Below are positions 1-64,000 of a stretch of DNA of 64,000 nt, in pieces (position 1 is the stretch's first letter; each line of letters starts with the position of its first letter). This DNA is from Variovorax sp. WDL1 (lineage in GTDB: Bacteria; Pseudomonadota; Gammaproteobacteria; Burkholderiales; Burkholderiaceae_C). The DNA lies in NCBI RefSeq assembly GCF_001541225.1, contig NZ_LMTS01000026.1:46635-110634 (forward strand), read 5' to 3'. Under the pieces are notes generated by a model. That model was given only the letters and a program-made list of their open reading frames with translations. It was not told where the DNA came from and searched no databases. Position numbers and translations under genes: made by a program.

Positions 1-3000
1 CGTCCGAAGCCACGGAGCCCGTGAGCTGCACGCTCTGCGAGGCGAAGCCGGCCCTGCTGACCGTCAGCGTCGCAGTGTGCCCGCTTGCGCCTGGCGTGCG
101 CGATGGCCGGTACACCACGTTGACTGCCCCAGTGGCGCCGGCCAGCGAAGCGTTCACGGCTGCTGATTGGGCACCCTGCGAATCACTCCACAGGCTGGTA
201 CCCTGCGTACCAGCGTTGTCCGTCACGTTCACCACCGACAAGATGGAGAACTGGTCTGCATCCGGCCCACTGAGCTCGACCGTACCCACTTGGAGAGGTG
301 TCGTGCCGGTGGTGCGCCGGATGTACACAGGCAAGGGCGCGGACACTTGTGCCATGCTCGACAGCGAGGCACCAAACTCATAGTCGGCAATGTCGGGACG
401 CGATGACAGCTGCATCTCTGTTTGAGCCGCACCGTTCACGCGGAACGACGTCTGGCCCCCAGGCCCGTCGTGGAAGACGGTCAATGTCGCCGTATGCGCG
501 CCGAGGGTGGTCGGGGCGAAGGTCACGTTGAGGCCGTAGTCACTAAGAACGGCTCCGCCGGCAACGTCAGCGCCGACGTACGGCGCGGCGCCTTCCGTCA
601 CGCCTGGCGCGGCGTAGGTGAAGAGCTGCGTCTTCGACGCACCGGTGTGATGGACAGCATAGACCGTCGTGACCGCAAAGGCCGGCGAGCCTTCGACCTT
701 GAAGCCGCTGTAGGTGACGCGTCCGCGGGACCCGGCGACCCGAAGGTTGACAAGCTTCGTGCTGGAACCGAACGCACTGTTGGCAATGCTGGCCTGTGGT
801 GCGAAATCCGGAATGAGTCCGTTGTCAGCAAAGTCCACCGTCGCGAAGACTCCCGTCACGTCACGCTCGCCCGCCCCGGAGAGGTCCAAAGTCAAGGGCG
901 ACGTGTTAGCCCCATTGTGGTCGATGAGCAATTGCGCGGCGTGTGCCCCTGCTTTGGTTGGCTTGAACTGCAGCCGCACGTTCAGATTGGTGCTGACGTT
1001 GTTCTGCTTCAGCGAGGTGGGCGAAACATCCTGGCCTGTGTTTTCTGCACTCGAGTAGTTTGTCCAGGTCGCGAACGTGAATGCAGATGCATCTGCGCCG
1101 ACGATGCGCATGCGTGGCACGCTCGCGTAGCCGACCTTGTTGGTGTTCACGAGGTAGAGGTCCTTCAGCACCGTGCCTGCTGCCGCACCGGTCGGGCCGT
1201 TGTAAGTCGCGACCCCCATGTCGCCCGATGCAGCCGTAGGCTTCGAAACATTGGTACCAGAGAACTGCACGATGGGCTTAATGCTGCTGCCAGAGAGAAG
1301 GAACTCGGTCTTACCCCCTGGGCCCGTATGGAAAACCGTGACTTTGGCTGTCTCAGTGCCAACTTCGGTGGGCGCGTAACGCACCGTGATGCCCAGGTCC
1401 GTGACGGCTCCGGACTTGCTGATATCCTCGCCCGCCCACGAGAACGCATCTTCACGAACGACATCAGGGTTGTAGTTCTTGACGATGCCGCCATAGCTGG
1501 TCGTGCCCTTGGGGTACTTGTTCAACGAGCTAGTCACCCCAAAGCTTGGAGAGCCCTCAACCTTGAAGCCCGTGTAGGTCACTTGGCCCTTCGTTCCAGT
1601 GACGCGGAGATAGATGAGCTTGCTCGCCGTGGTTCCAGCAACTGTCACAGGGTACGGCGCCGGGGCTTGGACGGAAGTGGCGAGGTCGCTCACCGTGACG
1701 TTAACATCGCTCGCCGCCGTGCCGGAAATTGGCAGGACCAGGGGATTCGTGTTGCCCCCGTTGTGGTAAATGGCGACCTGCGCGGTGTGCACGCCCATGT
1801 GTGCAGGGAGGAACGTCACCTTGAAGTGAGGCCCTGTGCTGGTGGTCTGGACCATGCCTATCGGGGTTACGTCGTTCGCAGCCGGAGCCGTCCCCTGGCC
1901 TGTCCAACTCGTGAACTGGAAGCTGCTCGCATCGGGGCCGGTGATGACCATGCGGTTCACCCGCAGGCTACCGACGCCGGCGGTGTTCACCACGTAGTTC
2001 GTCAGAGTGGTGGGGGTGGGTGACGGATTGCTCGCGTTGTACGACACCACGCCAAAGTCAGAAATTGGTGGCGCGGGATTGGCCGCCAGGGCGCTGGCCG
2101 CTGAGAGGGCCGCAATGGGCTGCACGCCATTGCCGGTCAACAAGAACGTCGTCTTGCCGCCAGGCCCGTTGTGGGTCACCGTTACCTTTGCCACTTGCTG
2201 GCTAAGGCTGGACGGCTGGAAGGTGAACTTCAAGACTAGGTCCGTGTAGCCGCCAGTAGGAGCGACGTTCGCGCCCACGTAGTTGAATTCGGCACTGGCG
2301 ACCCGGCTGTAGAACGCCGATGCAACGGCAGCCGTTCCGCCTTGGCGGACCAGGCCGGAACCGGTGAGTGCAATGTCCGTTGTCCCCTCGATTGAGGCAC
2401 CTGTGTAGGTCACGGCACCCGCGGAACCCGTTGCCCGGAGGTAGAACGACCTTTCGTTCGAGGTGTTGCCAACAAGGGTGTCGGCAAACGGCGTTGGCTC
2501 AACGATGGTCGCGCTCGTGCCCTCGGACACGGCGAGCATCACATCACGCGAGGCCGTGCCAGACAAGGGCAGCACAACGGGCGAGATATTCATTCCGTCG
2601 TGGTAGACCTCGAGCTTTGCCTCGTGCGCCCCGAGCTTGACGGGGAAGAACTTGACCTTGAACGGCAGAGAAGCCGAAGCGGTGCCCTGGACCATTGCGG
2701 CCGGGGAGACATCGGGCGATGGGACGTAGCCCCCCGGCTGATTCGGGTACGACTCGATGGCGAATGCGGACGCATCGGCGCCCGTAATGCGCAGACGCGT
2801 CACCCTGAGCAGCCCCAGCGTGTTCGAATTGACCACATTCAGGGTCTTCGAGACGGAACCGTTGCTCGCATCACCGGGGGCGTTGAACCCAGCAACGCCA
2901 AGGTCGCCGCTGGCGGGCACATAGGGCGCGGCGGCCGTCGAGGAGAGGGCTGCCGCTGCACGGCGACCTTCACCCGTCAGGGTGTAAGTGGTCTTTCCGC

Positions 3001-6000
3001 CGGGGCCATCATGAAACACCGTTACCGTTGCCGTTTGCACCCCGGTGGTCGTGGGAGAGAACGCGAGCAGGGCACGCAGGTCGGACAGACCCATCGTGCG
3101 GGCGTCAGCGCCCACGAGATTCATGTTCACGTAGCGCGTCGAGGCCGGTTGCGCCTGCAACGCGCTTGAGCTCGTGCTACCCGTGTTCGTGAGACTCACC
3201 CCTTTGACCGAGAAGGCCTGCGAGCCGACGATTTGAATCGACTTCCAGGTGACCTGACCGAAGGTGCCGGTGTTGCGGACGTAGGTGTCCAGGGTCGAAC
3301 TCGCGCCCACGCCCGTGACAGGGAATGGCGGAATGTCCGCGATGAATGGACCGCCCGAGGCCTGAACGGAGACGTCATACGCGCCGGTGCCTGTCAAGTT
3401 CACGACGGCTGGCTGCGCGTTGTCGCCGTTGTGCTCCACAACAAGCTGCGCCTCCTGGGCTCCTGCGCGCATGGGCGAGAAGGCAATTTCGACTAGGAGA
3501 GCCTCCGCGACGGACCCTTGGCGCATGTTCGCGGGGCGAACGTCCTGGGCCGGGAGCGTGCCGTCGGCGGTAGCCCGATAGGAGTACCCGGTGATGGCAA
3601 AACTCGCGGCGTCGGCGCCGATGATTGAAAGATGTGTTGCTTGCAGACGCTTCCCAGCATTGGAAGTGCTGACCAGGAAGAACTTGCGCTTGAGCGCATC
3701 GGACGTGAGCCCTGCGCCGTCGTTGAACGTCAGCGTGCCGAAGTCACCATTGGGTGCGACCACAGGATTTGCGGACGCCGTGCCAGAGAGCGCGGCGTAG
3801 CTGAAGTATTCGGCCACGCCGAATAGTGGCAGCTGTGCTCGGCTCCCCCCGTTGTAGTCAATGTTCAACTGAGCATTGAACGTGCCCTTCGCCTTGGGGG
3901 CAAAGGTCACCACAACGCCGAGGTGCGGGTACGTGCCCGAACCCGCGTCAACCGTGGCACCGGTGGCCGTGAGGCGGTCGCCCGAGATGCTTGCCCCGCT
4001 CGAGCTGTACGAGCCGCTGTTGCTCGACTTGCGGACCTCGGTGATAGCGAACTGCCCCGCATCCGCGCCGGTGATGGTCACGGTAGCCGCGTCAATGCGC
4101 GTGCCTGCGGCCTTCAGGACGTTGTTGAGGTAGATGATTTTCTGCTGCGTTCCATTCGCGCCACCCTCTTCGCTCATTGCGATGATGGTCGGATAGTTGC
4201 CGCTGACGAGGGCCATGGACCCTGCCGTGCCAGAGAGCGCGTAGTCAGCCTGCACGAAGGAGGCAGACAGGCTGACGGAGACCTGGGTGCCCGTAGGCCC
4301 ACCCGTGGAGGCGGTGAGGGTGCCGGCGACCGTGCCTTGCGCGGCATTGGAGGCAAGCACCTCGACCGTGCAACTTGCACCGACCGCGAGTGGGGCGGGA
4401 AGTGCCGTTGGGCAGGTCCCGTTGGTGCCAATGGAGAACGTTCCGCTCGGTTCGGGGGAGAGGCCCACCAGCTGCGTCGGCAGGTCTCCTGTATTGGTCA
4501 ATGTGAAGATGCGGCCATAGGTTGCGCCAACTGCGATGTTGCCAAATGCGCCCTGGCCCAGGAGCTTAAGCTTGCCTTGTGGCAGGACATAGGCCAGCCC
4601 CTTGGAGAGCGTCCCGTTGCCGACGGCGGTGGTGGCGACCACGTCGACAGTGCCTGCCTCCGGGGAGAGCCGCGCCGGCACGACGACTGTTGCGCTCGAG
4701 CCGTCTGCCGAGACGGACGTCACTTGAGCGGCTTGCCCGTCGACCAGGACCTTCATGCCCTCGGCGAAATCTCGGCCCTGCAGGAGGGTGGGCCAGCCGC
4801 CGGCGACGGAGCCGGTTGCAGGAGTTGTGCTCGCGATGACAGGGGCACCGGCGTATCGCAGGGCCTGCGGCAGCGTTGCGGTGAGGCCCGCGTCGTTCGT
4901 CATCGTGACGTCGACCACGCCAGTCGCGTGGGCAGGGGCCACGACGTCCAGCTGCGTGCTGCCACGTACCTGGATGGTGGATGCAGCAACGTCGCCAAAG
5001 AATATCCTTGTCGCGGCGGTGAAGCCTGCACCCAGGACGGAAACGAGAGTGCCGCCGTTGCTGTCGGCAATCGAGGGCGTCACGCGCGTGAGCTTGACCC
5101 CTTGGCCCGTGGCGCCGAGCGTCGCCGTCAGCGTCCCTGCGGTGGTCAGGACAGTCAGCGTGCTCGATTGAGGGCCAGCGGTGGTCGGAAAGACATTGAG
5201 CGCGATGTCGCAGGCCTCTCCCGCTCGCAGGGGCTGGCTGCATGCGTTGTTTTGCTGAAACCAGGTGTTGTCGGGGATACCGATGGAGTTGACCTTGACC
5301 GGGTAGGCTCCGGTGTTCTTCACCTGCACCACGCTCTCAGCGGTTCCGCCGACGTAGACCGTGCCGAAGTCGACGCTCGGTTGGCTCAGTGCGGCCTGCG
5401 GCAGCAGGCCTGTACCGGTCAGCGCGACATCCAGCGGGCCGCCGGAATTCGCCGTCTTCAGGCGGAGCGCGCCCGTCAATGCACCGCCAGACGCCGGCGT
5501 GAAGGACACGTACAGTGGACAGGATTGACCTGTTGCCAGGGGAGAGACGCAGTCGGACGAGACGCCGAAGCTCTCTGCGCCAGTAGCCATCGAGATGTCG
5601 TAGACGTTCAGAGGGCCGGTGCTCTCGTTTGTCAGCATGACGGTCTGGGCAGCGGAGCTTTCGCCAACCACGACCGAGCCGAACGCGAGGCTGTTCGAGT
5701 CAACCGATGCACGGGCGGTCGGACCGTTGCCTGTCAGAGGAATCGTCAGCCGATTGCCGGTCTGTGGCACCACCGCGAGGGCTGCCTCGTGAGCACCGCT
5801 TGCCTGCGGCGAGAAACGCACCGTGACCGAGCAGGCCTTGTCTTTGCCAAGTTGAGGGCCGCAGTCGCTGGTGAACGAAAAAGCGGTTTTGTTCAGTCCG
5901 TCCAGGGCGATGCTGGAGATTCCCACGCCACCCGGGCCCGGGTTGTAAATCGACACGACCTGCGCGGCGTGCTCGCCCATCGCAACTTGGCCAAAGGCCA

Positions 6001-9000
6001 GCTCGGTGGGCGTCGCGGCGACGCTGCCGAGCAAGCTGAGACCCGCGAGCGCCACCGAATAGGTGGGCATCGTCGGGTCGTTCGACGAAATCACCAACGT
6101 GCCCGCTTGTGCTCCTCCGCTGACGGGGTTGAATCCCACTTGGATTTCGCAGGTCGCGGACGGGGCCAGCTCCGGGCCGCACGTGTTCGACTGGGTGAAG
6201 GCACCGCTGATGCCGACACCACTCAGGGCCAGGCGAGCGTTGCCGGTGTTTTGGACGGTCACGGTCTGCTGCGGGGCCGTGGCGAGGAAGTCCACGCTCC
6301 CAAAGTCCAGCGCCGTGGGGGCGACCGAGATGCGCGGCGTCGGCCCCTGGCCCGTCAGGGCAACGGCAAGGGGCTGCTGATTCTCGGCGCGCAGGTTGAG
6401 CTGTGCCGTTACCAGGCCGTCTTTGCCCGCAAGGAATCGTACGGGAAGGTCGCAGTGGGTGCCCGCGGCGATTGGCTCCCGACAATCGGTCTCGCTTGAC
6501 GTGAAGTTTGTCGGGTCCGTGGAGTCCACGGAGACCAGCGATACTGCTTCAGGCCCGGCGTTGGAGATGCGCAGTGCCGCAGTAGCAGGGCTGGCCGGCG
6601 TTGCTGCTCCGAAGGAGAGCGGGTTGGGCGAGGCAGTCAGCACGGCCGCGGGCACATGGTCGACCCCCTTCCCGTAGAGCAGGACCTCGCGCTGGACGCC
6701 GCCGGCCGTCGCTACGGTCAATGCCGCAGCATGCGGCTTCAGGGCCTGTGCGGAAAAGGCGACGCTGACAACACAGCTCTCAGAGGAGGCGAGCGTCGCG
6801 CCACAGGTCGTCGACGTCGTGAAAGCGGCTGCATCGGCGCCACTCAAGCTTGGCGCGTTGAGTGAGAGCGCTTCGCTGCCGGAATTCGACACCTGGATAT
6901 CAGCGCTGGAGCCTTGGCCGACTTCGAAGGACCCGAAGTTGAGGTACCGCTTGTCGACGACCAACGCCTGGTCGGCCGTCAACCCCTCCCCGCTCAGGGA
7001 AGCCATCTGGACTCCCTGAGGCGAGTAGACGCGAAGGTAACCAGTTTCGCTGGCCGCTGCGGTGGGGGTGTATGTCACGGTTACGGTGCAACTCTCGCCC
7101 TTCGGCAGTTTTACGCCACACGTGTTCACCTGAGAGAACCCTGAGCCCTGGATGTTCACGCCAGAAATGAGCGCATTGCCGGCTCCCACGCTGGAGATGG
7201 TGATGTCCTCGGGCGCGGAGGACGAACCCATCGAAACCGAGCCGAACGCGAGCCGCGACGGAGTGAATTGCAACTCGCTGCTAAGGCCAACGCCTCTGAG
7301 GGACACGGAGGCGGCCGGATTCACCGGGTCATTCGAAACAACGAGCAGCTCGGTTTCTCGAGTGCCACTCCCGTTTGGCGTGAACTGCACGCGCACCGCG
7401 CAGGATGCGCCAGGGGCTAACGGCGACCCGCAACTGTTTTCCTGGTTGAACTCCACCGTGCTGGCGAGGCCGACGTTCGTGACCTCGAGCGGCGCGGAGC
7501 CGACGTTCGTCACCGTCACCTCTTGATAGTTGGAGGTGTCCCCCTGCGACATCGCCTCGAACTGGAGTGAGCCGGGGGCAACTTCCAGCACGGGTGCAGG
7601 CACATGCCCTTTGAGGTGAACGAGCAGGTTCTGCCCGGCCTGGGAGGCGATGACCAGGTCGCCGATGGACCGTTCCACGGAGCTGGCCGTGTATTGCACG
7701 GTCAGGTCGCAGTATTCCCCGGCTGCCAGCGGCGCGGTGCAGCCGGTCGTGACCACAAAGTTCGCCGAGTTCGTCGCGTACGTGTGCGTGACCTCCGCGA
7801 CGTCCGGACCAGCATTCGTCACGCGCACGACGCGGCTCACCGCTGTGCCGAGCGTTGTCGTGCCGAAGTCGACCTCGGACATGTTCGTGCTGAGTTGGCC
7901 CTTGGCGGCAGACGAGACGCCCTTGCCAGACAAAGCGACAGTTTTGGTGAGCGTGGTCTGTCCGGCGCCCGTCGGGATGGCCAGTTGAGCGCTGAATGTT
8001 CCGACCACGGCAGGCGAGAACGCGAGGGCGAGCTGGCAGGTAGCGTACGCGGGAAGAGTTGCCCCGCAGGTCGAGCTGGACGAAAACAAAGCCGCGTCTG
8101 GGCCACCCAAGGTGGGCGAACCCAGCGTGAGCTCCTTGGTTCCGGCGTTGGCCAAGGTGATGGTCTTCGTCGCCGGCGCTTCACCGACAACGACGTCGCC
8201 AAGCGAGACGGAGTCGGGGGCTGACAAGCGGCCGTCCACGGCACCTTCGCTGGGGTCCGTGTGGTCGCCGCCGAAGCCGAGCATCCCAACGTCACGGATG
8301 CTGCCGTCCCCACTCTTCACGCGGAGCGCGCCCACGCGCTGCCCCATGGCGGTCGGTATGAAGTTCACGGCAACAATACATGCGGCGCCTGGGCTGAGGC
8401 TGGTGCTGCAGTTGTGGCTCACCTTGAAGTCGGAACCCCCGTCCAGGAAGTACATCTGGCTGATGATGGCAGGGACATTCCCGACGTTCTTGACTGCAAG
8501 CTGCTTGACCGTGCTCGTCGTGCCGAGCTTCCAGGTGCCGAAGTTCCAGCCGTTTTCCGAGATTTCTAGGTCCGTGAGGAGACGTACGGCGTTGCCGATG
8601 AGAGAGCCCTCGGCGCGGCTGTTCGAGCCCTGGAGCACCAGGCTTCCGAATTGTGGGCCGGCCTCTTGTGGCATGAAGCTGACCAGCATGGTGCACTCGC
8701 CATGTGCCGGCACGGTTGAGCAGGTCTTCTCCACGGCGAAAGGAGCCGTGGCGACCGCGGTCACGTCCGTGGCGGCGCCGCCCCCGTGGTTGACGACCTT
8801 GACGGGCAAGGTCCGCATTTGGGTGCGAGCCACGTCCCCAAAATCGGTGAGCTCGGGCTGAATCTCCAGGTCAGCCTGGCCCGTCAGCTTGATGTCGATT
8901 GGAATGCGATACCGGAAATCGGACGCGGCTGCGCTGAGCGCGGGCTGGAGGACAATGGTTGCACTGAGGAGCGCGCAGACGAAGCGCTTGAAGGACGGAC

Positions 9001-9004
9001 GCAT
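1..9004 (-). CDS. Giant secreted repeat protein with choice-of-anchor D/ASH-like and IPT/TIG domains (3' end outside window)
   Basis: One frame stays open from the ATG at 9004 to the left edge, giving at least 3001 residues with no stop. It starts with a signal peptide (MRPSFKRFVCALLSATIVLQ, then PALSAAA). Residues about 40-1280 are a dozen or so beta-sandwich repeats of roughly 100 residues. They follow the choice-of-anchor D pattern: an LxFGxVxxG strand, a CG-x(6-9)-C cysteine pair, VxFxP, then LxGxG. Residues about 1290-1480 look like two IPT/TIG domains (for example SIADSNGGTLVSVLGAGF). After about residue 1590 the protein switches to modules of about 140 residues whose ends alternate between HNGxNxxP and HDGPGGKTxF. 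A secreted or cell-surface structural or adhesive role is inferred from the architecture; the anchor and C-terminus lie outside the window. The long open frames on the opposite strand are by-products of this gene. Confidence 0.85.
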   Translation of the reverse strand, partial: MRPSFKRFVCALLSATIVLQPALSAAASDFRYRIPIDIKLTGQADLEIQPELTDFGDVARTQMRTLPVKVVNHGGGAATDVTAVATAPFAVEKTCSTVPAHGECTMLVSFMPQEAGPQFGSLVLQGSNSRAEGSLIGNAVRLLTDLEISENGWNFGTWKLGTTSTVKQLAVKNVGNVPAIISQMYFLDGGSDFKVSHNCSTSLSPGAACIVAVNFIPTAMGQRVGALRVKSGDGSIRDVGMLGFGGDHTDPSEGAVDGRLSAPDSVSLGDVVVGEAPATKTITLANAGTKELTLGSPTLGGPDAALFSSSSTCGATLPAYATCQLALAFSPAVVGTFSAQLAIPTGAGQTTLTKTVALSGKGVSSAAKGQLSTNMSEVDFGTTTLGTAVSRVVRVTNAGPDVAEVTHTYATNSANFVVTTGCTAPLAAGEYCDLTVQYTASSVERSIGDLVIASQAGQNLLVHLKGHVPAPVLEVAPGSLQFEAMSQGDTSNYQEVTVTNVGSAPLEVTNVGLASTVEFNQENSCGSPLAPGASCAVRVQFTPNGSGTRETELLVVSNDPVNPAASVSLRGVGLSSELQFTPSRLAFGSVSMGSSSAPEDITISSVGAGNALISGVNIQGSGFSQVNTCGVKLPKGESCTVTVTYTPTAAASETGYLRVYSPQGVQMASLSGEGLTADQALVVDKRYLNFGSFEVGQGSSADIQVSNSGSEALSLNAPSLSGADAAAFTTSTTCGATLASSESCVVSVAFSAQALKPHAAALTVATAGGVQREVLLYGKGVDHVPAAVLTASPNPLSFGAATPASPATAALRISNAGPEAVSLVSVDSTDPTNFTSSETDCREPIAAGTHCDLPVRFLAGKDGLVTAQLNLRAENQQPLAVALTGQGPTPRISVAPTALDFGSVDFLATAPQQTVTVQNTGNARLALSGVGISGAFTQSNTCGPELAPSATCEIQVGFNPVSGGAQAGTLVISSNDPTMPTYSVALAGLSLLGSVAATPTELAFGQVAMGEHAAQVVSIYNPGPGGVGISSIALDGLNKTAFSFTSDCGPQLGKDKACSVTVRFSPQASGAHEAALAVVPQTGNRLTIPLTGNGPTARASVDSNSLAFGSVVVGESSAAQTVMLTNESTGPLNVYDISMATGAESFGVSSDCVSPLATGQSCPLYVSFTPASGGALTGALRLKTANSGGPLDVALTGTGLLPQAALSQPSVDFGTVYVGGTAESVVQVKNTGAYPVKVNSIGIPDNTWFQQNNACSQPLRAGEACDIALNVFPTTAGPQSSTLTVLTTAGTLTATLGATGQGVKLTRVTPSIADSNGGTLVSVLGAGFTAATRIFFGDVAASTIQVRGSTQLDVVAPAHATGVVDVTMTNDAGLTATLPQALRYAGAPVIASTTPATGSVAGGWPTLLQGRDFAEGMKVLVDGQAAQVTSVSADGSSATVVVPARLSPEAGTVDVVATTAVGNGTLSKGLAYVLPQGKLKLLGQGAFGNIAVGATYGRIFTLTNTGDLPTQLVGLSPEPSGTFSIGTNGTCPTALPAPLAVGASCTVEVLASNAAQGTVAGTLTASTGGPTGTQVSVSLSASFVQADYALSGTAGSMALVSGNYPTIIAMSEEGGANGTQQKIIYLNNVLKAAGTRIDAATVTITGADAGQFAITEVRKSSNSGSYSSSGASISGDRLTATGATVDAGSGTYPHLGVVVTFAPKAKGTFNAQLNIDYNGGSRAQLPLFGVAEYFSYAALSGTASANPVVAPNGDFGTLTFNDGAGLTSDALKRKFFLVSTSNAGKRLQATHLSIIGADAASFAITGYSYRATADGTLPAQDVRPANMRQGSVAEALLVEIAFSPMRAGAQEAQLVVEHNGDNAQPAVVNLTGTGAYDVSVQASGGPFIADIPPFPVTGVGASSTLDTYVRNTGTFGQVTWKSIQIVGSQAFSVKGVSLTNTGSTSSSALQAQPASTRYVNMNLVGADARTMGLSDLRALLAFSPTTTGVQTATVTVFHDGPGGKTTYTLTGEGRRAAAALSSTAAAPYVPASGDLGVAGFNAPGDASNGSVSKTLNVVNSNTLGLLRVTRLRITGADASAFAIESYPNQPGGYVPSPDVSPAAMVQGTASASLPFKVKFFPVKLGAHEAKLEVYHDGMNISPVVLPLSGTASRDVMLAVSEGTSATIVEPTPFADTLVGNTSNERSFYLRATGSAGAVTYTGASIEGTTDIALTGSGLVRQGGTAAVASAFYSRVASAEFNYVGANVAPTGGYTDLVLKFTFQPSSLSQQVAKVTVTHNGPGGKTTFLLTGNGVQPIAALSAASALAANPAPPISDFGVVSYNASNPSPTPTTLTNYVVNTAGVGSLRVNRMVITGPDASSFQFTSWTGQGTAPAANDVTPIGMVQTTSTGPHFKVTFLPAHMGVHTAQVAIYHNGGNTNPLVLPISGTAASDVNVTVSDLATSVQAPAPYPVTVAGTTASKLIYLRVTGTKGQVTYTGFKVEGSPSFGVTSSLNKYPKGTTSYGGIVKNYNPDVVREDAFSWAGEDISKSGAVTDLGITVRYAPTEVGTETAKVTVFHTGPGGKTEFLLSGSSIKPIVQFSGTNVSKPTAASGDMGVATYNGPTGAAAGTVLKDLYLVNTNKVGYASVPRMRIVGADASAFTFATWTNYSSAENTGQDVSPTSLKQNNVSTNLNVRLQFKPTKAGAHAAQLLIDHNGANTSPLTLDLSGAGERDVTGVFATVDFADNGLIPDFAPQASIANSAFGSSTKLVNLRVAGSRGRVTYSGFKVEGSPAFAVTTVYAVHHTGASKTQLFTYAAPGVTEGAAPYVGADVAGGAVLSDYGLNVTFAPTTLGAHTATLTVFHDGPGGQTSFRVNGAAQTEMQLSSRPDIADYEFGASLSSMAQVSAPLPVYIRRTTGTTPLQVGTVELSGPDADQFSILSVVNVTDNAGTQGTSLWSDSQGAQSAAVNASLAGATGAVNVVYRPSRTPGASGHTATLTVSRAGFASQSVQLTGSVASD

Positions 9005-9313
9005 TTTTCTAGACAGTTCGGACAGCGGCCCCCTGACGGATTCCGGGGGCTTTGGGCCTATAGCCAGGGACCGTCTAGTGCGGGGTTTTAGGCCCCTTCT
9101 TTTCAGGCCCATCCGCGGCGCGCAGAGAGGGCACAGCCGCGTCCCTCGTTCGGGGCGGCCTGCGCACGCGCGACGAGCTCTTGGCGAGGAGTTGGCGGCG
9201 GTACTGAAGCGCGCGGTGCCAAGACCTCGCCCCACAGGGTGTTAGGGGCCGTTGCGGCGACCTTGGGCCTTCCGGAGGTCGGTGGCCGCCTGTGCCTGAA
9301 GTCGGTAGGGGCC
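9005..9313. other. Intergenic stretch without a recognised gene
   Basis: This gap separates two minus-strand genes, so it holds the upstream region of the giant repeat protein. I saw no convincing promoter hexamers, terminator or coding frame in it. Confidence 0.5.
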
Positions 9314-10336
9314 TTAGGCGGTCACGATGCGGGAGCGCCGCACGTCCCCGACTTGCGCGCCGCTGACTGGCGCCGTTGAGGGCGTTGCGCGCTTCCAGGC
9401 ACGACGCGACAGCTCCTTGTTGACAGAGGCGACGTCGCCACTGTCGAGCAAGCCGGTTGTGAACATGGCAACGAGATTGTTGACAAGACTTCTGACCGTG
9501 GCAGGCAGGCCCGCGAGGTAGTCCGCTTCGGATTGCGCCGGGGCGTCAATGGGGGTAGCTGGCGCGTAGCGCAGGCCTTCGGGGTCAAGCCAGTCAGCCG
9601 GCACGTCAAAGGCCTTTGCAATGCTCTGCAGGCGGTCGCTCGGCAAGCCGCGCACGCCGGATTCTGCGTGGCTGATAGCAGTGCGCAGTCCCTGAAAATC
9701 GAGCGGCTCGACCTTCATCGCAAGCTGGTTGCGGGAGACGTCGGAAGCATGACGAAGTGCGCGCAGGCGCATCGATTGAGTCGGCCGCGGGGCCTTTCCC
9801 TTGGCGCCAAGAATGAGCCAACTACCCGAAACGCCGAACTCGGTGGCAATACGGAGAATCGTGTCGGGACGAGGGGTGGCGAGGCGCTCTTCCCACCCCT
9901 TCAGGACTGTCGCGGTGCTGTGGCCGAGGCGCGTCGCCATCTGCGCCCTGGAAAGGCCGAGCGCTTGCCGAAGGTCTCGCAGGCGGAAATGGATACCAGG
10001 CGCGATGTCGTCGAAGGACCATTCCCCTGTGACCTCAGGCAGTGCCGCGGTTTCGACATCGCCAGTGCCCTTGAGCAGAGTGGCCGAGTCCGTGGCGTAG
10101 CGGGACGCGAGCTTGTCGAGGTGGTCGAGGTTGACAACGGAGAAGACGCCTCGCTCGAGGCGGGAAACAGCGGCATGGCTGCCCTGATAGCCCAAGACCT
10201 CCTCGGCAATTTCGAGCGTGGTTTTGCCAGTCGCTTCGCGCAGCTTTCGCAGACGCGCGCCCAGCTCTAGGCGGTCGGCGAGGTCAAGCTTACGCTTGCG
10301 GGAGGTTGCATCGACCTGGTTGGCGGTGGCGGGCAT
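9314..10336 (-). CDS. XRE-like regulator with three helix-turn-helix domains
   Basis: This 340-residue cytoplasmic protein is a predicted DNA-binding regulator. It appears to hold three XRE/Cro-type domains in series. The first is at about residues 24-85 (RLRKLREATGKTTLEIAEEV, then SHAAVSRLERG). The second is at about 115-180 (DLRQALGLSRAQMATRLGHS). The third is at about 190-250 (LRALRHASDVSRNQLAMKVE, then LRTAISHAESG). The region after residue 260 is not recognised. The ATG at 10336 follows a GAGGACCCA ribosome-binding site. The gene is divergent from dnaE2, with 297 bases between them, so control of dnaE2 or of itself is possible but not shown. Ordinary XRE regulators carry one such domain; three is unusual. 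Confidence 0.75.
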   Translation of the reverse strand: MPATANQVDATSRKRKLDLADRLELGARLRKLREATGKTTLEIAEEVLGYQGSHAAVSRLERGVFSVVNLDHLDKLASRYATDSATLLKGTGDVETAALPEVTGEWSFDDIAPGIHFRLRDLRQALGLSRAQMATRLGHSTATVLKGWEERLATPRPDTILRIATEFGVSGSWLILGAKGKAPRPTQSMRLRALRHASDVSRNQLAMKVEPLDFQGLRTAISHAESGVRGLPSDRLQSIAKAFDVPADWLDPEGLRYAPATPIDAPAQSEADYLAGLPATVRSLVNNLVAMFTTGLLDSGDVASVNKELSRRAWKRATPSTAPVSGAQVGDVRRSRIVTA

Positions 10337-10461
10337 TGGGTCCTCGAAACTACATTGAATTTAATGCGCTGCGGTTGCGGCGCTTGGGGTTATTGTACGA
10401 CAGTGCTTGAACGAGCACCATCAGTATCAGATGCAAGCATTTTAGATTTAGCTGCACCGTA

Positions 10462-10477
10462 GTGGCGCCGGCGCCAC
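10462..10477. promoter_or_regulatory. Perfect 16-bp palindrome between the triple-HTH regulator and dnaE2
   Basis: GTGGCGCCGGCGCCAC is a perfect inverted repeat in the divergent intergenic region. It could be an operator for the neighbouring regulator. A T-rich stretch follows, but the palindrome has no loop, so a terminator is less likely. Confidence 0.35.
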
Positions 10478-10597
10478 CTGGTTTTTCTCAGGCCCGATAT
10501 GGCCCAATCTGATTGCCGCCATCGCGCCCGTCGAACCGCCCGTGCAGGCCGCGCAGGCGCGGTCCCGGTCCGATGTCGCAGGCCTGCAAGCTGTGCG

Positions 10598-10619
10598 ATA
10601 CTGTACGGCCATCCAGTAT
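10598..10619 (+). promoter_or_regulatory. LexA-like SOS box upstream of dnaE2
   Basis: The core CTGTACGGCCATCCAG (10601-10616) matches the CTGT-N8-ACAG LexA consensus with one substitution in the right arm. It is flanked by extended symmetry (ATACTG and CAGTAT). It lies 15 bases before the dnaE2 ATG, where bound LexA would block transcription. DnaE2 genes are commonly SOS-regulated, which fits. Confidence 0.6.
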
Positions 10620-10633
10620 CCTGGCCGCCGGCA

Positions 10634-13600
10634 ATGTCCGCCCTTCCCGCTTACGCCGAGCTGCGCTGCGTCTCCAATCACACCTACCTGCGCGGCGCCA
10701 GCCAACCGGAGGAGCTGGTGGAGCGCGCTTCGCAGCTTGGCTATTCCGCTCTCGCAATCGCTGACGAGTGCAGCCTGGCGGGCATCGTGCGCGCGCACGT
10801 TGCTGCCAAGGAGCACGGCCTCAAGCTTCTGGTCGGAACCCAGGTCCAGGTTGCTTGCGGCCACCCCTTCACGTTGCTCGTCCTTGCGTGCAACCTGAAC
10901 GGGTACGGGAACCTTTGTGAATTCATCACCAAGCTTCGGCGTGGCTCAGAGAAGGGAAAATACGAACTGCAGTTCGCAGACCTGACCGCCGCGGCCCTTG
11001 AGGACTGCGTCGTCGTCGCCTGCCCGAAGCGGATGTCGACCCCGGAACAGCTGGAGACAACAGGACGCTGGCTCCTGTCAGAGTTCCGGGGGCGTTGCTG
11101 GTTCGGCGTCGACCTTCTGCGCCTCATCGACGACGAGATGTGGTTGTACCGACTCCGCCAGGTGAGCGAGCTGACGGCAATTCCCTTGGTAGCCGCCGGC
11201 GACGTTCATTTTCATGTTCGCTCCAGGAAACCACTCCAGGACGTACTGACCGCTACGCGAGTTGGCCGCCCGCTGACGGAGTGCGGCCTCGACCTTCAGC
11301 CAAACGCAGAGCGGCACCTAAGAACGCGTCTTCGGCTGGCGCAAACCTACCCGGAGGATTTGCTTGCAGAGACGCTCAACGTGGCCGCGCGCTGCCAATT
11401 CAGCCTCGAGGAGCTTCGATACCAGTACCCCGACGAAGTGGTGCCGGACGGGGAGACGCCCTCCTCCTATTTGCGGCGCCTGACCTACGAGGGCGCCGGC
11501 CGACGGTGGCCAGAAGGGGTGCCGGCGAAGGTCCAGCTACAGATTGAGCACGAGCTGACATTGATTCAGGAGCTCCGGTACGAGCATTACTTCTTGACCG
11601 TCGCTGACATCGTCCAGTTCGCGAGGTCTCGCAACATCCTGTGCCAAGGGCGCGGGAGTGCCGCCAATTCCGTCGTCTGCTATTGCGTGGGCGTCACTGA
11701 GGTCGACCCAGCGCGCATGAGCGTCCTTTTTGAGCGTTTCATTTCCAAGGAAAGGAATGAGCCGCCGGATATCGACATCGATTTTGAGCACGAGCGTAGA
11801 GAAGAAGTTCTCCAGTACCTGTACCGGCGTTACGGACGCGACCGTGCCGCCATCACCGGTGTGGTGACCAGCTATCGGCCCAAGAGTGCGGTGAGGGACG
11901 TGGGCAAGGCGCTGGGATTTGACCTTGAGGTGGTAGACCAGCTTGCCAAGAATCATCAGTGGTTTGACGGCAAGGCGGTCATGCCGGAGCGTTTAGTGGA
12001 ACTAGGCCTGTCGCTTGATGACCTGAAGGTGCGCCAGCTGATGTTGCTTACAGGGCAACTGCTAGGGTTCCCAAGGCACCTCAGCCAGCACACCGGCGGG
12101 TTCGTGCTCACAAGGACGGCGTTGTCTCGGCTGATTCCAATCGAGAACGCCTCGATGAAGGACCGAACGGTCCTGGAGTGGGACAAGGATGACCTTGACG
12201 CTTTGGGGTTTCTCAAGGTCGACTGCCTGGCTCTGGGCATGCTGACCGCCATCCGCAAATGCCTGGATTTCATCGGTCAGCGTAAGGGGTTCGTATTCGC
12301 GATGCAGGACATCCCGGCGGAGGACCCCGAGACGTACGAGATGATTTCGCGCGCGGACACCGTCGGAGTCTTCCAAATTGAGAGCCGCGCGCAGATGAGC
12401 ATGCTGCCGCGGTTGAAGCCTCGGTGTTTCTACGACTTGGTGGTCGAAGTCGCGCTCGTGCGCCCCGGGCCCATCGTCGGCGGAATGGTGCACCCGTATC
12501 TGCGGCGTCGGCAGGGGCTCGAGCCCGTGACGTATCCAAGTGAAGCGCTCAAGGAGGCGCTTGGCCGCACGTTGGGCGTGCCCGTATTTCAGGAGCAAGT
12601 AATGCAGATTGCGATGCTTGCCGCGGGGTTCACCGCCGGGGAGGCGGACGGGCTCCGCCGAGCAATGGCTGCCTGGAAGCGCAAAGGCGGTCTGGAAAAG
12701 TACCATTCCAAAATCGTCGAGGGCATGACGACGCGGGGCTATGAAAAGGCGTTCGCCGAGCAGATTTTCGAGCAAATCAAGGGCTTTAGCGAGTACGGAT
12801 TTCCCGAAAGCCACGCGGCGTCGTTCGCCCTCCTCGTCTATGCGAGCTCGTGGATTAAACGGCACCACCCGGCAGAGTTCCTGACCGCAATGCTGAACTC
12901 CCAGCCATTGGGGTTTTACAGCCCAAGCCAACTGGTACAGGATGCCAAGCGGCATGGAGTCGTCGTCCGGCCGCCCGACGTCATGCACAGCAACCTGGAC
13001 TGCACGCTTGAAGACCTCCCGCATGCGCCGGCGGTGCGACTTGGACTTCGGCTTCTCGCAGGGCTGCGGTGGGAATCCGCGCAGCGCATCGTCGATGAAC
13101 GCGCGCGAGGGCCGTTCGACAATGCTGAGGACCTTGCCAGGAGGGCGCGGCTCGAGCTGGCTGAGATGAAGTTGCTCGCAAGCGCAGATGCCTTGATGTC
13201 GCTGAGCGGCCACCGGCGGGTCGCGGTCTGGGACGCCGCGGCTCTCCGCTCTGTGCCCGAGCTCCTGCAGGAGGCGCGCGTCGACGAAGACGTCCTGGAG
13301 CTGGCGCCGGCGCCCGAGGGTGAAGAGGTGATGTTCGACTACGCTGCGACGGGCTTGACGTTGCGCAGCCATCCACTCGCGCTGCTTCGACCGTTGCTCG
13401 CAAAACGGGGGCTGGCCACGGCCGCCGACCTGCAGGACGTTGAGAACGGGGCGGAGGTGCGCTATTGCGGACTGGTCACTCTGCGGCAGCAGCCTGAGAC
13501 GGCGAACGGCGTCATCTTCGTATCGCTCGTGGATGAGACCGGCGTGGTGCAGGTGATTGCCTGGCGCAGCATCAAGGAGGCGCAGAGGCAGGAGCTGCTG

Positions 13601-13732
13601 AACGCCCGACTACTTGCCGTCAAGGGCACTTGGCAGCGCGAAGGTGAGCTCCGGAGCCTAGTCGCAGAGCGGTTGAAGGACCTGACACCATTACTTGGTC
13701 GACTGCGAACCACTTCCAGGGACTTCCATTGA
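10634..13732 (+). CDS. dnaE2: Error-prone DNA polymerase DnaE2 (ImuC)
   Basis: This is a C-family polymerase alpha subunit used for translesion synthesis in the SOS response. The 1032 residues from ATG 10634 match the family length; that start gives the typical N-terminus MSALPAYAELRCVSNHTYL. A frame beginning at 10499 would add an atypical leader that reads through the LexA-like box. A PHP domain covers about residues 1-210. The palm has PDIDIDF at about residue 378 and KVDCLALG at about 527, which carry the metal-binding aspartates. A C-terminal OB fold starts near residue 930 (VRYCGLVTLRQQPETANGVI). DnaE2 normally works with ImuA and ImuB; neither gene is in the window, so this copy is an orphan or is partnered elsewhere. 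A divergent copy of its last 28 codons lies at 25161-25259, beyond the CRISPR-Cas locus. Confidence 0.92.
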   Translation: MSALPAYAELRCVSNHTYLRGASQPEELVERASQLGYSALAIADECSLAGIVRAHVAAKEHGLKLLVGTQVQVACGHPFTLLVLACNLNGYGNLCEFITKLRRGSEKGKYELQFADLTAAALEDCVVVACPKRMSTPEQLETTGRWLLSEFRGRCWFGVDLLRLIDDEMWLYRLRQVSELTAIPLVAAGDVHFHVRSRKPLQDVLTATRVGRPLTECGLDLQPNAERHLRTRLRLAQTYPEDLLAETLNVAARCQFSLEELRYQYPDEVVPDGETPSSYLRRLTYEGAGRRWPEGVPAKVQLQIEHELTLIQELRYEHYFLTVADIVQFARSRNILCQGRGSAANSVVCYCVGVTEVDPARMSVLFERFISKERNEPPDIDIDFEHERREEVLQYLYRRYGRDRAAITGVVTSYRPKSAVRDVGKALGFDLEVVDQLAKNHQWFDGKAVMPERLVELGLSLDDLKVRQLMLLTGQLLGFPRHLSQHTGGFVLTRTALSRLIPIENASMKDRTVLEWDKDDLDALGFLKVDCLALGMLTAIRKCLDFIGQRKGFVFAMQDIPAEDPETYEMISRADTVGVFQIESRAQMSMLPRLKPRCFYDLVVEVALVRPGPIVGGMVHPYLRRRQGLEPVTYPSEALKEALGRTLGVPVFQEQVMQIAMLAAGFTAGEADGLRRAMAAWKRKGGLEKYHSKIVEGMTTRGYEKAFAEQIFEQIKGFSEYGFPESHAASFALLVYASSWIKRHHPAEFLTAMLNSQPLGFYSPSQLVQDAKRHGVVVRPPDVMHSNLDCTLEDLPHAPAVRLGLRLLAGLRWESAQRIVDERARGPFDNAEDLARRARLELAEMKLLASADALMSLSGHRRVAVWDAAALRSVPELLQEARVDEDVLELAPAPEGEEVMFDYAATGLTLRSHPLALLRPLLAKRGLATAADLQDVENGAEVRYCGLVTLRQQPETANGVIFVSLVDETGVVQVIAWRSIKEAQRQELLNARLLAVKGTWQREGELRSLVAERLKDLTPLLGRLRTTSRDFH

Positions 13733-13772
13733 TTTCTCAATGCCACGGCTAAACCGCTGAGCTATATCGATA

Positions 13773-14047
13773 GGGACATCCGCACCCGCGGGAATAGCTC
13801 GAGCGCAATCCGCGATGTTGGGGAACGCATTCGGAGAAGCCCCGCGTAAGCGGGGATAGCTCGTTCGAGAGGCACCGCAGCTCGGCGTATTGAGGGCACC
13901 TCCCGCGTCGGCGGGGATACCTCGTGCCATCACCCAACGGAGTTCATAGCCGCAACGTTCCTCCAGCGTAAGCAGGGATAGCTCGTAGTGCTCGTCCTGC
14001 AGCTCTACGATGAGCTTGTCTGCCCCGCGAGAGCGGGGATGTGCTTG
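13773..14047 (+). CRISPR. CRISPR array 1, five heavily decayed type I-E repeats
   Basis: Five repeat relics end near 13801, 13863, 13924, 13985 and 14047. They keep the 61-bp period (29-bp repeat, 32-bp spacer) of the intact array and the ATAGCTCG-like 3' end in most copies. Every copy has several substitutions, and no leader is visible because dnaE2 ends 40 bases upstream. The orientation matches arrays 2 and 3. The spacer at 13864-13895 resembles the 5' end of dnaE2 on its opposite strand. The array is probably too degraded to yield functional crRNA from most units. Confidence 0.8.
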
Positions 14048-14102
14048 GGCATAGCCCGCCCAACTCAACGCCCCTGGGTGTCGGGTTCCGGGACGTTCGG
14101 GC

Positions 14103-14425
14103 TTATAGCTTGATGCCTATCACCGTCGCCAAGGCGTCCAAGCGATTCTCTGGCAGTGCGGCCAGGTGCATCGCGATGCGCTCGAGCTTGGGGGGACTTT
14201 AGGAGGCTCTCCTGCTGCGTCAACGCCAGTAACGAGCCAGCGCGCACTCACCTGAAGGGCGTCTGCCACTGCAAATGCATTGACTGCTGATACCCCGCCG
14301 GCGTCTGACTCCATCTTGCGCACGGCCTGCAGCGTGACGCCCACGAGGGCAGCTAGCTCCTTCTGCGTCATTCCGAGCCTCTCGCGACTAGTGATGATTC
14401 TTTTCGGGAGGTTGTCCATCTCCAA
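14103..14425 (-). pseudogene. XRE-family regulator, frameshifted at a C6 tract
   Basis: The N-terminal 70 residues are a normal XRE helix-turn-helix (SRERLGMTQKELAALVG, then WLVTG). The frame then reads a low-quality tail to a stop at 14120. One base beyond a run of six C on the coding strand (G run at 14190-14195), another frame encodes a sensible ending, KLERIAMHLAALPENRLDAL and onward to a stop at 14103. A seventh C would join the two frames exactly. The gene is divergent from cas3 with 149 bases between, so it may once have regulated the cas genes. The DNA-binding part survives in the current frame, so a truncated but active repressor is possible. Confidence 0.7.
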
Positions 14426-14459
14426 ACTGTATTCGAAGTGTTGGCTCGGCCGCGCCAGC

Positions 14460-14480
14460 GAACGACGTTTGTCGCCGTTC
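14460..14480. promoter_or_regulatory. Candidate operator between xre and cas3
   Basis: GAACGACG and CGCCGTTC form an inverted repeat (7 of 8 positions) around TTTGT. It lies in the divergent xre-cas3 promoter region, where an XRE protein would bind. The function is inferred only. Confidence 0.35.
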
Positions 14481-14574
14481 CGGCGTTTTAGGACGGCCCA
14501 AGCCGCACCTGGGCGCGCAATCAGTTTAGACCGCTAAATACTCACTCTAGACGGAGCTCCACCAGGAGCTTCGT

Positions 14575-17148
14575 TTGACTGCAGATTTTCTAACCTATTG
14601 GGGCAAGGCGCACCCATTGCCCGGCACAACTGTCGCTTGGCACCCCCTTGCGTATCACAGCTTGGACGTCGCTGCGGTCGTTGGCGAGTACCTGCGGGTC
14701 AATCCTTCGCTCAGCTCGACGCTGGCTCGACTCCTGGGGATGGCCGAGGACGCTGCAATCAAGGTGGCCATGTTCCTGGCAGGCAGCCATGATGTTGGCA
14801 AGTTCGGCCCGTTTCAAGCGAAGGTCGAGGAGCTGTTTGCTCAGCTGCAGCCGGACCAACCGGTTCCCTCTCAAGCTGCACAGCACCACTCCCAGGCCGG
14901 CATTTCCACCTTACTCGACTGGGTGTCGGCCCGGTGGTACCCCGATTCCCTCGAAGACGCGGAATTAGCGCTAGAGCCCCTTCTGAACGCTTCTTGCGGG
15001 CACCACGGCAGGCCAGTTGACCTCTCAAACTCGACAGGGGTGGGGAAGCGCACGACTGCGGCAGCCCACGCCTACCTTGATGCCGTTGCCGACGTATTGG
15101 GGCTCGACAGTTTCGTCGACCTTTGGGACGGAGGCGGCTACCGCCAGGCGTCATCCTTGCTCGCCGGCGTGCTGACCCTCTGCGACTGGGTCGGCTCCAT
15201 GCAGAGGTTCTTTCCCTATCGAGCACCGACGATGTCCTTGAAGTGCTATTTCGTCGAGGCACAAGACCAAGCGCGTACCGCGCTGGTTGAGCTCAGCCTG
15301 GCGGAAAAGCGCCCAAGCGCCAAAGCCGGGCTCTCGCACCTATTCCCTGCGTTCACGGCGAGTGCCACACCGCTACAGCGATTTGCTGATAGCGTCGAGT
15401 TGGACCGCGCCGGCCCTTCCCTGTTCATCCTGGAGGATGAGACCGGTGCCGGCAAGACCGAGGCCGCGCTGACCCTTGCTTCGCGGCTGCTTCAGGCCGG
15501 AAGAGGCACCGGGGTGCTCGTCAGCCTACCGACACAGGCCACCGCCGATGCTCTTTGCGGGCGGCTGCTGCCTTTGGCCAACATGTTTTTTGAGGCAGAA
15601 GGCGGAGTTCCGTCGTTCTCGCTGGCACACGGAAGTGCGTCTCTGTCGCTGGCGCGGCTGCGCTCGGAGCATCTCGAAGCTGGGTCGATTTGTGCCGACC
15701 TCGACAGCTGGGCCCAGGACAGCAGCAAGACTGCCCTGCTTTCGGACGTCGGGGTGTGCACCATCGACCAGGTCGCGCTGTCTATCCTGCCGGTGAAGCA
15801 CTTTTGCTTACGGCAACTGGGCATCGGGCAAAAGGTCCTGGTTGTTGACGAGGCTCACGCATGCGACGCCTACATGCTCAAGCTTCTTGAAACAGCGCTC
15901 GAGGCACATGCCATGCGCGGCGGTAGCGCCATCCTGCTGTCGGCAACGCTACCGCGGAAGCACAAGGCCGCCCTTGTCGCTGCCTTTCGGAAGGGCGCCC
16001 GTTGGACTGGCGCGCAGGCCGTCCCTGTCTCCACCGACTACCCTCTTGCCACTGTCGCCTCTTCGGGCGGCATGGTTGAGACGCCGATTGCCGCACGACG
16101 TGTGAGCAGGTTCACCCGCATTCAGCGAATCGGGGATAGCGCAACCGAAGCCCTCGTCCTGAGGCTACTTGCAGCAGGCAAGTGTGTTCTCTTGCTGCGC
16201 AACACAGTCGGCCGTGCCCAGGCGGACTTCGACACGTTCTTCGCCCTGTTGCCAGGCCAGGTGCAGCTGGCGCACGCGAAGTTTGTCGGCAAGCATCGCT
16301 CGGAAAATGACCGCAACCTGCTGGAGCAGTTCGGCAAGCGCTCGACATCCGCTACTCGCAAAGGACAGCTGGTCATCGCTACCCAGGTGGCGGAGCAGTC
16401 ACTCGACGTGGACTTCGACGAGCTCATCACCGACTTGGCCCCAATCGACGCCTTGCTGCAGCGTATCGGCCGCTGGCGCCGGCACGTTCGGGACGCCGAC
16501 GGGAAGATGGCGATGGCAGGCGACGATGCGCGCGGGGAAGGCCTGGTGTACGTAGTCGCGCCCGAGACTCACGGCAATGTCGACTTCCTTGCGGAGCTCC
16601 CTGCGAACACGATGTTCGTCTATCCCCTTCCTGTGGTGCTCTTTCGCACGGCACAGTTGGTTGAGGAGCGCGGTGGCTTGCAGATTCCCGCAGGCGTTCG
16701 GGAAGCCGTCGAGTTCGCGTACGACGAAGAGGCCGAGGCGCCAGCATTTCTGGCGTTTGCGGAAGAGCGGTCAGAAGGGAAGATTGAAGCAGCCAAGCGA
16801 GCGGCTAAAAACGTTCGACTGAATCTGACCGTGGGCTACTCCCAGTTGATTGCAGACGTGGCGCCTGAGCAAGCAGTGACCCGGCTGGGGGAGAAGTCGG
16901 TCCGGGTAGTGCTTTGCGACCAAGGCGGCGCCCCCTTGTTTGGCAGCATGGAGTTGTCCCGCCTAAGCCTACGAGCAAGCCTACTTGCTCTCGAGGTCGA
17001 CGACACCGGGCACGCAAAGTTGAGGATGGGCGCAGCCGGCTCGGGTGAGTGGGAGATGTTGGCGGTCGACCATGCGAGCAAGGAGCGATTGGTCCGCTAC
17101 AGTCGGACCCGTGGGTTTTCGGTGGGCCCACCACAGCGGCGGAGATGA
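14575..17148 (+). CDS. cas3: Type I-E CRISPR-associated nuclease-helicase Cas3
   Basis: Cas3 is recruited by target-bound Cascade, then nicks and degrades the displaced strand with its HD nuclease and SF2 helicase. At 857 residues the length is normal. The HD nuclease domain shows HSLD at about residue 28, SHD at 71-73 and HH at about 144. Helicase motifs are GAGKTE at about 290 (Walker A), DEAH at about 425, SAT at about 456, and QRIGRWRR at about 629 (motif VI). The start is a TTG six bases after an AGGAG site at 14564. All key residues are present and I see no lesion. Cas3 stands apart from the Cascade genes, separated by array 2, cas1-cas2 and array 3, with its own upstream region shared with the divergent xre relic. 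Confidence 0.93.
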   Translation: MTADFLTYWGKAHPLPGTTVAWHPLAYHSLDVAAVVGEYLRVNPSLSSTLARLLGMAEDAAIKVAMFLAGSHDVGKFGPFQAKVEELFAQLQPDQPVPSQAAQHHSQAGISTLLDWVSARWYPDSLEDAELALEPLLNASCGHHGRPVDLSNSTGVGKRTTAAAHAYLDAVADVLGLDSFVDLWDGGGYRQASSLLAGVLTLCDWVGSMQRFFPYRAPTMSLKCYFVEAQDQARTALVELSLAEKRPSAKAGLSHLFPAFTASATPLQRFADSVELDRAGPSLFILEDETGAGKTEAALTLASRLLQAGRGTGVLVSLPTQATADALCGRLLPLANMFFEAEGGVPSFSLAHGSASLSLARLRSEHLEAGSICADLDSWAQDSSKTALLSDVGVCTIDQVALSILPVKHFCLRQLGIGQKVLVVDEAHACDAYMLKLLETALEAHAMRGGSAILLSATLPRKHKAALVAAFRKGARWTGAQAVPVSTDYPLATVASSGGMVETPIAARRVSRFTRIQRIGDSATEALVLRLLAAGKCVLLLRNTVGRAQADFDTFFALLPGQVQLAHAKFVGKHRSENDRNLLEQFGKRSTSATRKGQLVIATQVAEQSLDVDFDELITDLAPIDALLQRIGRWRRHVRDADGKMAMAGDDARGEGLVYVVAPETHGNVDFLAELPANTMFVYPLPVVLFRTAQLVEERGGLQIPAGVREAVEFAYDEEAEAPAFLAFAEERSEGKIEAAKRAAKNVRLNLTVGYSQLIADVAPEQAVTRLGEKSVRVVLCDQGGAPLFGSMELSRLSLRASLLALEVDDTGHAKLRMGAAGSGEWEMLAVDHASKERLVRYSRTRGFSVGPPQRRR

Positions 17149-17155
17149 GAGCCGC

Positions 17156-17173
17156 GGCGCACGTACGTGCGCC
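17156..17173. promoter_or_regulatory. Perfect 18-bp palindrome between cas3 and array 2
   Basis: GGCGCACGTACGTGCGCC is perfectly self-complementary. It starts 8 bases after the cas3 stop and ends 45 bases before the first repeat of array 2, so it lies where a leader or terminator is expected. There is no loop and no T run, so a protein-binding site is the better guess. Confidence 0.4.
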
Positions 17174-17217
17174 AATGAACGGATAAAGCCGGTGGCTAAA
17201 AAATGCAGGTGCGAAAG

Positions 17218-18037
17218 ACGTTGACCGCGCAAGCGGGGATAGCTCGCCGTAGTTTCGGGTGTCGAACGACGCGTGCGTCTCTCCCCGCGCAAGCGGGGAT
17301 AGCTCAGGAGCATCGGACCGATGCCAACCGTCGCCATCGTTTATCCCGCACAAGCGGGATGATGCGCACCGGATACGGAGGCCGCAAGCCGGCTCCCCCC
17401 CCACCAGCGCAAGCGGGGATAGCTCGGCCGGTCTCGTTCACTGATATCGCACCGAACGGCTCCCCCCCCCCGCGCTAGCGGGGATAGCTCGGTCTGCGAT
17501 GCCGTCCTCTTTCGGGGTGACCGGTCTCCCCCGCCTACGCGGGGATAGCTCGGGTTGTCGCATCATCACTTGCGGTGGCGTTGAGACTTCCCCGCGCACG
17601 CGGGGATAGCTCAGGCTGGAACCGCGAGCGCGAGCAGTATCAGGCGTCTCCCTGCGCAAGCGGGGATATCTCGGACTTGAGGGCTGCCATTTGCTTGTCT
17701 CCTGCGTCCCCTCCGCGCAAGCGGGCATAGCTCGTTCTGTAGGACGTCGTGCACGCCGCCGCCCTCGTCTCCCCCGCGCAAGCGGGGATATCTCGGGAAG
17801 CAGCAAGTAGTCGCTCTCATTTGCGTCGTCGGCCCCGCGCGAGCGGGGATAGCTCGCCCCCCCACCAGAACGTCCGGCCGCGCATCAGAGTCTCTCCCGC
17901 GCGAGCGGGGGTAGTTCGTGCGATTGCTCGTGCAGTGGCGAGAACCATGGGTCTCCCCCGCAAGCGGGGACAGCTCGCTCGCCCACAGGAAATGTTCTGG
18001 ATGGGGCATGTCCCCCCGGCGCAAGCGGGGACACTCG
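17218..18037 (+). CRISPR. CRISPR array 2, about 14 diverged type I-E repeats
   Basis: About 14 repeats, ending near 17246, 17306, 17366, 17426, 17491, 17552, 17613, 17673, 17734, 17795, 17856, 17918, 17977 and 18037, follow the same 29+32 scheme with occasional indels. Only the unit at 17524-17552 and a few others approach the array 3 consensus. Most differ at several positions in the 5' part or in the last eight bases. A possible further relic follows at about 18054. Several copies keep the GCGGGGATAGCTCG half that would give the stem and 5' handle of a crRNA, so partial function is possible. The array lies between cas3 and cas1. Long arginine- and proline-rich open frames here are repeat artefacts. 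Confidence 0.88.
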
Positions 18038-18161
18038 AAACGATTGCCGTCGTGCTCGCAAGCGGGAATCGCCGGGTCACGTCAAGGCGCCCTCATTCGG
18101 CGGGATATTTGCTCTCCGCGTCAGCAGAAGACCTGGTGGTAACGCAGCGCTACACCTGGGT

Positions 18162-18982
18162 ATGAACGCCCCGCTAAAGCCTATCTATCGCCTTCAGAAG
18201 GAACGGATACCCTTCATTTTCCTGAGCTACGGCCGCCTTGACGTCAAGGACGGCGCATTTGTACTGGAGGATGCGAATGGAACTCGCGTGCAGATGCCAG
18301 TGGCTGCTTTCAATGTCTTGTTTCTTGAGCCCGGGACGAGCGTGACCCACGCTGCCTTCCAGCTCGCGGCCCAGTGTCACACTCTCATTTGCTTCGTTGG
18401 CGAGCAAGCGTGCCGTACATACTCTGTCGGGCGCCCTTCCGACGGAAACCCTACCAACCTTAAAGTGCAGGTCTTGGCATATGCCGACGAAGCCCGGAGG
18501 CTTCAGGTGGCCCGCAAGATGTTCGAGATTAGGTTCGGCGAGGCGATTCCGGCCCGACGCAGTATTGAGCAACTTCGAGGCATCGAGGGGGTGCGGGTCC
18601 GCGAGTCCTACAAATTGCTGGCTCGACAGTTCGGAGTGGACTGGAAAGGCCGAACCTACGAGCAAGGAGAGTGGGACGCTGCCGATAGCGTCAACCGGGC
18701 CCTGTCCGCAGCGAATGCGGTGGCTGTTATTCTCGCCTGCGGATACAGCCCACGATAGGGTTTGTCCACGACGGAGGGGCCAAAAGTTTTGTATACGACA
18801 TTGCAGACCTCTATAAGTTGGAGATTTGCGCACCTCTTGCGTTCAGGGCTGCCGCGGGGAGCTCGGCATTCGCGGTGGAGACTCAAGTAAGGCGGCACCT
18901 GCGTGACCACTTTAAGCAAACGCGATTTGTTGCGCGGGTCGTGGATGACCTCAAAGGCCTGTTCGAAGAGTCGACCGCATGA
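18162..18982 (+). pseudogene. cas1: Type I-E integrase gene cas1, frameshifted with a six-residue deletion
   Basis: Cas1 with Cas2 inserts new spacers. Codons 1-199 read as Cas1e (IFLSYGRLDVKDGAFVLED), including the catalytic glutamate in RGIEGVRVR at residue 142, but stop at a TAG at 18756. One base out of phase, the remainder continues perfectly: IGFVHDGGAKSFVYDIADLY, carrying the catalytic histidine and the two aspartates, to a TGA at 18980 that overlaps the cas2 start. A one-base deletion near 18750 explains the break. In addition, SAANA joins directly to VAVILACGYSP, so about six residues of the conserved helix (usually CLYG and neighbours) are missing near 18728. Two independent lesions make loss of function likely. 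A sequencing error could explain the frameshift but not the in-frame deletion. Confidence 0.85.
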
Positions 18983-19344
18983 TGCTCGTCCTCGTCCTGA
19001 CTGGTGCGCCACCTCGCTTAAGAGGCCGGCTATCAACGATACTGCTTGAGGTGCGGGCTGGCGTCTATACCGGGCACGCGACACAGAAACTGCGTGAAGA
19101 ACTATGGGCGTTGACTTGCGGCAACATCGAGGATGGCGACGCCCTGATTGTGTGGCCAGACCAAACTGAGGTTTGCGGCGTCTCGTTCCGGACGGTAGGC
19201 GTGAATCGGCGCCGGGCGGTCGAAGTCGATGGGCTGCAGCTGGTGGATTTCCCTCGGTTGAGCACAGACGAGGTCCCTGAGTCCATTATGGATTTAGCAG
19301 GTCTAGCGGAGGTGGTTTTCCCCGGTGGACAGTGTGACAACTAA
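18979..19344 (+). CDS. cas2: Type I-E spacer-acquisition protein Cas2
   Basis: Cas2e forms the structural core of the Cas1-Cas2 integration complex. The protein is 121 residues and contains the family landmarks PPRLRGRLSTILLEVRAGVY and GVNRRRAVEVDGLQLVDF. It carries a C-terminal extension of roughly 20 residues beyond the usual 95-100. The ATG overlaps the stop of the ancestral cas1 frame, so the pair was translationally coupled. The frame is intact, but with cas1 broken it probably has no partner. Array 3 begins 33 bases after its stop, so the 3' end of cas2 may contain part of the array 3 leader. Confidence 0.88.
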   Translation: MMLVLVLTGAPPRLRGRLSTILLEVRAGVYTGHATQKLREELWALTCGNIEDGDALIVWPDQTEVCGVSFRTVGVNRRRAVEVDGLQLVDFPRLSTDEVPESIMDLAGLAEVVFPGGQCDN

Positions 19345-19377
19345 AATGTTTCGCTAAATCAACGGGTTAGGGGAAGA

Positions 19378-20321
19378 GTCTCCCCCGCGCAAGCGGGGAT
19401 AGCTCGCGCAGCGTCAGGCTTTGGCGTGCTGCGTGCGCGTCTCCCCCGCGCAAGCGGGGATAGCTCGTCTTGTGGGGCGCTGACGGCCGCTGCAACGTCG
19501 TCTCCCCCGCGCAAGCGGGGATAGCTCGTAAATCCGTTCGCACCAAGGTGAGCCGCACGCGTCTCCCCCGCGCAAGCGGGGATAGCTCGCCGTGCTGGGG
19601 CGCGCGTACCGCGCAGCTGCTGTCTCCCCCGCGCAAGCGGGGATAGCTCGCAGTCTTTGCTTCCATCTCGAGACGTCGAGTAGTCTCCCCCGCGCAAGCG
19701 GGGATAGCTCGCCGGCGTCCACCGCGTTCGACATCGTGCCCCTGTCTCCCCCGCGCAAGCGGGGATAGCTCGCGAGGCTTGTTGCATGCAAAGAAGGGGG
19801 CTTCGTCTCCCCCGCGCAAGCGGGGATAGCTCGTCGACCATCGAGAGCATCGCCATCCAGGAGCCGTCTCCCCCGCGCAAGCGGGGATAGCTCGCCGACG
19901 AGGAAGCCACCCAGACATCCGTAGACGTCTCCCCCGCGCAAGCGGGGATAGCTCGCGGCTGGTGATTGGCCTCGAGGACGCCGAGGGGTCTCCCCCGCGC
20001 AAGCGGGGATAGCTCGTGCGCTATCACCTGGCAAGCGCGCTGCATTGAGTCTCCCCCGCGCAAGCGGGGATAGCTCGCCCTCTTCGAAGTGGTCGATGCC
20101 GGTGGACACGTCTCCCCCGCGCAAGCGGGGATAGCTCGTGAAATTGGTCGTCCTCGATTTGCTCACGCGTGTCTCCCCCGCGCAAGCGGGGATAGCTCGG
20201 TACGGGCTGCGGGCGATGAGCATTTGCTGAGGTCTCCCCCGCCCAAGCGGGGATAGCTCGCCCTTGATGGCCAAGTTCACGCCAATGAGCACGTCACCCC
20301 CGCTTGCGCGGGGATTGGAAG
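19378..20321 (+). CRISPR. CRISPR array 3, intact type I-E array with 16 repeats and 15 spacers
   Basis: Repeats of 29 bp start at 19378 and recur every 61 bp with no exception, so all 15 spacers are 32 bp. The repeat begins GTCTCCCCC, has a CCCCGC/GCGGGG stem around GCAA, and ends ATAGCTCG, which would form the crRNA 5' handle. Repeats 1-14 are identical, repeat 15 (20232) has one substitution, and repeat 16 (20293-20321) is degenerate at its end, the usual mark of the leader-distal terminus. This places the leader on the left, in the AT-rich gap after cas2. No two spacers look alike. Because 61 is one more than a multiple of three, the repeats create spurious open frames on the minus strand. 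Confidence 0.97.
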
Positions 20322-20419
20322 TCTCGGTCGACCGCCAACGGACAGCCCGTGCCAGGCTCTTGTGCTGCGGCGTGGAGCCTGGCCTCAGCTTTTAAGGCTG
20401 TAACCTATACTCGAGCGCA

Positions 20420-20449
20420 TTGCGCTATCAGTGTCCTTTGTGATACAAT
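20420..20449 (+). promoter_or_regulatory. Likely promoter of the Cascade operon
   Basis: TTGCGC at 20420 and TACAAT at 20444 are separated by 18 bases, resembling a sigma-70 promoter with a strong -10. It lies 71 bases before the cas8e ATG and after the last repeat of array 3, so the effector genes can be expressed independently of the array. Confidence 0.5.
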
Positions 20450-20520
20450 GAGTGACGCTTTAGCATTCGTCGCCTACGTCATCAAGCAAGGCGGCATAAT
20501 TTCACTATTTCGCTGTGCGC

Positions 20521-22092
20521 ATGAACGTACTCTTAGACCCTTGGGTCCCCCTCCTGCTGCCAGACGGTACTGTGGCCAAGCAGCGCATGGTGGACATCCC
20601 TACCTCCGGTGCGCTTCGTGTGGAGCATGCCCGAGCCGACTACTCAGCGCTCATCACTGAGCTGGCGGTGTGCGTTTACCAGACCCTTGCGGCGCCGCAC
20701 GACAGGATTGCGCGACGAGCTCTGGTGCGGGCCCCCGACCTTGCATTGCTGGACAAGGCGTTTCGAACTGCCGCGCCTGCGTTTGAAATCTTTGGTGACG
20801 GTGCACGATTCCTGCAGTCGCCAGAAGCTATTGGCGGAGAAATCCCTGTGCGTGGCCTGGTACCAGAGGGGCCCGGTGCGAACGCTGTTGCCAAAAACAC
20901 CGACCTTTTCGTTCACCGCTCGGCACTCGACTCAATGTGCCCACATTGCGCCCCGGCGGCCCTCTTTGGCAACCAGGCGCATGCGGGCCAAGGAGGTTCC
21001 GGCTACAAGGTTGCCCTGCGCGGGGGAAGCGCCCTGGCCGCGCTCATCGAGGCACCCACCTTGTGGGAGACCATCTGCCTCAATCTACTGGACCGCGACA
21101 CGTACACCGACCGCTACTGCCTCGAGGGTGGAGCGGAAGAGGATTTCCCCTGGACGACGGGCCTGAAGGTCTTCAGCAAGGAGGCAATCGGGCCAAGGGA
21201 GCTGGGTGCGCACGCGGCGCTCTGGTGGATGCCCCGTGCCCTGCGACTCCATGAAAGCGCGAACGCGGACGGCACCTCATGCTCCACCTGCGGAGAAGTT
21301 CACCCCACGCATATTCGAACCGCGAGCCGTGACAAGACGGCCGCCCGTCCGCCTGAGGGGCTCCGCCACCCTCACACGGCGTGGTGCATGCTCAAGAACG
21401 AGAAGGAGATAGACGGCGTCAAGACCAAGGTGGACGTTGAGGCCGCGGTCATGGTTCCGTCGGAAGGCTACATGCTCGGGGACTGGCTCGCGCTGACGCT
21501 GGGCGCACAAACCCCGACCCGCCGAATCTTGGCCGGCCTGCCCGCGATGGCACACCTGTCCCGCGCAGAGGCCGCGCGCGCTACCCTTCGCGTCTTCGGT
21601 CCGCGCTACGCCACCGCCACGTTCCTGACCTGGTTCGACGAGGCGGGGCCACTATTGGCCGCAGCTGACGCGGAGCACCTTCGTCAATTGCGAGCAGAGG
21701 CCGAGAAGCTGGTTGCCGAAGCGCAGCGGGTCCTCGTCATCGTCCGGACGGCCGCCCGGAAGAACCTCGGTAGCAAGAAGCGACCCCTTGCGGTGCCGCT
21801 TTCCAGCAGTCCCGGGCAACTCGAATCCGAACTTGCCGGCCGCGCACGCTCACTCATCAGCCGTGCACTGGCGAAAGTCGACGGAGCCGGCGGCAGCCTC
21901 ACGCAGGATGACTACGAGCAATTTTGCAGTCAGTTGCGCAAGGCGGCAGTATCGCTGTTCAACAGAGCGCTAGTCATCGACTTCGCGAATGAGACCTTGA
22001 GCCACAAGCTCGTTCTGCTGAGCGCCAAAACGTACTCACTGATTTACCCCAAGGCCAAGCCGGCCTCCAACCAGGACGCTATCGCCGCATGA
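20521..22092 (+). CDS. cas8e: Cascade large subunit Cas8e (Cse1/CasA)
   Basis: Cas8e recognises the PAM and recruits Cas3 within Cascade. The 523-residue protein starts MNVLLDPWVPLLLPDG, as is typical of Cse1, and contains the conserved NTDLFVHR segment at about residue 126. Cysteine pairs CPHC and CSTCG could bind a metal ion. ATG 20521 is chosen because it gives the standard N-terminus; a GTG six bases upstream is an alternative. The C-terminal four-helix region is present and the length is normal. The stop overlaps the start of cse2 by four bases, which indicates coupled translation. Confidence 0.92.
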   Translation: MNVLLDPWVPLLLPDGTVAKQRMVDIPTSGALRVEHARADYSALITELAVCVYQTLAAPHDRIARRALVRAPDLALLDKAFRTAAPAFEIFGDGARFLQSPEAIGGEIPVRGLVPEGPGANAVAKNTDLFVHRSALDSMCPHCAPAALFGNQAHAGQGGSGYKVALRGGSALAALIEAPTLWETICLNLLDRDTYTDRYCLEGGAEEDFPWTTGLKVFSKEAIGPRELGAHAALWWMPRALRLHESANADGTSCSTCGEVHPTHIRTASRDKTAARPPEGLRHPHTAWCMLKNEKEIDGVKTKVDVEAAVMVPSEGYMLGDWLALTLGAQTPTRRILAGLPAMAHLSRAEAARATLRVFGPRYATATFLTWFDEAGPLLAAADAEHLRQLRAEAEKLVAEAQRVLVIVRTAARKNLGSKKRPLAVPLSSSPGQLESELAGRARSLISRALAKVDGAGGSLTQDDYEQFCSQLRKAAVSLFNRALVIDFANETLSHKLVLLSAKTYSLIYPKAKPASNQDAIAA

Positions 22093-22577
22093 CTCCGCCA
22101 AACCCTTCCCTGTCCGCCGCCAACATTGTGGTCAGCGCCATCTTCGCCCTGAAGGCTTCCCGGAATCCGGAGTACTTCAGGTTGCGCCGAGGCAGCGAAG
22201 CGCTCCACGCAATGTTCGAACCCACTTTCCCCCAGACACGGCAGGCACTCTCCGCTGCGGGTCACCGCGTGCGTGACGAGAACCTTGCATGCGCGCTGCT
22301 TCTGCTTCCGCACGTCGGGCAAGGCAAGGCGAGCCTGGGGCAGGCTCTTGGGGACAAGAAGCACCCCTACTCCGCGCTCCGTTTCCAGCAGCTCGTTACC
22401 GCCGAGGGCCCGGAAGAGCTGTTTACGCATGTTCATCGTGCCATCCGCTTCGTTGAGGGCCAAGTGTCGCCCTTCAGCATCGCCGACCTCGCGCTGAACT
22501 GGACTGAGGGTTACGCGGACGTCCTGCGCAAGCGGCTCGTTGCGGACTATCACTCCGTGAAGCTCACAGCCGCCTGA
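22089..22577 (+). CDS. cse2: Cascade small subunit Cse2 (CasB)
   Basis: Cse2 dimers form the belly of Cascade and stabilise the crRNA-DNA hybrid. The 162-residue helical protein has the family pattern, with an early FRLRRGSEAL segment and a late LALNWTEGYADVLRKRLVAD segment. It overlaps cas8e by four bases. No lesion was seen. Confidence 0.9.
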   Translation: MTPPNPSLSAANIVVSAIFALKASRNPEYFRLRRGSEALHAMFEPTFPQTRQALSAAGHRVRDENLACALLLLPHVGQGKASLGQALGDKKHPYSALRFQQLVTAEGPEELFTHVHRAIRFVEGQVSPFSIADLALNWTEGYADVLRKRLVADYHSVKLTAA

Positions 22578-22631
22578 GCCGCGTCGCACCCACTCCGTCT
22601 CCGTTTTCATCCAATCCAATCGGCATCTCTT

Positions 22632-23801
22632 ATGACCAAGAAGTTCATTCAAATCCACGCACTGACCGCGTACGGCGCCAACAACCTCAACCGCGACGAG
22701 TTGTCGCGTCCGAAGAGCGAAGTGTTCTGCGGAGTTCCTCGTCTTCGCCTGTCCTCGCAGTGCTTGAAACGGGCTTACCGCACGAGCGAAGTTATGGCCG
22801 ACATCATGACCGGCACGCGCAGCCGCGACCTGTGGTTCACGCTTGCCTCGGAGCAAGTCGCCCTTGGTCACCCTGAAGCGGCCGTAATCGCGCACATCGT
22901 GCCTGTTCGCGACGCGTTCGAGGGTAGCAAGAGCGCCGCTCCTAAGGACGAAGAATCCGGGACGGACGACGCGGATTCTGAAACGCCGCCGTCCGAGGCG
23001 AAGAAGGGCAAGGGCGGCAAGAAGAAGAAGGGCGCTGCGCCCCTCCCCGCTACCTTGGCGGAGCTCAAGGGGAACCTGTTTTACGCCAGCAAATCGGAGG
23101 TCGAGTTCATCAAGACCGTACTGGCCGACTCGCTCAACCCCAGCGGCTCCACCAAGGGCGCTCCTATCGAGCAGAAGGTGGTCGAGGGCCAGATTCTGGA
23201 CCTGCTCATGAGCGTCGACGTGGCGATGTTCGGTCGCATGGTTGCCGGCAACAAGCCCCTCTCCGTCGAAGGCGGGGTGCAGGCCGCTCACGCGTTCACT
23301 GTTCACAAAGCGACTGCTGACGATGACTTCTTCACCGCTGTCGACGACATTTCGCCAGACGAGGGCTCGGGCCACATGGGTTCGAACGGTTTTGGCGCAG
23401 GGGTGTACTACTCCTACTTCAACGTGGACGTCGACGTACTGCTGAAGAATCTTAACGGTGACAAGGCGCTGGCGGCACGAGCAATCGAAGCCTTCATTGA
23501 GGCCGTCGCGACCGTGGCGCCCGGTGGCAAACAGAATACGTTCGCGGCGCGCTCGTACGCTTTCTACCTGGCGGTCGAGGTCGGGAATGCACAGCCTCGC
23601 TCCTATGCGGATGCCTTCGCCGCTCCGGTGAAGGGCGACGACATTACGGGCGGCGCCGTTGCAGCGCTGCGTGCGAACCGTGAAGCAGCCTTTCAATGCT
23701 TCCCCTCGCAGCGTACCGAGTATCGCGAAATGTTCGTCGCTGCCCGTCAAGGCTCCCTTCCTGAAGTGCAGGCCCTGGTGGCAGAGGCAGTGGCGGCTTA
23801 A
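22632..23801 (+). CDS. cas7e: Cascade backbone protein Cas7e (Cse4/CasC)
   Basis: Six copies of Cas7e normally form the crRNA-binding backbone of Cascade. The N-terminus MTKKFIQIHALTAYGANNLN and the segment GVPRLRLSSQCLKRAYRTSE are characteristic, as is HMGSNGFGAGVYYSYFNVDV later on. At 389 residues it is slightly long for the family. The excess lies at about residues 99-136, an insertion that is acidic at first (KDEESGTDDADSE) and then lysine- and glycine-rich (KKGKGGKKKKG). It probably forms a disordered surface loop. The gene follows cse2 after 54 bases and precedes cas5e by 9. Confidence 0.92.
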   Translation: MTKKFIQIHALTAYGANNLNRDELSRPKSEVFCGVPRLRLSSQCLKRAYRTSEVMADIMTGTRSRDLWFTLASEQVALGHPEAAVIAHIVPVRDAFEGSKSAAPKDEESGTDDADSETPPSEAKKGKGGKKKKGAAPLPATLAELKGNLFYASKSEVEFIKTVLADSLNPSGSTKGAPIEQKVVEGQILDLLMSVDVAMFGRMVAGNKPLSVEGGVQAAHAFTVHKATADDDFFTAVDDISPDEGSGHMGSNGFGAGVYYSYFNVDVDVLLKNLNGDKALAARAIEAFIEAVATVAPGGKQNTFAARSYAFYLAVEVGNAQPRSYADAFAAPVKGDDITGGAVAALRANREAAFQCFPSQRTEYREMFVAARQGSLPEVQALVAEAVAA

Positions 23802-23810
23802 GGGCAGACC

Positions 23811-24488
23811 GTGCACTACCTTGTTCTGCAACTGAAGGCGCCGTTAGCCTCCTTCGGGAGCACGTCGGGCGAGCAACGAGGCACTGATGGTCGGCCTCGC
23901 CGCGCCGCGGTGGTGGGCTTGCTCGCGGCTGCGCTAGGCATTCAACGTTCGGAAGACAGCCGCTTTCTCGCCCTGTCCAACGCGCTGTCGCTAGGGTATG
24001 TGGTACTTCGCACGCCAACTGTGCTGGTCGACTTCCATACCGTGCAGGCACCTGCAAAGCAAATCGGTCGCACCCGCAGAGAGCAGCTGGCCACCGGCGA
24101 GCCGAATTCGATGGTGACCCGTCGTGAGTACCTGCAAAGCGGCCACTGGTTAGTGGTCCTTGGAGGGGAGGAATCCGTTCTGCGCACCATTGCCGATGCA
24201 CTGTGCGCGCCCGCGTTCCCGCTTTACCTCGGCCGCAAGAGTTGTGCGCTGTCAGCCTTTACCGCACCACTCGTGTTTGCCGCCGAGACGGCGGAGGACG
24301 CAATGCGCGAGTGGAGCCGTCGTGTCGGAGGCACCGGCCATCCGTGTGAGCGCGAGTTCTTCTGGGAAGCCGACCTGCCAACGGCGGTCGAGCCGCTTGT
24401 CGTCCATCGGCGAAACGACCGACGTACTGCGCTCTCGAGAAACAGTTTTTCCTCCCGCGTTGAGCGGGAGGGTCATTTGACCCTTTGA
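23811..24488 (+). CDS. cas5e: Cascade subunit Cas5e (CasD)
   Basis: Cas5e binds the 5' handle of the crRNA. The 225-residue protein begins MHYLVLQLKAPLASFGSTSG, close to the canonical Cas5e N-terminus with its SFG turn. It contains TVLVDFHTVQAP and MVTRREYLQ, which are family-conserved. The start is a GTG at 23811, nine bases after the cas7e stop. The last codons overlap two hairpin-forming palindromes (24451-24483). Confidence 0.9.
   Translation: MHYLVLQLKAPLASFGSTSGEQRGTDGRPRRAAVVGLLAAALGIQRSEDSRFLALSNALSLGYVVLRTPTVLVDFHTVQAPAKQIGRTRREQLATGEPNSMVTRREYLQSGHWLVVLGGEESVLRTIADALCAPAFPLYLGRKSCALSAFTAPLVFAAETAEDAMREWSRRVGGTGHPCEREFFWEADLPTAVEPLVVHRRNDRRTALSRNSFSSRVEREGHLTL
24451..24483 (+). promoter_or_regulatory. 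Two adjacent hairpins at the cas5e-cas6e junction, one resembling the CRISPR repeat stem
   Basis: CCTCCCGC and GCGGGAGG form a perfect 8-bp stem around GTTGA (24451-24471). GGGTCA-TT-TGACCC (24470-24483) forms a second, mutually exclusive hairpin. The first has the same shape and a similar base composition to the repeat stem (CCCCGC-GCAA-GCGGGG) that Cas6e binds. It ends 22 bases before the cas6e ATG. A role in cas6e control or mRNA processing is a hypothesis. Confidence 0.45.
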
Positions 24489-24493
24489 TTTTC

Positions 24494-25147
24494 ATGCAGC
24501 TCACCCACCTCACCCTCCCCCGTACCCGCGAATCGGTCGCCGCCTATTCCCGCCTGGTTGCGAACAAATACGTGGAGCACCAGGCGCTCTGGTCCATGCT
24601 CCAGGCTCGACCGGATGCCTCCCGGGAGTTCCTCTACCGCACTGAAATCACGGATGACGGTCTCGAGGTCTACGTTTTGTCGCCGAAAGCGCTCTCGCCC
24701 GAGGGTCCATGGCGCGCCCGAACGCGCGAATACGCGCCCAAGGTACGGGCTGGCCAACTGGTGGGCTTCTCACTTCGGGTCAGTCCGACGGAGGATAAAG
24801 CCCAGGGGCTCAATGCTCGCAGCAAGCGGGTCGACATGGTGATGGACCGATATCAGGCCGCTGGCGGCGAGGTCGACGTTCAGACTATCGCGCAGGGGGT
24901 AGCGGCCGATTGGCTCGAACGCCGCGAGGAAAGCTCGGGTTTTCGGGTCGTGGACTGCTCTGCGGGAAACTACCGACGCTTCGACGTGACGAAGCGGGGC
25001 CAGCACATGACCAAGCTTTCCTACCTGGACATCACCGGTACCCTCGAGGTGCAAGACCCCGCTCGTTTCCTCACGAAGCTAGCCACGGGATACGGTAAGG
25101 CGAAGTTCGCCGGCTGTGGCTTGATGCTGCTTTCCGCACCGAAGTAA
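24494..25147 (+). CDS. cas6e: CRISPR repeat endoribonuclease Cas6e (CasE)
   Basis: Cas6e cleaves the array transcript within each repeat and stays bound to the crRNA 3' hairpin. The 217-residue protein starts MQLTHLTLPRTRESVAAYSR and ends with the glycine-rich loop GYGKAKFAGCGLMLLSAPK typical of the family. An N-terminal histidine (VEHQALW, about residue 27) is positioned like the catalytic one. The ATG at 24494 matches the family N-terminus; a TTG at 24485 overlaps the cas5e stop and is an alternative. It is the last gene of the Cascade operon. Confidence 0.92.
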   Translation: MQLTHLTLPRTRESVAAYSRLVANKYVEHQALWSMLQARPDASREFLYRTEITDDGLEVYVLSPKALSPEGPWRARTREYAPKVRAGQLVGFSLRVSPTEDKAQGLNARSKRVDMVMDRYQAAGGEVDVQTIAQGVAADWLERREESSGFRVVDCSAGNYRRFDVTKRGQHMTKLSYLDITGTLEVQDPARFLTKLATGYGKAKFAGCGLMLLSAPK

Positions 25148-25160
25148 CCCTTGCGCGGGC

Positions 25161-25259
25161 AGAGCCGACGGGGAGCCGCGGAGCCTGGTCGCAGAACGGC
25201 TGAAGGACTTGACGCCACTGCTAGGGCTGTTGAGGACAAGCTCGCGGGATTTCAAGTGA
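25161..25259 (+). pseudogene. Remnant of the 3' end of a second, divergent dnaE2
   Basis: Starting 13 bases after the cas6e stop, an open frame reads SLVAERLKDLTPLLG, then LRT, SRDF and a TGA. It matches 24 of the last 28 residues of the intact dnaE2 at 10634-13732. At nucleotide level about 63 of 87 positions agree, and many differences are synonymous, so this is a diverged homologue that evolved under selection, not a recent copy. There is no upstream dnaE2 sequence, so it is a relic. It marks the right-hand junction of the CRISPR-Cas module. Confidence 0.85.
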
Positions 25260-25382
25260 CGCAGCGAGACCGTTCGCCGCAGCAATGGCGCGGCGCGTAG
25301 TCTGTCTGGCGTTAATTTCTCGATGCCCCTTCAGTCCTGCTCGACCTGGCGGCGCATTGTTCGTTGCGAGGCCAGCTCAGGG

Positions 25383-25577
25383 TGACATTCCTCCCCCCGC
25401 CAAGGCGGGGGGATTCCTACGTTTTAGGCCAGGCGCTGAGCGTGCACCTGTCCAGCGTGGTGGTCGTATCAGCCGCGCAAGTTGGGTGCTCGGGCGCCTG
25501 GCAAGAGCTGCGGGCTCCTATCGTGCGACCATGGCGTCCGCCTAATATCCCCGGCCTGAAGACGGTGGGTTTACGCG
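25383..25577 (-). mobile_element. Remnant or miniature derivative of an IS200/IS605-type element
   Basis: TGACAT followed by a CCTCCCC-type hairpin (25393-25412, a 9-bp stem around AA) and GGATTCC closely parallels the transposon end next to tnpB at 63476-63505, in the same orientation. At 25535-25577 the string CGCCTAATATCCCCGGCC and a decayed hairpin resemble the opposite end of such elements. No tnpA or tnpB coding sequence remains between. It is best read as an internally deleted element or a palindrome-associated miniature element, at the right border of the CRISPR-Cas region. Confidence 0.5.
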
Positions 25578-25671
25578 AGATGGTTGCTAAACCTCGCTCG
25601 GCATACACTACGTTCTACAAAGTCCGGCCCTTAAACGCAATTGAAGGTTATAGCTTTATAGAGTAAAGTAT

Positions 25672-26796
25672 GTGTCCCGTATAAATCGAAGGACGCTAGT
25701 GCAAGAGATTCGTCTGCAAGGTTTGCTCGCCCAACAGTCCCGGCGGCACAAGGTGCTGAGCGTGACGGCGCTGCCCGGCCAACTGCGTGCCATAGCCCGG
25801 GTCGAACGCGTGGGTCGTGAAGAGGACGGGAAGCTGCGGGGTTTCCAGCGTCACCTTGTTGCCAAGCACATCCGAGAAATCAGTGAGTACCTTCAGGAAG
25901 GGCATGCCATCCTGCCAAACCCGGTCGTGATTGCCTTCGTCAAGGGCGCGCGGGTTGAGCAAGTTGCCGGCAAGCTCCATGAGCTGGTGGTCACGCTCCG
26001 TGACGGCGACGGGCCCGGCTTCGTGGTCGACGGCCAGCAGCGTCTCGAGGCGCTCGTGGCGAGCGGTCGAACAGACTTCGAGGTCTTCTGCTCGGTCCTC
26101 ATCTGCGAGGACTACGCCGAGCTGCGGCGGCAGTTCGTGCTCATCAACAACACTCGGCCTCTACCCAAGCAGCTGGTCTACGAGCTTTTGCCAACAGTGT
26201 CGTCGTTGCCCAAGCGCATGAGCTCCCGGTCGTTCGGCTCCCAGGTTGTCGAGCAGCTCAACTATCGCGCCGACTCGTCGTTGCGCCGCGCGGTGAGCCA
26301 GCACACCAATCCCAAAGGCGTTGTGCGGGACACGGCGCTTCAGAAGCTCGTCATGTGCTCCCGCTCTGACGGCGCGCTTCGGGAAGCGCCGGCGGAGACC
26401 GCGGTCGCGCGCTCGGCTGACCTGGTCAGCGACTTCTTCTGGGCCGTCCGGGACACCTGGCCCTGCGCCTGGGACGAGCAGACCCCTCGGACCTCCCGGC
26501 TGGTCCACAGCGCCGGCATCATGGCGCTCGGCTTCGCCATGGACTACTTGCACGGCGTCGAGGGCGCCCGAACCAGGCAACAGTTCAGGGCCGGGCTGGA
26601 GCGCATCGCCAACGAATGCGCCTGGACGCACGGCTCCTGGCGGTTTTCGGTGGACGACGTTCGCCCTTGGAACCAAGTCCAGAACGCGGGTCGCGACGTA
26701 TCCATCTTGGCCAACCACCTGGTGCGCAGCCTTAAGGAGACCGGGCGTCCACGCCGGCGCGCGGCGCGTGTGGGCATCCAGTCGGCCTTGGCTTGA
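25672..26796 (+). CDS. DGQHR-domain protein (DndB-like)
   Basis: The 374-residue protein carries VVDGQQRLEALVAS at about residues 117-130, the signature of the DGQHR domain. DndB regulates phosphorothioate DNA modification and DpdB acts in deazaguanine DNA modification; this protein belongs to the same broad superfamily, though it could be a free-standing member. A segment FVLINNTRPLPKQLVYELLP follows, as in the family. The GTG start at 25672 has a weak ribosome-binding site. Its stop overlaps the start of the next gene by four bases, so at least the first two genes of the cassette are coupled. No dnd or dpd synthesis genes are in the window. Confidence 0.75.
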   Translation: MSRINRRTLVQEIRLQGLLAQQSRRHKVLSVTALPGQLRAIARVERVGREEDGKLRGFQRHLVAKHIREISEYLQEGHAILPNPVVIAFVKGARVEQVAGKLHELVVTLRDGDGPGFVVDGQQRLEALVASGRTDFEVFCSVLICEDYAELRRQFVLINNTRPLPKQLVYELLPTVSSLPKRMSSRSFGSQVVEQLNYRADSSLRRAVSQHTNPKGVVRDTALQKLVMCSRSDGALREAPAETAVARSADLVSDFFWAVRDTWPCAWDEQTPRTSRLVHSAGIMALGFAMDYLHGVEGARTRQQFRAGLERIANECAWTHGSWRFSVDDVRPWNQVQNAGRDVSILANHLVRSLKETGRPRRRAARVGIQSALA

Positions 26797-27266
26797 CAGC
26801 AAGGACCACGGGGCTGCACTCGCCCACCGTCTTCGTTGCCTGCTGCTCGCAAAAGTTGAAATCGGCTGCACCGGCGAGGGACTTGTACTGCTCGGACCTG
26901 TTCAGGAAGGCGCGCGCCTGGACTGAGCGGCAGACCGGGAGCTGGTACATCCTGTCCGCAAAGCATGGGCTCGTGCACCCGGACGAGCTTCTATCGCCCT
27001 ACGACCAGTCTTTGAACGACCTCAGTGCGGCTGGTCGCAAGGCGTGGGCCCGGGAAGTGGAACGCCAGATGCAATCGGCCAGCCTCCGAGGAGAGGCCTG
27101 CGTCGTCCTCGCGGGGCGGGCCTACCGAGATGACTTGATGAGATTCCTGTCCACGAGGTTTGGCGACGTGCACGTCCCGCTCGCCGGGCTCGGCATTTTG
27201 TCGCAGAAGGCATGGCTGAAGCGGCGCCTGGCGCAGCAGGCGGCCGGGTTCGCGCAAGCAGCGTGA
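26793..27266 (+). CDS. DUF6884-like protein
   Basis: This 157-residue protein has an early CCSQKL motif, an ARDLYCSDLFRKARAW segment, the signature WYILSAKHGLVHPDELLSPY, and a C-terminal Rossmann-like stretch. This pattern is typical of DUF6884 and YaaA-like proteins found in phages and accessory regions; the biochemical role is not established to my knowledge. It starts at a TTG overlapping the DGQHR gene stop and is followed 31 bases later by the glycosylase-like gene. Co-translation with a DGQHR protein suggests a shared task in DNA modification or its sensing. Confidence 0.65.
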   Translation: MTARTTGLHSPTVFVACCSQKLKSAAPARDLYCSDLFRKARAWTERQTGSWYILSAKHGLVHPDELLSPYDQSLNDLSAAGRKAWAREVERQMQSASLRGEACVVLAGRAYRDDLMRFLSTRFGDVHVPLAGLGILSQKAWLKRRLAQQAAGFAQAA

Positions 27267-27297
27267 TAACTTCGACAGAACGTTGAACAGAGGCACC

Positions 27298-28047
27298 ATG
27301 GAAGAAGGCGAAGACAAGTACAGGGGATTTTTGGACAGGTCGTTCGACACGGCCTTCGAGGCGTTGCGCCTTCCTTTGCTGCCTTGGGTAGGCTCGGCCT
27401 TCCGAACGTCCGCCAAAAGGACCATCGTGCTGGGCGAAAGCCTCTATGTCTGGGGCTCGGCTGAGGAGTACGAGAGGAACCGCGAGAAAATTTCGGTCGT
27501 TGACAGCATGCGCTGGCGGCACCTGAGGATGGGCCTGTCGGACAGCTTTCCAAAGGGCAGCCGCAAGCGCGCATTCCTCGCGAATTTCGAGCGAGCCGTG
27601 TTCCTGAAGACACGGCCCTCCGCCGCGGAGCGGCAGAGGCTGTGGTCCGAGGTCGCCTACCTCAACTTGGTGCCACGGCTGCTGAATTCCCGCACGCATC
27701 GGCCGAAGGACGAGGACTTCGTGGCCGGCTGGAACCAGTTTTTTCCAGTGGCGGCCGCGCTAGAGGCTGAGCGTTGCATCGTCTATGGCACAGAGCCAAA
27801 GAAGATTGCCGCGCTTCGCGCAATGCCTGACGTGCAGATACTCGTGCAGGAGCGCCTACCTGCGATTGTCGACACCCGCCCGCTGCACATGCGGCTCGTG
27901 CACGGGGGACGGGAGCTGGAGCTCTTTTTCGTCCGCCACCCCAGCGCGTATTTTCCCTGGGACGAATGGGGGCCGGTACTTCGCAGCCGCGGTGTTTGGC
28001 TGGACTCCACTTCCGTCCCGCCGGCCCAAGTCGCTGAGCCCGCTTAA
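27298..28047 (+). CDS. Uracil-DNA-glycosylase-like protein
   Basis: The protein (249 residues from ATG 27298, after an AGAGG site) has the outline of the UDG superfamily. An early TIVLGESLYVWG segment sits where motif 1 is expected. A central WSEVAYLNLVPRLLN segment follows, and a late FFVRHPSAYFPWDEW segment resembles the HPS motif 2. The usual catalytic Asp or Asn of motif 1 is not obvious, since Glu-Ser follows the glycine. It may therefore act on an unusual base or only bind it. A TTG at 27283 is an alternative start. It is the third gene of the cassette. The family assignment is by eye. Confidence 0.55.
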   Translation: MEEGEDKYRGFLDRSFDTAFEALRLPLLPWVGSAFRTSAKRTIVLGESLYVWGSAEEYERNREKISVVDSMRWRHLRMGLSDSFPKGSRKRAFLANFERAVFLKTRPSAAERQRLWSEVAYLNLVPRLLNSRTHRPKDEDFVAGWNQFFPVAAALEAERCIVYGTEPKKIAALRAMPDVQILVQERLPAIVDTRPLHMRLVHGGRELELFFVRHPSAYFPWDEWGPVLRSRGVWLDSTSVPPAQVAEPA

Positions 28048-28139
28048 GGACCACACAAGCGGCCTTCCAATCGCGGGCTGAATCCCTTACGCTGGAACCT
28101 CGGGGCAGGAGGGTGCCCGCCACAGCGAGGAGAAGCTCG

Positions 28140-29207
28140 ATGCATTTGTTCGGAACCGTGATGCCATTTCATCGGGCCGCCGGATGCCTAGCGCTTGTGG
28201 CGTCCGCAGCTCTTGCGACGGCCCAGCCGGCACCGACGGCGCCCCGCGGTCCCTCGGAGGAGGCTATGCGCGCCTTCCTTGCCCAGGGCAAATGGAGCAC
28301 CACGGCTGATGACAACATCAGCGGGGAGTTGCTGCAGGCCGACTTCATCAAGACGCTGGTCGAGGCCTACGAGACGAATCCGACAGACGCGACCGCAATC
28401 GCCAATCTGTCGCTCATTCCCCTCGCCCTGGCGGTCGCCGAATGGGGCGTTTCGCCGACGACAGGCCTCCCGAAAGACCCAGCGCGGAGAAACTGGGAGG
28501 CGGTCGAGAGCACCGGGGACGGCAAGCACCTCATGAGCTATTCCAAGGGCGGCATTGGCGTCATGCACCAGGACTCGGGCGGCTTGGAAAAGCTCATGGG
28601 GTACCTTGAGAAAAACCATCCGGACGTCGTGCCGGCTGCGAACAAGAATGAATTCTTCAAGCTCAAGGGCGTCAACTTCGACAGGCTCTATGCCAGCGGC
28701 GGCCACTGCACGTCGCCCCTCACCGAAGTCAAGACGGACCTCGCGGGTGCAGCGTTCCAGCACGATGAACACCCAAGATTTGCCGGCAAGAAGTACTGCA
28801 GGGACTATTTCCGGAGCACGTTGAGTCCAAAGGACTGGCAGGTGTTTCGGCACGGCATGCGCGAGGCACTGCGTCGCGAGGACGTGCAGTTCCGCATCAT
28901 GCGGGATTTTGCAAACAACGAATGGGCCTCGGCCTATCGGCTGGTGGTGACCGACGGCAAACACGACGTGCGGGAGGCGTTCATCCTCGCACGCATCTGG
29001 AATTCCAGCCCAAGGGGCGCCAGGTGCGCCTTCGGCCACGCAAAAGGGGCGACGGGTACCGCCGCTCGCATCCAAAAGGAACTCGAGGCCTACGCTGACG
29101 ACGAAATTTGCCCCAAGGACGGCAAGGAACGAATGGTCGAGCGATGGCCGTACATGCGCCGTGCCGTGCTTGCGTACGACGCGTTCGCGAAAAAGCCACC
29201 GCCCTGA
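28140..29207 (+). CDS. Secreted protein of unknown function
   Basis: ATG 28140 follows a GAGGAG site by seven bases and is preferred over an in-frame start at 28113. The 355-residue product has a signal peptide (MHLFGTVMPFHRAAGCLALV, then cleavage near ALATAQ). The body contains KHLMSYSKGGIGVMHQDSGG and several cysteines (GGHC, KKYC, ARCAF, EIC), which fits an exported, disulfide-bonded protein. The aromatic, lysozyme-like feel of the central segment is not enough to assign an enzyme. It is monocistronic and ends just before a bidirectional terminator. Confidence 0.7.
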   Translation: MHLFGTVMPFHRAAGCLALVASAALATAQPAPTAPRGPSEEAMRAFLAQGKWSTTADDNISGELLQADFIKTLVEAYETNPTDATAIANLSLIPLALAVAEWGVSPTTGLPKDPARRNWEAVESTGDGKHLMSYSKGGIGVMHQDSGGLEKLMGYLEKNHPDVVPAANKNEFFKLKGVNFDRLYASGGHCTSPLTEVKTDLAGAAFQHDEHPRFAGKKYCRDYFRSTLSPKDWQVFRHGMREALRREDVQFRIMRDFANNEWASAYRLVVTDGKHDVREAFILARIWNSSPRGARCAFGHAKGATGTAARIQKELEAYADDEICPKDGKERMVERWPYMRRAVLAYDAFAKKPPP

Positions 29208-29241
29208 CCAGCTTGCGGGCCGTCCTTCCCGAATCGAAAAA

Positions 29242-29267
29242 GCCCGCCTCCTCGAGAGGAAGCGGGC
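29242..29267. terminator. Bidirectional terminator
   Basis: GCCCGC and GCGGGC close a stem that continues with CCTC/GAGG. An A run precedes it. It lies between two convergent genes and can serve both. Confidence 0.7.
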
Positions 29268-29281
29268 GGTAAATCATTCGG

Positions 29282-30289
29282 TCAGGCCGGCAGGGCCTTG
29301 AGCAAGTTGAACTTTGCCTCGGCGAGGCGCTTGAAGTCCTGTTTGGCGGACCTGAGCTGGATGCTGGCGCCAGTAGCGACGGCAAAGTCACGCAGCAAGT
29401 CGAGCGCGACGAGCTGCCGCAATGTATCGAACGCCGCGAGAACGTCGTGCACGCCCAGGCAAAGACCAGGCTTCACGTCCTTTGCGGCTTCAGCCAGGAA
29501 TTGGGCGAAGGCGAACGCCATGCGCTCTCCCCTGCTCGCTTGCCACATGAACGCGCCGTGCGGGTTGCCACGATGGGTGACGCAGAGTCCCAGCACCGTG
29601 CGCCTCAGCCCGTAATCCAGGCCCATAAGGCGCCGGAAGATGACCTCCACGTGGTCCCAGACCTCGTCCGTGAACTCGTCGCCTCGGGACACGAGGGCCG
29701 GGCTGTCGTACCGACGCTCCGCCTCGCGGTAATCTAGGATGGGCCCAACCGTGAGGCCGGCCGACGCCTCGAGCTGTTCGGGCGTCGTCCCCAGCTGTTC
29801 GTACGGCTCCCGCACCAGGTGCAATTCCGGCCGTTCTGCCGCACGGGCGGCGCCGACCAAGGGCTGAAAGGGGTTTTGCAGCAAAAGCTGTGCCTGCGCA
29901 GGCGTGACCACCCGCTTCATGGCGTAGTTCCGGTCGTCGTTGACGATGTGGGCCCGCGCCACCAGGTACTCCGGTTGGTCGATGAGTTCCGACGGCCCGA
30001 CGACGAACAGGTACAGGTTCTTCTTCGGGCTGTACTCGAAATGGTCCTTGCCGCACACGTGCTCCCAGAGCTGGCTGCGTGCGTATTCGACCTCCCCCTG
30101 GCTGCCAGCAAAGGAAAACACCTCCTCGGCAGCCACAATGTACGCGATGCCGTAGAAGGCGTCCAAGGCATAGAGCTCGGCGCGCAGGTGGTTGCCGATT
30201 CGGCTGTACGGAAGGCCTGCCTCCCGCAGGATGCCCTCGATTTCGTCGAGCCGATAGGGGGCTTCCGCGGCGGTGTCGTTTGCGTTCAA
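29282..30289 (-). CDS. Protein of unknown function
   Basis: This 335-residue soluble protein has no signal peptide or membrane segment. An N-terminal region (RLDEIEGILREAGLPYSRIG, up to about residue 100) precedes a longer region with segments such as RNYAMKRVVTPAQAQLLLQN and DEVWDHVEVIFRRLMGLDYG. I do not recognise a family. The start is a TTG at 30289, eight bases after an AGGAGAA site. It is convergent with the secreted protein gene. Confidence 0.65.
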   Translation of the reverse strand: MNANDTAAEAPYRLDEIEGILREAGLPYSRIGNHLRAELYALDAFYGIAYIVAAEEVFSFAGSQGEVEYARSQLWEHVCGKDHFEYSPKKNLYLFVVGPSELIDQPEYLVARAHIVNDDRNYAMKRVVTPAQAQLLLQNPFQPLVGAARAAERPELHLVREPYEQLGTTPEQLEASAGLTVGPILDYREAERRYDSPALVSRGDEFTDEVWDHVEVIFRRLMGLDYGLRRTVLGLCVTHRGNPHGAFMWQASRGERMAFAFAQFLAEAAKDVKPGLCLGVHDVLAAFDTLRQLVALDLLRDFAVATGASIQLRSAKQDFKRLAEAKFNLLKALPA

Positions 30290-30488
30290 AAAACTTCTCC
30301 TGTGAGGTTGTCCTGCAACCGTCTAGCGAGAGCACGAGGGCTGGACGCCCTCTCAAAAATGTCAGCTTTGGCTTGCAATTTCGCCGCCGTCAGCCCAGTT
30401 GTAAGCTATGACTAGCAGCCCACGCGCATCCGCTAAGCTGGCCAACACCTTGGCTGGACCCGCACCGGCCCGCGGGTCGGGCCTCGAG

Positions 30489-30737
30489 ATGGCTCCTTCC
30501 AATTCGCCGAAGCTTCGCTACGATATGCGCATGCGACGTAAAGACCCGATTCCACCGATGCCGTCCTTCGAGGAGCAGATGGAAGCCTACCGCGCGGAAA
30601 GCTGGCGGGTCTTCTGCGAACACCAACGTTCCCGCAATGCAATCGACCAGCGGCCTTGGTTCCCCTGGGCGGTCGTTGGCCTGGGGGCGAGTCTCGGCGC
30701 AGCCCTTGTTGCCTTGGCGGGCTGGCTCAAGGGCTAG
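30489..30737 (+). CDS. Small membrane protein
   Basis: The C-terminus is a clear transmembrane segment (WFPWAVVGLGASLGAALVAL and onward), preceded by a charged cytoplasmic region. Possible starts are ATG 30408, 30489 and 30525; none has a good ribosome-binding site, so the 82-residue form is a compromise. The function is unknown. Confidence 0.45.
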   Translation: MAPSNSPKLRYDMRMRRKDPIPPMPSFEEQMEAYRAESWRVFCEHQRSRNAIDQRPWFPWAVVGLGASLGAALVALAGWLKG

Positions 30738-30759
30738 ACGGCGCTGCGGGCCCGCCGGC

Positions 30760-31278
30760 TCAGGCGGTCGCGGCCCTCTTGGCCTTGAAGGCAGCGATGA
30801 CCGCCGGGTGGGCCATCCTTGTCAGCAAGGTTTCCCAGTCTCCGACGCCCACCAGACCCTTGACGAACGACGAGCTCGTCTGCGCCAGGCGGTCAGGCGT
30901 GATGAGGAATATGGTCTCGATTCTCGGGTCAATCGTTCGATTAAATTGGTTGATACCGAATTCGTAGTGAAAGTCGTTGCTGTTCCGGATGCCGCGGATG
31001 ATGTGGGTCGCCCCTACCCTGCCGGCAAAGTTCACCAGCAGCTCGCTTTCATACGAAACCACCTCGATGCGGGCGTAGTCGGCCGGCGTGAGCTTTGACG
31101 ACAGCACAGCCCGGATGAGCTCGAGGCGCTCGGTGAGCGAGAAATAAGTTTTCTTGTCCGGATTCACGCCGATGGCGACATAGAGCTTGTCGGTCAGCCG
31201 AAGGGCCTCCCGAATCACCCACAGGTGCCCCTTGGTCAGGGGGTCGAAGGTACCGGCGTAAACAGCGATGCGAGTCAT
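30760..31278 (-). CDS. coaD: Phosphopantetheine adenylyltransferase-like CoaD
   Basis: CoaD makes dephospho-CoA from phosphopantetheine and ATP, the fourth step of coenzyme A synthesis. The 172-residue protein has the nucleotidyltransferase motif GTFDPLTKGH at residues 9-18, the RGIRN segment at about 94, and SSSFVKGL at about 134, matching the family's usual length and motifs. The final 15 residues are an alanine- and lysine-rich tail. Its start overlaps the end of the coaE-HD gene by four bases, so the two are one operon. Being encoded with the next step of the pathway supports the call. It is likely an accessory copy besides the housekeeping gene. Confidence 0.85.
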   Translation of the reverse strand: MTRIAVYAGTFDPLTKGHLWVIREALRLTDKLYVAIGVNPDKKTYFSLTERLELIRAVLSSKLTPADYARIEVVSYESELLVNFAGRVGATHIIRGIRNSNDFHYEFGINQFNRTIDPRIETIFLITPDRLAQTSSSFVKGLVGVGDWETLLTRMAHPAVIAAFKAKRAATA

Positions 31279-32492
31279 TGGGCGGGAGCCACTGATTTCC
31301 AGCGGCAGATGAGAGAGTTGAGGTTTGCGCGCGCAGCTTCTTCAAGATGCGCGAACGTGGGGGTGAAGTAGACCTGGTCCCGCTCCAGGAAGGTCGTCAG
31401 CGCTTGAACGCGGCCACGGGCGAACTCCTGGTCGCCGTATCGCGAGAACTCATGTCGGATGGCCTGGTCGAACTGCTCGGCTGCGGCCGGGCCTTTGCCC
31501 AGGATGGTTAGGTCGATGTCCAGGAAGAGCTGCGCGTCGGCCAATGCGGCTGGACGCGACTGGAGGTAGCCCGAAGCGGGCTGATGGCCTTTGGTGGCGA
31601 GGATGAACTCGGCGGCGAGGGCGACCACGCTCGACCGCTGCTCGTGCTCGTAGAGGAGCGGGCTGCCGCTGCGCCGAAGCACGTCGCTCATGGCCTTCAC
31701 GCTACGGGCCTCGTTGTCGCCATACCGGTCGTCGACCTCGTACACGTAGTCGTGGAACCAGATGGCGAGCGCGAGCGCCTTGGGATGGGACACATTGGAG
31801 CCAACCTGGTCCAGGCGTTCGAACATGGCATGCAGATGCGCCAGGGTGTGATAGCGGCGATGGGGCTGAGAGTAGGCTGCGACCAGCTCCGGCCAGGCAT
31901 CGGCTACGCCCAGGTCGCAAAGCGCGCGGTCCCGGAGGTCACCGATGCGGATGGCCTCGACGAGGCGCGCCAGTTGTTCGGGTACGTCGTCGCGCCCCGT
32001 ATCGACGGCCTGGTCGGCCAGGGCAACCTTGGCGGCAGTGCTCAGCTGGGCGGCCCGGATGGCAGCAATCTTGCCGGCTGAGGCCTTATCCCGGGCAGCT
32101 ACGCGCTTAACCTGGGTCTCCTGGTCACAGTGCACCGTGACGCAGAGGTCGACGTGCCCCAGTGGCCACGCTGCCTCGAAGTAGAGGGGGAACTCGATAA
32201 GAAGGTTCGGGTGCGCCTGCAGGGCATCGGTGAGCCGTTCCTGTAGGGCGGGGATGGACCGGGCCTCGAGCTGCCGGCGAAGCTCGGGCTGGGCGAAAAC
32301 GATGTCGGAGACTTGCTTGCGGTCGGTCGTGCCGAATTCCTTGTCCAGGAACGCAAGAAAGTGGTCGTCCCGGTAGAGCCCGTCAACTTCCTTGTCGAAA
32401 TCCAGCAGCTTGTATTGGGGCAGCGCCTTGCAAAGCTGCGCGGCAACCGTCGACTTCCCTGAGCCGATGGTGCCGGTGATGATGACGTGCAT
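31275..32492 (-). CDS. Dephospho-CoA kinase-like domain fused to an HD phosphohydrolase domain
   Basis: Residues 1-190 resemble CoaE: P-loop GTIGSGKST at 7-15, LLDFDKEVDGLY at about 29, and IEFPLYFEAAWPLGHVDLCV in the middle. Residues about 200-395 resemble the COG4339 HD family: YSQPHRRYHTLAHLHAM, then ALAIWFHDYVYEVDD and DNEARS, giving the metal-binding H, HD and D positions. CoaE alone is about 200 residues, so the 405-residue length is a fusion. The P-loop kinase would complete CoA synthesis after CoaD; the HD domain could hydrolyse a nucleotide. It is the first gene of the two-gene operon with coaD. Confidence 0.8.
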   Translation of the reverse strand: MHVIITGTIGSGKSTVAAQLCKALPQYKLLDFDKEVDGLYRDDHFLAFLDKEFGTTDRKQVSDIVFAQPELRRQLEARSIPALQERLTDALQAHPNLLIEFPLYFEAAWPLGHVDLCVTVHCDQETQVKRVAARDKASAGKIAAIRAAQLSTAAKVALADQAVDTGRDDVPEQLARLVEAIRIGDLRDRALCDLGVADAWPELVAAYSQPHRRYHTLAHLHAMFERLDQVGSNVSHPKALALAIWFHDYVYEVDDRYGDNEARSVKAMSDVLRRSGSPLLYEHEQRSSVVALAAEFILATKGHQPASGYLQSRPAALADAQLFLDIDLTILGKGPAAAEQFDQAIRHEFSRYGDQEFARGRVQALTTFLERDQVYFTPTFAHLEEAARANLNSLICRWKSVAPAQ

Positions 32493-32614
32493 GTCTTGGA
32501 GGGTCCTCTTGTAAGAAGCATTTTAGCACGAAGCGCGCCCACTGCAATTTAGATTTCGATGTAATTGCTGTTTAGAGCCGCAGGCAGCGCGGGCTAAATA
32601 GTTCGGCTAGACGC

Positions 32615-32954
32615 GTGTTTGGAGCACACGTGGCCGAAGGACACATCTACCTCGCGAGAAGCAGCAGCTACCCCGGGATGGTGAAGGCGGGCTTTACGAC
32701 CCGCGCACCTGAAGAAGCGCACCGGCCATGTCGACCTGGACATCGACTACACGGATGTCACGCGCCACACGGACGAGGCAGCGAACGAATCGCGTTCGGA
32801 CGATGTGACCTTCGGGGCTTTGGCGGCAAGGCAAACTCGCGAAGTCTTTGAACACCCGATTCACCCGCCAGGTACCGAGGTGGCCACCACCAACATCCTC
32901 ACTATCGATGGTTCTCGAGTGGAAACTCGCTCTTCCGTCTACGAACTCCTCTGA
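32615..32954 (+). pseudogene. T5orf172/GIY-YIG-like fragment with a frame break
   Basis: From a GTG at 32615 the frame reads EGHIYLARSSSYPGMVKAGF, then TTR, which resembles the start of a T5orf172-type GIY-YIG domain. It then loses similarity. A different frame, opening after a stop at 32682, continues as VDLDIDYTDVTRHTDEAANE to a TGA at 32952 but has no start codon of its own. The joint reading suggests a frameshifted or internally deleted gene. A strong terminator follows directly. The 44246-ending gene carries a related C-terminal domain. Confidence 0.5.
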
Positions 32955-32966
32955 TTCGAATCCGCA

Positions 32967-32996
32967 CCCGCCGCAGCTTTCGCTCGGCGGGTTTTT
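32967..32996 (+). terminator. Rho-independent terminator
   Basis: CCCGCCG and CGGCGGG close a stem followed by TTTTT, just after the T5orf172-like relic. Confidence 0.8.
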
Positions 32997-33125
32997 CGTG
33001 TGAGGTTCTGAGGTACCTGGGCATGACCGGCTTGGCGGTGTTTAGAGGCCGGGGGCCGGAGGCGGCCCTGTGCGCCCGGGTCCTATACCGGAAAGAACCA
33101 TTTCTTTCCACAGAGGACATCTGCC

Positions 33126-33782
33126 ATGAGCACCATCACCATCAACGCTTCCCAGCGACTCTTCGTGTTGCCAAGCGGCCGCGGCTTCAGTTGCCTCGGG
33201 TTCGACGTCACGTTCAAGCGCTTGCGCCAGTTCGCCAGCCTGCTTGGCCTGGCCTCCCCGAACGAGGCCGACATCGGCACCCTCGCACAGTACCAGCTGT
33301 ACGAGGCCGCTCAAAGCGCCTACATTGCCACCAAGCCAACCACAACCCTGTTCGACCCGGACACCCCGGTGAAGGTCCAGGCGGTGCTGGAGGCGTACCG
33401 GCAGCATGGCGGCCGCCTGCGGCTGTTCATGGGCGACGCGTTGACAGGACGAGACTGGCTCGAGGAGCACGACGTTATCGGAACGGTCGGCCGGTCCATG
33501 GGCCCCATCCGGGCGCCACTGCTGATTAGCCGGCGGAATTCCCACGGCGGAGGCGCCATCCTGACGGCATGCATCGTCCGCATCATCGACGTTGCAAGCA
33601 AGCAGGAGCTGTACCGGCACCCAGCCTATCGGGTTCCGAACTTGGTGCGCCACGCCTCGAAGGAGCCTGGCTACGCCGCATCGGTCAGCGTCGACGGTGA
33701 GCTGCAAGCCAGCTTCAAGTCCGACGCCAAGGCCGACAAGTGGATTGCCTTCATGCAAGGCCATCGCATGACGCCCAACTGA
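33126..33782 (+). CDS. Protein of unknown function
   Basis: The 218-residue soluble protein starts MSTITINASQRLFVLPSGRG at an ATG 6 bases after an AGAGGACA site. It has a glycine- and serine-rich N-terminus (GFSCLGFDVTFKRLRQFASL) and a C-terminal basic region. I cannot place it in a family. A leader with TATAC and GGAAAG lies upstream (about 33087-33100), like several other genes here. Two small genes follow on the same strand within 15 bases each, so it probably heads a three-gene unit. Confidence 0.65.
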   Translation: MSTITINASQRLFVLPSGRGFSCLGFDVTFKRLRQFASLLGLASPNEADIGTLAQYQLYEAAQSAYIATKPTTTLFDPDTPVKVQAVLEAYRQHGGRLRLFMGDALTGRDWLEEHDVIGTVGRSMGPIRAPLLISRRNSHGGGAILTACIVRIIDVASKQELYRHPAYRVPNLVRHASKEPGYAASVSVDGELQASFKSDAKADKWIAFMQGHRMTPN

Positions 33783-33793
33783 GGACGAGCGCC

Positions 33794-33973
33794 TTGTCTC
33801 ACCGAGTACTGACGTCGCAACAGACCGAGCGGCTTCGCCAGCTCGACTTCGTCATCGAATGCACCGCGGGTGACCCCGAGGAGTTCGAACGCGCCGTTGC
33901 CAGCAAAACCGCCTACCTCGAGTCGCAAGGACTCGACCGGACGGACTTTATCAATTGCGGCCGTCAAGGCTAA
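33794..33973 (+). CDS. Small protein of unknown function
   Basis: Starting at TTG 33794, with GAGGA upstream, this gives a 59-residue protein containing QQTERLRQLDFVIECTAGDP and LDRTDFINCG. It is acidic and probably helical. It lies 11 bases after one gene and 11 before the next, which supports a real gene. An in-frame ATG at 33740 would overlap the preceding gene. Confidence 0.5.
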   Translation: MSHRVLTSQQTERLRQLDFVIECTAGDPEEFERAVASKTAYLESQGLDRTDFINCGRQG

Positions 33974-33984
33974 AGGAATCAACG

Positions 33985-34212
33985 ATGCCCCAAGGAAATC
34001 ACCTTTTTTACATCCGCGACAACAACCCCGACGGCGAGAACCTGGACCTGCTGGTCGTCGCCCCGGACAAGGCGCAGGCCGTGGCGTTCTGGACGCAGCA
34101 CTTCGAGCTGCCCGAGGGTTCTGCCCCCGAGTGGGTCGGTGCCGTACCGGGCGTCGCGCCCACAACCGCCGAGCCGGGCGCCATCGACTGGGAAGCCATC
34201 CGGATGGACTGA
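33985..34212 (+). CDS. Small acidic protein of unknown function
   Basis: The 75-residue product begins MPQGNHLFYIRDNNPDGENL, from an ATG preceded by AAAGGA. It is acidic, has no signal peptide, and looks like a compact alpha/beta domain. It is the last gene of a three-gene unit and is followed by a terminator. Confidence 0.6.
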   Translation: MPQGNHLFYIRDNNPDGENLDLLVVAPDKAQAVAFWTQHFELPEGSAPEWVGAVPGVAPTTAEPGAIDWEAIRMD

Positions 34213-34250
34213 CGGTCTGCCGTCATAGCCTCGGGCCTTCATTCCTCCAG

Positions 34251-34280
34251 CCCCTTCTGTGCGCGCACCGAAGGGGTTTT
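34251..34280 (+). terminator. Rho-independent terminator
   Basis: CCCCTTC and GAAGGGG close a stem around a 12-base loop, followed by TTTT. Confidence 0.7.
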
Positions 34281-34336
34281 CTATAGCCGGGACGCATCGC
34301 CTATACGAAATAGGACAAACCCACCTTGCAAGGACA

Positions 34337-35014
34337 ATGAGCTCTCGAATCTTCAATCCCGCGGCCGTTTTCGGTCACAGTTTCGCCCTCGTCAAGGTCG
34401 GAGGCACCACCGTCAATGGTAAGGATGCGCATCTGTACGCAACCACGGCCCAAAAAATCTCTGGAGTGCTGAGTGGCTCGTTCACTTGCCGTGATGACGA
34501 CCTGCTGAATGCAGTCAAGGCGCTCCCCTGCGCAAACCTGATGGTGCAAGCCACCGTCGGCGACTACCTCTACTTCGAGAAGATGCCGTATGCACAACTT
34601 CTTGACGTCCTGGTCGCGATGGCTGCCTTCGGCGTTGTCGGCAAGGACTTGCTCGCAGAACAGGTTCAGGTTCACGCTCAAGGCGGCCACCCTGGGTACC
34701 AGCAGGCGACCACCGAATTCGAGGGCCGCGCTTTGACTTTCCTCGACGGCTTGCGCTCGGGCAGGCTCATCCCGTGCCTCGGCGCGAGCCTCACCAAGCC
34801 AGCCAAGGTGGTCAACGGCCCGACGCGCGGCGTGCTTCTTACTGGTGACAAGCGCCAGCTGCACGTCTACCCGGACCCCTTCGACGCCCGCTACGCGACC
34901 ATCATGCAGCTGGGCACAGCCTGGCAATACAGCGAGCTCGCGGGCGTGCGCAATGCCGCCTTCGAGTATTTCGAGCCCCTGGGCCTGCGCCCGTGGCTGA
35001 GGTCTCCGACCTGA
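34337..35014 (+). CDS. Protein of unknown function
   Basis: ATG 34337 follows an AAGGACA site; the product is 225 residues (MSSRIFNPAAVFGHSFALVK). It has no signal peptide. A TATACGAAA leader lies about 35 bases upstream, like those of the genes at 47568 and 50357. The central segment EFEGRALTFLDGLRSGRLIP is predicted helical. I do not recognise a family. It is monocistronic with its own hairpin downstream. Confidence 0.65.
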   Translation: MSSRIFNPAAVFGHSFALVKVGGTTVNGKDAHLYATTAQKISGVLSGSFTCRDDDLLNAVKALPCANLMVQATVGDYLYFEKMPYAQLLDVLVAMAAFGVVGKDLLAEQVQVHAQGGHPGYQQATTEFEGRALTFLDGLRSGRLIPCLGASLTKPAKVVNGPTRGVLLTGDKRQLHVYPDPFDARYATIMQLGTAWQYSELAGVRNAAFEYFEPLGLRPWLRSPT

Positions 35015-35024
35015 TTTCCTGAAA

Positions 35025-35060
35025 CCCGCCTGCAGCGCACGCTGTCGGCGGGTTCCTTTT
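35025..35060 (+). terminator. Probable terminator
   Basis: CCCGCC and GGCGGG pair across a 16-base loop, followed by TTCCTTTT. It ends the gene at 34337-35014. Confidence 0.5.
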
Positions 35061-35152
35061 AGGTGATGCGGGCGGATAAACGTGGTTGCTTCACAGAGGC
35101 ATGTCTGGGGTCCGCCCGGCAAAAACCACCCGTCAACCTCACAGGAAATGCC

Positions 35153-35491
35153 ATGGCAATCGTCAAGAAGCTCAAGTTCACCAAGCCGCAACTGAAGAAG
35201 TTCGCGCGGCTGTTCCGCAACGCCCGCATCCGCGCGCGAGTGACCCAACTGCAGGTCGCACAGGCCGCATTCGATTACAAAATTTCACATTGTAAAATCA
35301 GCCGCGTGGAGCGTGCAGCGATGCCCAACGTGGATGCGCATTGCCTCGAACGCATGGCCAATGTGCTGAGTGTGCCGCGCGCCGAGCTGATTGCCATCGA
35401 CCCGCAGTTCCGCAAGCGCGCCAACGTGGTACGCGCCGCGACGCGCCAGGGTTTCTGGGATGTGCCGGCGAAGCTACTCCACCCGGTATGA
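35153..35491 (+). CDS. Small basic XRE-like DNA-binding protein
   Basis: The 112-residue product (ATG 35153 after AGGAAA) is rich in lysine and arginine. It has a helix-turn-helix region at about residues 20-75 (RNARIRARVTQLQVAQAAFD, ISRVERAAMPN, LERMANVLSVPRAELIAIDP) in the XRE pattern. A regulatory role is likely, but no target is evident. It stands alone and is followed by a strong hairpin. Confidence 0.7.
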   Translation: MAIVKKLKFTKPQLKKFARLFRNARIRARVTQLQVAQAAFDYKISHCKISRVERAAMPNVDAHCLERMANVLSVPRAELIAIDPQFRKRANVVRAATRQGFWDVPAKLLHPV

Positions 35492-35548
35492 CCGTCACGC
35501 CGCCTGATGGCGGCCATCGGCCGAAAGGGCAGAATCAATTTCGCCCGA

Positions 35549-35579
35549 ATCGCCGCTCCGTACCTTTCGGAGCGGCGAT
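35549..35579. terminator. Strong terminator hairpin
   Basis: ATCGCCGCTCCG and CGGAGCGGCGAT form a perfect 12-bp stem around a 7-base loop, followed by TTGTTTT. It lies between convergent genes. Confidence 0.8.
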
Positions 35580-35610
35580 TTGTTTTACAAAGCCGTGAGC
35601 CATCGCTGCG

Positions 35611-36330
35611 CTATTGGCTAGCACCCAGCTTGGTGCCATCGGCAAAAACTACCTGCTCCGGTACGAAGCGGGTCGTGAATTTCCCCTCCTCCAGGTTCCA
35701 GACCGCCTTGTGTTCATCGAGGAACTGGTTGTAGTCGCGGCTGCCCTCCCATACGAGCGCCTGGCTGGGCGCAATGTTCTCGGCCACAGCGAAGGCGACG
35801 GAGCCAACACGCTTGCCGAAGATGTCAACAAACTCGAGCACGCCCTTCACGCCTCTGATTGGCTTGTCGCCGCCATTGCGAATGCCAATCTTGAAGACTT
35901 GCTCCTGGCTGTATCGGCGCTGCTCGTAGTTTGGTGCGAGCTCTTTCTTTTCGAGAAGCGTCACCGTGACAATCCTGTTGAGCGCAGCCGCAGCCTCTTC
36001 CTGTTCCTTGCGCAGCTTCTCCTTGAGCGCCTGCTCCTCAGCCGCCTTTACCGCCTGCTGAGCCGCAAAAGCCTTTTGCTGGTCGATGGCCTGGCCGACC
36101 GTGGTGCCGAGGGGCATCGTCTTGCCGCCGAATGCCTCGCCCATCTTGGCGCGCACCAGATAGGCCGCTAGGGCCGCGCGGTCATCGTCTGAAAGCTTCT
36201 GAATCTTTGGCAGCAGGTCCTTCTCCCAGGTCGCGGAATCCGCTGGGATGATGGCGTCCTTCGGCTGTGAACAGGCGGCAAGGAATGCCACCAGGGCGAG
36301 CGGAAGCAGGAAACGTGTTCTCAGGTGCAT
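35611..36330 (-). CDS. Lipoprotein with a coiled-coil segment
   Basis: The 239-residue protein has a lipobox signal peptide (MHLRTRFLLPLALVAFLAAC), so it is probably anchored to a membrane by its cysteine at residue 20. Residues about 80-118 are charged and helical (AAEEQALKEKLRKEQEEAAA), forming a coiled coil. The C-terminal half (about 120-239) looks like a beta domain (FKIGIRNGGDKPIRGVKGVL). The substrate or partner is unknown. It stands alone. Confidence 0.75.
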   Translation of the reverse strand: MHLRTRFLLPLALVAFLAACSQPKDAIIPADSATWEKDLLPKIQKLSDDDRAALAAYLVRAKMGEAFGGKTMPLGTTVGQAIDQQKAFAAQQAVKAAEEQALKEKLRKEQEEAAAALNRIVTVTLLEKKELAPNYEQRRYSQEQVFKIGIRNGGDKPIRGVKGVLEFVDIFGKRVGSVAFAVAENIAPSQALVWEGSRDYNQFLDEHKAVWNLEEGKFTTRFVPEQVVFADGTKLGASQ

Positions 36331-36424
36331 GGGACGCCGCCAGGGGGATTAGGGTCTTTGAGCTTAGGGGCGGGGCCTCGCTTTTGTCTGTGGCCAATTT
36401 CTCGGTTGCTCGCAATTCGTGCAC

Positions 36425-37060
36425 TCACGGCCTCAAGAGATTCTTCAACGCCTCGAGCGTGCGCCCGCTGTCGGGAGCCATTGCCAGGGTTGAAAGCGCT
36501 TGCGCGATTGCCGGGCGGTCCCCATCGTTCACCTCGTGCAGCGCGACGGCCAGGCTCTCCACCAAGCCGGGCACGTCAAGGCCAGCAGGTCGCAATGCGG
36601 CGGCGGCATCGCCCGAAGATTGAGGGCCCTGTAGGGCAGGCGTGGCACCGACCGGGTCGCCCTCCGGCGCCAATCCCTCGGAAAGCTCTTTCAGGGCCTT
36701 CTCGATGGCCGGATGAAGGTGGCCAGGAAGTTCCGAGCGCCAAGCAAATCCCTCGGGCCAGGACTCGACCCAGTCGCGGAACCGCCTAGGGCCCTTCCGG
36801 TCAGGATGGGTTGGAGCGAACAGCTTGGCGCAGGGATGGTCGATGAGCTCGGGCCATATCAGGTGCCAATCGCTTTGCCGCAAGTCCCAGCGCATGACCG
36901 CACTCTCCGGCCAGTGCGGTTGAGTAGGGGCGTTATCCACCCAATAATGGACCTGGCGGCCTGGCCTCGCAGGGTCGTCGCGCCAGCGGCACTCGTACCG
37001 CTTCGCATGAGGGATTTCAGGGTGCTCCTCTACGGAGGGTCGGGCATTGGCGAGGGTCAT
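36425..37060 (-). CDS. Protein of unknown function
   Basis: This 211-residue product is tryptophan- and proline-rich in its first 110 residues (VHYWVDNAPTQPHWPESAVM), with no signal peptide. The second half is helical and alanine-rich. No family was recognised. It is divergent from the SRAP gene with 90 bases between them, so the two may share a promoter region. Confidence 0.55.
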   Translation of the reverse strand: MTLANARPSVEEHPEIPHAKRYECRWRDDPARPGRQVHYWVDNAPTQPHWPESAVMRWDLRQSDWHLIWPELIDHPCAKLFAPTHPDRKGPRRFRDWVESWPEGFAWRSELPGHLHPAIEKALKELSEGLAPEGDPVGATPALQGPQSSGDAAAALRPAGLDVPGLVESLAVALHEVNDGDRPAIAQALSTLAMAPDSGRTLEALKNLLRP

Positions 37061-37150
37061 GCCTCATCATGCCATCGCGGCTATGCGTCCCGACTTCCGG
37101 GGAAAGCCCTCGGCGACCTTGCCCGTGCCGCAATGCGGTAACTTACCGAC

Positions 37151-37900
37151 ATGTGCAACCGCTACACGCCGGCCACAGGCCGCCACCATGCTTTTGCGAC
37201 CATGCTTGCAGTCTCCTCCGACCTGCTCGAGCCGGTCCGCGTGACCATCGGACCGCGAGGGCAAGGTCGATTCCTGCGCCCAGGCCCAGGTTCGGATGCT
37301 GTCGTCGAAGTGGAGGGGCAGTGGGGAATGATTCGCCCCGGCTCCGCTACCCGCTTCGAACTGGCAGAGGACGGTCGCCCCTCAATGACCAACAACGCCC
37401 GCAGTGAGACCATGGCGCGGCTCCCAACCTTCCGAGATGCATGGAAAAACGGGCAGCGCTGCCTCATCCCTGTTTGGGGGTACGACGAGCCAAACTGGGA
37501 GTCGGGGCAGAACCAGTGGTGGCAGGTCAGCAACCCCAAGGAGACCGAGCCCCTGGCGCTTGCCGGCCTGTGGTCAGAGTGGACGGACCCCGAGTCGGGA
37601 GAACTTGTTCCCAACTTCACGATGCCAACCGTCAACGTCGACGGGCACCCCCTGCTGGCACGCTTCCACCGACCTGACCCTAGGCGTCCCCTGGACAAGC
37701 AGGACAAGCGCGCGGTGGTCGCCCTGCCGAAGAGCGCGTGGAAGACCTGGCTGTTTGGCACCAACGAGGAGGCCCTGGCCGTGCTGCAAGTCCAGCCGGC
37801 CGAAGACTTGGCAGCGAGGGCGCTCCCGGCGCCGCCTCGGAAAACAAGTTCTAGGCAGAAGCAAGTCACGCCGCCGGCCGATACGGGGTCGCTGTTCTGA
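37151..37900 (+). CDS. SRAP-family abasic-site processing protein (YedK/HMCES-like)
   Basis: SRAP proteins cross-link covalently to abasic sites in single-stranded DNA through Cys2 and shield them. This 249-residue protein begins MCNRY, exposing Cys2 after methionine removal. It has the NNARSET segment at about residue 81, supplying the conserved Asn and Glu, and a histidine near residue 172 (ARFHRP). The C-terminal 35 residues are a basic tail. It is monocistronic. With dnaE2 and the glycosylase-like gene it is one of several DNA-damage-related genes in the window, though they are not adjacent. Confidence 0.88.
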   Translation: MCNRYTPATGRHHAFATMLAVSSDLLEPVRVTIGPRGQGRFLRPGPGSDAVVEVEGQWGMIRPGSATRFELAEDGRPSMTNNARSETMARLPTFRDAWKNGQRCLIPVWGYDEPNWESGQNQWWQVSNPKETEPLALAGLWSEWTDPESGELVPNFTMPTVNVDGHPLLARFHRPDPRRPLDKQDKRAVVALPKSAWKTWLFGTNEEALAVLQVQPAEDLAARALPAPPRKTSSRQKQVTPPADTGSLF

Positions 37901-37917
37901 GGTACCCGGAGGATTGA

Positions 37918-38190
37918 CTAGGCGCTGCGTGGCCGGATTGGGCGGGACCCTTCGACGGCTCCGAGGTTGAGCTCGAGTTGCGGCGACCGCGTAGGAGGTG
38001 TCATTGAAATCCTACTCGAGCGTCTCCTACCGAGCAAAGCAGCTCGTTTCGGCTCGACCTTGAGCTCGAACTTGCCGGGGGCCTCCTCGACGAACAGCAG
38101 CTCATCCCCCTGGCGCAGATGGAGAGCGTCGCGAATCGCGGTCGGAATGGTCACGCGGCCGCGAGTCTGAACTGTAACTGTGTGCTGCAT
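37918..38190 (-). CDS. AbrB/SpoVT-type DNA-binding protein
   Basis: The 90-residue protein has the swapped-hairpin AbrB domain in its first 50 residues (TRGRVTIPTAIRDALHLRQG, DELLFVEE). The rest is a basic tail of low complexity. Such proteins are often antitoxins, but no toxin gene is adjacent in either direction. A solo regulator or an orphan antitoxin is likely. Confidence 0.8.
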   Translation of the reverse strand: MQHTVTVQTRGRVTIPTAIRDALHLRQGDELLFVEEAPGKFELKVEPKRAALLGRRRSSRISMTPPTRSPQLELNLGAVEGSRPIRPRSA

Positions 38191-38497
38191 TGGGCCTCCT
38201 CAGTCGCCGGAACAGATTGCCGTCACTGCACAGATGGGGTCAAACCTTTGTTTATCCACGATTCGGCCTTGCCTGCCGGGGTGGGGGTTACACCTTCAGA
38301 TGCCGCGCCACCTGCCCACGTTCAGTGCTAGGACCGGCTGTTGGCGCGCTGAGGGCCGCTGTCGGCGACTGCGCGCTGCGCACGGGGAATTGGCACAGCA
38401 ACTTTCCCGCAGCTGGGGCCTGTGTTGAGCGAGAAGGCTTCTTCATGCCTGGTTAGGGGTGCGAGACAGCCACGATTGCTGCCAGGGGCAAAGAAAA
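38191..38497. other. Intergenic stretch without a recognised gene
   Basis: About 300 bases upstream of the AbrB-type gene. Short open frames exist, but none has a ribosome-binding site or family likeness. It may hold the AbrB-type gene's promoter. Confidence 0.4.
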
Positions 38498-38517
38498 GAG
38501 CCCGCAGATGCGGGCTC
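38498..38517. terminator. Terminator hairpin
   Basis: GAGCCCGCA and TGCGGGCTC form a perfect stem with a two-base loop. The A-rich stretch to its left becomes a U run in the transcript of the minus-strand gene ending at 38524. Confidence 0.75.
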
Positions 38518-38523
38518 TCGAAA

Positions 38524-39210
38524 TCAGACGTCCAATCGAGCGACGATGGAGGAGACGACGCCGGCAAGGTCCATAACGTCGGACGAAGCGCGGCCGCGCA
38601 ACTCTTCAATATCCCAGGTCCAGACCTCGGAGCTGTAGTTGAGCGGAACCTGAGTGGCCACGGTGTCTCCAAGCCGCGCGTCGACAACATTCAACAGCAT
38701 TCCATGCCCGAACTTCAGACACCGACTCGGTGCTATGTTAGCGAGGTCCTCGGTCGGTTGTTCGTCGTCCTCGGCCTGGCGGAGCTCCAAGGTGACCTGG
38801 ATGCGGTCCTCGACCGGACCAGGTTGCATGGGATTTTCGAGCACGGTGATTCCAACGCTGAAGTCATCAGAGTTGGTATCGGGTTGCGGCACCGAAATGC
38901 TGTATGAACTGTCACCTAGTGCGCGCTCGAGCATATCTCGGAGCTCCATCAAGGTGCTGCGGCACTGGGCCTCGACTTGCGCCCAGGCCCTCGTGTAGTC
39001 GCGAACGCGGGGAGTCTGGCGGCCGGCCGCCTTGCTCGTCGGCGCATTTTCTGTGCCCTTGAGACTGGCTGACATCGTCTGCCAGTCCTTGTGGCCCTCG
39101 ACGATAGCGACCATGTCGAGCAGCTTGCGGTTGTCGAGCGTGACGCCTTCGTTCGTCAGAAACGAGGCGAGCTTGCGCGCCGCGTCCTTCGGTTGCGGTT
39201 TTCTAACCAT
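38524..39210 (-). CDS. Protein with a glyoxalase-superfamily-like N-terminal segment
   Basis: The first 50 residues (DAARKLASFLTNEGVTLDNR, HKDWQTMSAS) resemble the helical segment of proteins annotated as glyoxalase superfamily, in which a short motif ends in HxDWNTL. The rest (residues 60-228) is unrecognised, mixed alpha/beta, without a signal peptide. The start is ATG 39210 after an AAGGACAACTC site. No partner is evident. Confidence 0.55.
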   Translation of the reverse strand: MVRKPQPKDAARKLASFLTNEGVTLDNRKLLDMVAIVEGHKDWQTMSASLKGTENAPTSKAAGRQTPRVRDYTRAWAQVEAQCRSTLMELRDMLERALGDSSYSISVPQPDTNSDDFSVGITVLENPMQPGPVEDRIQVTLELRQAEDDEQPTEDLANIAPSRCLKFGHGMLLNVVDARLGDTVATQVPLNYSSEVWTWDIEELRGRASSDVMDLAGVVSSIVARLDV

Positions 39211-39438
39211 GAGTTGTCCTTTTGTCTGCGCAAAGGCGCGCAGGATGTGGTGGGGTTGCTCTCGTTACCGACCGGCGCCTTCGCGAAAAGCAAAAGTGGG
39301 TCTGGACTGATGTCCTGCTAGCCGAGCTTGAGCCGTGCCCGTGAGGGTGAGAGCGGCAAGAGGGTCGGGGCCTCTAATTCAGTCTAGCACCGCGCCCTTG
39401 GCGCGCCCGCCTGGGCTGGCGCCCGGCGGGAACTCGCG

Positions 39439-40380
39439 CTAGTTCCGCGGCACGCGCTGGACGCAGAGTGCCAAGCGCTCGTCCCCGCCCCATGCTTGGT
39501 AGGCAGCCTTGGCCTTCTCGACCGTGGCGGCCTCGTTCTTGTGGTCATAGGCCACAGACGCGTCCTTGAAGTACACCCACAGCACGTCCCGGGTGTCGAC
39601 CTGGCCGGCGTAACGTTCGCTGCGCTTGATGTCGTCCTTCAGGGGGAGTCCTGCTGCGAGCCGCGCCAGCGCGACGCTGGCCTCGCCGATTCGTGGGCCG
39701 GCGTCCCCGACGACAAAGGGCACGGCAATGCGCCGGTTCACGTTGTAGGCCACACCGAAGCTGCCCATCTTCACGCCCTCGGCGATAACGGTCTTTGGCA
39801 CGACACCTGCAGGAACGCGCAGCGGGTTCACATATCGAGACTGTTCGGTCTTGTCCGCGATGGTTTCGTCCGCAAGCGCCGTCGGCGACACGTAGAAGCC
39901 TGAGCCGTCTTTCTGCTTGACCGGCACGACCGCGGACACGGCGTTCTTGCCGACCTTGACTGAGCCGGTTCCGAGGATGCCGAACCAGTTGATGGCACCG
40001 ACAGACGGGGACTTCCAGCCGGCAGCGCCGATGCGCTCGAAGTCCTGCATGAACCGCCCGGTGCAGGTTTGATTGTCCTCAGAGGCGTTGTACGACGTGC
40101 CGTCTGGGAGGTAGGGCCGTCCGGCATTGCAGAGGTGAATAAGCGCACCCGCAGCGGCGTTCTTTGGATGGTAGGCCCTCGCGTACCCGTCGATGTTGAT
40201 GTTCATTTTGGCAAAGGCTGCGATGCCGCCATCCGTCAGCACCCAGGAGCGCGGGACGTTGCCCAGGTCTGTTCGCTGCGACCCCTCGCAATCGGCGCCG
40301 AAAGCGGGCGATAGCCCCAAGGTGAGCGCTAGCGCCACCGCGCCGGCCGAGTTCATGAAAACGTCGTTCTCTGCCGTCAT
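39439..40380 (-). CDS. Secreted GH75-chitosanase-like protein
   Basis: The 313-residue product (ATG 40380) has a hydrophobic leader (SAGAVALALTLGLSPAFGAD). The C-terminal half contains RRIAVPFVVGDAGPRIGEAS, then VALARLAAG, close to the GDxGP..GEAS pattern of fungal-type GH75 chitosanases. That pattern includes the catalytic Asp and Glu of the family. Six cysteines suggest export and disulfides. Enzyme activity on chitosan is an inference from this motif. An alternative start at 40356 would give a shorter signal peptide. The following gene on the same strand is also secreted. Confidence 0.6.
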   Translation of the reverse strand: MTAENDVFMNSAGAVALALTLGLSPAFGADCEGSQRTDLGNVPRSWVLTDGGIAAFAKMNINIDGYARAYHPKNAAAGALIHLCNAGRPYLPDGTSYNASEDNQTCTGRFMQDFERIGAAGWKSPSVGAINWFGILGTGSVKVGKNAVSAVVPVKQKDGSGFYVSPTALADETIADKTEQSRYVNPLRVPAGVVPKTVIAEGVKMGSFGVAYNVNRRIAVPFVVGDAGPRIGEASVALARLAAGLPLKDDIKRSERYAGQVDTRDVLWVYFKDASVAYDHKNEAATVEKAKAAYQAWGGDERLALCVQRVPRN

Positions 40381-40492
40381 CTCCGCCTCCAGCCCTGTTA
40401 GAGGAGCGCATGCTACGACGACGGCGGCTGAAGTGGAACCCCAGGACGGCTGGCCCGGCAAACTTGGGCGGGCGTCACCGCGGCCGCCGGCG

Positions 40493-41332
40493 TCAGAACT
40501 TGTTCTTCTGTGCCGTCGCGACCTCGCAGCTGCCGGTGGCCAGAACGTTCCCCGGCTCCGTGCCGTGCATCGCCCGCAGCTCGAACTTGCCCGTCTTCCG
40601 GTTCACCACCACCCGGTAGGTAGAGGTCTGGGCACGAACGTCCTCCTCAGTCACCTGCGAGTTTCCTATCCAACGGTCATTCATCTGCACAACCCCCTCA
40701 CGCTGTGAGAATCGCACGCCAACAGGGTAGTCTTCCCCGCTGCGCCGCTTGCCCTCGCAGTCAAGCTCGGTTAGTGCTGGGACGTCCGCGGTCCGCATCA
40801 AGCGCTTCGCAACCTGCTCTTCCTTCGCGGGCTCGCGGGCTACCTCGCAGCCGAAGGAGGCTTGAGCCTGATATGAGCTCGGGACCTTTCTGCCACCGAG
40901 ACCTTTCGCGGCGAGGTCTGCCTGCGCTGCGCGCTCGTGGTCGGCAATCGATTCGTATGTCAGCTGCTGCGGCTTGAATTCCATCTCCGACCCCTCGACC
41001 TGCATCCACTCCCACTTGGGAGGTGCGTTGACGTCCGGTTCCTTGTTCATGCCTACAGCAACCAGGCTCATGCGCCGAGGCTGGTTGCAGTCAAAAAAGG
41101 TTGTGTAGCTCTGCGTATTCAGGCCGCTTGCACCCCTGCCGGTGTCTTGTGATATCGATTGAACACCGACGTAGCGCCCCCCTTGGAGACCACCCTCAAG
41201 CACACGCGCGAAGACTATTCGTCCCTCAAGCTGCATGAGTGGTCGGAACTGGCCGCCGCCACTCGACTGGGCCGACGCGCTGCCCGCCAGGGCAGCGAAC
41301 CAGAGAGCAGTTGCCCGATATATTGTCCGCAT
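40493..41332 (-). CDS. Secreted protein of unknown function
   Basis: This 279-residue product has a signal peptide (MRTIYRATALWFAALAGSAS, cleavage near ASAQ). It contains several scattered cysteines (FFDCNQP, FGCEVA, ELDCEG, GSCEV), consistent with periplasmic disulfides. No family was recognised. It lies 113 bases upstream of the GH75-like gene in the same direction, so the two could be co-transcribed. Confidence 0.65.
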   Translation of the reverse strand: MRTIYRATALWFAALAGSASAQSSGGGQFRPLMQLEGRIVFARVLEGGLQGGRYVGVQSISQDTGRGASGLNTQSYTTFFDCNQPRRMSLVAVGMNKEPDVNAPPKWEWMQVEGSEMEFKPQQLTYESIADHERAAQADLAAKGLGGRKVPSSYQAQASFGCEVAREPAKEEQVAKRLMRTADVPALTELDCEGKRRSGEDYPVGVRFSQREGVVQMNDRWIGNSQVTEEDVRAQTSTYRVVVNRKTGKFELRAMHGTEPGNVLATGSCEVATAQKNKF

Positions 41333-41451
41333 TCCTCGATACTCCTTAAACGGTTTCCTTACGCCATTTTAGCAGGCAGGCTCGGCTCGCTCGCCATCGC
41401 TGCGCGCATTCCTGTCGGACCCGGACCTAAAACGAATGAGTAATTTTAGGC

Positions 41452-41466
41452 GCACTATGCTATAAT
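41452..41466 (+). promoter_or_regulatory. Extended -10 promoter
   Basis: TGCTATAAT at 41458-41466 is a consensus extended -10. It sits 26 bases before the ATG at 41493. A -35 match is weak. Confidence 0.5.
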
Positions 41467-41492
41467 CTATCTCGTCCATCGAGTACAACAGC

Positions 41493-41918
41493 ATGACCGC
41501 CATCCCCCTTCCCCGTCGCGAAGCTCTCGCAGATGACACACAAATCGAGTTCGTCGATGCCTACGTGGCGTTCGACGACGCCGAGGGCACGATGGAGCTC
41601 ACCCCGGAGGGACGTGCCTACTACGAGCGCTGGTTCAAGCGCTTCGGCTTTCGCCTTGACGACAGCGACGCCGAGGGCTTCGTGAAGACCGTCATGTTCA
41701 TCAATCGCGAAAGCGGGCTCCTGCGCGCAGACCGCTTGCTGGCGCTTATCGCGAGCGGCGACCTCTCCCCCGAGGAGAAGGCCGTTTGGAGCCACTACAT
41801 CGAGGGAGACTTCGAGTCGTTCGCGACGGGCCTGGCGAAGATTGCCAACAAAATAGAGGCCGTTCCGAGCAACGTTGTCGAGTTGTTCAGCGCCCGCCGC
41901 GTCGCCTCCCAACCCTAG
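41493..41918 (+). CDS. Acidic protein of unknown function
   Basis: The 141-residue product (MTAIPLPRREALADDTQIEF) is acidic and predicted helical, with no signal peptide. A strong -10 element lies just upstream. The next gene begins 9 bases downstream and is probably co-transcribed. No family was recognised. Confidence 0.6.
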   Translation: MTAIPLPRREALADDTQIEFVDAYVAFDDAEGTMELTPEGRAYYERWFKRFGFRLDDSDAEGFVKTVMFINRESGLLRADRLLALIASGDLSPEEKAVWSHYIEGDFESFATGLAKIANKIEAVPSNVVELFSARRVASQP

Positions 41919-41926
41919 AACAGTTG

Positions 41927-42307
41927 ATGAACCAGCCGCCTGCTGACATGACGCCGGCCGAAATGGCACGCGCCACCCGGCACGCCAGGCAACGCGTGGA
42001 CGACTTGCTTCGAGCGGCGCGGGACATCGAGCTCGATTCGCAGCAAGCCGAGCGACTTGCGCGGCAGGAGTGCCGGGCGTGCTTCTACCGAACTCGGCTT
42101 GCGGGGGCCGCTATGACGGTCCAAGCGTGCATGTGTTGCCAGATGGACCAGGTGTACGGCAGCCGCGCCACTTCGGTGCTCTGCATCCCCTGCGCCAAGG
42201 AAGGCGGCCTGTGCCGGCGTTGCGGGGGCGACGTCGCGATGAACACAGGGCGCGCCGATTGGCCCAGCCCGCGTACGGAGAAGGCTTCGGATGAGTCGGC
42301 CCAATAG
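41927..42307 (+). CDS. Cysteine-rich zinc-ribbon-like protein
   Basis: The 126-residue product has helices at about residues 10-45 followed by four CxxC-like motifs: CRAC, CMCC, CIPC and CRRC. Two zinc ribbons are therefore likely. ATG 41927 follows the preceding gene by 9 bases. The role is unknown; DNA binding is possible. A terminator follows. Confidence 0.65.
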   Translation: MNQPPADMTPAEMARATRHARQRVDDLLRAARDIELDSQQAERLARQECRACFYRTRLAGAAMTVQACMCCQMDQVYGSRATSVLCIPCAKEGGLCRRCGGDVAMNTGRADWPSPRTEKASDESAQ

Positions 42308-42335
42308 GCTATCGGAGCGGAACACGAAAAAAGGC

Positions 42336-42358
42336 CCACCGCTTAGGGTGGGCCTTGG
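42336..42358. terminator. Terminator
   Basis: GGCCCACC and GGTGGGCC form a stem with a short loop, with an A run on the left and TT on the right, between convergent genes. Confidence 0.75.
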
Positions 42359-42360
42359 AA

Positions 42361-42651
42361 TCAGTGAACTGATTTTGGGTTCCGGGAGGAGAGCTCTGCG
42401 AGGTACGACCGCGCAATGACATCCCCTTGGAGAGACTTGAGACGCAGAGCGCCGCAAGCTTCCACCGCCAGCTGTCGAGCCTTGCTTCGCAGCTTGCTCC
42501 TCAGAAGCGCCATGGCAGCGGTGTGCATGGTGACAAGGGACTGGGAAGGTGTCCCCCGGCCGTACACAACGTCCTCCAGCGCACGACTGTTGAGCGTCGG
42601 CAGGTAGATGTTGAGGCGCGCGAGCGCGCTTTGTGCGTGGTCTATATTCAA
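42361..42651 (-). CDS. Small helical protein of unknown function
   Basis: The 96-residue product starts at TTG 42651 after an AGGAGAG site. It contains NIDHAQSALARLNIYLPTLN and a basic, alanine-rich helical region. The strong ribosome-binding site and the terminator placed exactly at its end support it as a real gene. No family was recognised. Confidence 0.55.
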   Translation of the reverse strand: MNIDHAQSALARLNIYLPTLNSRALEDVVYGRGTPSQSLVTMHTAAMALLRSKLRSKARQLAVEACGALRLKSLQGDVIARSYLAELSSRNPKSVH

Positions 42652-42797
42652 AGAAACTCTCCTAAACGTTTAAGAAAGCCCTCATGCCAGATGTGAATCT
42701 GGCACTGCGGGTCAGTGCCAGATAGCTAGTCCGACAATCCGTCTAGCAACCACTAACCACTTGCTAGCGCCTTGAAGGACACACAGGAAAATGAGCG

Positions 42798-44246
42798 ATG
42801 ACCATCGAGTACGTCTTTTTTGGTGAGCTCGAAGTCTCCGCGAAGGAGCTCACCAAGCCTGCGCCGGAAGCGCCGGCATCGGAGCACGCTGACTACCAGC
42901 GCGCGCTGGGGCTGTATGCGCTTCAGAGTGAACAGCGCAACCCGCAATGCGGCCGCTGTTCGAGTCGCGTCGTCCTTGCAAAGCGGGCGAACGGCGCGCC
43001 GTACTTCATGCACAACGGCCATGACGACAAACATCGCGGAACCAGTCAGGAGGAAGCGTGTGTCTGGTACACGGGGGGAGCGGCACGCGCAAAAGCAGAG
43101 CTGCCCCGGTGGAGTGCGGCAAACGGGGTGGATTCGTCCATGCTCCCAGGCCCGAGCCACGGCATTGAGCGAACCCGCAACTGGCTCCGCGCGGGGCTTC
43201 GCGCATTGGCCAAATCTGTTGCCAATTCGGAGGCCGACTTCGAGGCGCAGCAGGGCCGGGCGCGGCGGGGCGGCTTCAAGGGCCTGATGGGCATCCCCAA
43301 ATCGGCTCTGGCCTCGGCCAGCGTAGCCCCTTACGGTCTTCCCGGCCTTCCAGTCACTGGCGCGCCGCGAGGGCTGCTTGCGGGGTTCCTGGGGCTGCCC
43401 GGTCGCACCGGCGCTCTGCCCGGCAGTGTGATGGCCGCGCTCGAGAAATGGACCCCGACCGCTGAGGGCGTTCTCCAGCAGCGGCGCTTGGTCACCCTGA
43501 AGGAGACCCTCTTGAACCCGCTCCTGCGAGAGGAGCTGGCTCTCTTTTTTCAGCTGTGCTGCGAGATGGCCTGCCGTGCGAAGGCAAGGGACCAGAAAAT
43601 TGGTGCTCGGGCGCTCTCCTTGCGGGCGAAGCGTGAGCTCGAGCTCGCCCGTGGGCTGTCCAAACCTCCGGAGCTCGCTTTGGTCACAGCAACCTTTGGG
43701 ACCAGCGAAGAGGCGCGCTCAGTCTTCGAGATGGCCAGGAACGTGCACCGCGACGACCGGCCGGCCTACGACGCTCTGGTGGCACCCGCTATCAGTGCCC
43801 TCTCCGTACTGCTGGAGACCTTCCCTTTCCTGGAGGCTCAGAAGGAGCGCATGGTGGAAACAATGGGGTCCGAGGCGGCGGACAAGGCGCGCTTCATCTA
43901 CCTCATCGTGCGCCCTGAGGCTCCCAACGTCGCCAAGGTCGGGATGACCAAGGACCTGGTGGGCCTCGTCGAGCAGCTGTCCGGCAGGCAAGGTGCGCGG
44001 CGCGTGCAGCTCGTCGAGGCGGCGCTCTGCTACGACTGGACCCGTACGGAGACCGCGGTACGGAAAGCGCTTGAGCACAAGACAGGCGGCGTCATCTCCG
44101 TGGACCCCGAGCAGCCTGAAGCGCGCGAGTGGATTGAGTGGGAGAACCGCCCTCCTCTCCCCGTCCTCGCCAAGACATTCGCTGCCGTGGCAACCCGGGT
44201 GGCCGCGGAAATCGCCGTGAGCCAGAGGGCGCTGCCGGCGCACTGA
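42798..44246 (+). CDS. Protein with an N-terminal CxxC domain and a C-terminal GIY-YIG/T5orf172-like domain
   Basis: The 482-residue protein has an N-terminal segment (CGRCSSRVVLAKRANGAPYF, MHNGHDDKHRG) like the zinc-binding front end of CoiA-type proteins. A middle region of about 300 residues is helical and unrecognised. Residues about 370-470 resemble a T5orf172-type GIY-YIG domain: RFIYLIVRPEAPNVAKVGMT at 373-392, then an arginine and a C-terminal glutamate region. GIY-YIG domains are nucleases, so a DNA-processing role is inferred. The gene stands alone. The relic at 32615 resembles the same domain. Confidence 0.6.
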   Translation: MTIEYVFFGELEVSAKELTKPAPEAPASEHADYQRALGLYALQSEQRNPQCGRCSSRVVLAKRANGAPYFMHNGHDDKHRGTSQEEACVWYTGGAARAKAELPRWSAANGVDSSMLPGPSHGIERTRNWLRAGLRALAKSVANSEADFEAQQGRARRGGFKGLMGIPKSALASASVAPYGLPGLPVTGAPRGLLAGFLGLPGRTGALPGSVMAALEKWTPTAEGVLQQRRLVTLKETLLNPLLREELALFFQLCCEMACRAKARDQKIGARALSLRAKRELELARGLSKPPELALVTATFGTSEEARSVFEMARNVHRDDRPAYDALVAPAISALSVLLETFPFLEAQKERMVETMGSEAADKARFIYLIVRPEAPNVAKVGMTKDLVGLVEQLSGRQGARRVQLVEAALCYDWTRTETAVRKALEHKTGGVISVDPEQPEAREWIEWENRPPLPVLAKTFAAVATRVAAEIAVSQRALPAH

Positions 44247-44502
44247 TGCACGTGAAGCTGAGGTCGTCGAGAGGTCCATCCTGAGCCGCCGTGGGACGGG
44301 GTACGCACTCGGAATGCTTCCGGACCTCGTCCATTCCTTGAGGGGCGTACGGGCGGCCTGCCCAGGCACTTCCTTTCTAGCGCGAGGCGGCTGCCAGGCC
44401 GACCGTACGCCCAAGAAAGGAAAGCGCCCGCAGGCGCAACCCTTCCCGGACTTCTGCGAGCGGCGCAAATGCCAAGCGCGAGCACCGCGACCGGACGAAA
44501 AA

Positions 44503-44532
44503 GCACCCCGCCAGCCGTAGCTAGTGGGGTGC
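44503..44532. terminator. Terminator
   Basis: GCACCCC and GGGGTGC pair across a 16-base loop, with an A run to the left. It lies downstream of the minus-strand gene ending at 44568. The 250 bases to its left, after the plus-strand gene, show nothing I can name. Confidence 0.5.
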
Positions 44533-44567
44533 GTTCAATCAGGTCGCGCGGTCAGCTGTGACAGCTA

Positions 44568-45431
44568 TCAGCCGAACATCTTCGACATGCGGTCTGCAAA
44601 GACCACACGCGCAGCGACGACCTTGCCGAGTTGCGGCTCAGTGACGACCGACAGGGGGTAAGTGCCGTCGCCGTCGAACGTGCGCGTGACAAATCCGATG
44701 GCGCCAGGAACCTGGCCCATGGGGTAAGGGTTCTTGTGCTCCCAAGAATCCGCCAGGCACTCCGTCGCGTCGGTACAGCGGCTGTAAAAGGTGCCTTCCT
44801 CGTACGCGAACTCTTCGGGTGCCGTAGGGTAGCGGGCTCCGTCAAAGAATCCGACCTGTCCGCTGTCGACGCCGATGGCTGCGCACTGATGAAAGAGCGC
44901 TTTGTCGGCAGCCTGCGCCTCGAAGTCTTCGTGCATCACGGTGATTTCAGCGCAGCAGAAGCCGTTGAAGCCGTCTCGAAACACGACGCGCGCCTTCCAG
45001 GCTCCATCCACGGCACCAAGGGAGGTGCCGTCAGACGCTTTCTTGTAGCAGGGGTCGCTCACATGCATCCGTGTGTCGGAGAGCATGAAGCCCCCAACAT
45101 CGCGCACGAACTCGTCTTGGAGGGGAATGGAGCGGGGGCGGTCGTACTCGACGCCTGCGACCTCGAACACCAGCTTGTCCGGCTCGCCTTCCTTTGCCTC
45201 GACCTTCGCGAAGTAGTCGAAAGTATGCTGAACGCCACGCAGGAAGTGGCGCCAGCTGGTGAACGGAATCTCGAACGTCGTCGCCTCGGTCTCCGAAATC
45301 AGGAGCCAGGGGTCTTCCAGCACCATGACCGGGTAGCCGCCGTTCAAGGCGTTGTGCAATGGCGAGAACTTCGCCACGGGAGGAATCGTCAGGTGTACCT
45401 GCGCTTCGTTGAACTCAATCTTGATTTTCAC
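44568..45431 (-). CDS. Protein of unknown function
   Basis: This 287-residue soluble protein contains HVSDPCYKKASDGTSLGAVD, a DSGQVGFFDGARY segment and several cysteines. The SDPCY and DSGQVGFFD motifs recall DUF4241-type proteins, but the match is by eye only. The start is a GTG at 45431, after AACAAGGATA. The leader GCAGGAAA is shared with the genes at 47568 and 50357. Confidence 0.55.
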   Translation of the reverse strand: MKIKIEFNEAQVHLTIPPVAKFSPLHNALNGGYPVMVLEDPWLLISETEATTFEIPFTSWRHFLRGVQHTFDYFAKVEAKEGEPDKLVFEVAGVEYDRPRSIPLQDEFVRDVGGFMLSDTRMHVSDPCYKKASDGTSLGAVDGAWKARVVFRDGFNGFCCAEITVMHEDFEAQAADKALFHQCAAIGVDSGQVGFFDGARYPTAPEEFAYEEGTFYSRCTDATECLADSWEHKNPYPMGQVPGAIGFVTRTFDGDGTYPLSVVTEPQLGKVVAARVVFADRMSKMFG

Positions 45432-45506
45432 GGGCTATCCTTGTTAAATTTCCTGCATCCTGTAGGTACAGCAAGGTTCCTTGCCCCCAGCGCGCTAAAA
45501 GGAAAA

Positions 45507-45532
45507 GTCCCTGAACTGCGAAGCTCAGGGAC
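45507..45532. terminator. Terminator
   Basis: GTCCCTGA and TCAGGGAC form a perfect 8-bp stem. The A-rich left flank becomes U-rich in the transcript of the minus-strand gene ending at 45547. Confidence 0.65.
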
Positions 45533-45546
45533 CGGGGAAGATGGTT

Positions 45547-45999
45547 TCAGTAGGCGCGGCGGCGACCGCGCTGTGCGTGCTGCCGGTACCAGGGCTTGTT
45601 CTCGGCTTCGGGGGCGTAGAGTTCCAGGCGCGGCACTTCGATGGCTTTGATGGCCTCTGCCAATTGGCGTTGAACCAGAAAGGCGTCGTCGACCACAAGG
45701 GTGCGGCAGCGCGTGCGCGGGGCGCCGGCAAGGACGGAGATGTGCGCCCCGTCTACGGAGCTGGCCTCGAGTGCCCGTCGAATCCGCTCGACGTGCGTTG
45801 AGTCGTGAAGGTCGCCGACGACCAAAACACGGATTTCACCGCGCTCCTGCGACGCGAGGGCCTGCGTAGCGTGTTCGACGATTTGGGTGTCCAGCGGTGC
45901 TGCCTGGTCCTTCAGGTGCAGGAAGCACCGGGAGGCGACGGAGGCGGCCGCGCTGGCATTGTCCAGCTCAACGACGATGGGGGCGTCCCGATTGGTCAT
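45547..45999 (-). CDS. Protein of unknown function
   Basis: The 150-residue product (ATG 45999, after TTAGGAAATCGC) starts MTNRDAPIVVELDNASAAAS. It shows a Rossmann-like alternation around GEIRVLVVGDLHDSTHVERI and ends in an arginine-rich tail. No family was recognised. It is divergent from the wHTH/nucleotidyltransferase-like gene. Confidence 0.55.
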   Translation of the reverse strand: MTNRDAPIVVELDNASAAASVASRCFLHLKDQAAPLDTQIVEHATQALASQERGEIRVLVVGDLHDSTHVERIRRALEASSVDGAHISVLAGAPRTRCRTLVVDDAFLVQRQLAEAIKAIEVPRLELYAPEAENKPWYRQHAQRGRRRAY

Positions 46000-46092
46000 G
46001 CGATTTCCTAAGGTGTCCAAACCAATGTGTAGCGACGGGCGCCCGGGCGTTCTTCATAATGCGGACCTTTGTTCTGAGCCCCGCCCCCTCTG

Positions 46093-46737
46093 ATGAGCGC
46101 CGCCGATTTCCTGCTGTCCCCTGGAGTTCAGAAGCTCCTGACCGTCCTTTACGCCCATCCGGGCCAACAGTTCTCCCCTCTTGAACTCGCCAAGACCTGC
46201 AAGCTCGACACCGACGAGCTGGAGGGCACGCTCGGCCACTTGCTTAGCAGCGGCGTGCTGACGAAGTGCAAGCCAGCGGAGGGCCAGGCCGAGCAAGTCA
46301 CGGCCAACGTCTCGTTCGTGTTTTACCAAGAGCTGCGCACCATCGCGCTGAAGTCATTCGCTGCAGCCGAGCCCCTTCGTGCGATGCTGCGCTCGAAGTT
46401 CAAAGAGTCGGTTCTTCGTGCTTTCATCCTGGGTGAGGCCGGCGCGGCCGGCACCCTCGAGCTCTTGATTGTTCACGGCAAAGTCGCACCCGACCAGGCC
46501 GCGCTGGCCGCGGCCTTGCAGAAAGTCGTGAAGGCCATCTCGCGCCAGTTGCAGGTTCACGTACTGTCGCACGGCGAATTCCGCGGCCTGGGACCGCGGG
46601 ACGCGCTCACGCGCAAGCTTGCCAGCAAATCCTCGTTCGAAATCGTCGCTCTTGGAGACACCAAGGCCGAAGTGCCGACCGAGCGGGTGAGCCTCCTCCG
46701 GAGGGCAACGAAGCGGCTCGCGTCACTCGCCGCGTAG
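46093..46737 (+). CDS. Winged-helix protein with a degenerate nucleotidyltransferase-like domain
   Basis: Residues 1-70 are a winged helix (KLLTVLYAHPGQQFSPLELA, then LEGTLGHLLSSGVL). Residues about 85-214 follow the layout of wHTH-MNT proteins, from EPLRAMLRSKF to FEIVALGD. The catalytic GSxxxGxxxxxSDxDL is replaced by LGEAGAAGTLELLIV, so enzyme activity is doubtful. A regulatory role is more likely. The next gene follows after 73 bases on the same strand; co-transcription is possible. Confidence 0.6.
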   Translation: MSAADFLLSPGVQKLLTVLYAHPGQQFSPLELAKTCKLDTDELEGTLGHLLSSGVLTKCKPAEGQAEQVTANVSFVFYQELRTIALKSFAAAEPLRAMLRSKFKESVLRAFILGEAGAAGTLELLIVHGKVAPDQAALAAALQKVVKAISRQLQVHVLSHGEFRGLGPRDALTRKLASKSSFEIVALGDTKAEVPTERVSLLRRATKRLASLAA

Positions 46738-46810
46738 CATCGCCCCGCATGCCGCCAGATTCAAGCCGCGTATCCCTTTCGGTCCCGCTCACAACCCTAG
46801 CCTCTACACA

Positions 46811-47515
46811 ATGCGCTCTTCGATAGCTCTTCCACACGCTCTCGTATCCGTCGTGTCCCAGTACGTAGCACAGGAGGAGCCGAGGCTACCTGTCACTTAC
46901 ACGTGGCAGTTTCGAGACGACACGCTGTTGAAGCACCTGGGTCTTCGGGTCGCCGGAAGCAACGCGTATACGCGGAATCTTGACCTGAAAAGCCAGCTGA
47001 CCCGTGAATGGAAGGCCAACCCGGGACAGCATGACGCCATCGGCGACTACTACGTGCGGGTGTGGGGCGGCATCAAGCGAAACCTTCCAGGCACCGTTCC
47101 CGCGTACGTCCAGACCATCGCAAAGGGGAAGGTGCCGGACTTCAAGGGCATCGCATCGTGGTCCAAGGTTGCAGCCGCCGCCGACCCCGAAGCGGCCGCC
47201 ATATTCGACGCGCGGGTGGCGGTCTCGCTGAACGCTCTCCAGGTGCTCGCCGGCCCGGCAAGAGGTTTGGCGTTCCCGGTTCTTGCCAGCCAAAACGGCG
47301 TCATCAAGCGGACCGGCCCTCAGCTCAAGGAGCACGGGTTGGCAGGCGGGTGGAGCCCGCTTGCGGAAAGCCAAGTGTTCCCGACCTATCTTGCCCTGCT
47401 GCAACATGCGGCTGCGGGGCTTAAGGGGCCGCTTGCTCTCGCGCGGGCCGAGATGGTGCTGTTTGCGATGGCTGAGGACCTCGCCACACGGGCGGAAGCG
47501 CAGCTTGGCCCTTGA
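46811..47515 (+). CDS. Protein of unknown function
   Basis: The 234-residue soluble protein (MRSSIALPHALVSVVSQYVA) has a C-terminal helical region with the segment IFDARVAVSLNALQVLAGPA. There is no signal peptide. It follows the wHTH/nucleotidyltransferase-like gene on the same strand and precedes another unknown gene by 52 bases. No family was recognised. Confidence 0.6.
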   Translation: MRSSIALPHALVSVVSQYVAQEEPRLPVTYTWQFRDDTLLKHLGLRVAGSNAYTRNLDLKSQLTREWKANPGQHDAIGDYYVRVWGGIKRNLPGTVPAYVQTIAKGKVPDFKGIASWSKVAAAADPEAAAIFDARVAVSLNALQVLAGPARGLAFPVLASQNGVIKRTGPQLKEHGLAGGWSPLAESQVFPTYLALLQHAAAGLKGPLALARAEMVLFAMAEDLATRAEAQLGP

Positions 47516-47536
47516 AGGGTCGTGCGGGGGCGAAGC

Positions 47537-47564
47537 TATACGGGGCAGGAAACACCAAAAGGAA
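47537..47564 (+). promoter_or_regulatory. Shared promoter/leader motif
   Basis: TATACG is followed by CAGGAAACACCAAAAGG. The element before the gene at 50357 has the same layout, and the one before 34337 is similar. Confidence 0.4.
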
Positions 47565-47567
47565 ACC

Positions 47568-48062
47568 ATGGCTGCAAGCATCACCGTCACATTCCCGCCC
47601 GAAGCGCGTATCGATGCCATCGGGGCGGCATTCGCGATATCGGCAGGCTCGCCTTTTCACCTCAGCGAAGCTGCGGGCGCGCGCTACCCCCGCGTGCCGA
47701 GCCTTCGCGTCAGCGTCCGTCCGGACTGCGTCGGGATGGCACACGTGGAGCTGCGTACTGGCACCGGCGACATCCTCGCGGCGTCGTACCACTTCGAGTT
47801 CGGCAAGAAGGGGGAACGCGGCATGCTGCTTCCGTTCGACGCACGTTGGCTTGCGCTGGCGCTGGCGGTTGTCGCTCAGCTCGGTGGGAGCGTCGCCGTG
47901 GACACCGCGGCCGGCGTATCCAAGGAAGTTCTGAGCGTCCCGACTCGCTGGCCCGAAGACCCAGAGGACGAAGGATTTGCCCAACTTCAGGAGCTGGTGC
48001 TTGCGATACCGCACATCTCAGCTGACGACATCGACCGGGCGGAGCCGCTTCTCCATCAATAG
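47568..48062 (+). CDS. Protein of unknown function
   Basis: ATG 47568 follows an AAAAGGAAACC site. The 164-residue product (MAASITVTFPPEARIDAIGA) is mostly beta-rich in the first 100 residues and helical at the end. It has no signal peptide. The upstream leader is shared with other genes here. A terminator follows at 48086. No family was recognised. Confidence 0.6.
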   Translation: MAASITVTFPPEARIDAIGAAFAISAGSPFHLSEAAGARYPRVPSLRVSVRPDCVGMAHVELRTGTGDILAASYHFEFGKKGERGMLLPFDARWLALALAVVAQLGGSVAVDTAAGVSKEVLSVPTRWPEDPEDEGFAQLQELVLAIPHISADDIDRAEPLLHQ

Positions 48063-48085
48063 GCCTCCTCCCGTCACTTCACGAG

Positions 48086-48113
48086 CCCGTCCTTGCGACG
48101 GGCTTTTTCTTGC
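48086..48113 (+). terminator. Rho-independent terminator
   Basis: GCCCGTC and GACGGGC enclose a short loop and are followed by TTTTT. Confidence 0.8.
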
Positions 48114-48252
48114 CTGGGTACCGCCAGCCGAAAGGGTAAAAGGGCGGACGGTACCGAGGGAGAAATGCACAAATCTATAGGCAGGGTCGGCACTTGTACC
48201 AGCCAGGCCAACCTCATTAGCAATAAATGCTTACAATGCCTCGGCACATTCA

Positions 48253-48876
48253 ATGAGCCCAATGTCCTCTTCAACATACAGCCAACCTTTAACGAGCTCG
48301 GACCAGAGCAAGATTTTCATCTTCGGTCTGCTGCTGGTGCCTAGCTTGTTTTTTGTCGGCATCATCCCGGTTCTCTTCCTCGCCTTCGGAGTCTGGATGC
48401 TAAAAAAGAACGCGGACTTCTCTCACATGGAGACTGCGGTTCGAAATTTCCGGGGCTACTGGTTTATCGTGTTCGCCGGCTGCGCGCTGTTCGCGGCGGG
48501 AAATGTGCTCAGGGTATGGGAAGGCAATCTGGACAAATGGGACCGCAGCTACGCCGTTGAATCGGCCTTTGCCTGGGGGGTCGCCGCGTCTATAGCGTTC
48601 GGCTACTTCACCCTCGTAAAGGTGCTCTTCCTGAATCCGATGCGAGGCCATGAGAGGTGGATTGAGGCCAACGGCATCTTCACTTCGAAGTCGAAGGCCG
48701 CCGTGCCAGCTGCCAAGCAGGCCGACGTGAATATCGTTCATGGGGGAGGGCTGTCGCCGTCCTACTCTGTCGCCGACGAGCTCATCAAGTGGAGCAAGCT
48801 AAAGGACGATGGCCACGTCACCCTCGACCAGTACAACGCCGCCAAAGACAAGCTCCTCGCCAGTCCGAACAGGTAG
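48253..48876 (+). CDS. Membrane protein with a C-terminal SHOCT domain
   Basis: The 207-residue product has about three transmembrane segments (IFIFGLLLVPSLFFVGIIPV at residues 21-40 and two more before residue 125). The last 35 residues (SVADELIKWSKLKDDGHVTL, DQYNAAKDKLL) are a short helical SHOCT domain, usually a scaffold for protein contacts. The function is unknown. ATG 48253 is followed by another in-frame ATG at 48262, so the exact start is uncertain. Confidence 0.75.
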   Translation: MSPMSSSTYSQPLTSSDQSKIFIFGLLLVPSLFFVGIIPVLFLAFGVWMLKKNADFSHMETAVRNFRGYWFIVFAGCALFAAGNVLRVWEGNLDKWDRSYAVESAFAWGVAASIAFGYFTLVKVLFLNPMRGHERWIEANGIFTSKSKAAVPAAKQADVNIVHGGGLSPSYSVADELIKWSKLKDDGHVTLDQYNAAKDKLLASPNR

Positions 48877-49081
48877 CCAAGTAACCAAATGGCCTTGGGC
48901 CGGGCCTACGGCGAGCTCTGTACCGCCGCGTGGGCCCCTGCGGCGGCGGCACGGCCTCAGCCAACTTCGCTAAAGGCCCTTACCCACCATCTTGCGCCGG
49001 TCTGCGTGGGGGAAAAATCCGCAAGCGTGGCGGCGTGACGTCTCTAGACGCCTCAGGACACTAACCTGAACGAAAGAGAAC

Positions 49082-49954
49082 ATGCCGCTGTATCGCGCCA
49101 CCTTCGAACGAACAAACTGGGGCTTTCGGCCCCCACTGAAGCAGTCCTCCGACGTGCTGCTGCAAACGGACATCCCCTACGATGATGACAACTTGGCCGC
49201 CTTCGAGGAGGCACTCTGGGTGGCCATGCGGGAGCAGAACCCTCACTGGTGCAACCCGGCGGGGCCGAAAGGTGCCGCAATGGGCTGGTCCAGCGTTATG
49301 GGCTCCGGCAAGGTCGAGCGGGTCGACGAGGATGCGCACATGGCGGTTGTCTGGCACATCCCTCAGAGCGCATGGCTCAAGGCGGATGGCGAGACCGCGA
49401 CGGTGGACGTCGACGAGGCCGGCCGCTTCTCATCTGCGCAAATCCTCGAGCTGCAGGCAAAGTACCCGGGCGAGCGCTATTCGATGGTCATGCCCAAGCT
49501 GCTGGCAGAAGTCTATCGCGGCCCGGCGCCGAAGGATGGTTGCGGAGGCTGGGAGCTCCAGGTCCGCTTCGATGAGTTAGTCGTCTGGGGATGCGGTCCT
49601 CGCCGCCCGGATGGACGCGGGGCCTTCGAGACGGTGACGCTGGCCAAAACCGGCGGGGGTTTGCTCTCCATGGAGTTCAAGCTGCCGGAAGCCACCGAAT
49701 ACCGTCCGGACCCTCAGGTGTACGAGCGCAAGAGCTCATGGGCTTGGCGCTTCATCCATGGAGGTGTGGGCTTCGGTGAACCCTGGAATCTCGCCGAGGG
49801 CCCTGAAGAGGCGGTCACCGCCGCACGGGAGATTGGCGTCAAGGAGATGCGCCGTGACGGTCACCACTATTGTTGGATGTTCCTGGCCTCAAAGCACGCC
49901 GTGAACCTCAAGGACACTCGCTCGGGCCCTGCGCCCACCTGTATCTTCGACTGA
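49082..49954 (+). CDS. Protein of unknown function
   Basis: The 290-residue soluble protein (MPLYRATFERTNWGFRPPLK) contains tryptophan-rich, mixed beta segments, such as GCGGWELQVRFDELVVWGCG and SSWAWRFIHGGVGFGEPWNL. It begins at ATG 49082 just after ACGAAAGAGAAC. There is no signal peptide. It is monocistronic with its own terminator. No family was recognised. Confidence 0.6.
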   Translation: MPLYRATFERTNWGFRPPLKQSSDVLLQTDIPYDDDNLAAFEEALWVAMREQNPHWCNPAGPKGAAMGWSSVMGSGKVERVDEDAHMAVVWHIPQSAWLKADGETATVDVDEAGRFSSAQILELQAKYPGERYSMVMPKLLAEVYRGPAPKDGCGGWELQVRFDELVVWGCGPRRPDGRGAFETVTLAKTGGGLLSMEFKLPEATEYRPDPQVYERKSSWAWRFIHGGVGFGEPWNLAEGPEEAVTAAREIGVKEMRRDGHHYCWMFLASKHAVNLKDTRSGPAPTCIFD

Positions 49955-49965
49955 AGTTATTCCCT

Positions 49966-49996
49966 GCGCCAGCCCTCACCGGCTGGCGCCTTTTTT
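49966..49996 (+). terminator. Rho-independent terminator
   Basis: GCGCCAGCC and GGCTGGCGC enclose CTCACC and are followed by CTTTTTT. Confidence 0.85.
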
Positions 49997-50052
49997 CGTC
50001 CCCACGGACGTGAAAAAGACCTCCGGAGAGGTCTTGGAATGAGGCAAGCAGG

Positions 50053-50256
50053 CTATGTCGGCAGCAGATTCTGCGGGTTGGCTGCATAGCGTTTGCGAAT
50101 CTCAGCCATCGTGAGATGGGAGAAGTCGGGGTATTCGAAGCCTGGGAACAGCACGGCGAGCGCTGCCTGCAGCATGCCGTCGTCGTCGTAGATGTCGGAC
50201 AGGCGTTCCGAATTGGCAAAGCGGGCCAGGTAGGCTTCCGCGCGCAGGATATTCAT
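50053..50256 (-). CDS. Small protein of unknown function
   Basis: ATG 50256 lies five bases after a GGAGAGAC site and gives a 67-residue protein with AEAYLARFANSERLSDIYDD and HLTMAEIRKRYAANPQNLLP. It is predicted helical and is likely real because of its ribosome-binding site. The role is unknown. Confidence 0.6.
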   Translation of the reverse strand: MNILRAEAYLARFANSERLSDIYDDDGMLQAALAVLFPGFEYPDFSHLTMAEIRKRYAANPQNLLPT

Positions 50257-50322
50257 TTGAAGTCTCTCCAGTGTGGTCCTGCTTCCGTGTAGCCAATGCC
50301 TAGGGCCCCGACGTGCGCCAGC

Positions 50323-50350
50323 TATACGAAAGCAGGAAATACAAAAGGAG
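50323..50350 (+). promoter_or_regulatory. Shared promoter/leader motif
   Basis: TATACGAAAGCAGGAAATAC precedes AAAAGGAG and the ATG at 50357. The layout matches the element before 47568. Confidence 0.4.
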
Positions 50351-50356
50351 CTCTTC

Positions 50357-50728
50357 ATGACCCCAACGGAATATCGCAACGAACGTCGCCGGCTTTCGGC
50401 CTCCCTCAACCGCCTGCTGCGCGCCCACCTCATCGAGACCGGGTTCCGGGAAGGCCCCATCGGCCGCAGCAAGCCGGTGAAGGCCTGGGTTCCGCGCGGC
50501 AAAGGCTCGCCTGGCTTGGCGAGCTTCCAGACATTCGTCCTCCGCGGCGGCTTTGTCGTCAAGGAGTTCATGGGCTTCGTGCAGGGCGGCGTGATTGTCG
50601 ACTGCGCCAACGGAGGCCTTTCAACGCTCGACTTCGGCGACATGCCCCTGGAAGACCTGTTCAGGCTCAACGTCTGGGCGGAGCGCCAGTTCGCACCAGC
50701 ACCCGGACACGTCAGAAAGCGCGCATAG
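50357..50728 (+). CDS. Small protein of unknown function
   Basis: ATG 50357 follows an AAGGAG site. The 123-residue product starts with a basic helix (YRNERRRLSASLNRLLRAHL) and continues with a beta-rich region (FQTFVLRGGFVVKEFMGFVQ). A nucleic-acid-binding role is possible but not shown. It is preceded by a leader motif shared with other genes and followed by a strong terminator. Confidence 0.6.
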   Translation: MTPTEYRNERRRLSASLNRLLRAHLIETGFREGPIGRSKPVKAWVPRGKGSPGLASFQTFVLRGGFVVKEFMGFVQGGVIVDCANGGLSTLDFGDMPLEDLFRLNVWAERQFAPAPGHVRKRA

Positions 50729-50748
50729 CCGGCGTCTGCCATCATTCA

Positions 50749-50775
50749 GCGAGACCCCTCGGGTCTCGCTTTTCC
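50749..50775 (+). terminator. Rho-independent terminator
   Basis: AGCGAGACC and GGTCTCGCT pair around a short loop and are followed by TTTT. Confidence 0.8.
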
Positions 50776-50839
50776 TTGGTGGCAATCAACCTATAACGCA
50801 ACCTCTCCGGTTGCTCTATAGACCCACAGAGAGCGGTTG

Positions 50840-50848
50840 TGTTATAAT
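50840..50848 (+). promoter_or_regulatory. Extended -10 promoter
   Basis: TGTTATAAT is a consensus extended -10 element. It lies 163 bases before the ATG at 51011, so a leader transcript of about 150 bases is expected. Confidence 0.5.
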
Positions 50849-51010
50849 GGAAAACCCGTAGGCAACGGCGCCGTCAGGTGCATTGTAGCTACCACGGAGA
50901 CGCACTGTTTCGATTATAGGGCTACTAAATCCCCGGGTAAGTACCTATAAGATTTGCAGACCTATACAAACGGACCTTTCCTAAAACCTATCCACCTACC
51001 GGAATCCCTC

Positions 51011-51343
51011 ATGAAGAAGTCTCTCCTCGCCCTCGCCGCTATCGCCGCCTTCGGTCTTTCGCTGGGCGTCCACGCCGAAACCTACGACGGCGTGCATGTG
51101 TCCGCCTCGAGCAAGAACCGCGCTGAAGTGAACATCGAAGCCGTCGTTGAAGCCAAGTCCATCGACCTGGCTGCCGAGCCCGGCCGCGGCGTGCTGACCG
51201 TCGCATCGGTTGCCAGCAAGGAAGCCGTGCGCGCCCAGGCCGTGGCCGCCGCTCACGCTCCGGACCAGAATGTGAAGCCCAGCTCGCGTGTGAACAGTAA
51301 GGTCGTCTCGACCTTCAACCATACGAACATCGCGTCGAAGTAA
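51011..51343 (+). CDS. Small secreted protein
   Basis: The 110-residue product has a clean signal peptide (MKKSLLALAAIAAFGLSLGV, then HAET). The mature part is alanine- and valine-rich and lacks cysteines. It follows a strong extended -10 element by a long leader and is followed by a long hairpin, so it is probably highly expressed as a single gene. It looks like the small periplasmic proteins common in Burkholderiales, without a specific match. Confidence 0.7.
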   Translation: MKKSLLALAAIAAFGLSLGVHAETYDGVHVSASSKNRAEVNIEAVVEAKSIDLAAEPGRGVLTVASVASKEAVRAQAVAAAHAPDQNVKPSSRVNSKVVSTFNHTNIASK

Positions 51344-51373
51344 TCGGCAGCGGCATAGCTCGCACCGCAGCCA

Positions 51374-51412
51374 GGGGCCGACCCGCGCACTTGCGCCGGT
51401 CGGCCCCTTCTG
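51374..51412 (+). terminator. Terminator hairpin
   Basis: GGGGCCGACC and GGTCGGCCCC form a 10-bp stem across a 14-base loop, after the small secreted protein gene. Confidence 0.55.
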
Positions 51413-51453
51413 CATCTGATTTTCTTAGAGGCCAACCCAGCACCCTGCATTAG

Positions 51454-52404
51454 CTAACGAAGGGTGATGCCGGCCTCGTGCTTCATGTACTCCACTTTGA
51501 AGACGTTCCGAGACTCCTTTCCACTGGGCCAAGTAGCGTGATAGCGGTATGTGCCTATCAATAGCGCGGAAGGCTGGACGAGGATACTCCAGCCTGCACA
51601 TTTGTCAGGGTTCCAAGGGTCGGCGTTCCGCGCCCTGCAGACCTGCCAATCAAAGTCACTGATGAGGCGAATGCTTGCGCCCGGCGGGTCCGAGGTAACC
51701 TGGTAATCTGAACCCCCCGCAGCTAGGCAGCCGTAATGAAATGCATAGATAGGAAGCTCGCGTTGCTCTCCGGGAGGAAGCGAATTTAGATGCCCCGCCC
51801 AGCGCAAAGCAAAAGTCCTCTCGAGCGCCAGCCATTGCCTCCGCGCAAATCGGCGGTCGTCACTCGTATACAGTATTGTCAGGCCCGCATCGGTATGCAA
51901 CGTTGGTTGCTGCTGCAGGCGGCGCTCGATGTTCTCGAGCACTAATGCCTCCAGGGCGGTTAGCACAGGCTCGAAGACATTCTCAGGAAACCTGGCACTG
52001 CGGACCACTTCGCGCCGCTCTGCGATGTCCAAGATGCTAACTTCGGTCCAGGTCCAAACGCCCGGATGGATTACGGAGAAGCAGTAGGGCTGTTGGTCCT
52101 TCAGCGCGCACTTCGCATAGCTTTCGACGGACAAGTACTCTTCGTCATCCCCGACCGCCGCTATCGTGGTCGCTCTAAGCGCTTGGTTGGGTCCGGGCAA
52201 AGGTTGACCCGCGTACTCGCACACGGACTGTGAATGAAAGCTGCGAATGGGCCCCTGCGGCATAGCCGTGCGCTCGATAACACGGTAGAGCTTCACCGTG
52301 TCATCAGCCTCGGAACGGCCACCAACGTCTGCGAGAGACGGGAGGGGCAGAAGTGCCAAAACGAGCGTGCACGCCAGTGGCCCTCTGCTTCGGCATGAAT
52401 CCAT
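51454..52404 (-). CDS. Secreted protein of unknown function
   Basis: The same frame extends upstream to 52989, but that part overlaps the alpha/beta hydrolase gene out of frame. The real start is ATG 52404 after GGAGGTG. The 316-residue product has a signal peptide (MDSCRSRGPLACTLVLALLP, cleavage near SLAD). It contains cysteines (VCEYA, KCALK, PYCFS, YGCLA, QVCRA, KCAGW) that fit periplasmic folding. A segment with SDPPGASIRLISD looks like a PEGA-type beta repeat near the C-terminus. The function is unknown. Confidence 0.65.
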   Translation of the reverse strand: MDSCRSRGPLACTLVLALLPLPSLADVGGRSEADDTVKLYRVIERTAMPQGPIRSFHSQSVCEYAGQPLPGPNQALRATTIAAVGDDEEYLSVESYAKCALKDQQPYCFSVIHPGVWTWTEVSILDIAERREVVRSARFPENVFEPVLTALEALVLENIERRLQQQPTLHTDAGLTILYTSDDRRFARRQWLALERTFALRWAGHLNSLPPGEQRELPIYAFHYGCLAAGGSDYQVTSDPPGASIRLISDFDWQVCRARNADPWNPDKCAGWSILVQPSALLIGTYRYHATWPSGKESRNVFKVEYMKHEAGITLR

Positions 52405-52531
52405 GGCACACCTCCGTCGATTGCGACGCGTGTAACGAGTAATTTTGAGCCGAGAACTCGGCGGTTGCAAGGCAGTAGCTCCCCGTTCAGCGCCGCGACA
52501 CGTACTCCGCCGATTGTCCGCATACAAAAAA

Positions 52532-52556
52532 TTGGCCCACCGTTTCCGGGGGCCAA
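52532..52556. terminator. Terminator
   Basis: TTGGCCC and GGGCCAA pair imperfectly around the loop, with an A run on the left that becomes a U run for the minus-strand hydrolase gene ending at 52586. Confidence 0.6.
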
Positions 52557-52585
52557 TCAAATGAGGACAAGCTTGAGAGTAAGGC

Positions 52586-53308
52586 CTAAACCGTAGCGGC
52601 CGCAGCCTTTTCAGCCATGGGCAGGGGCAGCACCTCGAGCACCTCGCGCCAGAGCTGCGACCATTGCGGCCAGGCATGGCCCCCTGGTGTCGTGAACACA
52701 CGGCCTTCCGGCAGCGCGTCCGCGAGCACCCGATGGTTGCTTGCAAAGCGGTCGTCCAAGCCGTAGCCGAGATACACCGGAGGCAGGCCGCTGGAAGCGT
52801 CTGCTTGGGTGTACCGCTTGAGCAATGGCCACAGCTTGCGGTCGACTTCCTGGTCAGGTGGAGGCCCTTCGGGCACTTGCCAGCTCCGCAGGCCACCGGC
52901 GGCTTGGATTGCCGCGGCGATAGGGCGCCGGCCGAGGTACGGGGCAATCGTGACGATGCCGTCGACCGCGCCCGGGTAGGCCAGTTCATGAATCAGCGCG
53001 CCAAAGCCTCCGATGGAGACACCGACGAGCCAGATGGACTTGTAGCCTGCCTCGCGCTGCGGCCGGATGACGTCCAGATGCAGCCTCTCGACGAAGCTCT
53101 GGTCGTAGTAGAACGCGACGTTGGCGTCCACCAGGAGGGCATCGACCGCGAGGTTCCGCTCCTTGACAGCAGCGATGATGCCTTGGCGTTCGAACTCCTC
53201 CGGCGGGAGGAACGCGCCCGGCAGGAAGACGAGAAGCGTGTCGGAAAGCGTGGTCGCACCTTTGGCAAGCGCTGTGTGCGCGAACCTGCACTGGAGGGTG
53301 TGGGTCAT
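52586..53308 (-). CDS. Alpha/beta hydrolase
   Basis: The 240-residue protein (ATG 53308, after an AAGGACTCCC site) has the nucleophile elbow GVSIGGFGAL at about residue 94, giving a serine as nucleophile. The catalytic Asp is probably in YGLDDRFASNHRVL and the His in TPGGHAWPQWSQLW. It is likely an esterase or lipase of unknown substrate. There is no signal peptide. A longer start at 53356 is less likely. Confidence 0.8.
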   Translation of the reverse strand: MTHTLQCRFAHTALAKGATTLSDTLLVFLPGAFLPPEEFERQGIIAAVKERNLAVDALLVDANVAFYYDQSFVERLHLDVIRPQREAGYKSIWLVGVSIGGFGALIHELAYPGAVDGIVTIAPYLGRRPIAAAIQAAGGLRSWQVPEGPPPDQEVDRKLWPLLKRYTQADASSGLPPVYLGYGLDDRFASNHRVLADALPEGRVFTTPGGHAWPQWSQLWREVLEVLPLPMAEKAAAATV

Positions 53309-53458
53309 GGGAGTCCTTGGATGCGCCTGCGGGTGCTGGCGCCTGAGGTTGAACAAGAGGTCTTCTTCCTGTAGCGAGTGCCCCCGCTCGGCTCCGGTGG
53401 CGCTCGACCTCGCCTCCCAGGAACGCTAAGATTTCGCACCACGACCAGGAGATATGGC

Positions 53459-53671
53459 ATGACGCTGGACGAATACTCGGAAGCCGCGAAGAAAATCTAT
53501 GCGGAGCAGCAGGACATCGCCCAAGCGATGTCGCAGCTCGCGCTTTCGGCCAAGGCGATGCCGCCCAACCCTGAGTTTTTGGAGCTGATGACGCGGCAAT
53601 GGGGGCTTGTGCAGCAAATAGCCTCCCTGAATACACAGCTGGCCATGGGCGTGATGGCCCCCAAAAAGTAG
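53459..53671 (+). CDS. Small helical protein
   Basis: ATG 53459 follows an AGGAGATATGGC site and gives a 70-residue protein (MTLDEYSEAAKKIYAEQQDI, then MSQLALSAKAM). It is predicted to be mostly helical and has no membrane segment. No family was recognised. It lies alone between the hydrolase gene and the gene at 53831. Confidence 0.55.
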   Translation: MTLDEYSEAAKKIYAEQQDIAQAMSQLALSAKAMPPNPEFLELMTRQWGLVQQIASLNTQLAMGVMAPKK

Positions 53672-53830
53672 CGGGTCGCTGACCGCCGGTTACCGGCGCA
53701 ACAGTCGTTCGGGGCGCGTCCGTGCTCTACGGTCCAGCTTGGCGGCAGCTCCGGTGACCGTCATGCGCGAAAATGCGGACATGAAACTTCTGGCGCTTCC
53801 AACATGCTGCCGCGGCGGCGATAGGCCCGT

Positions 53831-54217
53831 GTGATGAGCCGGGCGTCCGACAAGCCTTCTACGACATGGGCACCCAGCACCGCCACGGTTGGCGGCAAAC
53901 CCACCTGGACCCTGGCACGCGACAGTGCGCAGAACCTCCCGCTGATGCTGCAATGTTGCGAAGCTGAACTGCGCAACATGGCAGACCATGGCGTGGTCGC
54001 CGCCCCGTTCTACTTCGAGCGGGTGGCGATTCTCTTGCGCAAAGCCAAGCGCTACAAAGAAGAGGTCGAGATGTGCGAGCGGTACGCAGGCGCGATTGAG
54101 CAGTACTACCAAGAAACTTCTTCTTTGGAGCAAGCTGACGTCCGGCAGAGTCCCTGGTACCGCGAATTGCCGGCGCGCTTGGCCAAGGCGCGCGCGTTAC
54201 TTTCGACCAGCGGCTAG
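53831..54217 (+). CDS. Protein of unknown function, helical
   Basis: The product of up to 128 residues (GTG 53831, or ATG 53834) ends in a region of two long helices (PFYFERVAILLRKAKRYKEE, VEMCERYAGAIEQYYQ). These recall a short tetratricopeptide-like hairpin. There is no signal peptide. It is followed by a strong terminator. The function is unknown. Confidence 0.55.
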   Translation: MMSRASDKPSTTWAPSTATVGGKPTWTLARDSAQNLPLMLQCCEAELRNMADHGVVAAPFYFERVAILLRKAKRYKEEVEMCERYAGAIEQYYQETSSLEQADVRQSPWYRELPARLAKARALLSTSG

Positions 54218-54289
54218 CGGCCGCTCCCTACTCGCGGGCTCGGGCCCGCCCCACCAATCACCGCACATGTGCTGGCCGAACGGATAAGA

Positions 54290-54317
54290 AAAGACCGCCT
54301 CGGGACGGTCTTTTCGC
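54290..54317. terminator. Bidirectional terminator
   Basis: AAAAGACCG and CGGTCTTTT pair around the loop, with an A run on one side and a T run on the other. Confidence 0.8.
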
Positions 54318-54456
54318 CCTGGGCGCAGCGCCAACTGAACAGCGCGCTCGAAGGGAAGTTTTTCTTCTCGTATAGGCACCGAGGAGACGGCTGCTGCTAG
54401 CCAGGGCCTAGGGGTCGCGAAGCCGGCGGCTCCCGCCATCTCTTGGCGCGGTCGCG

Positions 54457-55089
54457 TCAGCCCGCGAAGTTGAGCTTGAGCGTCGGTCCGCGGGGCACCT
54501 GCAGACGGCGCGCCGGCGGAACCAGGCTGAACGCTGCGCCGCTGGGCATGTTCAGCAGCCCCTGCGCATCCAGCTCCAGGAGCGGCGCTTCCAGTTCGGG
54601 GTACGGGTACACGACCTGACCAGTCTTCAGCAGCCGCAGCGTCGCCAACGCGGCCGCACTCAGGCGCCCGAGCTCAGGGTTGTACAGCGTGGGGTTCTGC
54701 CTGCGCGCCTCGCGCCAGGCGACCACCTCCGACCACTCCCGCTCGCGCCGGGCAAATCCCTCAGCATCAAAGCGCCAGCCTCCGAGCTCGATACCAACCA
54801 GCTCTCCCTCCGATGCCGCCACCGGCTGGGCGAGCTCCTTCAACAGTAGAGGCATGGTGGGACGGAGTTCGGGCTGCCCCTTTGGGCCCTGAGGTGCTCC
54901 GCTCCACACCAGGACCTCATCCCCCTGCTCAGGCCGGAGAAACCAGCGCCATGGGGATTCATGCAGCGCCAAATGCAGCGTTGCGCCTTTTCGGAAGGCG
55001 TCGAGCAGGGCGAAATCGTGTGCCGTCCGGAACCCCTCCCAGGGGTCTCGGCGCTGATAGGAGCAATCAATGTCGACAAGGTATGGCAT
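54457..55089 (-). CDS. Protein of unknown function
   Basis: ATG 55089 follows a GAGGGGACC site and yields 210 residues (MPYLVDIDCSYQRRDPWEGF). The protein is rich in leucine, glutamate and tryptophan and contains LVGIELGGWRFDAEGFARRE. There is no signal peptide. A longer reading from 55143 is unlikely because it lacks a ribosome-binding site. It is divergent from the gene at 55247. Confidence 0.6.
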   Translation of the reverse strand: MPYLVDIDCSYQRRDPWEGFRTAHDFALLDAFRKGATLHLALHESPWRWFLRPEQGDEVLVWSGAPQGPKGQPELRPTMPLLLKELAQPVAASEGELVGIELGGWRFDAEGFARREREWSEVVAWREARRQNPTLYNPELGRLSAAALATLRLLKTGQVVYPYPELEAPLLELDAQGLLNMPSGAAFSLVPPARRLQVPRGPTLKLNFAG

Positions 55090-55246
55090 GGTCCCCTCGG
55101 AAAGTCGGAGCAATGCCACGTGTAGTTCTGGCGAGAAAACCACACAGCTCCGCCGAGGCTGCGACCAAGCGGACCCCTGGTTACGCTGGACGCAACCTTT
55201 TATACGGCCGTTGCTACACGGGGGTTTCAGCCTCCGAAAGACAACC

Positions 55247-55798
55247 GTGTCCCCCGCCCTATCCGAAGAAGCTCAAAGCCGAATCTCCCGGGAACTCGAG
55301 GCGCTCGTGCGCCGCTACCATGCGGCCGGCATCGCGCCAGCTGCCCTTAAAGCGGAGCTGCGCAGCCAGGTGGAAGCCTTGAACGAGCGGGCGCCCGATA
55401 CCAGCCCTGAAGGGCTCGAAAAACTACTTCGTGAGGCCCGACGACTGCACGATGCCGGAGATGAGGCGGCTCATCGAGACGCCGCAGCGGCCTGGCTCGA
55501 GGCCGCGCATCAGGCCCGCGTCGGTTGCGTGCTGCGCTTCGACTGCTTCCTTGTTCCCAAGCAGATGCTTCTGGACGCCTTTCGCATCATGTGGCGCCCG
55601 GGCTCGGATTTGTCGGCAGCGCAGCTGTGCTTCGCCGGTCCGACGGATGGCCACGTCTCGCGCCGTGACGTCAAGGAATTCTTCCTGGAGCTCGATGACC
55701 GGTTCCAGGTCGTGAAGCCTGGCTACAAGCTGCAGGTGCTGTTCCCGGAGCGGTTCGACCAGGCCGGGCGGCCCATCCCTCTCCAGAAGGCGCGTTAA
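55247..55798 (+). CDS. Protein of unknown function
   Basis: A GTG at 55247 is the best start; upstream sequence in this frame overlaps the divergent gene. The 183-residue product has a long helical N-terminus (ALSEEAQSRISRELEALVRR) and a C-terminal region with YKLQVLFPERFDQAGRPIPL. No signal peptide and no family was recognised. Confidence 0.55.
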   Translation: MSPALSEEAQSRISRELEALVRRYHAAGIAPAALKAELRSQVEALNERAPDTSPEGLEKLLREARRLHDAGDEAAHRDAAAAWLEAAHQARVGCVLRFDCFLVPKQMLLDAFRIMWRPGSDLSAAQLCFAGPTDGHVSRRDVKEFFLELDDRFQVVKPGYKLQVLFPERFDQAGRPIPLQKAR

Positions 55799-55873
55799 GC
55801 AGCGTGGCCGGTCCGGTTGCTACAGAAGGCAGGCCGCTGCTCCGCGCAGCACTCGCTTAACGAAGGAAACACC

Positions 55874-56179
55874 ATGCCTGATACCAACCCCTGCCGCGGC
55901 GCCGGCGCCCCACTCGACCTCGAAGCTCTCGAGAACCTAGCCAACGCTGCCACCAAAGGGCCCTGGAAGGTCCGCAGCTCCCCGGGACTTCTGAGCTTTG
56001 TCTCGGCACCGCGCGAGAACCCGCGTCACGGCTACGACATCGAGGTGCTCGGTGAGGACGAGACGCAGTACTCGACCCGGGATGCCGACGTCGCTTACAT
56101 CGCCGCTGCACAGCCGCAGGTCGTGCTCGAGCTCATCCGTCAGCTGCGCGACGCGCGCCGCCTGCACGACATGCTCTAG
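55874..56179 (+). CDS. Ead/Ea22-like protein
   Basis: The 101-residue product contains LDLEALENLANAATKGPWKV and ends in DADVAYIAAAQPQVVLELIR, the hallmark segments of Ead/Ea22-like proteins of phages and prophages. Their role is unknown. The ATG follows a GAAGGAAACACC site. A terminator follows. This hints at phage-derived content. Confidence 0.7.
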   Translation: MPDTNPCRGAGAPLDLEALENLANAATKGPWKVRSSPGLLSFVSAPRENPRHGYDIEVLGEDETQYSTRDADVAYIAAAQPQVVLELIRQLRDARRLHDML

Positions 56180-56202
56180 CCCTTAGCCCGAGCTGATTCT
56201 CG

Positions 56203-56230
56203 CCCCTAAAGAACCTGTTCTTTGGGGGCT
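56203..56230. terminator. Terminator hairpin
   Basis: CCCCTAAAGAAC and GTTCTTTGGGG form an 11-bp stem with a two-base loop, followed by CTTCTC. Confidence 0.6.
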
Positions 56231-56258
56231 TCTCTTTGCGCTGGCTGCCGGGACTGCG

Positions 56259-56648
56259 CTATTGGCATGGAAACGTTTGTTCAAGACCGCGGAGTAGCTC
56301 AAACTCGGCGTGCAATTTCGTCATATCCGTCGATTTGCCGATTGCGCGATTCTCCGCTGTAACCTTTGCCAAGCGCGCGTCGAGAATTTGCGTGAAATTC
56401 TGTGCGTTCATCGATAGCGTCTCTGGCTGGCAGTACAGCGGTCGCACCTTGTTGTAGGTGTTTGTCTCGTTTGCCCAGCCAAAGCCGGTTCCAACACCAG
56501 ATATGTAGAGCAGCATCGCTGGCTTGTCTCGAGCCGATTGCATCGCCGCCTGGTACTCGCTAGCCAAGACCTCTGCGGTTGCGGATATCGAAAGCGCTGC
56601 ACCGAGCACGGCGACGGCCACGGCCCGATAGGCCATCATTCTTTTCAT
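56259..56648 (-). CDS. Rap1a/Tai-like periplasmic protein
   Basis: ATG 56648 (after AAGGACTTTGGACGT) gives a 129-residue protein with a signal peptide (MKRMMAYRAVAVAVLGAALS). The mature part has LLYISGVGTGFGWANE and VRPLYCQPETLSM, matching the outline of the Rap1a/Tai domain, whose founding members are immunity proteins against type VI secreted amidases. No cognate effector gene is nearby. Many Rap1a/Tai proteins have no known effector, so immunity is a hypothesis. Confidence 0.6.
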   Translation of the reverse strand: MKRMMAYRAVAVAVLGAALSISATAEVLASEYQAAMQSARDKPAMLLYISGVGTGFGWANETNTYNKVRPLYCQPETLSMNAQNFTQILDARLAKVTAENRAIGKSTDMTKLHAEFELLRGLEQTFPCQ

Positions 56649-56864
56649 ACGTCCAAAGTCCTTGTAAGCAGGGCGGCGCTTGGAAAAATGTCCAGATGCT
56701 CTTGTATCACGCAAAAACCAGTGATTCCCGATGCCTGTGCGCGCCGCGCACAACAGGTGACTTTCTCGCGTGGAGTCGAACAGCTAGGCACTAGCGTCGG
56801 TCACCTGGTCCGGACGCGGTGACTACAAGATTTACCCAAAGGACAACCACCAAAGGAAACCGCC

Positions 56865-57227
56865 ATGCGGACTGTTCAGCAACTCATCGACGCCGGCTTC
56901 ACGCTCTCTCCCGCAGAGGACGCCATCGGCTGTTCGGAGCTGTTTTCGCCGAAGCCGTTCTTCTACTACAACCCGAAAGCTTTGGAGAGCATCAACGACA
57001 TCTACTCGGGCCTCGAGACTGCCAAGCCGACCGAGTTCGGTCACCGCTTAGTGCTCGCAGGCAGGTACAGCCCTTCGGACGTGTTCCCGTTTAACGTTCT
57101 CGACGAGGAACGCCGCGAGTTGTTGGATGAGGCCTACCAGCGCTACTGGACCCACACGAACGATGCCGCCCGAGCAAAGGACGACTTCTCCGATGTCCTG
57201 CGAACGGACGAACCTTATAAGTTTTGA
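56865..57227 (+). CDS. Protein of unknown function
   Basis: The 120-residue product (MRTVQQLIDAGFTLSPAEDA) is acidic and probably helical, without a signal peptide. It starts at ATG 56865 after AAAGGAAACCGCC and is followed by a strong terminator. No family was recognised. Confidence 0.6.
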   Translation: MRTVQQLIDAGFTLSPAEDAIGCSELFSPKPFFYYNPKALESINDIYSGLETAKPTEFGHRLVLAGRYSPSDVFPFNVLDEERRELLDEAYQRYWTHTNDAARAKDDFSDVLRTDEPYKF

Positions 57228-57236
57228 CCATTCCCG

Positions 57237-57266
57237 AAAAGCGCCAGCTCATCTGGCGCTTTTTTC
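57237..57266 (+). terminator. Rho-independent terminator
   Basis: AGCGCCAG and CTGGCGCT enclose CTCAT, with AAAA before and TTTTTT after. Confidence 0.85.
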
Positions 57267-57488
57267 TTGGTCGGGCCGCAGCGCCCCTCTCGATGCCGAC
57301 GGGCTCGGCCTGGCGCCCGGCGCCAGCCGGTGCGGGCCGGCCTTAACCGGCACAAGAGTGGCTGCTAGCGGTTAAAAGGCGGGATAAGGGGCATAGAAAT
57401 GCCTGTTAACCCGCGGCCGGCATTTGGCAGCGGCCTGGCCGTTGTCGTTTCCCTAGACAACGCAGGACAACAACCCTCAGAGGAACAA

Positions 57489-58286
57489 ATGGCTACTCAA
57501 ACCCAAACGGTTTTCAAGACCCAGGTGCTTCAGGCCCGTCGCGAGGTGAACTACCGCGATGTTGCCCACGGCATCGTGGTCTACAAGGACCATCGCATCT
57601 GCGCGGCCCAGCCGCCGGCGGACCCGTCGTTCAAGGCAGGCTTTGAGTTCAACACCACTACGGAAGGCTTCGCGCGCGAGGCGAACCTGCTTGACCATCT
57701 CAACACCGGTGCACCGCTCAAGGATTTTTCTTCAGCCTGCTTTGTGGACGATGAAGTCCTGCGAGCAGGCGCGGTGAAGGGCTTCTCCGGCATGCTGGAA
57801 GCACTGCAGAAGACGGCGCGGCTCACGAAGCCCTACTCGTGCTTTGTGTCGGGCGACGCCAACTCCAGGCACCTCGTGCGCATCGAAATGGGGAGCCACC
57901 AGGTGTTCACAATGGACGGTCTCCCGCGACCGATGGGGATTCACTTCGACTACATCGTTGGCATGATGGACAACCGGTCCTACGACCTCGAGCTCGCGCT
58001 GCACCTGCTTGAGGCCAATCCTCGGGTGCACTTCGAGACCGACCGGTCCGGTCGCAAGCTTCAGAACATTCCGTCGTACAACGCTGAAGACGGCCGGACG
58101 CAATGCTTGGAGTTCATCTTCGAGCCGACGGTCGAAGAGGCGGTGCGGATTCGGGACTGGCACCTCGCGCGCGACACGAAGCGCGCGGCCGGCGAAGAGC
58201 ACGAGGCAATCTTTGTCCTTGACCTGCTCGGACTGCGCAAGGCAGGAGCGGCGCGATTCGACACGTACGCCGGCGTATACGACTGA
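57489..58286 (+). CDS. Protein of unknown family, paralogue of 58816-59589
   Basis: The 265-residue product starts at ATG 57489 after AGAGGAACAA. Its second half matches the gene at 58816: YDLELALHLLEANPRVHFET against FDLELDLEVLKRNPRVHFHP, and LEFIFEPTVEEAVRIRDWHL against LHFVFEPTFSQANRMWAWHK, ending in LDLLGLRKAGAARFD. No signal peptide or known motif is present. A small basic gene follows after 12 bases. Confidence 0.7.
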   Translation: MATQTQTVFKTQVLQARREVNYRDVAHGIVVYKDHRICAAQPPADPSFKAGFEFNTTTEGFAREANLLDHLNTGAPLKDFSSACFVDDEVLRAGAVKGFSGMLEALQKTARLTKPYSCFVSGDANSRHLVRIEMGSHQVFTMDGLPRPMGIHFDYIVGMMDNRSYDLELALHLLEANPRVHFETDRSGRKLQNIPSYNAEDGRTQCLEFIFEPTVEEAVRIRDWHLARDTKRAAGEEHEAIFVLDLLGLRKAGAARFDTYAGVYD

Positions 58287-58298
58287 GGAACTGCAGCG

Positions 58299-58472
58299 AT
58301 GAGCTTGACCGCACGGGACAAGGCAATTCGAGGTGCAGGGCGCCGTCGCTTCATCGCGGAAGTAGTGACCGCTAGGCGAGATGAAGGCGGAGTGCTCGAC
58401 AAGACCACCAACCGTCGCCTTGCAAAAGCGTTGAAGAACGAAGCGAAGTTCGCTCGACAAGCGCGACGCTAG
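58299..58472 (+). CDS. Small basic protein
   Basis: An ATG 12 bases after the preceding stop opens a 57-codon gene (MSLTARDKAIRGAGRRRFIA), rich in arginine and lysine. It is co-directional with the paralogue gene, and the terminator lies just downstream, so it is likely the end of the operon. It could bind nucleic acid; the role is unknown. Confidence 0.5.
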   Translation: MSLTARDKAIRGAGRRRFIAEVVTARRDEGGVLDKTTNRRLAKALKNEAKFARQARR

Positions 58473-58493
58473 CCGTCGCAGCGTCATTCCAAG

Positions 58494-58528
58494 ACCGCAC
58501 CAGCTCACGCTCGGTGCGGTCTTTCATT
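58494..58528 (+). terminator. Rho-independent terminator
   Basis: AAGACCGCACC and GGTGCGGTCTT pair across the loop and are followed by TCATTT. Confidence 0.75.
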
Positions 58529-58815
58529 TCTCAGGCCGGAACCCAGAAAATATGGGAGTGTCCGCCGAGGACATGCTGGGCGTTCCGCGACCTGAACGTG
58601 GGCCGCTCCCTCGACGAGGTGCTTCGCATCCTGGACGGCGCACCAGGGGGCTTCGGCCAATTATCAGATTTCAGATAATCTTGAGTAATTCCCGGCGGCG
58701 CCCTCCCCACCGGTGACCTCCCCTCTTTTGCGCATGGTTGGGAAGCGAAGTGCTTTAGGGCGAGGCGTGGCTAAAGAGGGTCGATAGACGGTGGCCGACT
58801 CCCCTTGAGGCCACC
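58529..58815. other. Intergenic stretch with a short AT-rich inverted repeat
   Basis: ATTATC (58660) and GATAAT (58674) form an inverted repeat in an otherwise GC-rich spacer, a candidate operator for the gene at 58816. A short frame just before it (FRDLNVGRSLDEVLRILDG) has no good start and is not called. Confidence 0.35.
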
Positions 58816-59589
58816 ATGGAAATCCAAACCCTGACGCAAGTCCAAACGCTCGACTCCCATCGCACGCTGCAATACTGCCGGGTGGCCCCCGGCTTCTTCG
58901 CGTTCCGCGACGAGTTCAACTGCGCCGGCGTGCCTCAGTTGTCTGCGGGGCTGGCCCCGCACATCCCTGCCAAGAGCGCTGCCGAAGGCGTCGCACGGCT
59001 AGAGGACATCCGCGCTCACCTGGAACATGGCGCAGCCCTTGTAGCCATGGAGAACGTGTTCTTCCTGGATGCCGACAAGCAGGCTGCAGCAGGTCGCGAA
59101 GGGTTCGAAGCCCTGGGTGACTGCGAGCTGCATCGTGCACTCACGCCGTTCACGAGCGTCACGCAGGGTGAGTGCGACGCGGACCACCTGTGCGTGGTCG
59201 ACCCGGACGCCAAAATGCTCTTCACGCTCGCCGGCGAGGTCATCCAGACGGGCGTCAGGTTCGGTGACCCCGCCTCCATGATGACAACCGAGTTCTTTGA
59301 CCTGGAGCTCGACCTGGAAGTGCTGAAGCGCAACCCGCGCGTCCACTTCCACCCGCAAGGCGGTGGCGAGCCCCGGGTGCAATGCTTCTCGAGGGCCAAC
59401 AGCTACCCGGCCCACTACGTGCTGCACTTCGTGTTCGAGCCGACCTTCTCCCAGGCCAACCGGATGTGGGCCTGGCACAAGGCCAAGGCAACACCCGGAG
59501 CGGCCTACTCGCCGCAAGAGGCGGCCCTTGCGCTGGATGTGCTGGGCCTGCGCCTTGCCGGCGCGGAGCGTGCAGAAGTCGACGCCTGA
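58816..59589 (+). CDS. Protein of unknown family, paralogue of 57489-58286
   Basis: The 257-residue product (MEIQTLTQVQTLDSHRTLQY) shares the C-terminal half of the gene at 57489, including FDLELDLEVLKRNPRVHFHP and LDVLGLRLAGAERAE. The N-terminal halves are less alike but keep a similar length. ATG 58816 follows GAGGCCACC. The pair probably arose by tandem duplication or repeated gain. No function is known. Confidence 0.7.
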   Translation: MEIQTLTQVQTLDSHRTLQYCRVAPGFFAFRDEFNCAGVPQLSAGLAPHIPAKSAAEGVARLEDIRAHLEHGAALVAMENVFFLDADKQAAAGREGFEALGDCELHRALTPFTSVTQGECDADHLCVVDPDAKMLFTLAGEVIQTGVRFGDPASMMTTEFFDLELDLEVLKRNPRVHFHPQGGGEPRVQCFSRANSYPAHYVLHFVFEPTFSQANRMWAWHKAKATPGAAYSPQEAALALDVLGLRLAGAERAEVDA

Positions 59590-59680
59590 ACGGCTTTGTT
59601 TGGCTCCGGCAGCAGGCTCCGGCGCGTATGCCCCGGCTAAAATCGTGCCCTCCCCTACCGCGCGCCTAGAAGGATTTGCG

Positions 59681-60091
59681 ATGAACGCCAAAGGCCCTGA
59701 AACAGGCCGCCTAGACCGTCAGCCCATAGTTTCAAAAATTGACCGGAACCCTGCTGGCGGCGTCCCGGCCCCCGAGGACAACGCGCTCAACCTGGCCGCC
59801 CAGGCTTGGCTTCAAAGCTTGCCATTCGGCGTACGACCGCGCCACATCCAAGTGCGGTTCCCGCGCATCGCGAACACGTTGTCCCTGCGCTGGAACAGTG
59901 AAAAGCTGATTCGCGAATGCTTCAAGGCATTGCTCAACCCGCAGCGGGCTTTCCGGATTCCCTTCCCTCCTCTCATCGAAGAGGAGCTGCGCGCGTTGGC
60001 CGAGTACCGCGGCCTCAAAGAGCCGCCGACCGTCAGCTTCGACGAGTTCCTGGAGGCAGAGTCCGAGACTGCTGCGCTCGCTGCGGCCTAG
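59681..60091 (+). CDS. Protein of unknown function
   Basis: ATG 59681 follows an AGAAGGATTTGCG site. The 136-residue product has a proline-rich start and a core with RPRHIQVRFPRIANTLSLRW and FKALLNPQRAFRIPFPPLIE. There is no signal peptide. It lies between the paralogue gene and the wHTH-like gene. No family was recognised. Confidence 0.6.
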   Translation: MNAKGPETGRLDRQPIVSKIDRNPAGGVPAPEDNALNLAAQAWLQSLPFGVRPRHIQVRFPRIANTLSLRWNSEKLIRECFKALLNPQRAFRIPFPPLIEEELRALAEYRGLKEPPTVSFDEFLEAESETAALAAA

Positions 60092-60266
60092 GTTCGTTGG
60101 TTCATCCGTTTGCGCCTGAGTACGAAAGTAGTCGGAGTGGGCAGCCGCCTCCGAAAATGAGCCCAGGTGCGTTGGTCGAGGCCCACAACGCGCCCTTTGG
60201 TTGGTGTTCAAGCGCGCCGGACGCCGCTAAGCTGACGCGACCGACAGCTAAGCCGGAGGGGCGCAT

Positions 60267-60500
60267 TTGGCAGCAAAACCAGGGGTTCGTGATGGTGAGA
60301 GCACGCGGGAAGCCGTTTTGGAGGCTCTGCGTAGGGCGGCTGGGCCAATAGACGGCTACGGCATCGCCAAGGCCGCAAGGGTGAGCCCGCTCCAGGCCGG
60401 CAGGGCCTTGGAAAAGCTGGCTGCGGACGGACTTGCGGTCAAGGAAGACGAGCTCGATGGTCTGAGCGACCCCTCGGCCTCCTTCAGGCCCGTGGCCTAG
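60267..60500 (+). CDS. Small winged-helix-like protein
   Basis: A TTG at 60267 after GGAGGGGCGCA gives 77 residues with REAVLEALRRAAGPIDGYGI and LQAGRALEKLAADGLAVKED, a winged-helix pattern. It overlaps the end of the convergent DUF6035-like gene by four bases. It may be a small regulator. Confidence 0.5.
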   Translation: MAAKPGVRDGESTREAVLEALRRAAGPIDGYGIAKAARVSPLQAGRALEKLAADGLAVKEDELDGLSDPSASFRPVA

Positions 60501-61912
60501 AGCGACGCGGCAAGCTTGGCGGTTGCGCCGGCGAGCCTTGGGAACAGGAACTCGATGAGCCGGACCGTGGCCAGCTCTGGCTTGGGGTCCACGATGCGCT
60601 CTGCCTCGCGGGCGCGGTGTTCAGCGGCCTTGGTTTCCCAGGCGGCGTAGTTCCGAGCTTTGCGCAGTTGAGGCACCAGGCCGTAGACGCGTAGCGCCTT
60701 CCCCACGTACTCGAGGTACGGCATGACACGCGTGCGGTCACTGCGAGGGAGCGTCTCGTGCAGGACCTGGATGAGGCTGCTGAACTTGTAGCCGACCGGA
60801 CGCCCCGCCTGGAAGGAGTAGAGAACCTTGAGGACGGTCTCTGGCAGCAGATGCGGGTACGCCGGCAGTTTCAGGTCCGCCTCCTCGAAGCGAAACCCGA
60901 GTTCTTCCCACTCCTCGCCTGGCACTTTTCCGTCCCCTATAGCGCGCAGCCACGTGTCTCGGAAGCGCTCACGAAGGGCCTCAGCCTCATCGGTGTCGTA
61001 CCACCACGGTTGTTCGACCGGTGCGAAATAGGGGTTGGGCCCTGCTGCACGCTCGGCCGCGCGCAGCTTCTCCCGCGCGCCCTCGAAGTCGAAGTAGAAG
61101 GCCGTCTGCGAGGCGAGGTCGAGCGTCAACTCGTCGAAGCTCACGAGCTTGCGCTGGAGGTCGGAGACGGCGGAGCTGTCGGTCGCGGAAAGCGGATACC
61201 GCCAGACGCAATCGAGCATGAACTTGCCATGCTTTTTAGACGCTTCGACTGTTTCGGCAGTAACGACTAGGGCGTTCTGATTGTTGTTGAAGTAGATGTC
61301 GTCTTGGGTCATCTTGCGGATGCCTTCGTCGAAGTTTGCGAACACCCAGACAAGCAGCGCGCCTTCCTTACGGTAGAACAACCGGCGCCCGACGATGACG
61401 TCCAGGTAGGTTGATGACAACTGGACCTCAAACGCAACGCGCATGCCTTTGTGCTCCGCTCGAACGTCAGGGCGACGCATCTCCCCCGTGAGCTTTCCCT
61501 TCCAGGACGACTCAACCTCAGTGTTCGTGAATGCCGGGTCGACTTCGGTGCACTGCGCTATCCACTGCTTCATCTGGTGATGCAGCTCACTTTCCTTGGC
61601 ACCGTTGTAGCGGATGGCGTCTATTTCGTCACGCGTAAGGTGAGCGCCGGTGTCGATGGGGCAGCCCCCAAGCTCGTGCACATGCCGAAAGTAGAACTGC
61701 TTCTGCTTGTCCATGCAATTGAGCTGGACCCCTACCCCACAGGGGGGGCAGGCGTACAGCGGGCGACCTTCGAACTGACGCTCCTTGAGCGTGCTGCGAA
61801 GAACGACGGCTGCGTCGTAGTCAGCGCCAATCGCCTGATTGGCTGAGAGAACGCGGCCCGACACCATGTCCAGGACCTCGGCAATCTTCGGCTTGCGAAC
61901 TGCGAACGACAT
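60497..61912 (-). CDS. DUF6035/CoiA-like nuclease candidate
   Basis: The 471-residue protein has an N-terminal CPPCGVGVQLNCMDKQKQFY and FRHV segment, like the zinc-binding front of CoiA. A PD-(D/E)XK-like core follows at about residues 145-200 (RRPDVRAEHKGMRVAFEVQL, SSTYLDVIVGRRLFYRKEG), with the D and the E-V-Q of the nuclease motif. Proteins of this type are called DUF6035 and are linked to DNA uptake or defence. The rest is helical. The start is ATG 61912. No partner genes are adjacent. Confidence 0.7.
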   Translation of the reverse strand: MSFAVRKPKIAEVLDMVSGRVLSANQAIGADYDAAVVLRSTLKERQFEGRPLYACPPCGVGVQLNCMDKQKQFYFRHVHELGGCPIDTGAHLTRDEIDAIRYNGAKESELHHQMKQWIAQCTEVDPAFTNTEVESSWKGKLTGEMRRPDVRAEHKGMRVAFEVQLSSTYLDVIVGRRLFYRKEGALLVWVFANFDEGIRKMTQDDIYFNNNQNALVVTAETVEASKKHGKFMLDCVWRYPLSATDSSAVSDLQRKLVSFDELTLDLASQTAFYFDFEGAREKLRAAERAAGPNPYFAPVEQPWWYDTDEAEALRERFRDTWLRAIGDGKVPGEEWEELGFRFEEADLKLPAYPHLLPETVLKVLYSFQAGRPVGYKFSSLIQVLHETLPRSDRTRVMPYLEYVGKALRVYGLVPQLRKARNYAAWETKAAEHRAREAERIVDPKPELATVRLIEFLFPRLAGATAKLAASL

Positions 61913-62107
61913 CTGCTGCTTCCCAATTTTGGCGACAGGAAAAGTCTACGCGCAGAGCGGCCGCGGCCACCGGAGTGTTTCTTACGAGGCGAGCTTGAGC
62001 GCCGGCGCGCGGCAAGCTGAGGACTTGCGCCTTCGTCTTGAGTCGTAGTAGAGGGCAACGAGCACTGCCCTCCCGGCACGGCGGGCGGGGATGCCATAGG
62101 CAAAAGA

Positions 62108-62131
62108 AAGCCCCGCTCGACGAGGGCGGGG
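62108..62131. terminator. Terminator hairpin
   Basis: GCCCCGC and GCGGGGC pair around the loop, with an A-rich left flank that becomes U-rich in the transcript of the minus-strand gene ending at 62140. Confidence 0.65.
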
Positions 62132-62139
62132 CGTGGGAA

Positions 62140-62454
62140 TCAGGGGCACGTTGCAACAGGCGGGTCTGTCGGCTTGGCTGGCGGGATGACTGTCATCGCT
62201 ACGCCGAGGGCGGCGAGCCGGTCGCCGATGCGGTCGAATCTGAGCGTCGAACGTACAGTTGTGCGCTTTGTGCCGCCCTCCTCGAGCAGTTGGAGAATGC
62301 GGCATGCCGCGGGTGAGCTGCAACCGGCGGCGCGGAGCACGTCGAGGAAGGCCTTGCGGGCAGTCGGAGCGCCGACGAACTCCAGCCCTACTCCATCATG
62401 CGGGTCATACGGCCAGTCGGCCGTGAAATGTCTGCCGAACCTTGGTCGGTGCAT
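62140..62454 (-). CDS. Small protein of unknown function
   Basis: ATG 62454 follows a GAAGGACGCCA site. The 104-residue product contains APTARKAFLDVLRAAGCSSP and AACRILQLLEEGG, predicted helical. It has no signal peptide and ends at a terminator. No family was recognised. Confidence 0.55.
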   Translation of the reverse strand: MHRPRFGRHFTADWPYDPHDGVGLEFVGAPTARKAFLDVLRAAGCSSPAACRILQLLEEGGTKRTTVRSTLRFDRIGDRLAALGVAMTVIPPAKPTDPPVATCP

Positions 62455-62853
62455 TGGCGTCCTTCGGGAAAGTGGTTCTTTCCACGTGTAGCGACAACAC
62501 CCCACCACGTTTCCTGAAAAACATTTCCAACGTCCCTCGGGAATTCCCAAGGTATACCCTGCGCCTCCTGGCGGGCAAGCGCGATGGAATCGGGACCGAA
62601 TGGGCCGCTTGCTGGCGATTTCATGCCAGGCGCCGATGGCGTCGTGGCCTCAGCCCCGCCATCGCACTGCTGTTGCGCCGCTACCTGGTAGTGCAGCAGC
62701 GGAGACCGGTCGCGCGGGAGAGCGCAGCTGACGACCTGGTCATTCGGCACCTTTCGGCGCGCAAGGCGATGCGCCCGGCACGGCCCTCGGAGGCCCGCCC
62801 CGAATGGGTTTTGCGGGCGCCGTGTGGATAATCACCAAAACAAGAGGGGCATC
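62455..62853. other. Intergenic stretch without a firm gene
   Basis: A frame open to 62831 reads as arginine-rich protein (RRRWRRGLSPAIALLLRRYL) but has no ribosome-binding site and no recognisable family, so it is not called. No terminator or strong promoter was seen. Confidence 0.4.
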
Positions 62854-63495
62854 ATGAACGTTGGCGAGCAGCTGGTTTCCTCGTACCTTCGGTACATCAG
62901 AAAGTGCGATTTCATCCAGACGAACTTGTACACGGTCGACGTGCAGGGTGAGATTGACGTCGTGGGCATCAATCTCAAGGAGCGAAAGGTGTACGTGTGC
63001 GAGGTTGCTGTTCACCTCACGACTGGCCTCCAGTATGTCAAGGACAAGCGACCAAACAATGTCAACAAGCTCGTTGAGAAGTTCTCCCGCGACATCGCTT
63101 ACGCTCGGAAGTACCTGGGGGAGTACGAGCACCACTTCATGCTCTGGAGCCCAATTGTCAAGGACAGCCAAGGGGACCCCCGATACAACCAGTTAGGACA
63201 CTTGACCGAAGTAAAGAGGCAGATTTTCGAAGCTAGGCAGGTCGAGTTGGAGTGCGTGGTGAACGACGCGTTCTACTCAGCAATGCGGGAATTGAGAGAG
63301 TACGCAAGCCGGCAGTCGTCGGAGCTCCAATGCCCGCTCATGCGACTGCTGCAAATCGAAGAATTGCTCGCACGCCATGTGAGCAAGGGCGTTCGAGCGC
63401 CAACCGCGGGTGGCGCAGAGGTGCTTGCCGGACTTCCTGTCAAGCCCGACTGTCGAGGCCACCGGCACCGCTCATTGACATCCTCCCCGCCCTAA
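62854..63495 (+). CDS. PD-(D/E)XK-like nuclease candidate, 3' end replaced by transposon sequence
   Basis: ATG 62854 follows a GAGGGG site and gives 213 residues. The core QGEIDVVGINLKERKVYVCE at about residues 31-50 looks like a PD-(D/E)XK fold, with D-x(12-14)-E-V, though the usual ExK reads EVA. The rest is helical and charged. The last residues (SLTSSPP) are encoded by the transposon end at 63476, so the original C-terminus is lost. The protein may still fold, because the nuclease core is upstream. Confidence 0.6.
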   Translation: MNVGEQLVSSYLRYIRKCDFIQTNLYTVDVQGEIDVVGINLKERKVYVCEVAVHLTTGLQYVKDKRPNNVNKLVEKFSRDIAYARKYLGEYEHHFMLWSPIVKDSQGDPRYNQLGHLTEVKRQIFEARQVELECVVNDAFYSAMRELREYASRQSSELQCPLMRLLQIEELLARHVSKGVRAPTAGGAEVLAGLPVKPDCRGHRHRSLTSSPP

Positions 63496-63505
63496 AGGAC
63501 GGGGA
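63476..63505 (-). repeat. Right end of the IS200/IS605-type element
   Basis: TGACA followed by CCTCCCC, a hairpin (CCCCGCCC, TAAA, GGACGGGG at 63485-63504) and ATTCCC is the usual tnpB-distal end of such elements. The tnpB stop lies inside it. The guide RNA of TnpB is normally made from this region, so its guide would read into sequence left of 63476. Confidence 0.65.
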
Positions 63506-64000
63506 TTCCCACTGCTGGACGGCCATGCCCGGCCGCGGCACCCAGCCCTGAAGGGCCTGGTACCTTATTCACTGCGGCCGCACTCTTCGTCGAGCGCGAA
63601 TCCGCAGCGGAAAACGTGTTCTCCAACCACACCAGCCCACGCGCAAGGATGTTGCGCGCCGCGTTCACATCGCGGTCGTGGGACGTGCCGCAACACGGAC
63701 AGGTCCATTGCCGTACGGCGAGCCCAGCTCGACCCTTGGGGCCGGCTCGCGTGCCGCAGACGTTGCACTCCTGAGTGGAGAAGGATTCGTCGACCTCCGC
63801 GAACCAAGCACTTGCGTCATCGCACTTGTACTTGAGCATGGTTCGGTAGCTGCTCCAGCCCGCGTCGAGCACCGATTTCGCCATTCGGGTCTTCGCGAGG
63901 GAAGCGGCATTGACGTTGCCGACGAAGACCGCCGCATGGCTGTATGCCTGAACGGTGGACAGCTTGTGCAGGAAATCCTTCCTGCGATTGGCGACCTTGG
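63492..64000 (-). CDS. tnpB: TnpB RNA-guided endonuclease of an IS200/IS605-type element (5' end outside window)
   Basis: TnpB is an RNA-guided DNA nuclease and ancestor of Cas12. The window holds the last 168 residues, from KVANRRKDFLHKLSTVQAYS to the stop. A zinc finger (CNVCG, then CPCCG) and the third RuvC motif HDRDVNAARNIL are present. Where most TnpBs have the second RuvC glutamate, this one reads AAVFVGNVNAASLAKT, with glycine in its place; a glutamate in EVDESFS may substitute, as in rearranged TnpB families. The gene runs off the right edge. Confidence 0.85.
   Translation of the reverse strand, partial: KVANRRKDFLHKLSTVQAYSHAAVFVGNVNAASLAKTRMAKSVLDAGWSSYRTMLKYKCDDASAWFAEVDESFSTQECNVCGTRAGPKGRAGLAVRQWTCPCCGTSHDRDVNAARNILARGLVWLENTFSAADSRSTKSAAAVNKVPGPSGLGAAAGHGRPAVGIPVL

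Follow-up and report, generated by a model that had tools for sequence, protein, structure and literature searches.

A truncated 3' remnant of a second dnaE2 allele lies directly behind the cas6e gene of a type I-E CRISPR-Cas cluster on a Variovorax megaplasmid, collinear with an intact dnaE2 gene and on the same strand, the two being 11.4 kb apart. In the window (the whole stretch of 64,000 nucleotides that was analysed), a single small HTH ORF is all that accompanies the CRISPR-Cas locus between them, so that the cluster stands, as the preliminary description had it, between an intact dnaE2 and the tail of a different allele. We favour, at slightly better than even strength, the view that the fragment was left behind when a DNA block bearing the CRISPR-Cas genes joined into a resident dnaE2 by homology-facilitated illegitimate recombination; it is judged to be a displacement scar that is ordinary in itself but notable for where it lies.

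Homology to dnaE2 begins at about position 25158, some 10 bp past the cas6e stop codon (which ends at 25147), and ends at 25259 on the forward strand. The in-frame part (25167-25259; 30 codons plus stop) translates as DGEPRSLVAERLKDLTPLLGLLRTSSRDFK-stop. The orphan tail is 5'-truncated, with no ATG, GTG or TTG in frame ahead of codon 15 (read by eye), and is predicted to be non-functional by itself. When aligned with the tail of the intact gene (13640-13732), it is identical at 67 of 93 nucleotides and 25 of 30 amino acids, including 24 of the last 28 residues, which agrees with the earlier report of 24 of 28 C-terminal DnaE2 residues recurring after cas6e at about 72% nucleotide identity. The same stretch was matched in a tblastn comparison of the intact DnaE2 with the window (E = 2e-8) and appeared as a separate match in the genome search (E = 5.8e-7).

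A 24-kb segment (9300-33300) containing both dnaE2 sequences is present at 100% identity on four plasmids from Variovorax that degrade linuron (WDL1, SRS16, PBL-H6 and PBL-E5; 801-839 kb). An assembly error is unlikely, because these four named plasmid records all carry the orphan stretch at 100%; it is also carried by two genomes (G008 and G122) that are not independent of the PBL-H6 and PBL-E5 plasmid records. The gene for Cas8e was detected in three of 101 genomes of the genus, all three of them 100% identical over 25150-27300, and an empty site (this flank without the cas genes) was found neither in the 101 genomes nor on the plasmids covered by the searches. The HTH gene ahead of dnaE2 was, among plasmids, likewise confined to the four sisters.

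Searches of the genus, the family, plasmids and genome contigs yielded neither a donor of the block nor the parent allele of the orphan. In 399 genomes of the family the orphan DNA gave six other matches, all partial (70-100% over 21 to 102 bases), the conserved 16-residue core had no match in the search of genome contigs, and nothing close to the orphan or intact tail was seen on plasmids outside the four sisters. The cas genes gave similar results: Cas6e matched 19 others in the 399 family genomes, with a maximum of 38% identity, no Cas7e above 49% occurred among the other plasmid matches listed, and the nearest Cas8e elsewhere was about 42% identical at best (among 7997 candidates sharing most words), while a profile search for Cas8e relatives in genome contigs gave 33 pattern matches, none of which was confirmed.

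The cluster is encoded entirely on the forward strand. About four degenerate CRISPR repeats, of the repeat family of the other arrays, adjoin dnaE2 (13841-14040) and are followed by cas3 (14575-17148; Cas3e profile, E 6.5e-174, and annotation), an array with partly degenerate repeats (17225-18040), a truncated cas1 (18162-18758), cas2 (18979-19344; Cas2e profile), an array of uniform repeats with a 61-bp period (19375-20313), and finally cas8e, cse2, cas7e, cas5e and cas6e (20515-25147; PBL-H6 annotation, with Cas8e and Cas6e profiles). Two of the three repeat tracts are thus degenerate. As in other type I-E systems, cas3, cas1, cas2 and the Cascade genes are all recognisable, and the set is complete for cas3 and Cascade (cas8e, cse2, cas7e, cas5e, cas6e) by annotation and by the Cas3e, Cas8e and Cas6e profiles; the differences include the unusual order (cas3, array, cas1-cas2, array, Cascade genes) and the state of cas1. 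Its product comprises 198 aa, matches the Cas1e profile to position 198 of 269 only, and is equally long on the PBL-H6 plasmid; spacer acquisition has therefore probably been lost.

The sequence of the remnant is informative about its descent. It differs from the intact tail at 26 of 90 coding bases, 16 of the 26 being third codon positions, and of the 20 codons changed 15 are synonymous and 5 non-synonymous, in keeping with the many synonymous changes noted earlier. Because three-quarters of the changed codons (15/20) are synonymous, the fragment most likely descends from another dnaE2 allele that was once under selection, rather than from local copying followed by drift. Such a local duplication of the dnaE2 tail would account for the fact that the best protein match of the orphan is the window's own DnaE2 (25/30, the next being 23/30, among the best 120 of 452 matches); the candidate proteins were selected by words shared with the intact tail, so that the orphan's parent may have been missed. 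Against it, drift from the intact tail was simulated neutrally, with 20,000 runs for each of three base compositions. If the fragment bears all of the changes, every run gave at least eight non-synonymous codons, so that five or fewer occurred in none of the 20,000; if only half of the changes are neutral, five or fewer appeared in 2.3-3.1% of runs. Moreover, the orphan, whose 28% divergence is mainly synonymous, belongs to the same clade as the intact gene and shows almost as much nucleotide identity to the five nearest relatives (65-71%) as to the intact tail (72%). The pattern of codon changes thus rules against duplication and drift, which we regard as highly improbable. Derivation from another dnaE2 of the same genome was also rejected, the other three tails being merely 38-56% identical over 93 nt, as was a crossover inside the two tails, whose informative sites are intermixed. 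The proline at position 4 of the orphan was seen in none of 119 related C-termini (an ungapped comparison, in which some tails are out of register).

The intact dnaE2 (10634-13732, forward strand; 1032 aa) is annotated as an error-prone DNA polymerase on PBL-H6 plasmid 2. A complete imuB gene is encoded on the same contig, and it is not adjacent to dnaE2: imuA-imuB occupy 42.9-45.1 kb of the contig, so that imuB ends 1.6 kb to the left of the window start and 12.2 kb upstream of dnaE2, the interval containing a small ORF, a gene of 9.6 kb that encodes a choice-of-anchor D protein, and the HTH gene. In the genus, imuB is normally found at most 1.5 kb upstream (23 of the 29 dnaE2 loci examined; the six exceptions include two sister plasmids of the present locus), and in the five nearest relatives dnaE2 directly follows it. 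A dnaE2 start was looked for behind the plasmid's imuB and none was found. The mutasome cassette is thus split, and each half has its own predicted LexA-like box, scored against a 12-position consensus: that of dnaE2 (10599-10618), 15 nt ahead of the start codon, agrees at 11 of 12 consensus positions and is the sole site with at least 10 of 12 in the 64 kb, and that of imuA (contig position 42896) agrees at 10 of 12. By eye, the dnaE2 leader resembles the imuA leader of relatives. Plasmid imuABC cassettes as well as vestigial imuBC genes have already been published (PMC4151985, in part). The present locus resembles those cassettes in having an accessory imuA-imuB-dnaE2 set on a large plasmid, with broken copies in the genus, and differs in that dnaE2 lies 12 kb from imuB behind its own predicted LexA-like box.

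In spite of this separation, imuB and dnaE2 share a history. Trees of the two genes (18 rows each) both place the plasmid, with strong support, as sister to the same four genomes (G099, G022, G075 and G023), and its imuB/dnaE2 distances to the 17 others fall between -1.4 and +1.9 sd from a line fitted to 136 pairs with the present plasmid left out. Because the tree positions are the same and the distances lie on one line, the intact dnaE2 is best seen as having long accompanied imuB, the alternative being that everything from imuA through the CRISPR-Cas genes arrived as one block; an older cassette could have been replaced only by a block that also carried imuA-imuB. On the same grounds we rejected the replacement of dnaE2 alone. 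Allele replacement as put forward in the preliminary description is possible. Its first part, the origin of the tail from a different allele, stands; either allele may be the newcomer, although the intact dnaE2, which tracks imuB, does not look like one that arrived alone.

The composition of the two tails at first seemed promising for a tail exchange inside the intact gene, by which its own end would be foreign and the orphan native. The last 31 codons of the intact gene have a GC3 of 0.55 and match four relatives at third positions with an identity of 0.31; the corresponding values of the orphan are 0.77 and 0.52. A GC3 break of this size was reached in 25 of 2000 permutations, and third-position identity was as low in 1.9% of 31-codon windows. 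In a control of 18 dnaE2 genes, the signal of the intact tail was the lowest of six in the nearest clade and only the fourth lowest overall for the third-position difference and the third lowest for GC3, while the orphan tail lay above all 18 control genes; the exchange is thus not supported, the signal being not unusual among dnaE2 genes. These values bear equally on a site-specific integration at the dnaE2 3' end, in which the intact gene would have received an element-borne tail and the orphan would be the displaced native one. Some integrative elements insert at the 3' ends of genes, so that a copy of the gene end recurs on the other side of the insert. The present arrangement is alike in this respect and resembles an attL/attR pair; the low GC3 and third-position identity of the intact tail would fit, and an imperfect direct repeat, ATTTCTC(A/G)ATGCC, is found outside the tails at 13732-13744 (from the last base of the dnaE2 stop) and at 25315-25327, 55 nt past the orphan stop. 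Its 12 of 13 matching positions were reached in none of 100 single-base shuffles, for a repeat that was chosen after looking. The likeness ends with the tails, whose longest identical run is 8 nt and thus provides no longer identical core, and with the insert, where no integrase or recombinase was recognised among the ORFs and annotations of 13733-25160. As the tail signal itself is just the fourth lowest of the 18 dnaE2 genes, we consider such integration quite improbable.

Two other explanations separate the tail from any displacement at this site. The cluster may already have been joined to a dnaE2 piece of another host before it entered the plasmid beside dnaE2, as could be suggested by the mere 10 bp or so between cas6e and the tail, and by the fit of the intact dnaE2 to imuB, so that the tail may be the sole foreign part of dnaE2. 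We find this improbable: the family genomes, plasmids and contigs searched yielded no relative of the cluster that carries such a tail, and an entry just beside another dnaE2 needs an extra reason. More serious, though still unlikely, is that an older dnaE2/imuABC cassette nearby decayed by deletion to its last 30 codons, the CRISPR-Cas genes having come separately. A search of the 101 genus genomes with the last 59 DnaE2 residues gave many matches in short open frames, and of 12 taken from those listed for closer study eight, in eight genomes (G023, G119, G082, G071, G115, G002, G026 and G079), were verified as tail-only relics away from contig ends; three matches near a contig end (G107, G091 and a second one in G023) and a broken gene keeping its 5' part (G016) were set aside. 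Short 5' pieces of dnaE2 were also matched in the genus (as search matches only), and the published vestigial imuBC genes point the same way (PMC4151985, in part). Accessory dnaE2 relics are ordinary in Variovorax, and because they are so common a relic alone is no proof of an allele replacement linked to CRISPR-Cas. Against simple decay, mere chance would have to explain why the remnant is collinear with an intact allele of its clade and follows it: for the eight verified relics an intact dnaE2 was never seen as close as 11.4 kb, the nearest on the same contig being about 70 kb away (G079). What distinguishes the present relic is its place: it follows, on the same strand, an intact allele of its own clade, from which a CRISPR-Cas cassette separates it.

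The displacement reading builds on what is observed at the locus: the remnant itself, the mostly synonymous allelic difference, its position and strand, and its identity in the sister plasmids. A 3' piece of a different allele is found collinear behind an intact allele and an insert, as in displacement remnants. The parent of the remnant, a resident dnaE2 allele, would have stood at the spot of the orphan, and the incoming block with the CRISPR-Cas genes would have been anchored on one side in dnaE2-like or linked imuAB sequence. On the other side, a presumed illegitimate joint would have formed beside cas6e, about 30 codons ahead of the dnaE2 stop, as the putative non-homologous end; the joint is abrupt. 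The intact dnaE2 would either have come with the block, in which case imuA-imuB probably came too, or be the older gene.

A succession of intact gene, insert and displaced 3' piece is also the pattern of type VI secretion (T6SS) effector genes in Vibrio cholerae, for which homology-facilitated illegitimate recombination was suggested as the mechanism, with Rhs loci hypothesised to behave likewise (PMC5361080, in part). The T6SS effector-immunity arrays and Rhs orphan 3' regions are alike in that an intact allele is followed by collinear leftovers on the same strand, and differ in the gene (here one for a DNA polymerase), in the insert (here a CRISPR-Cas cluster) and in the number of remnants (here just one) (PMC5361080, in part). 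Several points count against displacement. The searches described above turned up neither an empty site nor a donor, and microhomology at the joint could not be shown. Since accessory dnaE2 relics are common in the genus, the remnant may predate the arrival of CRISPR-Cas and be unrelated to it, and the tracking of imuB by dnaE2 suggests that the intact gene is no lone newcomer. In E. coli experiments homology-facilitated illegitimate recombination was rare (PMC3240628, in part), and sequence divergence lowers strand exchange and transformation (PMC6382021, in part), so that a diverged dnaE2 would be a poor anchor. Displacement scars in other gene families, plasmid imuABC cassettes and their vestiges are all known; what is new here is the dnaE2/CRISPR-Cas instance, no account of which was found in a literature search that included the consulted parts of the linuron-plasmid paper (PMC7039861).

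At 25381-25591 (reverse strand), 121 bp behind the orphan tail, an IS605-like element is represented by a 211-bp remnant that lacks tnpB; its two pieces (25381-25517 and 25539-25591) are 87% identical to the two ends of a full element, TnpB-like gene included, on the same contig (7926-9689 of locus L067). A DpdB-like gene (E 1.5e-111) and then a DUF6884 gene follow at 25672-27266 of the window. They are perhaps part of a defence or DNA-modification module, and no further PADLOC match was obtained in the next three ORFs scanned.

A wider proposal is that plasmids and islands take up defence cassettes again and again by recombination anchored in accessory dnaE2 genes, and that a dnaE2 tail stays behind as the scar of every such event. 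We hold it to be a long shot, for which there are leads: the CRISPR-Cas genes here and the dpdB-like genes beyond the scar, a relic tail beside a PD-Lambda-4 gene in G115 (L113, 2215-11179; a strong PADLOC match), another beside a Cap4-like nuclease gene in G071 (L112, 4098-7303; score below the Pfam cut-off) and a third near a PDC-S31-like gene in G119. PADLOC matches near some dnaE2 relics (strong in L113, others in L109 and L112, weaker ones in L112, L115 and L116) are accompanied by matches beside an intact dnaE2 (a DpdF/RecQ-like helicase in L063, and a weak match in L064). The genes scanned were chosen by hand from the output of a rough ORF caller, and the matches are listed without a rate and with no claim of enrichment. 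If true, a role of dnaE2 as a repeated anchor for defence genes would represent a testable route of island growth.

The survey of relics illustrates how frequent broken accessory copies of dnaE2 are in a single genus. Scars of the kind described here can orient cassette insertions that are otherwise untraceable, and the present one suggests that the CRISPR-Cas cluster joined the megaplasmid by recombination beside a mutagenesis gene.
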